DNA from: a virus
Length of the DNA: 35,165 bases
IMG/VR virus record: IMGVR_UViG_3300044994_000086
Span: 1-35,165 of that record
Strand: one strand, 5' to 3'
Shown here: piece by piece, positions 1 through 35,165 of the stretch
How the letters are laid out: each line of letters opens with the position of its first letter
Position numbering within the stretch: the first letter of the stretch is position 1
Notes under the pieces: generated by a model
Database searches by the model: none
What the model was told of the DNA's origin: nothing
What the model saw: the letters and a program-made list of their open reading frames with translations, nothing else
Made by a program: the position numbers and the translations under genes

Positions 1-17
1 ATGATCGCCCCCCGTCT

Positions 18-83
18 GGGGGGGGGAAGGGATAGGAGCGGGGGGGGTTAGGGGGGGGGTGAGGTCAAGGGTAGGAGGGGGGG
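18..83 (+). repeat. Four long G tracts (G-quadruplex-capable)
   Basis: Four uninterrupted G runs of 9, 8, 9 and 7 bases lie at 18-26, 40-47, 51-59 and 77-83, separated by short loops. By composition this fits an intramolecular G-quadruplex on the + strand. Just before it, six C (8-13) face the first G run across a GTCT loop, so a hairpin is an alternative fold. No convincing protein frame crosses these bases. Long homopolymers are also where sequencing and assembly errors collect, so the exact run lengths should be treated with caution. Confidence 0.6.
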
Positions 84-445
84 CCTCTACCCCCGTCCCT
101 ATCCAGCACCCACTCTCCCCACGCGCGCGCGTGACGCGCAGCCCACCACAACACAATCAGCCCCTACACCCGCCCCCCGGCACACCCAGCCAGCCGACAC
201 ACCGCGCCGCACCCACCCACGCAGCCCCTACACCCGCCCCTCACACCCCACCACCACCACCAGCGGATCACCACACCGTGCCACACTCCCCCGCGCCCAC
301 CTACCGCCCGCCCAGCCGCGCACCACGCCACCCCACCCCATCCGACCACACAGACCCGCCGAGCCACGCAGGGGGGCCGAAATCCCGACGTGCCGCGGCG
401 CCGCGCCAGTCAGCCTCGCCCGAGGCCGTGGCGCTGGCGGCTCGG
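84..445. other. C/A-rich region without a convincing gene
   Basis: From about 90 to 380 the + strand is strongly C/A-rich and poor in G and T, with many CCAC, CACC and CCCC words. The open frames here translate to Pro/His/Thr filler on + and Trp/Gly/Val/Cys filler on -, neither of which looks like protein. The frame of the downstream gene is open back to 59, but its codons only become protein-like after about 410. I see no promoter that I can defend. Confidence 0.5.
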
Positions 446-763
446 ATGGTCGAGCAGTGTTCCGATCCGGAGTGTGTGGCCCGCGAGCTGGGGGTGTCGC
501 TGACGGCGGCGGCGGAGGCGCTGCTGGCGGGGGCGACGCTCAAGGGGCCGATGGGGGTGTCGAGCGTCAGCCTGATCGGGCGGATTCTGGGGGCGCGCTG
601 GGCGCAGCCCGTGAGCCCGGCGCGGTCGCGCGAGGATGACCGCCAGGCCTTTGCCGCCCGCGTGTCGGCAGCGCTCACGGCGCGGTTGGTGCCGCCTGGC
701 ACGCCGCCGGGGCAGGATTCGGTCACGGACGGCGCCGCGCCTCGGGCGCAATTGCCGTTTTGA
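446..763 (+). CDS. Small putative DNA-binding protein (possible small terminase subunit)
   Basis: The last 105 codons of a longer open frame look like a real gene: third positions are mostly G/C and the amino-acid mix is balanced. Near the N-terminus, a segment around DPECVARELGVSLTAAAEAL reads like the helix-turn-helix of small DNA-binding proteins. Its place just upstream of the large terminase gene, and its size, would fit a small terminase subunit that recognises the packaging site. There is no family-specific motif, so that role is inference from position. ATG 446 is the conservative start; GTG 428 in the same frame would keep a little more helix. The frame is open back to 59, but that stretch is low-complexity and Pro-rich and is probably untranslated. 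The stop is followed at once by a hairpin with flanking direct repeats. Confidence 0.5.
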   Translation: MVEQCSDPECVARELGVSLTAAAEALLAGATLKGPMGVSSVSLIGRILGARWAQPVSPARSREDDRQAFAARVSAALTARLVPPGTPPGQDSVTDGAAPRAQLPF

Positions 764-769
764 GCGGGG

Positions 770-821
770 GCGCGCGGGCTAGCGCACCTGTGTGAGACAC
801 CGATGCGCTAGGCGCGCGGGC
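770..821. repeat. Hairpin flanked by 10-bp direct repeats
   Basis: CTAGCGCA (779-786) is the exact reverse complement of TGCGCTAG (804-811). Inside, GTGT (790-793) pairs with ACAC (797-800) around a GAG loop, and the two helices are joined by a small 3x3 internal loop in which C788 can pair with G802. The whole hairpin sits between two copies of GCGCGCGGGC (770-779 and 812-821). It lies between a possible small terminase gene and terL. It could be a packaging or operator site, or a terminator for the upstream gene, although there is no T tract. The function is unproven. Confidence 0.55.
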
Positions 822-1082
822 GAACAAGCCGGTTGCCCGTGCAGGGTTGCGAGGCAGCAGGGCCGGGCCGATGAGGGGTCGGGGGGGCACGGGCCGCAGG
901 GCCGAGGAGCGGAGGAGGCGGCGGCGACGGCCGGGCCGGCGGGCGGCGGGCGGCGGCGGCGGGCATCGCGCCTGCGGCCGCCCCCCCCCACCGCCCCGCC
1001 ACCCCCCCCCGTGCATCGAAAGGCGGGGGCGGGGGGGCGCAATATGACCCCCCTTTTGGATTAATTGTGGGGGGGTGTCGGC
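822..1082. other. Intergenic low-complexity region before terL
   Basis: No convincing gene is present. GGG runs at 933-935, 941-943, 948-950 and 961-963 form a second G-quadruplex-type pattern. CCGCCCCGCC (991-1000) and GGCGGGGGCGG (1022-1032) are a near-perfect inverted repeat with one bulged G. The short A/T-rich stretch around 1053-1067 lies between a C run (1048-1053) and a G run (1069-1075) that could pair, and it is the only AT-rich spot before terL. A promoter here is possible, but no -35/-10 pair can be defended. Confidence 0.4.
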
Positions 1083-2663
1083 GTGGCGCGTCGTCGTGTT
1101 GAGCCTGTGACGGAGTTGGATGCGGACGATGAGTTGTTGGCGCGGGTGTCTGGGTATGTGGATGACCCGTTGGGATTTGTGTTGGGGATGTTTCCGTGGG
1201 GTCGGAAGGGGACGGTTCTTGAGTTTGAGGATGGTCCTGATGAGTGGCAGCGGGAGGTGTTGGAGGATTTGGGTGGTGTATTGAGTCGTCGTCGTTTGGG
1301 GACTGGTGTACGGGAGGAGTTGGAGGGGGCGCTTCGGTATGCGATTGGTAGTGGTCACGGGGTGGGCAAGACGGCGTTTGTTGCGTGGTTGATTTTGTGG
1401 TTTATGAGCACGCGGCCTAGTCCGCAGGTGATAGTGACGGCGAACACGAATGCGCAGTTGACGGGCAAGACGTGGCGAGAGTTGGCGAAGTGGCATCGTC
1501 TTGTGGAGAATGGGTCGTGGTTTTCTTGGTCGGCGCAGAAGTTTTCTTTGAAGGCTGCGCCTGATACGTGGTTTGCGAGTGCGGTTCCGTGGTCGAAGGA
1601 GCGAGCGGAGGCGTTTGCGGGGACGCATGAGACGCATGTTTTGCTGATTTTTGATGAGGCGTCTGCGATTGACGATGTGATTTGGGAGACGGCTGAGGGT
1701 GCGCTGACGACGACGGGGGCGATGCAGTTTGTGTTTGGGAATGGGACGCGGAACACGGGGAGGTTTCGCGAGTGTTTTCGAAGGTTCAAGCATCGGTGGC
1801 GCACCTGGATGGTGGACAGCCGGACGGCGAAGAAGGCGGATCAGGCGCAGATTGCGCAGTGGGCTGAGGACTACGGGGAGGACAGCGACTTTTTTCGGGT
1901 GAGAGTGCGCGGGGATTTTCCGCGCGCGGCGACGAGCCAGTTTATTCCGGAGGATGTGGTTGAGGCGTCGATGGCGCGGTATCGGGCGCTGATTCGGCGG
2001 AAGCGTTTGGCGCTGGGGGAGCTTGCGGAGCAGGGTGCTCCTGTTCGGGTGTCGCTGGTGGATGATGCGCCGAAGTGGGCGCCGCTGGTGATGGGCGTGG
2101 ATGTGGCGCGGTTTGGTGAAGACGAGAGTGTGATTGGGTTTCGGCGCGGGGACTTGTTTTTGGTTCATGCGCGCTATCGTGGTTTGGACACGCAGGCGTT
2201 GGCGTCGCGGGTGGCGGAGGCGATCAATTCGTTTGGGCCGGATGCGGTGTTTGTGGACGCGGTGGGCGTGGGCGGTGGCGTGGTGGATAGGCTTCGGGTG
2301 CTGGGCTACGAGGTGGAGAGCGTGAATGGTGCGCTGAAGGCGCTGGACGAGACGCGCTACTTCAACCGGCGGGCGGAGATGTGGTCGCTGATGCGCGACT
2401 GGCTCAAGAACGGCGGGGTGGTGGAGGACAGCACGGAAATTCGCGACGAGTTGATCGGGCCGGAGTATGGGTTTGATGCGAAGTCGCGGTGGCAGTTGGA
2501 GACGAAGGACGACATGAAGGCGCGCGGTCTGCCGTCGCCGAACATTGCCGACTGCCTGGCGATGACGTTCTTTATGCCGGTGGCGCCGCGCCGCACGGCG
2601 GACGCGGTGGCGGCGAAGCTTCTGGAGCAGCAGAACAGCGCGACGACGCACATGGCGTATTGA
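1083..2663 (+). CDS. terL: Terminase large subunit (packaging ATPase-nuclease)
   Basis: This is the motor ATPase and nuclease that cuts concatemeric DNA and pumps it through the portal into the prohead. From GTG 1083 it has 526 residues, a usual length. The N-terminal segment DPLGFVLGMFPWG is typical of one phage terminase group. Walker A is GSGHGVGKT (residues 89-97) and Walker B is LLIFDEAS with D191-E192. The RNase H-like nuclease has D340 (GVDVARFGEDES), D392 (FVDAVGVGGG) and D490 (NIADCLAM) as the likely metal ligands. GTG 1083 was chosen because a G-rich tract lies 7 nt upstream; GTG 1065 in the same frame is possible but has no clear ribosome site. Codon use is odd: only 3 of the first 92 codons end in C, with TTG, GGT, CGT, GTT and TTT favoured. 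It drifts toward the window's usual C/G-ending pattern in the second half of the gene. Confidence 0.95.
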   Translation: MARRRVEPVTELDADDELLARVSGYVDDPLGFVLGMFPWGRKGTVLEFEDGPDEWQREVLEDLGGVLSRRRLGTGVREELEGALRYAIGSGHGVGKTAFVAWLILWFMSTRPSPQVIVTANTNAQLTGKTWRELAKWHRLVENGSWFSWSAQKFSLKAAPDTWFASAVPWSKERAEAFAGTHETHVLLIFDEASAIDDVIWETAEGALTTTGAMQFVFGNGTRNTGRFRECFRRFKHRWRTWMVDSRTAKKADQAQIAQWAEDYGEDSDFFRVRVRGDFPRAATSQFIPEDVVEASMARYRALIRRKRLALGELAEQGAPVRVSLVDDAPKWAPLVMGVDVARFGEDESVIGFRRGDLFLVHARYRGLDTQALASRVAEAINSFGPDAVFVDAVGVGGGVVDRLRVLGYEVESVNGALKALDETRYFNRRAEMWSLMRDWLKNGGVVEDSTEIRDELIGPEYGFDAKSRWQLETKDDMKARGLPSPNIADCLAMTFFMPVAPRRTADAVAAKLLEQQNSATTHMAY

Positions 2664-2687
2664 GCGCTGGATGGGAAAGGCAAAGAC

Positions 2688-3005
2688 ATGAGCGAAAGCC
2701 TGAACAACCGCACCGGGCAAGCGGTGCTGGGGGCGCTGAACGCGACGACGGGCGTGTTGCGGGCGCGGGTTGGCCGGGTGGTGGCCGAGTTTGTCAACAC
2801 GGGCTCGTTTGTGGGCACGGTGGCGATCGAGCGCCGCTCGCCGCAGAACGTCAACGAGTGGAACGTGGTGACGATCAACGGGGCGCCGGCGGTGTTCACG
2901 ACCTCTTTTCTGGAGGCGTTTGATTCGCTGATCGACGGTGCTGAGTGGCGCCTTCGGGTGACTTCGTACACGAGCGGCCAAGGCGTTGGGGGGATCGAAC
3001 AATGA
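2688..3005 (+). CDS. Small beta-rich phage structural protein, putative
   Basis: This encodes 105 residues from ATG 2688, with a purine-rich ribosome site (GGGAAAGG, 2673-2680) about 7 nt upstream. The middle and C-terminus, around GTVAIERRSP, and the final RLRVTSYTSG read like the small beta-sandwich proteins often encoded near phage fibre or head genes. No signal peptide or membrane segment is seen. Its last codon overlaps the start of the YadA-like fibre gene (ATGA at 3002-3005), so the two are probably co-translated and may assemble together. I do not recognise a named family, so a decoration or fibre-base role is inference from context. Confidence 0.75.
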   Translation: MSESLNNRTGQAVLGALNATTGVLRARVGRVVAEFVNTGSFVGTVAIERRSPQNVNEWNVVTINGAPAVFTTSFLEAFDSLIDGAEWRLRVTSYTSGQGVGGIEQ

Positions 3006-3967
3006 CCATTTCTCGCCGTCGGCTTTCGTTGAACTTTGTCGGGGTTCCGGGAAGCGGTTTTGGCGCTGGGCGCCCCGATGGTCTGATGGGCAATCCGACC
3101 GGGATTCTTGCCGCCGGGGAAGGCGCCGACGTGACGCTTGCGCTGGTGCCCAAGGGCAGCGGCGCAATCATTGCGGCGGTGCCCGATGGCACGAGCGCCG
3201 GCGGCAACGCGCGCGGCGCCAACGCGACCGACTTGCAGACGTCCCGCAACGCCGCGACGCAGGTGGCCTCGGGCGCGGGCGCGGCGCTGATCGGCGGCGT
3301 GAACAACACCGCGAGCGGCACGGACGCCATCGTCGGGGGGGGGTCGGGCAACGTCGCCTCGGGCTCCCGCGCCGCGGTGCTGGGTGGCCTCGGCAACACG
3401 GCGGACGGGAACAATGCCTGGGTTCCAGGCGGCGAGCGCGCGACGACGCGCAGCACCGCGGGCCGCGGCGCCTGGGCGTCAGGTCGTTTCGCGGCGAATG
3501 GAGACGCACAGTCGGGCGAGTTCTCGCTGCGCATCCAGACGAGCGACGCCACCGCCCAGCGCCTGACGGCGAACGCCGGCGCCCCCACCGGCACCAACAC
3601 CGTCAACCTGCCCAACAACGGCACCTACCGCGTGAAGGTCTTTGTCGTTGCGCAGCAGACGGGCGGCACGGCGGGAACCGCCGGCGACTGCGCGTCCTGG
3701 GAGGCGGATGTGCTGATTCGGCGCGGCGCGAACGCCGCCGCCACCGTCCTCGTCGGCGGGCACACCGTGACCAACGCGCCCGCGCTCGCCGCGGTCACGG
3801 CGGGCACGCCCTTCGCCCCCGGCCAGCGCGACGCCGGGGCTGCCGCGTGGACCCTGACTCTTGCCGCCGACACGACGAATGGCGGTCTCGCCGTCACGGG
3901 CACCGGCGAGGCAAACAAGACGATCCGCTGGGTCGCGCGCGTGCAGAGCGTGGAGGTCACGGCATGA
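3002..3967 (+). CDS. Fibre/adhesin protein with YadA-head-type repeats
   Basis: The product is 321 residues, starting at ATG 3002 inside the upstream stop. Residues about 90-140 contain successive repeats of the form GGxxNTAxG...A (GGVNNTASGTDA, GGGSGNVASGSRA, GGLGNTADGNNA). This is the pattern of YadA head domains, which form a trimeric left-handed beta-roll in bacterial adhesins and in some phage fibres. The N-terminus (SLNFVGVPGSGFG and the following Gly-rich part) resembles a fibre attachment region. The C-terminal part, from about residue 195, reads as a beta-rich domain that could be the tip. The next gene overlaps by ATGA. A trimeric receptor-binding or side fibre is the likely role. 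Its place between terL and portal is unusual for P22-type phages. Confidence 0.75.
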   Translation: MTISRRRLSLNFVGVPGSGFGAGRPDGLMGNPTGILAAGEGADVTLALVPKGSGAIIAAVPDGTSAGGNARGANATDLQTSRNAATQVASGAGAALIGGVNNTASGTDAIVGGGSGNVASGSRAAVLGGLGNTADGNNAWVPGGERATTRSTAGRGAWASGRFAANGDAQSGEFSLRIQTSDATAQRLTANAGAPTGTNTVNLPNNGTYRVKVFVVAQQTGGTAGTAGDCASWEADVLIRRGANAAATVLVGGHTVTNAPALAAVTAGTPFAPGQRDAGAAAWTLTLAADTTNGGLAVTGTGEANKTIRWVARVQSVEVTA

Positions 3968-4422
3968 TCCGCACGCTGCTGATCCAAGGCGACACGGTGG
4001 CCGCTGCGATAGTCAGCGAGCAGGCGTTGACCGAGGCGGAACGCCGGACCTGGTTGTTGGGACCGGACGCCGAAGCCGAAGCCGAGTTGCCACCTGGAGA
4101 GATGGTCGAGATAACGGGTCCTGCGGCAACGACGCCCATCGGCGCAGGCTGGCGCTACACGGCTGGTCAGTTCGACGCGCCGACGGCCGCGCCGCCACGC
4201 CGCACAGTGACGCCCCGCGAGTTTCTGTCGCGCCTGACGCTGGCCGAAAAGCTGGCCATTCGCACCGCGGCGCAAGCCGATGCCCAGGTGGCGGTGTGGA
4301 TTGACGAACTGGTGGCCAGCGCGGAAGTGGACCTCGACCATCCGGAGACTGTCGCCGGGCTTGAGGCGATGCAGGTGGCGGGCCTGCTGACGCCGGAGCG
4401 CGTTGCGGAGATCCGCGCATGA
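3964..4422 (+). CDS. Fibre-associated small protein (possible assembly factor)
   Basis: This encodes 152 residues. ATG 3964 overlaps the stop of the fibre gene. The N-terminal half is a small beta-type section beginning MIRTLLIQGD. The C-terminal half, from PREFLSRLTLAEKLAIRTAA through VWIDELVASAEVDLDHPE to LLTPERVAEI, is a helical module common in small phage genes just after fibre genes. A chaperone or attachment role for the fibre is inferred from that pattern and from the tight coupling. No catalytic motif is visible. The stop overlaps the holin start. Confidence 0.65.
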   Translation: MIRTLLIQGDTVAAAIVSEQALTEAERRTWLLGPDAEAEAELPPGEMVEITGPAATTPIGAGWRYTAGQFDAPTAAPPRRTVTPREFLSRLTLAEKLAIRTAAQADAQVAVWIDELVASAEVDLDHPETVAGLEAMQVAGLLTPERVAEIRA

Positions 4423-4781
4423 GCTGGGACGTCGCTAAGGAACTGGCCATCTTTGGCGGGTTGGCCGGCGCGGCGGGCGCGGCTGTGCGGTTTGCCAACC
4501 CGCAGCGTCGGAGGCTCGGCAAGTGCGTGCTGTGGGAGCTTCCCAGCGCCGCGCTGATCGGCATGGCCGGCTATGCCACGGCAAAAGGCCTGTTCGAGCT
4601 CAACGAGTATGGCCGCTTCCTGCTTGGCTTTGCGGCCGGCTATCTCGGCCACGCCGCCGTGCATGACTTGGTGATGGCCATTCTGACGACGCGTGCGCGC
4701 ATCAGCCACGCCGATGCGGTCGAGCTGGCCAAGCGCCGGAGCGCCGACGGCAACGCTCCTGCGCCATCCGGAAAGGAGTAG
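4419..4781 (+). CDS. Phage holin, LydA/holin-3 type (putative)
   Basis: The 120-residue product has three predicted membrane segments at about residues 9-25, 36-58 and 66-90. The first is rich in Gly/Ala (LAIFGGLAGAAGAAV). A basic loop (NPQRRRLGK) follows it, and the hydrophilic C-terminus ends with KRRSADGNAPAPSGKE. This layout fits holins of the LydA-like group, which form inner-membrane holes that trigger lysis. The start overlaps the previous gene by ATGA. No endolysin or spanin gene is adjacent or elsewhere in the window, so the lysis partner must lie outside it or be unrecognised. Confidence 0.7.
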   Translation: MSWDVAKELAIFGGLAGAAGAAVRFANPQRRRLGKCVLWELPSAALIGMAGYATAKGLFELNEYGRFLLGFAAGYLGHAAVHDLVMAILTTRARISHADAVELAKRRSADGNAPAPSGKE

Positions 4782-4785
4782 AGCC

Positions 4786-4836
4786 GTGGGAGCGAGCCTG
4801 GCGGCGGGTTGGCGGCTCATCGAGGTGGGGCCATGA
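4786..4836 (+). CDS. 16-residue mini-ORF coupled to the next gene
   Basis: A GTG at 4786 is preceded by a strong ribosome site (GAAAGGAG, 4771-4778) and opens 16 codons (VGASLAAGWRLIEVGP, with the first V read as Met). The stop TGA (4834-4836) overlaps the ATG of the following 72-residue gene. It fills the only gap between the holin and that gene, so the good ribosome site would otherwise have no gene. It may be a leader that couples translation. A second ORF of exactly the same length and geometry precedes the portal gene. Confidence 0.4.
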   Translation: MGASLAAGWRLIEVGP

Positions 4837-5051
4837 AAGACGCCATCACAACGCAATCCGCCGAACTGCTGGCCGTGATCGAGCGCACACAGAAACGCCT
4901 TGCCAGTGACAATTTGGTAGCGCTGGGAGTTGTGACGGTGGATGCGCGCGGCTTTGCGGCGACGGCTTTCGCCGGCCACAATGACGGGCACTTCTGGGAT
5001 CTGCTGGCCGGCGCCGCAGATCTTCTGTCGCGCATCCACAAGCAGGGATGA
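4833..5051 (+). CDS. Small hypothetical phage protein (72 aa)
   Basis: ATG 4833 follows a GAGGTGGGG ribosome-site-like run. The N-terminal half is helical (AELLAVIERTQKRLASDN). A beta-like part follows (LVALGVVTVDARGFAATAFAG), then a final helix (FWDLLAGAADLLSRI). No membrane segment or catalytic motif is visible. It sits between holin and portal with tight spacing on both sides. I do not recognise a family; the globular composition and C/G-ending codons support a real gene. Confidence 0.65.
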   Translation: MKDAITTQSAELLAVIERTQKRLASDNLVALGVVTVDARGFAATAFAGHNDGHFWDLLAGAADLLSRIHKQG

Positions 5052-5053
5052 CC

Positions 5054-5104
5054 ATGAACCCCGGCGCGTTTATGGCCGCTTCTTGCGGCAGCGCAACGCC
5101 ATGA
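5054..5104 (+). CDS. 16-residue mini-ORF coupled to the portal gene
   Basis: ATG 5054 begins a 16-codon frame (MNPGAFMAASCGSATP). Its TGA (5102-5104) overlaps the portal ATG at 5101. AGCAGGGA (5041-5048) upstream is a fair ribosome site, whereas the portal start itself has only a weak one. The likely effect is that ribosomes finishing this ORF restart on the portal gene. The peptide itself may have no function. It matches the 4786-4836 ORF in length and in its ATGA junction. Confidence 0.4.
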   Translation: MNPGAFMAASCGSATP

Positions 5105-7050
5105 AGCGTGCTGTGCTGGGGCGGGCGGCAGCGCCGTTGCCGCCGCAGGATCCCGACAAGATCCTGCTGCACGCGCAGCGATACCGCCGCGCGGCAGATG
5201 CGCTGCAGTTGTGGGCGACGGCGGCAAAGAAGTGCGTGGACTACTTCGAGGGGCGGCAATGGACCGCCGCCGACCTGCAGATGCTTGCGGCGCAAAAGCG
5301 GCCGGCGCTGGTGCTCAACAAGATCCGCCCGCTGGTCAACCTGGTGGTGGGCTACTTCCTGAATCAGCGCACCGACATTCGGTTCCTCCCCGGCCACGAT
5401 GGAACCGGCAGCGCAGAAGTGGCGGGCGTTCTGTCGCACGTCGAAAAGCAGATCGCGGAGGCGTGCCAGCTTCCTTTTGTGGATGCGGAGGTTTTTCTTG
5501 ACGGCCTGCTGACAGGGCGCGGCTACTATGCAACGCGCCTGTGCTTCGAGCGCAATGACCTGGGGGAAGTCCGCACTTCGGCGTTCGACAACTTCTCGAC
5601 CTACCTCGACCCTGACGGCGAAAGCTACGACCTGAACGAGCATGGCTACGTCATGCGATCGCGGATGATCAGCGTGGAGGACGTGGAGTTCTTCTACGGC
5701 ACCGAGGCCGTCATGCGCCTCGGGCCGATGCTCAACGCCGCCGGGCTTGTCACCGGCATGCCGACCGGCCTGAGCGGCTATCAGGACGAGATCTCGCCCA
5801 TCCGGCGGTTCGGGATGGAGGAGGACGAGAACCGTGGCATGAACTACGCGGACTACTTCTCGGACTTCATCGACCCGACGCGCAAGAACGTCCGCCTGCT
5901 CGACATCGAGCATTGGCTGCGCGTGAAGCGGTGGTTCTTCGTCGATTTGGAAACGGGCGACGCGCGCGCGGTGCCCGATGAGTGGGACAAAGGGCGCGTC
6001 GATGCCGCCCTGAAGTGGGCACAGGAGCAGGGGGAGCCGCTGGTGGTGCAGCAGCGCGTGACAAAGCGCCTGCGCTGCACGCAGATGATCGGAGATGTGA
6101 TCGTCTACGACGCCTGGAGCAAGTATCGCTCCATGTCGGTCCAGGGATTTTTCCCGTACTTCCGCCGCGGCGTCACGCAGGGCATGGTCGAACCTCTGCT
6201 GGACGCGCAGGACGAGGTGAACAAGCGGCGCAGCGCGCGGCTGAACATCATCGGACGAAGCAGCAACGGCGGCTGGATGTACGCCAAGGGCTCCCTGGAC
6301 GCGCAGCAGAAGGCCAACCTGGAGAAATACGGCAGCACGCCGGGCGTGCATGTCGAGTTCGACAGCCGCAACGGCACGCTGCCAGAGCCGAAGCAGATCC
6401 AGCCGGCCACAACGCCCGTCGCCATGGCGCAGCTTGAGCAGGAAGCCGAGGACGATCTGAAGAAGATCTCGGGGATCAACGACAGCGCGCTAGGCATGAT
6501 CGACCAGGCGGTGATGAGCGGCGCGGCCATCGAGCGCCGCCAGCGCCAGACCGTGATCGGCATGGAGCACTACGTCTCCAACTTCAAGCGCACCAAGGAA
6601 CTTCTGGGCCGCAAGCACCTTGAGTTGGTGCAGGACTTCTACACAGAGCAGCGCATGATTCGGGTGACAGGCCAAGCCGGCGCGCCAGTCGAAATAGTCA
6701 TCAACCAGCGCACCGCACGCGGCGTGGTGAACGACGTGAGTCTAGGCACCTACGGCATCGCGGTGGACGAGACGCCCATGAGCCGGACTTTCCTCGAAGC
6801 GCAGTTTGAGGAACTGCTGAACCTGAAGGGCATGGGCATGCCCATCCCCGATGCGTTCCTGATCGACGCATCTTCCGTGACCCGCAAGGAGGAGTTGAAG
6901 GCAGCACTCGTTGCCGCGCGGCAGCAGCAGGCAGCCCAAGGCGGGCCGCCCCCCGACGTGCGCGGGACTGGACCCGGAGGAAGCCGTGTTGGCCCCGACG
7001 GCGGAAGCTTGCCCGCCGGCCCTGAGCCGGGCGCACCACCGCCGCAGTAG
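5101..7050 (+). CDS. Portal protein, P22 gp1 family
   Basis: The portal is the dodecameric ring at one head vertex through which DNA enters and leaves. It nucleates prohead assembly and binds the tail. The product is 649 residues, close to the usual size for P22-type portals. Typical family segments are LVLNKIRPLVNLVVGYFLNQ near residues 65-85, the central DAWSKYRSMSVQGFFPYFR followed by QGMVEPLLDAQDEVNKRRS, and the NDSALGM segment after the helical wing. The C-terminal 40 residues are Gly/Pro-rich and probably disordered. Sequence upstream of 5101 in this frame is a shadow of the preceding small gene, so ATG 5101 is the start, coupled to the mini-ORF before it. Confidence 0.93.
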   Translation: MKRAVLGRAAAPLPPQDPDKILLHAQRYRRAADALQLWATAAKKCVDYFEGRQWTAADLQMLAAQKRPALVLNKIRPLVNLVVGYFLNQRTDIRFLPGHDGTGSAEVAGVLSHVEKQIAEACQLPFVDAEVFLDGLLTGRGYYATRLCFERNDLGEVRTSAFDNFSTYLDPDGESYDLNEHGYVMRSRMISVEDVEFFYGTEAVMRLGPMLNAAGLVTGMPTGLSGYQDEISPIRRFGMEEDENRGMNYADYFSDFIDPTRKNVRLLDIEHWLRVKRWFFVDLETGDARAVPDEWDKGRVDAALKWAQEQGEPLVVQQRVTKRLRCTQMIGDVIVYDAWSKYRSMSVQGFFPYFRRGVTQGMVEPLLDAQDEVNKRRSARLNIIGRSSNGGWMYAKGSLDAQQKANLEKYGSTPGVHVEFDSRNGTLPEPKQIQPATTPVAMAQLEQEAEDDLKKISGINDSALGMIDQAVMSGAAIERRQRQTVIGMEHYVSNFKRTKELLGRKHLELVQDFYTEQRMIRVTGQAGAPVEIVINQRTARGVVNDVSLGTYGIAVDETPMSRTFLEAQFEELLNLKGMGMPIPDAFLIDASSVTRKEELKAALVAARQQQAAQGGPPPDVRGTGPGGSRVGPDGGSLPAGPEPGAPPPQ

Positions 7051-7064
7051 CAGGCAGCAGAACG

Positions 7065-7595
7065 ATGAGCGCAGAGACAACGGGCGCGCCCTTGGCACGC
7101 ATCCGAACCATGAGCATTGGCCGGCGGGCGCACGGCGTTCCCGATCAGATCGTGACGGCGGGCCTCGCCGGGGCGCTCGAACGCCATGTCGCGCCGAAAT
7201 GGTACGGGTGCATCCTGTTCAGCGACGGCTACGGCGTGTTGATGCCTTCGGCAAGCGAAGTCGGCCCGCCGGCAGAGCACGTCGTCAACTGGATGGCGCA
7301 TACCGCCGCCGCGCTGAATGTCGAAGCGCACACGGGCGGCCATTGGGTCGTGGCCTGGTCGCACGACAGCCAGGAGGCGGTTCTGCTGTGGCGCGATGGA
7401 GACGGGCACGCTCACGTCGCCATCGAAATCGCCGCCAAGCCAGACCGCATTGAGGAATATACGCCCGATCGCGTCGTTAACCTAGGCATCCAGGGCGTCA
7501 CGGAATACCGGCAGCGTTTCGCCATGCTGGCGCTGACCGAGAAGCAGATCACGCGCGCACCGTCGGCACGCGGCCACCTGACGCGCGCCCACTGA
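7065..7595 (+). CDS. Hypothetical phage protein (176 aa)
   Basis: ATG 7065 lies 15 nt after the portal stop. The protein is mixed alpha/beta, with a central section around KWYGCILFSDGYGVLMP and HWVVAWSHDSQEAVLLW, and a basic, probably flexible tail. No membrane segment, signal peptide or active-site pattern is seen. Its position between portal and scaffold, and its C/G-ending codons, support an authentic head-module gene. I do not recognise a family. It could be an assembly or minor head protein, but nothing in the sequence proves that. Confidence 0.65.
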   Translation: MSAETTGAPLARIRTMSIGRRAHGVPDQIVTAGLAGALERHVAPKWYGCILFSDGYGVLMPSASEVGPPAEHVVNWMAHTAAALNVEAHTGGHWVVAWSHDSQEAVLLWRDGDGHAHVAIEIAAKPDRIEEYTPDRVVNLGIQGVTEYRQRFAMLALTEKQITRAPSARGHLTRAH

Positions 7596-7606
7596 CAAGT
7601 TCGCCC

Positions 7607-7626
7607 GCGACCAGCGTGATGGTCGC
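7607..7626 (+). other. Hairpin between hypothetical gene and scaffold
   Basis: GCGACCA (7607-7613) pairs perfectly with TGGTCGC (7620-7626) around the loop GCGTGA. There is no T tract, so it is a weak terminator candidate. It could instead slow RNA decay or modulate expression of the scaffold and capsid genes just downstream. Confidence 0.35.
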
Positions 7627-7687
7627 CCCGCCGCCTGGGTCAAGGGCGTTTCCGGCATCCCACCGAGAACGGGAACAGAGGGACACC

Positions 7688-8734
7688 ATGGAGCTCACGA
7701 CAGACGCCGGGGCGGAAGCCCCCGGCACCAATGACCCACACCTGCCGCCGCCGGCAGACCCCCAGGCGGGCCAGTCGCCCGCCATGCCGGACGACCCGGA
7801 TGAGGCCGAACTGGCGGAGGCGCGCCGCGAGGCAGCCGCCGCAGAAAGCCCCGCCGAGTTGCAGTCGGCAGCAGGGCAGGAGCCAAAGCCCGCGCACCAG
7901 AACACCGAGGCCCCGGCCAAGAGTGCGCCTGGACCCATCCCGTACGAGCGGTTTGCGGAAGTCGCGGCCGAACTGCGGAAGGTGCGCGAGTCGGAAGCCT
8001 ACCTGCAGGGACAGCTCGATGCGCTGAGGGCGGCGAAGCCGCCGACGGAAACGCCGCCGGTCGTGGAAAACCCATCTGCGGCCCCGGCCAATCCGGCCGA
8101 CGAGATCAAGGCGCTGCGAGCCAAGGTCGAGGAGGCGGCGGAGCGGTTCGACAACGGCGAAATCGGGATGCGCGAGTACGAACAGGTGCGCGCGCAGGCC
8201 GAGGATCGCATTGCCGAACTGAACCTGCAGCGGGTGGCGCAGCCGCCAAGCGGGGGCTTGGCGGATGAGGCGTTGCTGGCTTCCCATGCCGCAAGGCTGG
8301 ACGCCGAGCATCCGTATCTGCCTGTGCTCGAACTCTCGCAACTTCGAGAGCTGCAAGCCATGGCGGAAGCGGCCGCGCTGGTCCGTGGCCAGCCTTATGG
8401 GCAGGGACCGCGAGAACTGATGCGGCTCAGGCAGGATGTGGCCAGACTGTCCGACATTCATGGGCCGGAGATGGTACCCAACTTCAAGCCTCCGGCACGC
8501 TCTCCATCATCCACCGCACCCAGCAACGGCACCGGCCGCTACCCCGATCTTTCGCCCGCCGCTCAGGCGCGCGCGCGGAAATTGGAAATGGCGGCCGACA
8601 TGCCGCCCAACGTCAACGAGATGGGCTCGGCGGGCGGGACAGACGGCTTCTCGGACGCGCGCATCAACGCGATGACCGACGACGAGATCGCCGCCCTGCC
8701 TGCTGCCGTCCGCGCCCGGATCCTCAGCAGATAA
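7688..8734 (+). CDS. Scaffolding protein (putative)
   Basis: Scaffolding proteins shape the prohead and leave before DNA fills it. This 348-residue product lies directly before the capsid gene and has the usual character: an acidic, Ala/Pro/Glu-rich N-terminus, helical charged segments at about residues 84-114 and 136-184 likely to form coiled coils (for example IKALRAKVEEAAERFDNGE), and a mostly disordered C-terminal part. No protease motif is visible. ATG 7688 was chosen because a purine-rich GAACAGAGGGA lies just upstream; an in-frame ATG at 7619 is possible but has no ribosome site. Scaffolds vary too fast for a firm family call, so this rests on position and composition. Confidence 0.75.
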   Translation: MELTTDAGAEAPGTNDPHLPPPADPQAGQSPAMPDDPDEAELAEARREAAAAESPAELQSAAGQEPKPAHQNTEAPAKSAPGPIPYERFAEVAAELRKVRESEAYLQGQLDALRAAKPPTETPPVVENPSAAPANPADEIKALRAKVEEAAERFDNGEIGMREYEQVRAQAEDRIAELNLQRVAQPPSGGLADEALLASHAARLDAEHPYLPVLELSQLRELQAMAEAAALVRGQPYGQGPRELMRLRQDVARLSDIHGPEMVPNFKPPARSPSSTAPSNGTGRYPDLSPAAQARARKLEMAADMPPNVNEMGSAGGTDGFSDARINAMTDDEIAALPAAVRARILSR

Positions 8735-8745
8735 GGCACAACATC

Positions 8746-9852
8746 ATGGCGACCACGAACTTCGGGGCTCTCAACACCGCGCAGAAGCGCGTGTGGGCGA
8801 GCGAAATCTGGATGGCCGGGCGCGATCAGAACTTCTGGATGAGCCAGGGGTTCGTCGGCACCGGGGCCAACAACGTCATCGAACGCATCACCGCGCTCAC
8901 GGAAACGGAACGCGGCCGCGTGTGCGTCATGCAGCTTGTCGGCGACATCGTTTCGGATGGCGTCGTGGGCGACAACCTCCTCCAGAACAACGAGGAGAGC
9001 ATGTGGAACGACACGATCGAAATCCGCATCGACCAGATCCGCCAAGGCGTGCGCTCGCGCGGCAAGATGGCGGAGCAGGAGACGGTCGTTCGGTTCCGGT
9101 CGGTCGGGCGCGAGAAGCTCGGGTTCTGGATGGCCGACAAGCTGGACGAACTGATGTTCCTCACCATCAGCGGCGTCTCCTACGGCCTCAACCTGGACGG
9201 CTCCACGCGGATCGCGTCGAGCCAGCTCCCCAGCCTCAGCTTCGCCGCCGACGTGGCGACGCCGACAACCGGGCGGCGCGTCTTTGCTGGCACGGCCACC
9301 AGCACCGCCACCCTCACGGCGGCGGATCGCGTTTCCTGGAACGGACTCGTCGGACTGCAGGCGTTTGCCAAGCGCAAGCGCATCAAGCCGATCCGCGCGG
9401 GCGGCCGCGAATACTATGCGATGCTGCTGTCCACGGAGCAGATGCGCGATCTCAAGCAGGACACGAACTACCAGACCATCGTGTCCCGCGCTGGCCCGCG
9501 GGGTGACAGCAACCCCCTGTTCCGGGGCGCCACGGCCGTCGTCGAGAACCTGGTGATCTACGACCACCAGAAGGTCTACAACACTCTCGGCCTCGCCAGC
9601 GGGTCGAAGTGGGGCGCGGGCGGCACCGTCGATGGCGCGCAGGCATTGCTGCTGGGCGCGCAGGCCATGGGCTTCGCCACCATCGGCAACACCGAGTACA
9701 ACGAGAGCGACAACACGGACTACGGCAACCGGCCCGGCATGTCCGTCGGCCGAATGATCGGCATGATGAAGCCGCAGTTCCAGTCGATCTTCGATAACCG
9801 CACCCGTCAGGACTTCGGTGTGGTGTCGTGGTTCACGGCGGCGGCGGCCTGA
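8746..9852 (+). CDS. Major capsid protein, N4-gp56/DUF4043-like
   Basis: This is the main shell protein, expected to adopt the HK97 fold. The product is 368 residues. Typical segments for the N4-gp56/DUF4043 group are GANNVIERITALTETERGR, then VVGDNLLQNNEE, then IEIRIDQIRQGVRSRGKM with the basic loop, and EKLGFWMADKLDELMFL. The Ala/Thr-rich region around residues 175-195 would be an insertion or surface loop. The ribosome site is short (AAGG about 10 nt before ATG 8746). A strong hairpin terminator follows the stop, as expected for a highly expressed gene whose transcript is partly ended here. Confidence 0.9.
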   Translation: MATTNFGALNTAQKRVWASEIWMAGRDQNFWMSQGFVGTGANNVIERITALTETERGRVCVMQLVGDIVSDGVVGDNLLQNNEESMWNDTIEIRIDQIRQGVRSRGKMAEQETVVRFRSVGREKLGFWMADKLDELMFLTISGVSYGLNLDGSTRIASSQLPSLSFAADVATPTTGRRVFAGTATSTATLTAADRVSWNGLVGLQAFAKRKRIKPIRAGGREYYAMLLSTEQMRDLKQDTNYQTIVSRAGPRGDSNPLFRGATAVVENLVIYDHQKVYNTLGLASGSKWGAGGTVDGAQALLLGAQAMGFATIGNTEYNESDNTDYGNRPGMSVGRMIGMMKPQFQSIFDNRTRQDFGVVSWFTAAAA

Positions 9853-9867
9853 TCCGCGCCATCCAAG

Positions 9868-9898
9868 AGGCGGCGCGTCGGAGAGGCGCGCCGCCTTT
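9868..9898 (+). terminator. Rho-independent-type terminator after capsid gene
   Basis: AGGCGGCGCG (9868-9877) pairs perfectly over 10 bp with CGCGCCGCCT (9887-9896) around a 9-nt loop and is followed by TTTCCTCCC. The stem is very GC-rich and the T tract is short. Position 16 nt after the capsid stop supports a role as a partial terminator that sets capsid mRNA level. Confidence 0.7.
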
Positions 9899-9933
9899 CC
9901 TCCCATCCCCATTTCAAGCAACAGGAGGTCCGC

Positions 9934-10677
9934 ATGAGCGGCACCCGTCTTTTGACCTACGAGGCCCAGCTCAACGACGCCAGCCGCGAAGCGCCCAACC
10001 TGCTCGCGCTGGCGGGCGGCGCGGCGATCGTCACGCTCCCCAACTCGCCCAAGAAGGCGACGCTGTTCAACCCTGACACCGGCCAGGCGCTCGCCAACCC
10101 GGTGTCCCTGACGCGCGGGCGCCTGCGCTTCGCCACCCAAGACAATGTGCCGGTGGTGGACATCTACGGCTTTGGCCCCGACGGCGGCTTCTTCATCCGC
10201 CGGGGCCTGCGCGCGGGCGCGGAGCCGCAAATCACCTATGCCTTCGACCAGATGGAGCATCTGGCCGTCGTGCCCATGGCCATCCAGGATTTCGTGGCCA
10301 ACACCGAAGGCAACACGGGCCTCCAGTTCGCGCTGGGCTCGCTTCTGCTGCCCACGCCCGCCTTCCGCGTCACGACGCAGGAGGCGTCGCGGACGGTGAG
10401 CGTGGGGCTGCTGTCCACGGAATCCGGCGGCAACGCGACGGGCCTTCTCGCCGCGTTGTCCCTCGCCGCATTGGGCACGATCGGCCCGGCGGTGTCCGGC
10501 ACGCCCACCCTCGGCGCGCTGCTGGTGCAGAACTTCGCCACCAGCCCCGCGGTCAACGTGCCCCACGCGCGCGCGATCGCGCCGGCGACGGCGCGCACGA
10601 TCAGCGTCACGTTCTCCGCCTCCACGGCGGCGGCCCAGGGCTACTTCGTGCAGCCCTACCTCAAGCCCGCGAGCTGA
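9934..10677 (+). CDS. Structural protein after capsid (putative head decoration)
   Basis: The product is 247 residues, with the best ribosome site in the head module (CAGGAGG, 9921-9927, 6 nt before ATG). The N-terminal half contains LANPVSLTRGRLRFATQDNV and VVDIYGFGPDGGFFIRRGLR, a pattern seen in genes just after capsid genes in other phages. The C-terminal half is Ala/Thr/Gly-rich and beta-like. It stands alone between two hairpin terminators, which suggests separately tuned, high expression. A decoration or head-fibre protein is the likely role. No enzyme motif is present. Confidence 0.7.
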   Translation: MSGTRLLTYEAQLNDASREAPNLLALAGGAAIVTLPNSPKKATLFNPDTGQALANPVSLTRGRLRFATQDNVPVVDIYGFGPDGGFFIRRGLRAGAEPQITYAFDQMEHLAVVPMAIQDFVANTEGNTGLQFALGSLLLPTPAFRVTTQEASRTVSVGLLSTESGGNATGLLAALSLAALGTIGPAVSGTPTLGALLVQNFATSPAVNVPHARAIAPATARTISVTFSASTAAAQGYFVQPYLKPAS

Positions 10678-10680
10678 TCT

Positions 10681-10712
10681 GGTGACGGCGCCCTCGCGCG
10701 CCGTCACCCTCC
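10681..10712 (+). terminator. Rho-independent-type terminator
   Basis: GGTGACGGCG (10681-10690) pairs perfectly over 10 bp with CGCCGTCACC (10699-10708) around an 8-nt loop, followed by CTCCCTTTCC. It starts three bases after the preceding stop. With the hairpin at 9868-9898 it brackets one structural gene. Confidence 0.7.
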
Positions 10713-10741
10713 CTTTCCATTCACTTGGCAACGAGGATCAC

Positions 10742-11314
10742 ATGTCCGACCGCATCCAGGCGACCGAGAGCGCCACGCACCTGTATTGGGCCGTCATCGA
10801 CACCAATGCGCGCGGCATCACGCGCAAGCACGAGCCGGTGCTCGGGGCCGTCTACGACCTTTCGGCCGAGAAGAGCACCAAGATGCCCAAGGCGCATGCC
10901 GTCGCGTTCTTGCGCGACCCGGCCTTCAAGGTGCTCGACGAGAACGGCGAGGTGCAGATCCCGCTTCCCGAGGTCGAGGCGCTCGACGCGCGCAAGGCGC
11001 GGCCGGCCGATCTTGAGCCGGGGCAGACCATCGCGCGCTTCGAGGAGTTGACCGACACCGCGCTTCTGGCGCGGGTGCTGGTGCGGCCGGGCGGCCATGC
11101 GATCAAGCCGTCCTCCCGAGAGGCGATGATCGACTTCCTGATGGGCGCCCCGCTCAAGGCGGAACTGCCCGCCAGCGAACGGCTGCGCGTCAGCGAGATG
11201 GCAGACCCCGACATGATGCCGGACAGGCAGGCGGCCAGAATGCTCGGGTCCGGCGCGCCGGAAGTGGGGCGGGCACAGGGCGGGGCGGCCGATCTGCTGC
11301 AGATGGACGGGTAG
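10742..11314 (+). CDS. Hypothetical phage protein (190 aa)
   Basis: ATG 10742 follows the short ribosome site CGAGGA. The N-terminus is beta-like (THLYWAVIDTNARGITRKHE, then a small domain with FLRDPAFKVLDENGEVQIPL). The C-terminal third is charged and probably flexible. It has no membrane or catalytic features. Its position between the head genes and the gp4-like connector suggests a minor virion or assembly protein. I do not recognise the family. Codon use matches neighbouring true genes. Confidence 0.65.
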   Translation: MSDRIQATESATHLYWAVIDTNARGITRKHEPVLGAVYDLSAEKSTKMPKAHAVAFLRDPAFKVLDENGEVQIPLPEVEALDARKARPADLEPGQTIARFEELTDTALLARVLVRPGGHAIKPSSREAMIDFLMGAPLKAELPASERLRVSEMADPDMMPDRQAARMLGSGAPEVGRAQGGAADLLQMDG

Positions 11315-11320
11315 CGCATC

Positions 11321-12028
11321 ATGCCAGGCGTCCTGGAGATCCGCGAGGTCTGTGAGCGCGCTCTGCGGAAGATCGGGGCGTACTCCATCAACGACGATGG
11401 CGCGCGCGCCCGCGAAATGGACGAGGCGCGGCGCTGGCTGGATCTCATCGTGGGCCATGTCGTGTCGCGCCGCCGATGCTGGTGGCTGGTGCCAGAGACC
11501 GCGACGCTGGCTCTGGTGCCGGGGCAGACGGAGTATGACCTAAGCGCCTACCTTCCCGGCTCGCCGGAGGTCCAGCACGCCATCACCGTCGCCTGGATTG
11601 AGATCGCCAGCGGCCGGCGGGGGGCGATGGAACTCGCTCGCCGGGAGGATTGGGAAGCGCGCCAGCCCCGGAACGCCGGGCGGCCCGAAATGGTCTATGT
11701 GGACCGCACCAGCAGACCGACGCTGCGTGTCCATCCCGCGCCGCCTGCGCCGGTGACGCACAACCTTCTGGTGACCTTCCAGCGGTTCTCCGACGACATG
11801 CGCGAGGGCGCCAGCACGCGCCACATCCCGGGCATGCGCGAAACCTGGAACCTGTACCTCATCACCGCGCTCGCCTACGAGCTGGGCAACGGCCCGGTGC
11901 GGAAACTGCCTGCCGACGAGGTGGCGGAAATGAGAGCGGCCGCCGTCAGTTACCTGGCAGACCTCGAAGCGTATGACGCGCACGAGCAGGCGAGCGAGCC
12001 GCGCCGCACCACATTCCACGATTTCTGA
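11321..12028 (+). CDS. gp4-like head completion/tail accessory factor
   Basis: P22 gp4 binds below the portal and closes it after packaging, giving a platform for the tail. This 235-residue product has the arrangement of that family: an N-terminal helix with ALRKIGAYSINDDGA, a second helix containing LDLIVGHVVSRRRCWWLVP, then the beta part LALVPGQTEYDLSAYLPG, and later GRPEMVYVDR with TLRVHPAPPAP. The C-terminal helices (NLYLITALAYELGNG) complete the fold. It begins 6 nt after the previous stop and is followed by tailspike genes, as expected for a connector factor. Confidence 0.75.
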   Translation: MPGVLEIREVCERALRKIGAYSINDDGARAREMDEARRWLDLIVGHVVSRRRCWWLVPETATLALVPGQTEYDLSAYLPGSPEVQHAITVAWIEIASGRRGAMELARREDWEARQPRNAGRPEMVYVDRTSRPTLRVHPAPPAPVTHNLLVTFQRFSDDMREGASTRHIPGMRETWNLYLITALAYELGNGPVRKLPADEVAEMRAAAVSYLADLEAYDAHEQASEPRRTTFHDF

Positions 12029-12040
12029 CGGAGCGGCGCC

Positions 12041-14413
12041 ATGTCCATCCGCACTCTGCTGGCCGATTTCGCGCTAGAGAACCCGATCTACGCAGGCGCC
12101 GTCTTGAGCGTGTACGAGGTCGATACCGCGCTTGCGCGCACCACCACGCTTGCGCCCCTGTTCGCTGGCCAGGTCGGGCCGACCCTGCTTGCCAATCCGC
12201 AGCAGCTTGACAGCCGGGGCCAAAACGCCGCGCCCATCTACATCGACCGGCCGGTCATCGCGGTCGTCACGCGCGATGGAGATGAGGAAGTCCTCGGCGT
12301 CCAGGGCATCACATCGCGCTGGCGAGGCGCCTGGGCGCCCTCGACGCTCTACTACGTCGGCGAGCGAGTGCGCGGCCCAACGGACTCCGATACCTATGTG
12401 GTGCTGGTGACGCACACGAGCGCCGCCGCAATTACGACGGACATTACGGCCGGGCGCCTCGAACTCGAGATTGACGGAACAGCGATCGCGGCGGCCGCGA
12501 CGCTCAACGTTTTCCCGCCTTCGCCCGGCAGGAACAACCGCCTGCTGGGCTTCGATGCAAGCGGGCAGACCGTCACCTATTCGCGCGACCTCACCGACCT
12601 GAACCTCATACCGCTCAACCATGCCAGCGCGCGCCAGATCAACTTCATCACCGGCCAAGAAGCCAACCCGCTCTACTTTTCCGGCGTCGGGGACGGCGTG
12701 GCAGACGACACGGCGGCACTTGCCGCGGCGGCGTCTTTGGCAGCCTCCAGCGGCCGGGTGCTTCGCATTCCCCGCGGCACCTGGCGCATCACCGACACCA
12801 TCACCATCGGCGGCTCCTTTCTCGGCATCGTGGCCGATGGTGTGGTGCGCTACGCCGGTCCCAACGCCCGGACGGCGCTGGTCATTGGCGACGGTAGCAC
12901 CACGCGGAACGCATCGCGGTTCATCGAGAACCTGCGCGTGGAGCGCGCGACCGTCACCGACTGGCTCAACGAGGCCGACATTGGCGTGCTGCTGCGGAAC
13001 TTCGACGCATCACGCATCGAAATCGCGCAGGCCGAAGGCTTTACGATCGGCGTGCGCACTCTGGGAGACGGCCGCGGCTTCGAGGACAGCACGATCATCT
13101 TGGGCAGGATCGCCAACAACAAGATCGGCCTCGACATTCGCACCAACCTCGTCGGGTCGTGGAACAACGCCGTCAAGTACATCGGCGGCCACTTCGCCAA
13201 CGCAAGCAACACCAACCCGACGCTGGATCGCTACGGGGTGCGGTTTTCGCGCGAAGCCGGCGGCTACAACCTTCACAACCATCATGTGTTCTATGGCCCC
13301 GCCTTCGAGCTTCAGAACCAGGGAGGCGCGGTGGAGGCCATCCCCTTCTTGTCCGAGGTCAGCAGCCGCAGCGTCGTCGCCTACGGCATGCGGATCGAGG
13401 GCAATAGCCCGCAGGTGCATAAGCAGACAGGCGGCGCGCAGGATCATGTCTACGAAATCGCGTTCTCGTCGAACGGGGCAATCACGGGAACGGAGGGCAA
13501 CGCCTATCTGCTCGAAGCCAGCTACCCCGCCGGAGCATCGCGCGCGGGCGCGACGATCATCCCCTATCACCAGGCGGCCGCCGCCGCGCACACCAACAAG
13601 CTGATCGCGGGAGAGGGCTCGCTGCGCAATCGGCTGTTCGCCTGGACGGCAAGTGAGAGAGGCCTCGAAGGCATGGCGATCTTGGCGAGCGCGCCAAGTG
13701 GGCCGCCCACCACCCTCGCCGGCCTCGCGTTCCCGGGCCTCTCCGGCATCGACGCATCGGGCGATAGGATCACCTTCAACTCCACGCGCGCCATTGGCTA
13801 TGTGGTCCAAACCGAGGTCTGCAAAGAGTTCTTGCTGGCCTTTCAGGGCGTCGCGGTTCGGCCGACGATCATGCTGTTCGACGCAGCCGAGAACGTTCTG
13901 AACAACACACACGTTCCTCTCCTGTCGAACCAAAGCCTCGCCTGGAACGCGAGCGCGCAATGGTGGCAGGCCACCGCCGATTCCCAGGACGCCACCTACA
14001 CGCGGCTTCAGCGCGTCACGCTGCCAGCAACGGCAGTCGTGGCCGTCATCGCGCTGGGCACCGCCACATCGGCGCAGGTGGGGTCGTTCCGCCTGTACAC
14101 GGGCGCAGCTCACTCGCCGCCCGTTTTTGCCGGCGGCACCCGCCGATGGGGCACGCGCGAGCTTACGGCCGTGGCGGCAGCCATCGACCCGCCCAGCATT
14201 GCGTCGGGCGGCACCCACAACTTCAACGTGACATTGACCGACTGCCGACCGGGCGATTTCGTGCAGGCAAGCTTCCGGGCGGCGACGACGCTGCCCTTTC
14301 TCGCCCAGGCGCAGACCGATGCAGTCAACGTGCGCATCTGGAACCCCACCGGCGCGCCGGTCGATCTTGGCGCGAACGATGTGATCGTGCGCGCCATAAA
14401 GCCGCGCGTGTAG
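12041..14413 (+). CDS. Tailspike 1, pectate-lyase-type beta-helix
   Basis: This is probably a trimeric spike that binds and perhaps cleaves surface polysaccharide. It is 790 residues from ATG 12041, with GGAG at 12030-12033. Residues 1 to about 100 are a virion-binding domain (NPIYAGAVLSVYEVDTALA and LLANPQQLDSRGQNAAPIYI). After a linker, FSGVGDGVADDTAALAAAAS near residue 216, with RIPRGTWRITDTITI, is the standard entry to a pectate-lyase-3 right-handed beta-helix. Repeating helix coils run to about residue 480 and a beta-rich distal region follows. Catalytic residues cannot be assigned from the sequence alone. A second spike gene with a related anchor follows. Confidence 0.85.
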   Translation: MSIRTLLADFALENPIYAGAVLSVYEVDTALARTTTLAPLFAGQVGPTLLANPQQLDSRGQNAAPIYIDRPVIAVVTRDGDEEVLGVQGITSRWRGAWAPSTLYYVGERVRGPTDSDTYVVLVTHTSAAAITTDITAGRLELEIDGTAIAAAATLNVFPPSPGRNNRLLGFDASGQTVTYSRDLTDLNLIPLNHASARQINFITGQEANPLYFSGVGDGVADDTAALAAAASLAASSGRVLRIPRGTWRITDTITIGGSFLGIVADGVVRYAGPNARTALVIGDGSTTRNASRFIENLRVERATVTDWLNEADIGVLLRNFDASRIEIAQAEGFTIGVRTLGDGRGFEDSTIILGRIANNKIGLDIRTNLVGSWNNAVKYIGGHFANASNTNPTLDRYGVRFSREAGGYNLHNHHVFYGPAFELQNQGGAVEAIPFLSEVSSRSVVAYGMRIEGNSPQVHKQTGGAQDHVYEIAFSSNGAITGTEGNAYLLEASYPAGASRAGATIIPYHQAAAAAHTNKLIAGEGSLRNRLFAWTASERGLEGMAILASAPSGPPTTLAGLAFPGLSGIDASGDRITFNSTRAIGYVVQTEVCKEFLLAFQGVAVRPTIMLFDAAENVLNNTHVPLLSNQSLAWNASAQWWQATADSQDATYTRLQRVTLPATAVVAVIALGTATSAQVGSFRLYTGAAHSPPVFAGGTRRWGTRELTAVAAAIDPPSIASGGTHNFNVTLTDCRPGDFVQASFRAATTLPFLAQAQTDAVNVRIWNPTGAPVDLGANDVIVRAIKPRV

Positions 14414-14426
14414 GAGCAGCATCACC

Positions 14427-16316
14427 ATGACCCAACCGAGGTCGATGCGCGTTGAGGAGTTCGACGTGTGGCGCGCCGGCTACGCGGGTGCCACCGTCGA
14501 AATCTACCAAGCCGGCACGTCCGTCCTGGCGCCGGTATTCAGCGACCCGCTTCTGACGACGCCCGCGCCCAATCCCCAGCAACTTCGGTCGTTCACTGAC
14601 GCAAACGGCGTCACCTACGGGCGGTGGGTCGTCCCGATCTACGTCGGGGTGCCCTACACGCTGACGATCAACGGCGAAGGATCGAGCGGCATCCAGCGCC
14701 TTCCGCTCTACGATCTCGCCAACGCGGATGCGTCTCTGGCAACCGTGCAAGGAGCACGGCCGGGGGCGGTCCCGCGAACGCTGCGCGCCATCGTGGACGA
14801 CACCATCCCGGTTCGGGCTTTTGGCGCCTTGAGCGCCAGCGCCACCAGCAACACCACCATCATCACCGCAGCTCTGGGAGCAGCAGCCGCACGCGGCGGC
14901 GGCGTGGTCCTGCTGCCAGAGGGTTCGCACCCGATCAATGCGCTGACGCTGGGTGCCAATGTCCGGCTGAAGGGCGAAGGGCGAGGCGTCACCACGCTGC
15001 GCTCGCCGCTGGGGCAGCAGATCATCACCTTGGCAGGAGCGGGCGCGGGCCTCGCCGGGCTGACGCTGGACGGGCAGAGCGCGAACCCGGCGAGCATCGG
15101 CGTTCTAAGCGTGGGGCAAGACGACATCAGCTTCGATGACGTGGAGGTGAGGTCGTTCGAGACGGGCGTGATACTGCGCGGCGGCCGCAGTGTGCGGGCA
15201 AGCGGCTTCGTCGTGGCCGCATGCCAGCGGGGCGTGCGGTTGCGCGGCGATACAAACGTCGATGGCGCGGGCGCACCTCTGCGCGATTTCGCCTGGCGGG
15301 GCGGTTCGGTCACAGCCTGCACCCTCGCAGGCGTCATCGCCGAGGTCATCGACGCCGAAGTTCATGGCGTGCTGTTCGACAATGTGAGGTTCGAGGCGAA
15401 CTCCGGCACGGCCCTACATCTCATCGGCGCGCGGATGGTAAGCCTTCGCGCGGGGACGTTTCTCCAGAACATCGTCAACCTTCAGGTCGAGGACGCGACC
15501 ACCCCCGCCTACGCCGCTATCAACACGGTGCGGGGCGTGCTGGTGCAGAGCACATCGTTCAACACGGGCGAGATCCGCTGCAACGGGGCCTGCGAAAGCG
15601 TCGCGTTTGATGGGTGCGACTTCCGGGGCGCCGCCTGGGTGGCGTCCGTGCCGCAGAACCACATCGTCATCCGCAACTGCGGGGAGGACGCCGGCACCGG
15701 ACAGACGGGCGTCGTGGAGCGGCTGATGCGCCAGCGCGAAACGCGCGGCGGGCAGTTCCGCGGCACCAGTACCGATGCTTCCTTCATCACCCTGTTCCAG
15801 TTTGAACTCGATCCCGGCGAGGTGGTGCGGATCAGCGCCTCGGTTGTCGGACGCCGGATGAACGGAACGGCGCTTGCGTCCTACGCGGCCGACGGGATTT
15901 TTTCGCGGCCAGGCGCGGAACTGAGTTTCATCAGCGCGAGCACCACGCTCACCGCCGGCACCTTCGTCACGGGCGCAACCTCGGGCGCCACCGCGCGCTG
16001 CGTCAATGTGGTGCAGACCAACACCACCGGCACGCTGACGTTGCGCGATGTGGTCGGCACCTTCCAGGCCGGGGAGACGCTGATCTTTTCGGGCGGCAAC
16101 ACGGCCGTCGCCGCCGCCGGGTTGGTGGTCGCCAACGCCACGATCGCCACAGGCTCGCCGACGGCCATCGGCTCAACATTCGAGGACGTGGCCGCCTACG
16201 ACATGACGATGGACGTAACAGGCGCGCTGGCGCGCGTGCGCGTGCGCGGCGAAGTTGGCCACACGGTGGAGTGGATTGGCGACATTCGGCTGGTCATTGG
16301 CGGGCGGGCACTCTGA
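14427..16316 (+). CDS. Tailspike 2, beta-helix receptor-binding protein
   Basis: This encodes 629 residues from ATG 14427. The N-terminal anchor (GYAGATVEIYQAGTSVLAPV, NPQQLRSF, VVPIYVGVPY) lines up with the anchor of tailspike 1. The middle part has the stacked short-strand pattern of a right-handed beta-helix (GGGVVLLPEGSHPINALTLG, LAGLTLDGQSA, ISFDDVEVRSFETGVILRGG). The C-terminal region is Thr/Ala-rich and beta-like. It probably forms a second trimeric spike or an alternative receptor binder, so the virion may carry two specificities. The stop shares bases with the next start (TGATG at 16314-16318). Confidence 0.8.
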   Translation: MTQPRSMRVEEFDVWRAGYAGATVEIYQAGTSVLAPVFSDPLLTTPAPNPQQLRSFTDANGVTYGRWVVPIYVGVPYTLTINGEGSSGIQRLPLYDLANADASLATVQGARPGAVPRTLRAIVDDTIPVRAFGALSASATSNTTIITAALGAAAARGGGVVLLPEGSHPINALTLGANVRLKGEGRGVTTLRSPLGQQIITLAGAGAGLAGLTLDGQSANPASIGVLSVGQDDISFDDVEVRSFETGVILRGGRSVRASGFVVAACQRGVRLRGDTNVDGAGAPLRDFAWRGGSVTACTLAGVIAEVIDAEVHGVLFDNVRFEANSGTALHLIGARMVSLRAGTFLQNIVNLQVEDATTPAYAAINTVRGVLVQSTSFNTGEIRCNGACESVAFDGCDFRGAAWVASVPQNHIVIRNCGEDAGTGQTGVVERLMRQRETRGGQFRGTSTDASFITLFQFELDPGEVVRISASVVGRRMNGTALASYAADGIFSRPGAELSFISASTTLTAGTFVTGATSGATARCVNVVQTNTTGTLTLRDVVGTFQAGETLIFSGGNTAVAAAGLVVANATIATGSPTAIGSTFEDVAAYDMTMDVTGALARVRVRGEVGHTVEWIGDIRLVIGGRAL

Positions 16317-17722
16317 TGGCGCAATGGGCAAACTTCCCATGGGACCAGGCGGTGTTTTCCAACGCCGACGAAACCATCCTGCGCGGCGCGCCGGCCGCTG
16401 CGGAAAACGTCTACGCCAACGCGGCAGGAGGGTTCTCCCGCTTTCCGGGCCTGCGGCCATTCGCGCTGCTGCCCGGCCAGGGGCGCGTCACGCTCAAGCG
16501 GTACCGGGACGATCTGGTGGCGGCATGCGAGACGGGGCAGGTCTTTGTCGTTGACCGGAAAGGCGAGGCGACCAATGTGACGGGCACGCCCATTTCGGTC
16601 GGGGAGCGCCCGATCTTCGCTGAGACGGAAGAAGCCCTGATCATCGCGGCCGGCGGGCCGCTCGTGCGCCTCTCCAGCGGGCGCACAACGCTGCTTTCGG
16701 CGGCGGCCCCCTTGTCCACACACGTCGCCTACCTTGATGGATATTTGATCGCACCAGAGAGGTTCACAGGCCGCTTCCGCCACAGCAATGTGGGCGAGCC
16801 CACGGTATGGGAAGATCTGTCGGTGTTCACCGCAGAAGGGAAGCCCGACCCGGTTCTGGCGTGCGTCGTAACGCCTTTCCGCGAGCTTTTGCTGGCGGGT
16901 CCGGAAAGCATTGAACAGTGGGAGACACTGGCGGGCGGCGAAGGACCCTTCTTCCGGCGCTGGACGAACGGCGAGGGCATCGCGCATCCCTACACGCTGG
17001 TCACGGACACCACCGGCACCTACGGCGTAAACCTTCGCGCCGAGTTCACGAGGTTCCAGGCGCAGGTGAGCCGCGAAGCATCCGAGCGCATCGCCCTCTC
17101 GCTGCAAGCGATCGACGACTGGACCGGGGCCTGGGCGGCATCGCTGGCGATCAAGGGGCAGCGGTTTATCATCCTGCAGGCGCCGAACGCCTGGAGCGAA
17201 AGCCACGGCTGCCGCGGGGTCACGTTCCTGCTCGATTACAGGGCTCAGCGGTGGTCGATGCTATGGGGGTACGATCCCGCCACCGGCAATGCCGCGCGCT
17301 GGCCGGGATGGTCAATCGAGTCCTGCTGGGGCCGCACCTACGTCGGCTACGACGGCGGGATTGCAGAGCTGGCGCTCGACGCCTACGACAACCTTTCCCA
17401 GCCCATGCGCTGCGTTCTGCGTTCGGCGCACGTCGATGAGTTCGGGCCGTCGCGCATTGATGATGTGCGCGTGCGACTGCGACGCGGCGTGGGCGACTAT
17501 GGCGCGCGCGAGCCACGGTTTTCGCTGCGGATGCGGCGAGACAATCACGACTGGACGGATTGGGTATGGCGGTCCATGGGCGCGCCCGGTGAGAACGTCC
17601 TAGTGGACCGGCTGGGCGGAATGGGTATCGCCAACACCTGGCAGATGGAGATTGCCTGCAGCGATCCAGTTCCCTTTGAGTTCACCCGCGCGCAGATCCT
17701 TGTGGAGCGCATGGGATGGTGA
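16316..17722 (+). CDS. gp10-like tail hub / DNA-stabilisation protein
   Basis: P22 gp10 attaches under gp4, helps hold the packaged DNA and carries the needle and spikes. This 468-residue protein shows a related layout: an N-terminal segment beginning MAQWANFPWDQAVFSN with SRFPGLRPFALL, followed by repeated beta-propeller-like blades (QVFVVDRKGEATNVTG, HVAYLDGYLIAPERF, ELLLAGPESIEQWETLAGGE). Later come GVTFLLDYRAQRWSMLWGY and WGRTYVGYDGGIAELAL. The C-terminus is beta-rich (VRVRLRRGVG). It begins in the TGATG overlap with tailspike 2 and overlaps the next start by 7 nt. Confidence 0.75.
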   Translation: MAQWANFPWDQAVFSNADETILRGAPAAAENVYANAAGGFSRFPGLRPFALLPGQGRVTLKRYRDDLVAACETGQVFVVDRKGEATNVTGTPISVGERPIFAETEEALIIAAGGPLVRLSSGRTTLLSAAAPLSTHVAYLDGYLIAPERFTGRFRHSNVGEPTVWEDLSVFTAEGKPDPVLACVVTPFRELLLAGPESIEQWETLAGGEGPFFRRWTNGEGIAHPYTLVTDTTGTYGVNLRAEFTRFQAQVSREASERIALSLQAIDDWTGAWAASLAIKGQRFIILQAPNAWSESHGCRGVTFLLDYRAQRWSMLWGYDPATGNAARWPGWSIESCWGRTYVGYDGGIAELALDAYDNLSQPMRCVLRSAHVDEFGPSRIDDVRVRLRRGVGDYGAREPRFSLRMRRDNHDWTDWVWRSMGAPGENVLVDRLGGMGIANTWQMEIACSDPVPFEFTRAQILVERMGW

Positions 17723-18000
17723 GCCAGGGAAAGAACACGCTGCGGCCCCCGCCAAGGCTGACGGGCGAGGCCACGCGTGACATTCGAGACATCCACGCGG
17801 CGCTTTTCGACCTCTATCGCGTGCTGGCCATTGAGGAGCGCGTGCTGACGCGCCTCGCCGCTGCGGAGGCACGGCTGGCGACCATCGCGCAGGTGGCGGT
17901 TCCGCTCACGGCCTCGCCCAGCTACAGCCAAGCCGAAGCGCAAGCGGTGCTCGCGAGCATCCTCGATATCGTTCAGGCGGCAGGAGCCGACACGCCATGA
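17716..18000 (+). CDS. Small helical phage protein (94 aa)
   Basis: ATG 17716 overlaps the end of the gp10-like gene by 7 nt. The central stretch (RDIRDIHAALFDLYRVLAIE to RLAAAEARLATIAQ) is strongly helical and likely forms a coiled coil, with a second helix near the C-terminus. The place after gp10 is where P22 carries its needle gene, but the length is far below that of a needle and no trimeric needle pattern is seen. A small tail-assembly protein is possible. The family is not recognised. Confidence 0.65.
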   Translation: MVSQGKNTLRPPPRLTGEATRDIRDIHAALFDLYRVLAIEERVLTRLAAAEARLATIAQVAVPLTASPSYSQAEAQAVLASILDIVQAAGADTP

Positions 18001-18356
18001 TTCCGAACCCCTACAACGACGGCGAGCAACCCATCAGCGCCATGCGGCGGCCCTACGGCGCAGAGCAGACGCTCGACAAGATGCCGCCCTTGGGCAGCGG
18101 GGCACCGCCAGGGGCGGCGGCCTTGCAGCGTCTCGACCAACTTCCGCCCGAAATGCGGGCGGCAGTGGTCAGCGTCCTGGGCAGCGACCCCATGGTGGCA
18201 AGCGCCCTGCTTGCGGTTTTGGGTGACGAGTTCGCCAAACTGGTGCAGCGTTCGATGGCCGAGTACGCGCAGATGCAGGCGGAGTCGATGCCGCCGGCTG
18301 GCCCGTCCGGCGCTTCGGGCGGGGCGGCGGCGATCCAGGCCCCGAGGGGAGTCTAG
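17997..18356 (+). CDS. Hypothetical phage protein (119 aa)
   Basis: ATG 17997 overlaps the stop of the previous gene (ATGA). The N-terminal 35 residues are Pro/Gly-rich and polar. The middle is helical (QRLDQLPPEMRAAVVSVLGS, then MVASALLAVLGDEFAKLVQR) and the end is Gly/Ala/Pro-rich. Neither of the moderately hydrophobic helices is clearly membrane-spanning. It lies directly before the ejection-protein genes, so a small internal virion or assembly protein is plausible. No family is recognised. Confidence 0.65.
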   Translation: MIPNPYNDGEQPISAMRRPYGAEQTLDKMPPLGSGAPPGAAALQRLDQLPPEMRAAVVSVLGSDPMVASALLAVLGDEFAKLVQRSMAEYAQMQAESMPPAGPSGASGGAAAIQAPRGV

Positions 18357-18359
18357 CTC

Positions 18360-19304
18360 ATGCTGGGTGCGATCATCTCCGGCGTTTCGTCCATCGCAGG
18401 CGCCGCGCTTGGCGCGCGCGCCAACAAGAAAGCCGCGCGCAAAGCAGGCCAGGCCGCCTACGCTGCGGCCAACGAGCGCAACAGCGGCATCCAGCAGGCG
18501 GCCGACACCACGAGCGCGGCGATCATGGAAGCCGCAAACCAACGCATCAGCGGCGTGCAGCGCGGCACGGACGAATACCTTCAGTACCAGGATTGGGCGC
18601 GCAGCGAATACCGGAACGGGCTTGAGCGCGGCATCGCAGCCATCCGGCAGGGGACGCAGCGCCTGGAGGAACTTACCGCCGAAGCGCGCAACGCGCCGGC
18701 GGAGTTTTCCAACCAGTACTATCGCCTGGGCCTGACGCCGAACCAGACCATCGCGCGCGATGATCTGCTGCGGCGCAGCCGCCAGAGCATCGCCGCATCC
18801 GGTCTGCGCGGCGCCGGCCGCGCGGGCGCGGCCGCCATTCTCGACGCAGATCGGCGCTTTCTGGCGCAGGCGGCGGAAAACAACACCATGCTGAACCGGC
18901 AGCAGGAGGCGCAGAACATCGGCTACCGGCAGCAGGCGGCCTTGCGTCGCGACAACGCCAACCTGACGCTGGGCAATGCGACGCGCCAGGACGCGGCGCA
19001 GCAGGCCAACCTTCAACAGTGGGCCAGCGGGAACATCGCAAACAACCTGTCGCAGAGCGGCCAGATGGCAGGGCGTGGCGCGGAAATGATCGGGCGCTTG
19101 CGCGGGGAGGCGATCGAGGGCGTCGGCTCGGTGCGGGGCGCGGCCCAGCAGCAGACGAGCAACAACCGCGCCAGCGCCATGGAGGTTGCGGGGGGAGCCA
19201 ACACCAACGCGTCCCAAGCCAATGCGGCGCTGTGGGGCAACACCATCGGCAACATCGCGGCAGTGGGCCGCGCGATGGCAGACCGATGGAGCCAGGATGT
19301 GTGA
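18360..19304 (+). CDS. Internal virion / ejection protein 1 (putative)
   Basis: Podoviruses store a few proteins inside the head and inject them to build a channel through the cell envelope. This 314-residue product has the usual traits of the smaller one. It has a short Gly/Ala-rich hydrophobic N-terminus (MLGAIISGVSSIAGAALGA) followed by a basic stretch, then a long Gln/Ala/Asn/Arg-rich helical body (RQEA-, QQAA-like segments) without cysteines or enzyme motifs. It lies directly before two larger probable ejected proteins. The assignment rests on composition and order rather than on a named domain. Confidence 0.7.
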   Translation: MLGAIISGVSSIAGAALGARANKKAARKAGQAAYAAANERNSGIQQAADTTSAAIMEAANQRISGVQRGTDEYLQYQDWARSEYRNGLERGIAAIRQGTQRLEELTAEARNAPAEFSNQYYRLGLTPNQTIARDDLLRRSRQSIAASGLRGAGRAGAAAILDADRRFLAQAAENNTMLNRQQEAQNIGYRQQAALRRDNANLTLGNATRQDAAQQANLQQWASGNIANNLSQSGQMAGRGAEMIGRLRGEAIEGVGSVRGAAQQQTSNNRASAMEVAGGANTNASQANAALWGNTIGNIAAVGRAMADRWSQDV

Positions 19305-19307
19305 GCC

Positions 19308-21290
19308 ATGAGCGGAGCCATGTTCATCACGCAGAACCCGGTTCTCGGCGGCTACGAGCGCATGAGTTCCATGCTTGAGGAGCAGCGCCGGATTGAGGAA
19401 GCCCGCGCGGTGGACGCCGCCATCCGCCGCGGGCTGCGCCGAATGGAGAAGAGCCGCCAAGGCGCCAGCGCCGCAGACGGAATCGCGCCGCTGGGAGGCG
19501 TGGCGCAAGCGGCGGCGGCTGCGCCACCCGTGACGACAGAGCCGGGGGCGGAGGTTGCCGCGCCCGAAGCGGCGCCGGCGAGCCCCGAGTGGCCGGACGA
19601 GGTTGTGCTGACGAGTGACACCCAGCCGGCGCAGATCCCGCCGGGCCGGCGCGGCTCGACTCCGGCCATGCGAGATCTCACGGAGAGCATCGCCCGGCAG
19701 CGCCGGGCCTTGCTGGACGACCCCAATCTGACCCCCGAGGAACTTGACGCGCGGTTGCGCGAACTTGGGCAGAGGTTCATGGTCGAGGCCCCGCGCCGCG
19801 CCGCCATGGATGACGGCGGCGTGAGCAACCCCGCCCATGTGCGGTCTGGCGCCGCGCAGGTTCTTCCCCGCCCGCAACCCGGCGCGCCGCCGCCTAGCGC
19901 GCCGCCGCCTAGCGCGCAGCCTTCTCGCGCCGCCCTCCGGCCGGCGCTCGCCTCGCCCAGCGGCAACGACTTCGCCCCGCTGCTGCAGGAACTAGCGGCG
20001 GTGCCAGGCGGCGGTGCGGCCGCCATGCAAATCATGCTCCGCGGCCAAGCCGCCGAGCGCGAGCGCGTGCGCCAAATCGAGCGGGCGGAGACACTGGCGC
20101 TGCAAGCGTTGGGCCGCGGCGACATGCAGACGTTTCATCACTTCGCACCCCGCGCGGGCATCCAGCTTCCGCCCGAGGTGATCGCCAACGCCGAAGCGCG
20201 CGCGCGGCTCGCGGCGGCGGGCTTGCTCGCCCAGCGGCACTACCGCGGCAACGAGGAGCAGGCGCAGCGGTTCATCGAAACCTACATGCGGACGGGCAAC
20301 GTGCTGGAGGCGCTGCGCGCGGCCGGCGCCCCGCAACAGCGCGACGCGCTATGGTCGCCTCAATGGGTGCAGCGCGACGGGAAGGAAATCCTTGAGTTCT
20401 TCAACCCGCGAAATCCCAGTGAGCGCATCACACCATTGGGACCAGATGGCCAGCCAATCCAGCGCGCTCCCCAAGGCGGCAACCAGACTACGCGCTACGA
20501 GCGCATCATCGTTCAGACGCCGGAAGGCCCGGCCTACGGCGTGCGGGACCGGCAGAACCCCGACGCTCCGGTGCAGATCTTGCGGGACGCAGATGGCAAC
20601 GTCGTTCGGCCAGCGCCGACCGGCGCTTCGGGCGGGCGCATGATGGACCGCCAGTTGCGGCTGCAGATGCTCCGCGAAGCCGGCGTGCCGGAACAGGAAG
20701 CCAACGCGATCGCCGCAGGCATGCGGCCAACCCCCCAGGCGATCGTCCAGGCGTTTACGCGGCTCATGGCCATCGCCGCGCAGAACATCGACCTCGACAC
20801 GCCAGAGCGGCAGCAGGCTTGGGTGAGGCGCACGATGGAGGCATTGTTCGGGCCGGGATGGGACGCGCTGCTGCGCAGCGGCGGCGGCGCCTTGCCAGCG
20901 GCACCAGCCGCGCCCGCGCTACCTCCGGCACCGCAGGACGGCGGCCCCGGCGCTCCGGCAGGGGGCGCCGGCGCCATTCAGCCACGACCACCCGCGCCGC
21001 CAGCGCCGCCGAGCGCCGCGCCGCCAGCGCCGCCGAGCGCCGCGCCGCCAGCGCCGCCGAGCGCCGCGCCGCCAACGGCGCCGAGCGCCGCGCCGCCAAC
21101 GGCGCCGAGCGCCGCGCCGCCAACGGCGCCTACGGCGCCTTCCGCGCCGCCGGGGCCTGCTGCGCGCCCGCCCATCCCAAGCAGGCCGCTGGGCGTTCCG
21201 CCGGGCAGCGCATGGAACCCCGCGCGGCAACAGTGGCGCGATCCCGCCGGCAACCTTTACGACGCCTTCGGCGAGCCGATTCGGATTTGA
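19308..21290 (+). CDS. Internal virion / ejection protein 2, Ala/Pro-rich (putative)
   Basis: The 660-residue product starts 3 nt after the previous gene. The first 200 residues are helical and charged (RRIEEARAVDAAIRRGLRRM) with Pro/Ala linkers. Residues about 220-530 are mostly helical and look globular (RYERIIVQTPEGPAYGVRDR marks a beta part). From residue 563 an eight-residue Ala/Pro repeat runs for six units. A short conserved-looking end contains GSAWNPARQQWRDPAGNLYD. No enzyme motif is visible. The place between the small ejection protein and the giant polyvalent gene suggests a second internal virion protein. Confidence 0.65.
   Translation: MSGAMFITQNPVLGGYERMSSMLEEQRRIEEARAVDAAIRRGLRRMEKSRQGASAADGIAPLGGVAQAAAAAPPVTTEPGAEVAAPEAAPASPEWPDEVVLTSDTQPAQIPPGRRGSTPAMRDLTESIARQRRALLDDPNLTPEELDARLRELGQRFMVEAPRRAAMDDGGVSNPAHVRSGAAQVLPRPQPGAPPPSAPPPSAQPSRAALRPALASPSGNDFAPLLQELAAVPGGGAAAMQIMLRGQAAERERVRQIERAETLALQALGRGDMQTFHHFAPRAGIQLPPEVIANAEARARLAAAGLLAQRHYRGNEEQAQRFIETYMRTGNVLEALRAAGAPQQRDALWSPQWVQRDGKEILEFFNPRNPSERITPLGPDGQPIQRAPQGGNQTTRYERIIVQTPEGPAYGVRDRQNPDAPVQILRDADGNVVRPAPTGASGGRMMDRQLRLQMLREAGVPEQEANAIAAGMRPTPQAIVQAFTRLMAIAAQNIDLDTPERQQAWVRRTMEALFGPGWDALLRSGGGALPAAPAAPALPPAPQDGGPGAPAGGAGAIQPRPPAPPAPPSAAPPAPPSAAPPAPPSAAPPTAPSAAPPTAPSAAPPTAPTAPSAPPGPAARPPIPSRPLGVPPGSAWNPARQQWRDPAGNLYDAFGEPIRI
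20994..21137 (+). repeat. Six-unit 24-bp coding repeat (APPAPPSA/APPTAPSA)
   Basis: Six tandem 24-bp units encode APPAPPSA three times, APPTAPSA twice and APPTAPTA once, in the frame of ejection protein 2. The first three units are nearly identical at DNA level and the next two are a second sub-type, so the array grew by unit duplication. The peptide should be an extended, flexible linker. Confidence 0.85.
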
Positions 21291-21293
21291 CCC

Positions 21294-24200
21294 ATGGCCA
21301 GCATCGCTTCGATCTCTCTGCCCGGCCCCGCTTCGGCGGGCAGCGCCAACGCCCCGGATGAGTGGCTTCTGCCCGACGAGCCGCCCGCGCCCCGCGGCCG
21401 CATCGGCGGCGTCGGTGGTGCGGCCGTCATTGGCTTGCAGCGCCAACTCGGGCCGTTGCCCGGCGGGCACATCGAGCCGCCAGCCCCCGCGCCGCTGCAG
21501 TTCCGCCCGCCGGCCCCGGCGCCTGAGCCGCCGCCGGTGGTCGAACCGGCGGAGCCATCGCAACCGTCGGCAGGCGAGCGCCGCTACGAGGAAATGGGCA
21601 CGCTGGGCAGGATGGGCGAGCAGCTCCGCTCAGGCGTTGAGACGCTGCGCCAAGGCTTCGGGTCCATGCGCCTCAACTTGGCCGTGCAGCGATTGCAGGA
21701 ACTAGATCAGATCGACGCCGCCGGCGACGACTTTGCGAGATTGCCGCCGCGCCTGCAACGCTACGCCGGCAGCGCCATGGCAGAGGAGCGGCAGCGCCAG
21801 CGGGCCGCGGCAGAGGCCCAGCTCGCGGAGGCGCTTGGCGGCATCCTGGCGTCGCAAGCGCGCCAGCGCGATCTCGCGTCCAACCCTCGCGCGCGCGCTC
21901 TTGTGGAAGCGGCCAACGCCGGCAGGTGGGGTGAGGTGTGGTCGCTGCTGCGCGAGGATCCGGCTGGCATCATCCAACAATTCGCGGTGGAAAGCGCCCC
22001 GTCGTCGCTGCTCTCCCTCGGGCCGGCAGCGGCCGGCGCCGTCATCGGCGGACGCGGCTTGGCGGCGGTCGGTGGTGGCATCGGCGGGTTCATGGCTGAA
22101 GCTGGGCCAAGGCTGGTGGAGGGGCTGGGCGAGGCTATGCGGCGCGCGGGCGTGGACACGTCCAACCAGGAGGCCGTCAGCGCATGGATGCGCGCCAACC
22201 CGCAGGCCCTTGAGATCGCGCAGCAAGAGGCTGGCCGTGGCGCCCTTGGGCCAGCAATCGCGGATGCTGTGACGCTCGGCCTCGGCATGGGCCTCCGCCC
22301 CGGCGCTGGCGCCATCCGCAACACCGGCCGGGTGGCCGGCAACGTGGGCGTCGAGATTGCGTCCGAGGCGGCGGGCGAGGCGCTAGGCCAGGTGTTCGAG
22401 AGCGGCAAGGTCGAGAAGCCCGGCGAGGTGTTGGCGGGCGGGCTTGGCGCGGCCCCGCAGGCGGCTGGCTCCACGGCTGTCGGCACGATCATCGAGCTTC
22501 GGAACGGCGCTTCAAGCGCAGCGCCTTCCAGCCCAGGGGCGGAGGCGACGGGCGCCTCGCCAGCGGGCGCGCCGACGCCCGGCATGGTCATCGACGGCCA
22601 AGCCGAGGAAGTGCCTTCCCCGCCCCCTCCCGCGCCCCCGCCGCCGCCCCCTCCCGCGCCCCCGCCGCCGCCCCCTCCCGCGCCCCCGCCGCCGCCTCCT
22701 CCCGCGCCCCCTCCCGCGCCCCCGCCGCCGACCCCTCCCGCGCCCCCGCCGCCGCCTCCTCCCGCGCCCCCTCCCGCGCCCCCGCCGCCGACCCCCAACA
22801 CAGGCCGCCAATCGCTTGAGCAGGCGCTAGCCGACGCCCGCCCCGTGCCGCAGCGCATGGAGGAGGAGCGCGAGGCGCGCGAAGAAGCGGCGCGCCGAGC
22901 CTCCCGCATTGCCGAGATCCAGAACGCGCTTCCGCAGGGCTGGACCGTGGTGGACGAGGACGGGCTGATCAGCGTGCTCGACCCCAACGGCGACTGGCTG
23001 CAGCAGTTCGACGCGCCCCCGCGCGACATGGAGGGCCTGCGGACCCTGCTGGACGAGGTGGAGGAGGCGAACCAGCGCGGCATCCGCGAAGGGCTCTACC
23101 CCTCGCCCGGCGCGCCCGGCCGAGCCGGGGATTTGCAGGAAGGTCCGGGTGACGCGCCCCAAGCAACCAGTAGCCCGACGGAGCTGGCCCCCGAACTGGT
23201 CGAGCGCTTGCGCGCCGTGCGGCAGGGCTATGTCGAGTTGGCCGACGATCGCGCGGGCCTCATCGACGACCTTCTGCAGCAGCGGCCGGACTATGCGGGC
23301 AATCCGCCCTTGCAGATCACGCCCGAGGTGGTGGAGGAGTACGAAGCGGAACTGGAAGCGGCGCGCGCCGAGGAGCTTAGGTCGCGGGCGCGCCAGCGGC
23401 GCGACCGGACCATCCGCACCATGGTCCCCGGCTCGCCTCAGCAGCAGCGCAACCAGGCTGCGGCCTTGGTCCGCCGCGTGCGCCAGGTGGCAGATGGCTA
23501 CCGGCAGATGGGCGACGCGGCCATGTCACGCAGCGTGCGCCGCATCGCCTCTGGAGCGGCCGATGGCGGCGAGCTGACGCAGGCGCAAGTCGAGGCGCTG
23601 GAGGAGGCGCTGGAGAAGGCGCGGGAAAACGCGCAGCAGCGCGATACAGCGCAGCCGGCGGGGCCTGCACTCCAGGACACACCGGGCGCCTCTGCGCCGC
23701 TCGCCAGCACACCCCAAGAGGCGATGCGCCTTCTGCGGGAAAACCCGTTCCGGCATATCCGCCTGCCGAATGGTGGCTACGTCCGGGTTTCCCGCGCACG
23801 CGAGGGGATCTTCCTCGAAGCCTCCGATGGCAACACGACCATCTCGCATGACGATCTCGCCGGCAGCAAGATCAACATGTTGAACCTGGAAGAAGCGGCC
23901 CGCAACGCGCTGGACCGGCTGAACTTCGCGCCCGCAGCCAAGCCCACACTGGCGGCACCGCCCGCAGACGAGGCCGCAGCCCCCGCCCCGTCACAAGCCC
24001 CGGCCCCCAATGTCACAACTCCGGCGCCCACCGCAGGCCCGGCAACGGGTTCCGGGGCGGCAAATGTCACACCCCCCTCTCCCACCGGCACGCCTCGCTC
24101 CGCGCCGACCTCCGATCTTCAGGCCCGCAAGGCGGCGGCCAAGGCCAAGTTCGCCGCCGCCCTCCGCGCCCAGGGCCAGCGCCTCAACGCGGGCATCGAC

Positions 24201-27200
24201 CCGGCAGTGCTCGCGGCCGGCATCGAGCTTGGCGCCATCTACATCGAGGAGGGCCTGGTCAAGTTCCGCGAGTGGGCTCGCGCCGTGCTGAAAGATGCCA
24301 TCGAGATGGGCCTCGACCCCGAGGCGGTGAAGCCCGTCCTGAAGCCGGTTTACCTTGCCACCAGCGCCGAAGTGCCAGACGATCTTGCGGAACAGATGGA
24401 CGATCGGGCAACTGTCCGCAGCTTCGACCTCGACACGCTCGACCAACCCGAAGGAGACACCAATGCTGACAGAACGGGAGGTTCTGACGCTCCGCGCGGA
24501 GGAACGCCGACGCCGCCGGGATCCCGAACTGATGCACAATCTGGAGATGCACAGGCGGATCCTACGATCGTGGGAGATGGAGCGCCCCGCGATGTGGAAG
24601 CGCCTGAAGGCGCAGAACTTGACGGAGACGATGGCGTTCCTGGCACAGCAGCGGATGTGGGAGGAACAGGACCGGCTGATGAAGGGGGGGATGCCTCTGA
24701 CGGACGCCCGAGAGATGGCGGAACGGGAGCACCTGCTGCTGGGGCCGGAACCGGAGCCAGAGGAGCCATGGCCTCCGGCGGAAGCGGACCCGTTGGCGGA
24801 ACCACCGGAAGCGTAAAAACGCCCGCGCCGGGCAGCCCCTCGGCGGGCGATTTTCATATCGCGGATCCTGCGGCCCTGTTGGGCGGCGGACCCGTCGCGC
24901 GGTTCAACCGGAACCGGACGGCGATCGAGACGCTGAACGCCATCCGAGACAGTGACCGCCCCGCCACGCGCGAGGAGCAGGCGAAGCTGGCCGGCTACAC
25001 CGGCTGGGGGTCCTTCGGGCAGGATTTGTTCAAGGGCACATGGGAGCGCCCCGACCCGCGCCCCGGGTGGGAGGAGCGCGACCGCTGGCTCCGCGAGCAT
25101 CTGGGCAAGGAGGCGTGGCTGTCTGCCCAGGCCAGCATCCTGAACGCGCATTACACGGACCCGCCGGTGGTGCTGGCCATGTGGGACATGGTGCGCCGCG
25201 CAGGCTTTGAAGGCGGGCGCGTGCTGGAACCCTCGATGGGCACCGGCAACTTCTTCTCGCTGATGCCGCTGGACCTGAAGGCACGCAGCGACCTGACGGG
25301 CATCGAGCTCGACACCACCACGGCCGCGATCGCCAAGCTGCTGTTCCCGGATTCCAACATCCAGCAGATGCGCTATCAGGACAGCCGCACGCCGGATGGC
25401 TTCTATGACTTGGTGATCGGCAACTGGCCCTTTTCCGGGCAGACGGTGCCAGATCGGCGGCATGGGAAGCTGAAGCCCACGCTGCACGACTTCTTCTTCC
25501 TCAAGGCGCTGGATCAGGTGCGTGCTGGGGGCCTCGTCATCGGCATCACCAGCAATGGCACCATGGACAAGGAGAGCACGCGGGTTCGCGCCCACTTGGC
25601 GCGCAACGCCGAACTGGTGGCGGCATTTCGCCTGCCGACAGGGGCCTTTGAAGGCTATGCCGGAACGGCGGTGGTCACGGACATCGTGATGCTGAAGAAG
25701 CGCGCCACGCCGCTGCTGGAGACGCCCGATGAAGCCTGGGTGAAGGCTTCCATGGTGCCGACGCCGGCGGGTCCCGAAGTGCGGCTGAACGGCTACTTCC
25801 AGCAGAACCCGGATCGGGTGCTGGGCACGGTGAACTACGGCAGCGGCACGACGCGCGGCTCGCCCGGGCTGATTGTGGACCGCCCCGACAACCTGATGGA
25901 GAGGCTGACGGCGGCGGTGGCCCTGGTCCCGGAAGGGGTCTATGAGCGCGAGCGCGTCAACAATCGCATCTCCTACATCACGAACCACACCGACGATCGG
26001 GAGGGCGCGCTGGTGTTCCAGGGCGATGTCCCGTTCATCGTTCGCGGCGAGCACCTCGCCCCGGCCGATCAGGTGCATCGCTATGAGGTGAAGGACGCAA
26101 AGCAGACGGCGGCGCGCGTCGCGCAGATGCGCGAGCTGGTCGCCATGCGCCGCGCGTACGCCGAACTCATCACCAAGGAGCGGGCCGGCGAGGACGCCGA
26201 GGCGGCGCGGGCGGCGCTACGCAGCCTGTTCACCGCCTACGAGAAAGCGCACGGCAAGCTGCTCGACTCCTTCGGGATGCGCTACCTCGCCAAGATCGGA
26301 GATCCGTTCTTCCCAGCCCTGGCCGCTCTGGTGCAGAAAGACGGGACGCCGGCGGCGATCCTCTTCCGCTCCACGATGCGGGGGAAGCGCCGGCTGGAGA
26401 ACCCTAGCATCATTGACGCCTTCGTGGTGGCGCGGCAGCAGAGCGTCCGTCCCACGCTGCGCGAGGTTGCCGCGCTGACTGGCAAGACGACGGACGAGGT
26501 GAAGGCCGCGCTCATCGAGGCCGGCGCGGTGTTCGAGACGGTGGATGGCGATGTGGAGCCGGCCGACCTCTACCTCGCCGGCAATGTCCGCATGAAACTG
26601 CGCCAGGCGATGGCGGCGGTGGCGGCGGGCCAGAACCATTTGCAGCGCAATGTGGACGCCCTGAAGGCGGTGCAGCCCAAGGACGTGCCGTATTACGACA
26701 TCGAGGTGCAGTTCGGCGCGACCTGGGTGCCTGAGGCCGTTTATGAAGAATATGTCGCCCACATGCTGAATCGCCAAAATACCGACGGCATCAGCATCCG
26801 GTTCACGCTCGGGCGCTGGAAGGCCCGCCTCACTGACCTCAATGGATTGGCGGCCGCCCGCAGCGGCTTCGGCATGGACGACCGGCGCGTGCCGTTCTCG
26901 CGGCTGCTGCAAGCCGCCCTGTCCAACCAGACCTTCAAGGTCATGGCGCGCGATCCCATCACTGGCACCGACTATCTCGATCAGAACGCCACAAAGCAGG
27001 CGACCGAGCGCATTGCCATGATCCGGTCGTCCTTCGCGGAGTGGCTGTGGAAGGATCCTGAGCGGCGCGTCACCTTGGAGGAAGCCTATAACGAGGCGCG
27101 CAACTCGCACGCCACGCCGAAATACGATGGCTCCTTCATGGCCTTCGAGGGCATGGCGCTCTCCATCGGCCGCGGCCCCTTCCAGCTTCGGGAGCATCAG

Positions 27201-30200
27201 GTCAACGCGATCTGGCGTGCGATCGTCAACCGGAAGTCGATCAACGCCCATGAAGTGGGCACCGGCAAGACCTTCACCATGGGCGGCATCGCCGTGGAAA
27301 GCCGGCGCTATGGCATTGCCAAGAAGCCGCTGATCCTGGCGCACAACGCCAACAGCAAGGCGGTGGCGACCGAGATCCAAGCCATGTACCCGGCGGCCAA
27401 GGTTCTCTACATCGACAACCTTGCGCCATCCGATATTGACGTGCAGCTTCGCCGCATCGCCAATGACGATTGGGATGCGGTCGTTCTGCCTCATTCGCAG
27501 ATCGGCCGCCTTGCGCTCTCGCGCGAAACGCTGCTGGCCATCGCGGCCGAGGAGATCGCGGCGCTGGAAGAGGCGGCGATTGAGGCCGCGAAGGAGGACA
27601 ACAGCGCCCTGACCGTCCAGCAGATGGACGCCATTCGGAATGGCGACAAAAAAGCCGCCGGCCGGCTGCGCTCGCTCACGGCGAAGGATCTGGTGCGCGC
27701 CCGCAACGCGGTGCTGGACAAGATCGACGCCCTCGCCCAGCGCGCCAGCCGCGACAAGGCCGTGCAGTTCGAGAACCTGGGGATCGACATGATCCTCGTG
27801 GACGAGGCGCACGAGTTCAAGAAGCCGCCGATTGTCACCGGCATGCGGATGAAGGGGTTGCAGACAGCGACATCGAATATGTCGATCGCGCTCAACTTCC
27901 TCACAAGCTACGTCCGGCGGCAGAACAACGGCAACAACATCCACACCTTCACCGGGACGCCAATCACCAACACGCTGGTCGAGATCTTCCACCAGATGCG
28001 TTACATCATGCTGGAGGAGATGAAGGAGGCGGGCGTCGATACCTGGGACGCTTGGTTCGCCAGTTTCGCCCGCGAAGTGCAGGACGTTGAACTCTCGGCG
28101 GCGGGCGAATATGAGCCGATCACGCGCCTCGCGGCCTTCATCAATGTGCCCGAGCTTCGCCGCTTGGTCGGGCGATATCTGGACATCGTGTTCGCGGACC
28201 AAATGCCCGAGATGCAGCCGCGCCGGTCCAAAAGCGGCAAGACGATGGCCGACATTGCGGCCATCGAGTCCGCGCTGACGCAGGCGGCAGAGGGGCGCGC
28301 GCAGAAGGTGCGGCGCGTCATGCCCGAGGAACCCCGCGAAGCGAGGGCATTCATCCGCGAGGCGGTGTACGGCAACGACAAAGGCGCGCTGGAATGGTTC
28401 GCGGCGCAGCTGGCCGACGCCGACATAGTGAGCGCCGAGTGGCGGCAAGTGCAAGGGCTGGTCAACTCGGCCTTGGCGCTGTTCCGAGACCGGACGCGGA
28501 ACCTGCCGGCGCGCCTAAAGGCGCTGGAGCGCGAGCGCGTCGAACTGGAAAACGGCCGCACCGAGGACGCCACCGACCGCCCCTACAAGAAGGTCATCAA
28601 CGTCACCTCCGAGATGACGGAAGGGCAGGTGGCCATCTTCGAGCGGTTGCAGACCGACGCGAGGCTCTTCCGCGACGCGACCGGCCGAGAGCGTTTCGAG
28701 ATGCTGCGCGAGGGCCACCCGGCGAGCCCCATCATCGTGGAGAGCGGGGCCAACCTCGCCAGTTTTGATGAGCGCATGTACGACCGCAACCGCTTGCGCG
28801 ACAGCCCGCTCGCCGGCCAGGAGGGCACCGCCCCCTTGGACCCGCGCAGCAAGGTCGCCCAAGTGGTCAAAAACGTCATGGAGATCTACCGCTCCGACGA
28901 CCGCGCCAATCAGGTGATCTTCGCCGACCAGGGCTACAACACGACCGCACAGCGGGAGATCCCCGGGACGGACCCAAAGCAGACGGCCAAAGTCAAGACG
29001 TTCTCCGCCATCCTTGATCTGGTGGAGCGATTGGTGCAGGCGGGCATTCCGCGCGAGCAGATCGCCCTAGTCACCGGGGGGACCAGCGCGGAGAGGAAGT
29101 TCGAGATCGCGCAAGACATGAACGAGGGCCGCCTGCGGGTGGTCATCGGCCGATCCGACACGCTGGGCGTCGGCGTCAACATGCAGCGCAACCTGCGGGC
29201 CATGCACCACATGGACGCTCCCTACATGCCTGGCGACCTTGAGCAGAGGAACGGGCGCGGCTGGCGACAGGGCAACCAGTGGAACACGGTGCTTGAGTAT
29301 CGCTACATCACCGACCGCTTGGACGGGCGGCGGTGGCAGATCCTTGCCATCAAGCAGCGATTCATCCTCGCCTTCCTGCGCGACAACCAGGCGGGCCGCA
29401 TGATCGAGGGCGAAGCGGCGTCGGATGCTCCCTCCGACTTCCTCGAAAGTTTTGCGGAAGCGGCAGGCGACCCCCGCTCGCTGATCCGCGAGCAGATGCG
29501 GCGCAAGCTGGCGATGTTGAACCAAGCCGAGCGCATGCACGGCCAGGCGATTGCCGACTCGCGCCGCATGCTGACCGAGAAGTTGTCGGAGAAGAAGCGC
29601 ATCACGGAGTGGCTGGAGAATGCCACAAAGAAGGATGGCCCGCTCGCTGCAACGACCGCGTTGCTTGAGCGCATCCGCGGCGATGGCTTCACGGCGACCA
29701 TCGGCGGCAAGAAGGTGACGCATCGCGCCGGCGCCAAGGCGGCGCTCGAAAGCATTGCGGCCGACATGCGCCAAGGCGACACCGACCGCCCTGTGGGCGA
29801 GATCGGCGGCGTCAAGGTCAGCATGTCTTGGCCGCGGCTCGCGACCGCACCGCAGTTGCGGATGACCCTCGGCGGGCATGACTTCGACGGCCCAAGTGTC
29901 GCCAGCCTGGAAGCCCAGATGCGCGGGTTCCTGGACCGCCCCGCCCAGATGCGCAAGAAGGCTGCGGAGGTGGACGCCGAAATCGAACGCTTGCGCGAGG
30001 TGGTGAGCGCGCCGTTCAGCCGTGCGGCGCAGTTGAAGCAGGCAAAGCAAGCCCTGGCGGATCTGGAGGCGGATCTGGCGGCCAACCCTGTCGCACCGCC
30101 CGGCTGGCTCCGCATCGGCACGCCACGCGACAGCACGGTGTTCTGGCGCGGCAAGCCATTCACTGTGACGGGCCACCGATGGACCCGCGACGGATGGTTC

Positions 30201-33200
30201 GTTCTGGCCGAAGATGAGCGCGGCAGCGTCGTGATCCCCTACATGGAGGCCACCGATCAGCAGGGCATCCCGGCCTACGAGGAGCGGCCGTTCACGCCCC
30301 CTGTGGTGGTGGACAGGCGCGCTCAAGGCCAGCAGGGCGGCGCCATCAATCTCGACGCGCCGGACGACGCGGAGGGAATGGCGCCGAGCCTAAGTGAGCC
30401 CCAAGGCGGGGACAGGGTGGTGGATTTGCCCGCGCCAGAACGTATCCTTCCGGCTGCTCTGGACGCGCTGCGCCAAGTGCTTCGGACGATCGCCGGCCCC
30501 GAGGTGGATTTGGACCAAGCAGGCGAAATGAATTTGAGCGGCTCGCTTGCCCGCGCCCACGCCGTAATCGCTGGCCCTCTGGTCCGGCTGGCTTTTGCGC
30601 TGGAGGCACAGCGGGCTCCGTGGGCTGTGCGGCACGAGGCCATCCATGCGCTCAGAAACATGGGGCGCATCACGGATGCCGAGTGGGCAATCTTGACGGA
30701 GGCTGCGGAGCGCGAAGGCTGGGCCAAGCGGTTCAACATCGCGAAGCGATACGAAAGGGTTTTCGGGTCCAGGAACGACGCCGCCGACCGCATGGCGGAG
30801 GAAGCGGTGGCCGAGGCATTCGCAGAATGGGCGACGGGCAACGCGCCTCAAATCAGCGGGCCGGTCGCTCGCATCTTCCAAAAGATCCGGCGGTTCCTTG
30901 TGCGGTTGCGCAACGCCATGCGCAACCGCGGCTTCCGCGACGAGAGCGACATTTTCCAGTCCATCGCGGCGGGTGAAATGGGGCGGCGGCCGATGGGCGA
31001 GCGGCGGGGCGTCACGTCCATGCGCGAAGCCTCCGCCCAACTGGATAAGGCCATCGGCCGCACGGTCGCGGACACGGCGCCTGCAGATGCTAGCGCGGGC
31101 GAGGCGCTGGACGAGCTATTCGCCTCCCTGCCCGCAGCCGCCCGCACGGCTGTCAAGAAGGCATCGACGGCGCTGCGCGAGGAACGCCTGGGCGTGGTGC
31201 TACGGCTGTGGAAGGGGACGCCGCTCCCCTCGGGCGTCGAGGTTAAGGAGCGCGCGGCCGCGCGCGACATCCTGCCGGTGCTGTCCCGCTTCCGCCTGCC
31301 GACGCGCATGTTTGCGCGCGTGCCCGCGCTGGCCGAGTTGGTGCAGCGCGGCGTGGCGGCCGAGCGGCGGATGGCGCGGTGGTCGCGCACCATGAACGAC
31401 CAACTCGACGCCATCCTGGGCGAACTCGAAAAGGCCCGCGGCAGCCGCGAGGCTGTCACCTTGGCGCTGCTGGACGCCGACGCGCAGGGCATCAAGATCG
31501 AGGATCCGAAGATCGCGCAACAGCACTTCGCCCACCACGGCCTGTCGGCAGCCGAGGCCAAGGCGGCGGCGGCGATCAACACAATGCTGGTGAAGGCCGC
31601 GCGCCTGGTGGACCAGCATCGGCGGGCGATGATGCCGCAGGTGCGGCGCGAGAAGGCGCGCTTGTGGAAGCGCATGAGCGAGCTATTCGACCGTGGGGCC
31701 GTCGAGGCGGAGGGCTACGCGAAGAAGTACCGGCGCCGCGCCTACCTCACGCGCCGTATCCGCGAGGGTAAGGGCGACCTCGCCGCCCAAGCGGCGGAGA
31801 TCGCCAGCCTGAACGCGGACCTGCGCGCCATGCGGATCGCCGACCCCGACAAGCAGGAGCAGATGCGCCGCCTTCAGGAACAGTACGACGAGGCGGAGGC
31901 GCGGCTGACGGCGACGAGCGTGCGCCGGAAAGACGGCTACTTCCCGCACAAGTTCTATGGCTCCTGGAGGCTGTTCGTGCTGGGCGAAATCGACGAGGAG
32001 ACGGGGGAGCGCGCGCGCACCGAAATCACCAGCGACCAGGGATTTTACAACACGCGCGACCAAGCGGTAGCGGCCGCGCGCACTTACCTCGCGCAAAACC
32101 CCGGCGCGAGCCTTGTCGTCGAGCCGAAGCTGGTGGCGCTACCGGGCGGGCAGGGAGCCATCCTGTCCAGCGCAGAGTTCATGCGCCTGAAGCGCGGGCT
32201 GGAGCGCGAAGCCGGCTTGGAAGGCGAGGAACTGGCGGCCGTGCTGCAGGGCGTGGCGCGCCGTGAGGCGCGGCGCCGGACCTTCCAACCGGGCATGAAG
32301 CGCACGGGCGCGGCGGGCTTCTCGCGCGATCTCGAACGGGTGATGCGGACGCACTTCGCTCAGACTGTCCGCTACGTCGAGATGGACAAGATGAAGTTCC
32401 ATTATGTGTCCGAGATGGAACGCTTGGGCCTCGCGCCTGTCGCGCGATCTACCAAGGTGACGGGGGACGACCCGCGGGCGGAACTTGAGCGCGCCATGCA
32501 GGCGTGGTGGCGCGACCTGAACGGCGCGCCGCAGCCTGGCGAGGCCGTCGTGGACCGGCTGATTGCCGCCTTGCCGCTTCCAGGCGCGACGCTGGCAGCG
32601 GCGGCGGTCGCCGGTGTGATCGGGACCGGAATCGCCAACCCGGTGGTGGGAGCAATGCTCGCCGCCTACAGCGGCCTGCGCCTCTACCGCGCCGCCGTCA
32701 AGAACCCCGACATGACGACGCGGCAGTTCATGGGCGATGTGGCGAGCGACGTGGCACACCTGAAACTCGGGCTGGTGCTGAACCTTGCCTCCGCGACGGT
32801 GAACCTCTCGCAGACCGTCATCAACACCTACCCGATCTTGGGCGAGAGGTGGACGGGGGTTGGCTTGGCGCGGGCGATCCCCGCCCTCTGGTCGCTTTCC
32901 ATCAACGCTGGGCAGCGCGGGCGCATGTCGGGCGATGCCATCCTGCTGGAGCGCGCGGGCATCCGGTCCAACTTTTCGGTGACGGCCGACAGTCCTGCCG
33001 CGCTGATCGAGGACAGGACGACGCTGGAGCGCCTGAAGAAGCTGTCCATGCTGGCCTTCCAGTCGGCGGAGCAGATCAACCGCGCGACCGCGTTCCTGGG
33101 CGCCTTGGCGCGCGCGGAGGCAAGCGGCAAGCAGCCAGGCCCGGCGTTCCAGGAGGCTGTCGAGGTGCTGGGCCGCACGCAATTTGAAGGCGGTGTCGCC

Positions 33201-34205
33201 ACGCGGCCGGAAATCCTTCGCAGCCACCTGCTGCGCCTGCCGACGCAGTTCAAGAACTTCATGGCGCAGCAGATAGGCTTCGTGATGGGGCTGCGCGGCG
33301 CAGAGATCCCACGGTTCCTGGGATCACTGTTCCTGCTCGCCGGGGCGTTCGGCTTGGTGCTGCTGCCAGCCATCACCGAAATGATTGACTGGCTGACCGG
33401 GTGGGATCCGCTGAACTGGCTGCGCGATCAGGTCATCCGCGCCGGCGCCGAGGGCGCGCTGGCAGGCACAGCCGCCGATGTACTGGCGCGCGGCCTGCCC
33501 GCGCTGTTGGGCATCGACATTTCGGGGCGTGTCGGCATGGGCGTGGGCTTCGTGCCCGAAAGCCCCTCGGACTTGACGGGTCCCTTCATCGGCACGCTGG
33601 GCAGGATGAAGCAGCTTGGCGAAAACAACGCCCGCGTGACGGACTACCTGGCCGCGCTGACGCCCGCGGCCAACCCGCTGCGCGTTCTCGAGGCCGCAGC
33701 CAACGGCGCCAGCATTTTCTCCGAAGCGTTCTGGACAGGCGGGTTGTTCGGTGACGGCAAGGCGGTGATGCGTCAGCCGACAAAGCGCGGGCAGATCCAA
33801 TACGCGCCGACGAACGCCGAGTTGGTGGTGCAGGGCATGGGCTTTCGGCCGCTGCGCGCCGCACTCCTGCAGGACGCCCGCCAGGTGGAGGCGGAGCAGC
33901 GCCGCGAGCGCCGCCGGGACGTGAACTTCTACCTCGCCGAGATCGTGGACGCGCGCCGCAACATGCCGCACCCGGACCTCCAGACGCCCCATGCCGAAGC
34001 CATCCGGGAGCGGCAGCGCGAGCGAATTCGCCGTGCGATTCAAAATGCGCGGGCCGACGGCGTGCGCCTCACCCAGCGCCAGATCAACGAGGCGCTGAAA
34101 GCCGCCGACCGGCCCCAGGCTGACCGCGATTTGCAGAACGCGCCGCGCGATCAGCGCCGCGAGATGCGGGAGCGCCAGCGGGCTATCGAGGAGCGGGCGC
34201 GGTAG
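21294..34205 (+). CDS. Giant polyvalent protein: methyltransferase-helicase-metallopeptidase (4303 aa)
   Basis: This is probably injected with the DNA to modify or protect it, as for phage DarB-like and other polyvalent proteins. In order: residues 1-440 are Ala/Gly-rich and ejection-type; 443-501 is a Pro/Ala repeat; about 945-1020 is a small conserved helical module (KFREWARAVLKDAIEMGLDP). Next is a methyltransferase domain with HYTDPPVV near 1286, motif I-like VLEPSMGTGNFF 1310-1321 and NWPF 1377-1380. The SF2 helicase has HEVGTGKT 1986-1993, DEAH 2170-2173, TGTP 2220-2223, LGVGVNMQ from 2624 and EQRNGRGWRQ 2650-2659. A metallopeptidase-like HEAIH is at 3114-3118. The C-terminal 1000 residues are helical, with hydrophobic stretches near 3757-3803 and 4010-4032. 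Between about 1057 and 1185 the frame is Gly/Asp/Ala filler with poor codon use, overlapping another gene. The real unit may be two genes, the second starting at ATG 24768 (3145 residues). Confidence 0.85.
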   Translation: MASIASISLPGPASAGSANAPDEWLLPDEPPAPRGRIGGVGGAAVIGLQRQLGPLPGGHIEPPAPAPLQFRPPAPAPEPPPVVEPAEPSQPSAGERRYEEMGTLGRMGEQLRSGVETLRQGFGSMRLNLAVQRLQELDQIDAAGDDFARLPPRLQRYAGSAMAEERQRQRAAAEAQLAEALGGILASQARQRDLASNPRARALVEAANAGRWGEVWSLLREDPAGIIQQFAVESAPSSLLSLGPAAAGAVIGGRGLAAVGGGIGGFMAEAGPRLVEGLGEAMRRAGVDTSNQEAVSAWMRANPQALEIAQQEAGRGALGPAIADAVTLGLGMGLRPGAGAIRNTGRVAGNVGVEIASEAAGEALGQVFESGKVEKPGEVLAGGLGAAPQAAGSTAVGTIIELRNGASSAAPSSPGAEATGASPAGAPTPGMVIDGQAEEVPSPPPPAPPPPPPPAPPPPPPPAPPPPPPPAPPPAPPPPTPPAPPPPPPPAPPPAPPPPTPNTGRQSLEQALADARPVPQRMEEEREAREEAARRASRIAEIQNALPQGWTVVDEDGLISVLDPNGDWLQQFDAPPRDMEGLRTLLDEVEEANQRGIREGLYPSPGAPGRAGDLQEGPGDAPQATSSPTELAPELVERLRAVRQGYVELADDRAGLIDDLLQQRPDYAGNPPLQITPEVVEEYEAELEAARAEELRSRARQRRDRTIRTMVPGSPQQQRNQAAALVRRVRQVADGYRQMGDAAMSRSVRRIASGAADGGELTQAQVEALEEALEKARENAQQRDTAQPAGPALQDTPGASAPLASTPQEAMRLLRENPFRHIRLPNGGYVRVSRAREGIFLEASDGNTTISHDDLAGSKINMLNLEEAARNALDRLNFAPAAKPTLAAPPADEAAAPAPSQAPAPNVTTPAPTAGPATGSGAANVTPPSPTGTPRSAPTSDLQARKAAAKAKFAAALRAQGQRLNAGIDPAVLAAGIELGAIYIEEGLVKFREWARAVLKDAIEMGLDPEAVKPVLKPVYLATSAEVPDDLAEQMDDRATVRSFDLDTLDQPEGDTNADRTGGSDAPRGGTPTPPGSRTDAQSGDAQADPTIVGDGAPRDVEAPEGAELDGDDGVPGTAADVGGTGPADEGGDASDGRPRDGGTGAPAAGAGTGARGAMASGGSGPVGGTTGSVKTPAPGSPSAGDFHIADPAALLGGGPVARFNRNRTAIETLNAIRDSDRPATREEQAKLAGYTGWGSFGQDLFKGTWERPDPRPGWEERDRWLREHLGKEAWLSAQASILNAHYTDPPVVLAMWDMVRRAGFEGGRVLEPSMGTGNFFSLMPLDLKARSDLTGIELDTTTAAIAKLLFPDSNIQQMRYQDSRTPDGFYDLVIGNWPFSGQTVPDRRHGKLKPTLHDFFFLKALDQVRAGGLVIGITSNGTMDKESTRVRAHLARNAELVAAFRLPTGAFEGYAGTAVVTDIVMLKKRATPLLETPDEAWVKASMVPTPAGPEVRLNGYFQQNPDRVLGTVNYGSGTTRGSPGLIVDRPDNLMERLTAAVALVPEGVYERERVNNRISYITNHTDDREGALVFQGDVPFIVRGEHLAPADQVHRYEVKDAKQTAARVAQMRELVAMRRAYAELITKERAGEDAEAARAALRSLFTAYEKAHGKLLDSFGMRYLAKIGDPFFPALAALVQKDGTPAAILFRSTMRGKRRLENPSIIDAFVVARQQSVRPTLREVAALTGKTTDEVKAALIEAGAVFETVDGDVEPADLYLAGNVRMKLRQAMAAVAAGQNHLQRNVDALKAVQPKDVPYYDIEVQFGATWVPEAVYEEYVAHMLNRQNTDGISIRFTLGRWKARLTDLNGLAAARSGFGMDDRRVPFSRLLQAALSNQTFKVMARDPITGTDYLDQNATKQATERIAMIRSSFAEWLWKDPERRVTLEEAYNEARNSHATPKYDGSFMAFEGMALSIGRGPFQLREHQVNAIWRAIVNRKSINAHEVGTGKTFTMGGIAVESRRYGIAKKPLILAHNANSKAVATEIQAMYPAAKVLYIDNLAPSDIDVQLRRIANDDWDAVVLPHSQIGRLALSRETLLAIAAEEIAALEEAAIEAAKEDNSALTVQQMDAIRNGDKKAAGRLRSLTAKDLVRARNAVLDKIDALAQRASRDKAVQFENLGIDMILVDEAHEFKKPPIVTGMRMKGLQTATSNMSIALNFLTSYVRRQNNGNNIHTFTGTPITNTLVEIFHQMRYIMLEEMKEAGVDTWDAWFASFAREVQDVELSAAGEYEPITRLAAFINVPELRRLVGRYLDIVFADQMPEMQPRRSKSGKTMADIAAIESALTQAAEGRAQKVRRVMPEEPREARAFIREAVYGNDKGALEWFAAQLADADIVSAEWRQVQGLVNSALALFRDRTRNLPARLKALERERVELENGRTEDATDRPYKKVINVTSEMTEGQVAIFERLQTDARLFRDATGRERFEMLREGHPASPIIVESGANLASFDERMYDRNRLRDSPLAGQEGTAPLDPRSKVAQVVKNVMEIYRSDDRANQVIFADQGYNTTAQREIPGTDPKQTAKVKTFSAILDLVERLVQAGIPREQIALVTGGTSAERKFEIAQDMNEGRLRVVIGRSDTLGVGVNMQRNLRAMHHMDAPYMPGDLEQRNGRGWRQGNQWNTVLEYRYITDRLDGRRWQILAIKQRFILAFLRDNQAGRMIEGEAASDAPSDFLESFAEAAGDPRSLIREQMRRKLAMLNQAERMHGQAIADSRRMLTEKLSEKKRITEWLENATKKDGPLAATTALLERIRGDGFTATIGGKKVTHRAGAKAALESIAADMRQGDTDRPVGEIGGVKVSMSWPRLATAPQLRMTLGGHDFDGPSVASLEAQMRGFLDRPAQMRKKAAEVDAEIERLREVVSAPFSRAAQLKQAKQALADLEADLAANPVAPPGWLRIGTPRDSTVFWRGKPFTVTGHRWTRDGWFVLAEDERGSVVIPYMEATDQQGIPAYEERPFTPPVVVDRRAQGQQGGAINLDAPDDAEGMAPSLSEPQGGDRVVDLPAPERILPAALDALRQVLRTIAGPEVDLDQAGEMNLSGSLARAHAVIAGPLVRLAFALEAQRAPWAVRHEAIHALRNMGRITDAEWAILTEAAEREGWAKRFNIAKRYERVFGSRNDAADRMAEEAVAEAFAEWATGNAPQISGPVARIFQKIRRFLVRLRNAMRNRGFRDESDIFQSIAAGEMGRRPMGERRGVTSMREASAQLDKAIGRTVADTAPADASAGEALDELFASLPAAARTAVKKASTALREERLGVVLRLWKGTPLPSGVEVKERAAARDILPVLSRFRLPTRMFARVPALAELVQRGVAAERRMARWSRTMNDQLDAILGELEKARGSREAVTLALLDADAQGIKIEDPKIAQQHFAHHGLSAAEAKAAAAINTMLVKAARLVDQHRRAMMPQVRREKARLWKRMSELFDRGAVEAEGYAKKYRRRAYLTRRIREGKGDLAAQAAEIASLNADLRAMRIADPDKQEQMRRLQEQYDEAEARLTATSVRRKDGYFPHKFYGSWRLFVLGEIDEETGERARTEITSDQGFYNTRDQAVAAARTYLAQNPGASLVVEPKLVALPGGQGAILSSAEFMRLKRGLEREAGLEGEELAAVLQGVARREARRRTFQPGMKRTGAAGFSRDLERVMRTHFAQTVRYVEMDKMKFHYVSEMERLGLAPVARSTKVTGDDPRAELERAMQAWWRDLNGAPQPGEAVVDRLIAALPLPGATLAAAAVAGVIGTGIANPVVGAMLAAYSGLRLYRAAVKNPDMTTRQFMGDVASDVAHLKLGLVLNLASATVNLSQTVINTYPILGERWTGVGLARAIPALWSLSINAGQRGRMSGDAILLERAGIRSNFSVTADSPAALIEDRTTLERLKKLSMLAFQSAEQINRATAFLGALARAEASGKQPGPAFQEAVEVLGRTQFEGGVATRPEILRSHLLRLPTQFKNFMAQQIGFVMGLRGAEIPRFLGSLFLLAGAFGLVLLPAITEMIDWLTGWDPLNWLRDQVIRAGAEGALAGTAADVLARGLPALLGIDISGRVGMGVGFVPESPSDLTGPFIGTLGRMKQLGENNARVTDYLAALTPAANPLRVLEAAANGASIFSEAFWTGGLFGDGKAVMRQPTKRGQIQYAPTNAELVVQGMGFRPLRAALLQDARQVEAEQRRERRRDVNFYLAEIVDARRNMPHPDLQTPHAEAIRERQRERIRRAIQNARADGVRLTQRQINEALKAADRPQADRDLQNAPRDQRREMRERQRAIEERAR
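22620..22796 (+). repeat. Pro/Ala coding repeat in giant gene
   Basis: About 177 bp of near-perfect tandem repeat, mostly 24-bp units encoding variants of PPPAPPPP with two PPTP-type variants. It separates the N-terminal ejection-type part of the giant protein from the rest and should form a stiff, extended linker. Long runs of CCN codons like this usually need EF-P for translation. Confidence 0.85.
24451..24456 (+). promoter_or_regulatory. Strong ribosome-binding site inside the giant ORF
   Basis: AAGGAG sits 6 nt before ATG 24463, which is ideal spacing for a Shine-Dalgarno site. In the giant frame the same bases encode part of QPEGDT, where no start is needed. This decides the start of the overlapping gene. 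Confidence 0.7.
24463..24816 (+). CDS. Overlapping gene in the giant ORF, 117-residue helical protein
   Basis: In the +1 frame relative to the giant ORF, ATG 24463 has an excellent ribosome site and opens 117 codons ending at TAA 24814-24816. The product reads like a real protein: a charged helical N-terminus (MLTEREVLTLRAEERRRRRD), helices with spaced Trp and Met (ILRSWEMERPAMWKRLKAQN, FLAQQRMWEEQDRLMKGGM), then a Pro/Glu-rich tail. Its codons end mostly in G or C, as in the rest of the window. The giant frame through the same bases uses many GGA, GAT, GCA and AGA codons and encodes Gly/Asp/Ala filler. A terminator-like hairpin begins 3 nt after the stop. The family is not recognised. A small regulator or partner of the polyvalent protein is possible from position only. 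Confidence 0.7.
   Translation: MLTEREVLTLRAEERRRRRDPELMHNLEMHRRILRSWEMERPAMWKRLKAQNLTETMAFLAQQRMWEEQDRLMKGGMPLTDAREMAEREHLLLGPEPEPEEPWPPAEADPLAEPPEA
24820..24854 (+). terminator. Terminator-like hairpin inside the giant ORF
   Basis: CGCCCGC (24820-24826) pairs with GCGGGCG (24843-24849) around a 16-nt loop. It is preceded by an A run (24815-24819) and followed by TTTT (24851-24854). It starts 3 nt after the stop of the overlapping 117-residue gene. Such a structure is unexpected in the middle of one long gene and supports a gene boundary here. Confidence 0.45.
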
Positions 34206-34395
34206 GGCGCTCGCCCGCGTCAAGCCGTGCCTGGGCGCGCGCGTAATGCGTGCGGCAGACCAGCCAAGTGCGCCCATCGGGCATCACCATCGTCACCGTG
34301 TCGGTGCTGGTGTGCGTGATGACGGCGCCGAGCGTGATGCCGCGCATGATCTTGTTTTCAAGGGATGGCCATGGTTCGGGCGCGGAAGGCGGCAT
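34183..34395 (-). CDS. Small hypothetical protein, minus strand (70 aa)
   Basis: Read leftward from ATG at 34395 to TAG at 34183, converging on and overlapping the last 23 bases of the giant gene. The core (IMRGITLGAVITHTSTDTVT, then MVMPDGRTWLVCRTHYARAQ) looks like a small folded domain with a beta hairpin and a C-terminal helix. AAGG lies about 8 nt before the start. The frame is open further upstream, but there it runs through a poly-C tract and the tRNA, so the longer version is not credible. No function can be assigned. It belongs to the leftward unit with the tRNA and the ASCH-like gene. Confidence 0.55.
   Translation of the reverse strand: MPPSAPEPWPSLENKIMRGITLGAVITHTSTDTVTMVMPDGRTWLVCRTHYARAQARLDAGERPTAPAPR
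34193..34218. terminator. Hairpin at convergent gene ends
   Basis: GCGGGCG (34193-34199) pairs with CGCCCGC (34212-34218) around a 12-nt loop that includes the stop of the giant gene. It lies where the rightward and leftward transcripts meet, so a two-way terminator is plausible. There is no T tract on either side. Confidence 0.35.
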
Positions 34396-34432
34396 GCGGA
34401 AGCCTTGCTGAGCCGGGGAAGCACCGCCGCCG

Positions 34433-34452
34433 CCCCCCCCCCCCCCGCCCCC
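34433..34452. repeat. Poly-C tract (14 C, G, 5 C)
   Basis: Fourteen consecutive C (34433-34446), one G, then five more C. On the minus strand, the coding strand here, this is a long G run between the tRNA and the 70-residue gene. Its length may vary between genomes or be misassembled. Confidence 0.8.
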
Positions 34453-34486
34453 AGCCTCGGCCCGCCGGGCAATCACGCAGCCGGGC

Positions 34487-34563
34487 TGGATGCAGAGGGG
34501 GGATTTGAACCCCCGTCCTCCCGGGTATGAGCCGGGCGCGCTACCGGACTGCGCCACTCTGCG
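34487..34563 (-). tRNA. tRNA with CAU anticodon, initiator-like acceptor mismatch
   Basis: A complete 77-nt cloverleaf reads leftward from 34563. The acceptor strand is CGCAGAG, the D stem is GCGC/GCGC with a Pro- or fMet-like loop AGTCCGGTA, the anticodon stem is CCCGG/CCGGG with loop CTCATAC (anticodon CAU), and the T stem is GGGGG/CCCCC with loop TTCAAAT. The 3' CCA is encoded (34487-34489). Position 1 is C and position 72 is A, the unpaired end that marks bacterial initiator tRNA. However, 11:24 is C:G rather than the initiator A:U, the 29:41 pair is C:G rather than G:C, and base 73 is U rather than A. It is probably a Met-type tRNA; whether it is an initiator or elongator cannot be decided from sequence. 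Confidence 0.9.
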
Positions 34564-34739
34564 TCACCGCTGCGGCCCGGTTTAGACATCCCGGTCCCAC
34601 TTCCGCTCAACCCTTGCCGCCGCCAGCGTCCAGGCGGCCTGGCCGTGGTAAACAAGGACTTCGCTCCACCCGGCTCCGGCTGGTGTTACCACCTGCCTTC
34701 GGTGCCGCCGCAGCGCCCGCATGGTATCTCAAGCGGCGC
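34564..34739. other. Intergenic region between tRNA and ASCH-like gene
   Basis: No gene is seen in these 176 bases. The open frames are shadows of the neighbouring minus-strand gene. An inverted repeat, GTGGTAA (34645-34651) and TTACCAC (34686-34692) with a 34-nt spacer, could be an operator or a loose hairpin. Confidence 0.4.
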
Positions 34740-35165
34740 TCAATCCGCAAGACGGGCAGAGCCGCTGGCGGAGGGAAGCGTGCGGAACGTGAGGACAACG
34801 ACTTCGGGGTTGCTGGCCCAGGCGGCGGGGCCGTGCAGCTTGAGCCAAAGGTCGGAGAACGCGGCGACATGGGGCGTCAGCGGATGCCCGCTCAAGTTCT
34901 GCGCGCTCGGCGTAACGCCTTCTGCAATTGCGTCGGCCTCCGTCATGTTCCACAGCCGCTCCACCCTCACCGCCTCGACGTGCAGCGTGAGGCGGCTTGC
35001 CCAGCGCGGCATGTGAATGGGGGACCGCCAGCGCAGGGCTTGCGGGTCGCCGGGGCATTGCTCCCACCCGGCAGGGTGACTGACGCCGGGCGCCGCGTAG
35101 CGGGGGGAGGCCCGGTAATCCACCCAGTCGGCCTCCCCGTGCTGTGCATCGGCCACGGGGCACCA
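34740..35165 (-). CDS. ASCH-like phage protein, partial (5' end off the window)
   Basis: The frame reads leftward from the right edge to TGA at 34740-34742 and is open to the last base, so the start lies beyond the window; 141 codons are visible. WRSPIHMPRWASRLTLHVEA, then VRVERLWNMTEADAIAEGVT, and later FSDLWLKLHGPAAW and NPEVVVLTF, match a widespread small phage protein with an ASCH-type fold, thought to bind RNA or nucleotides. In relatives the missing N-terminus carries a PGD-LWVRE-like segment. An internal GTG at 35156 could be mistaken for the start. It is on the same strand as the tRNA and the 70-residue gene. Confidence 0.65.
   Translation of the reverse strand, partial: WCPVADAQHGEADWVDYRASPRYAAPGVSHPAGWEQCPGDPQALRWRSPIHMPRWASRLTLHVEAVRVERLWNMTEADAIAEGVTPSAQNLSGHPLTPHVAAFSDLWLKLHGPAAWASNPEVVVLTFRTLPSASGSARLAD

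Follow-up and report, generated by a model that had tools for sequence, protein, structure and literature searches.

Within the 35,165-nt viral sequence analyzed here (IMG/VR record IMGVR_UViG_3300044994_000086, hereafter the window), a giant open reading frame of 12.9 kb (21294-34205, + strand, 4303 aa) wholly contains a second open frame of 117 codons, shifted to +1 and equipped with its own start signals. The question raised by this locus was whether the same bases code for two proteins, or whether three adjacent genes appear as one because the long frame remained open by chance. Both possibilities had been put forward in an initial annotation made from the sequence alone.

The giant gene and the embedded frame

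The giant ORF is composed of an N-terminal region, a disordered-looking linker, N6-adenine-methylase-like and SNF2/ResIII helicase-like domains, and a long C-terminal part. The profile phrog_10089 matched on both sides of the linker: its positions 1110-1355 aligned with residues 743-1052 (23520-24449, + strand; E 3.7e-13), and the post-linker section matched with E 0. Together with domain matches, among them weak ones to ResIII/SNF2 and Helicase_C, the profile also delimited a conserved methyltransferase-helicase section at 24849-28253 (+ strand). By these matches, the giant ORF is a predicted DarB-like antirestriction protein of the family phrog_10089. DarB-like or polyvalent proteins (phrog_10089; Bcep22 gp75, JC1 gp69; Iyer et al. 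2017, PMC5512222) are giant methylase-helicase proteins of the phage morphogenesis module, and their gene is the host of the overlap; a search of that paper for the overlap and for TnpV found mention of neither. Portal and major-head genes precede the giant ORF, as they do in Bcep22-type phages. In one of these, JC1, the DarB-like giant gp69 was detected in virions by proteomics (PMC9144972). The small protein of JC1 is without annotation in that study and was therefore probably outside its proteomic search.

The embedded gene occupies 24463-24816 (+ strand) and would encode a predicted helical, TnpV-like protein of 117 aa (P0001). The elements on which its initial description was based were all present: the Shine-Dalgarno sequence AAGGAG (24451-24456, + strand) 6 nt upstream of the ATG at 24463, the TAA at 24814-24816 closing 117 codons, an in-frame ATG of the giant frame at 24768, and a TGA in the third frame at 24467-24469. 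The Shine-Dalgarno sequence was read from the window itself, and such sites are common in related loci. The reported difference in codon usage was likewise reproduced, with mostly G/C-ending codons in the small frame (GC3 0.80 over 24463-24816) and many A/T-ending codons in the giant frame over the same bases (GC3 0.44), whereas GC3 of the giant frame was 0.83 upstream and 0.86 downstream of the overlap. Across the small gene, the giant frame encodes a Gly/Asp/Ala-rich linker (24462-24848, + strand) as the overprinted partner. Openness of the +1 frame was rejected as evidence of coding in the window, because this frame stayed open in 93% of synonymous-codon shuffles in which the amino acids of the giant protein were fixed.

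A 7-bp GC hairpin (24820-24849, + strand), followed by an A and TTTT (24851-24854), was found after the small stop as described, but a role as terminator was not borne out. The hairpin was missing from the list of a terminator scan of the + strand, which revealed no excess, and no terminator-like pattern is kept in relatives. It is probably incidental.

Homologues, the sister family and a possible TnpV connection

The same hidden gene was found at the same place in more than 90 related phage and mobile-element sequences, which indicates long-term maintenance of coding for two proteins in a single DNA stretch. The search with the 117-residue product that had been suggested initially was positive: tblastn returned homologues of P0001 in the Pseudomonas phages USP_18 and USP_25 (E 2e-12), inside a giant gene of 14.7-14.8 kb, in the same +1 frame and the same linker. 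Further homologues in IMG/VR and bacterial genomes, with identities from 77% downwards, lay nearly all within an open giant frame, at a site directly 5' of the methyltransferase domain of the phrog_10089 gene. These IMG/VR phages and prophages were associated with Delftia, Comamonas, Acidovorax, Rhodoblastus, Mesorhizobium, Sphingobium, and Acinetobacter. The motif LHxRILxTW..SPxM..RL..G.....AFV.Q.RMW...GMPVTDAREQAEREHLMLEPE was common to all homologues of P0001. When the methylase section alone served as query, so that the small gene could not influence the search, five new loci were recovered, and each of the five carried the small gene. Exceptions to the location within an open giant frame were two contigs of Skermanella aerolata (L019, L021) whose copies are rearranged or degraded, with an intact small frame and a break in the giant frame nearby; these are possibly prophage remnants or duplicated cassettes. 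Searches of P0001 against Pfam and PHROG gave no match, nor did a search of a plasmid collection with the P0001 family and its sister family. One scan that used a single protein as query likewise returned no relative.

This sister family consists of +1 ORFs that occupy the same place in the DarB-like genes, twenty-odd of them annotated, of phages such as Itty13, SopranoGao/LASTA, PEp14/Pavtok/Stean, VvAW1, Atu_ph08, POI1126, Mwe-JY07, and PBC5. Its type sequence is MNLNNWVSQARxHWKExxPxxYxxLxxxGxLxxALxxAAExTxxExxxLExxGxxxxEAWxMxRExYLFPPEE. Comparison of the P0001 family with the sister family by hhalign gave an E-value of 1.4e-7, against 0.01-0.66 for shuffled controls. A scan of IMG/VR for the sister family found the small ORF inside an open giant frame in 67/67 loci, and a Shine-Dalgarno match of at least 4 nt preceded 66 of the 67 starts, compared with 21% of the other ATGs in frame, the choice of starts slightly favoring such matches. 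In phages of the Bcep22 type, a diverged +1 gene occupies this position; it is conserved in seven phages and has a perfect AAGGAGG, an ATG, and a dN/dS of 0.37. The sister gene was annotated in none of the 21 INPHARED records that carry the family, where a larger or an antisense CDS is annotated instead. In Itty13 (L036, NC_070969.1), three large antisense ORFs are annotated in place of the giant gene (543-11023), which looks like a misannotation. In a Burkholderiales genome, a relative of the sister family stands alone (L152, 4084-4392, - strand; G494:C55), adjoining an IstB-like ATPase and a GmrSD type IV restriction gene.

+1 ORFs in the right place were also seen in 8P (L042) and in very distant DarB-like genes, namely those of PalP_Y7 (L043, 2639-2935), BKO1-TP3 (L049, 2621-2932), Dfl-JY45 (L050, about 2204-2977), and L031 (5471-5899). 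The homology of these five was not significant and they were left out of the homologue counts; for L031, L043, L049, and L050, the ORF may represent either a still more diverged version or a nested gene of independent origin.

The embedded +1 ORF of Firmicutes-like gut elements was identified as TnpV (PF14198), with 110.2, 86.9, and 29 bits for L044, L046, and L051, respectively (E 6.7e-32, 1.2e-24, and 1.1e-6; Pfam cutoff 27). TnpV was nested in a charged linker of a giant ORF in twelve loci (L044, L046, L047, L051-L055, L127-L130), and free-standing TnpV genes were found in phiNJ3 and L131-L140. The standalone copies contain 3-8 stops in the frame equivalent to the giant one and the embedded copies contain none. 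This internal control shows that the codons of TnpV do not by themselves leave the giant frame open. At L047, the giant frame changes frame downstream of the embedded TnpV (about 2432), which indicates a pseudogene or else an error of assembly.

P0001 itself was not matched by the Pfam model of TnpV (gathering cutoff 27 bits), and its relative in Itty13 reached 15.7 bits (E 0.015), below the same cutoff. By hhalign, the E-value between the sister family and TnpV was 5.5e-4; that of the direct comparison of the P0001 family with TnpV was 0.11, which is not significant. The predicted helices, compared by eye, are similarly spaced (H27-40, H42-50, and H54-74 in P0001; H28-40, H42-50, and H54-80 in TnpV), and both genes occupy the same place, nested at +1 in a giant polyvalent gene. 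Membership of P0001 in TnpV is suggestive only, and as it falls below the Pfam cutoff, we refer to it as TnpV-like and not as TnpV. TnpV of Tn4451-type elements resembles P0001 in helix spacing and small size, but is free-standing there, unlike the nested P0001, which the Pfam model misses. Its role in excision is only postulated, from its resemblance to lambda Xis (PMC3158075).

The AlphaFold model of P0001 is helical, with a pLDDT of about 90 in the core. Foldseek searches of the P0001 and TnpV models against the PDB returned nothing significant. The best structural neighbor of the P0001 model was PDB 2apl (VIA Z 6.0, 66 residues, rmsd 3.0), a value too low to be trusted for helical folds. 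This entry is PG0816 of Porphyromonas gingivalis, a DUF1896 (PF08989) protein. By sequence, P0001 had no significant match in the PDB and none to DUF1896. Searches of a few genomes for TnpV or DUF1896 returned nothing, but the controls gave no signal there either. The best match of the model in a viral structure library was Q8W6J4, a 1093-residue piece suspected to be PBC5 orf33.

Selection on the two frames and competing readings

A division of the long frame in relatives had been considered initially, and PBC5 was the only one split in that manner. In this phage (L032, AF448724.1, about 3936-4512), the N-terminal frame continues directly into that of the small gene, and a separate gene is annotated for the methylase; this looks like a one-base indel or an old sequencing error. 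The family phrog_938 ("endolysin") has the small domain at its end, apparently as a result of this frame break.

A programmed +1 frameshift from the giant into the small frame, which would generate a fusion of the N-terminal domain with the small domain, could be read from precisely these two cases, as PBC5 orf33 encodes such a fusion directly and phrog_938 has the small domain at its end. Since nearly every small ORF possesses its own Shine-Dalgarno sequence and an ATG or GTG at a conserved place, and the standalone TnpV genes are ordinary genes, we regard such a frameshift as improbable.

Selection was assessed with an estimator of dN/dS applied to 26 disjoint pairs, in which each change was classed by its effect in both frames. 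The small frame was under purifying selection, with a dN/dS of 0.271 (0.210-0.333) and values below 1 in 26/26 pairs. The giant frame was near neutral within the overlap (0.895; 0.729-1.099) and constrained downstream of it (0.146; 0.085-0.195). As a control, the non-coding +1 frame downstream of the overlap gave 0.79 (0.69-0.88); substitution bias places the estimator slightly below 1, but the contrast between the small frame and this control is still clear. Between the window and the related locus L008, changes at giant codon positions 1, 2, and 3 numbered 43, 23, and 16 in the overlap and 76, 56, and 207 downstream. Across the small gene, no stop was observed in the giant frame in 65 clusters, whereas 273 were expected when the small protein was kept unchanged and its synonymous codons were sampled from the usage of the phage, which was assumed to be like that of the downstream giant gene; the loci in this count and in the selection analysis are related and not fully independent. 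In low-GC elements, the probability that the giant frame is open by chance was below 1 in 1000 per locus. Judged from these substitutions and stop counts, the small frame is selected for its amino-acid sequence, and the giant frame in the overlap mainly for staying open.

The stop counts bear on the reading of the locus as three genes (about 21294-24467, 24463-24816, and 24768-34205) that look like one ORF through a chance opening and a lost stop. The annotation of a separate methylase gene in PBC5, where the N-terminal frame enters the small one, and the nearly unconstrained amino acids of the giant frame in the overlap would both fit this reading. It has nevertheless become very improbable, given that the giant frame is free of stops in intact relatives and open in low-GC elements against such odds, that both halves belong to the single profile phrog_10089, and that the DarB-like protein of JC1 was found in virions (PMC9144972). 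An indel between 24400 and 24470, for which a recheck had been advised, is unlikely as well, as the same frame is open in an IMG/VR contig whose small ORF and methylase stretch are identical to those of the window.

That the small ORF is spurious, a by-product of the Gly/Asp/Ala codon usage of the giant gene, would agree with the shuffles of the window alone, but has hardly any probability left in view of its dN/dS relative to the non-coding +1 frame under the same estimator, the Shine-Dalgarno sequences at the sister-family starts, the inverted codon-position pattern of changes, the confident helical model, and the homology to the sister family.

Origin and significance of the nested gene

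The small gene is strongly supported by comparison, in that its protein, position, frame, Shine-Dalgarno sequence, and selection are all conserved. We consider it very likely that 24463-24816 is a functional gene nested at +1 in the giant DarB-like gene, so that one transcript would give two products and the linker would overprint the small gene. Ribosomes starting at 21294 would read through the overlap as a flexible Gly/Asp/Ala linker between the N-terminal part and the methyltransferase-helicase part, and those starting at the internal AAGGAG and ATG would make a helical protein of 12-14 kDa, as the conservation of both signals suggests. Functionally, the linker may be little more than a tether. 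The overprinted gene in a translated linker, one of the two options offered initially, was thus the one strongly supported by the conserved frame and position, the Shine-Dalgarno sequence, and selection. What that annotation missed is that the linker is probably younger than the small gene, and that the latter falls into a widespread TnpV-like group, with the link to TnpV suggestive only.

The predicted fold, the existence of standalone relatives, and the concentration of nearly all sequence constraint in the small frame indicate that, of the two, the small gene probably came first and the linker arose as the overprint. The giant gene would then have grown by joining the flanking reading frames straight through the small gene. 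On balance, we lean slightly toward a TnpV-like gene nested at +1 in the linker being a general and ancient architecture of giant polyvalent methylase-helicase proteins, in which two flanking genes were joined through an older gene, the alternative frame of which became the linker, and which was kept in elements of Proteobacteria and of Firmicutes-type gut bacteria and in a cyanobacterial phage. Nesting would keep the small protein co-inherited and co-expressed with the giant one; an accessory function alongside the methylase-helicase protein in the producing cell is conceivable, and we propose it only tentatively.

Nested phage genes are a known kind. The lysis gene Rz1 in Rz (JC1 gp75/gp76, PMC9144972) is likewise a whole gene with its own start in an alternative frame of another, but the proteins are unrelated, and the nested gene described here is probably older than its host frame, which encodes a weakly constrained linker of a giant protein. 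Nesting in the linker of DarB-like genes was not described in the literature searched, the coverage of which was incomplete, and the small gene was annotated in none of the records examined. A conserved second gene has been overlooked in a large and often-annotated class of phage genes, including isolates of the Bcep22 type, LASTA, Itty13, PEp14, and VvAW1. As knock-outs or expression of DarB-like genes disturb two proteins, antirestriction experiments, past and future, need a control for the small product. Standalone and nested TnpV can be compared directly, which offers a clean system for measuring the upkeep of overlapping frames. Fusion through an older gene, with the linker as the overprint, would be a route to giant multidomain proteins.
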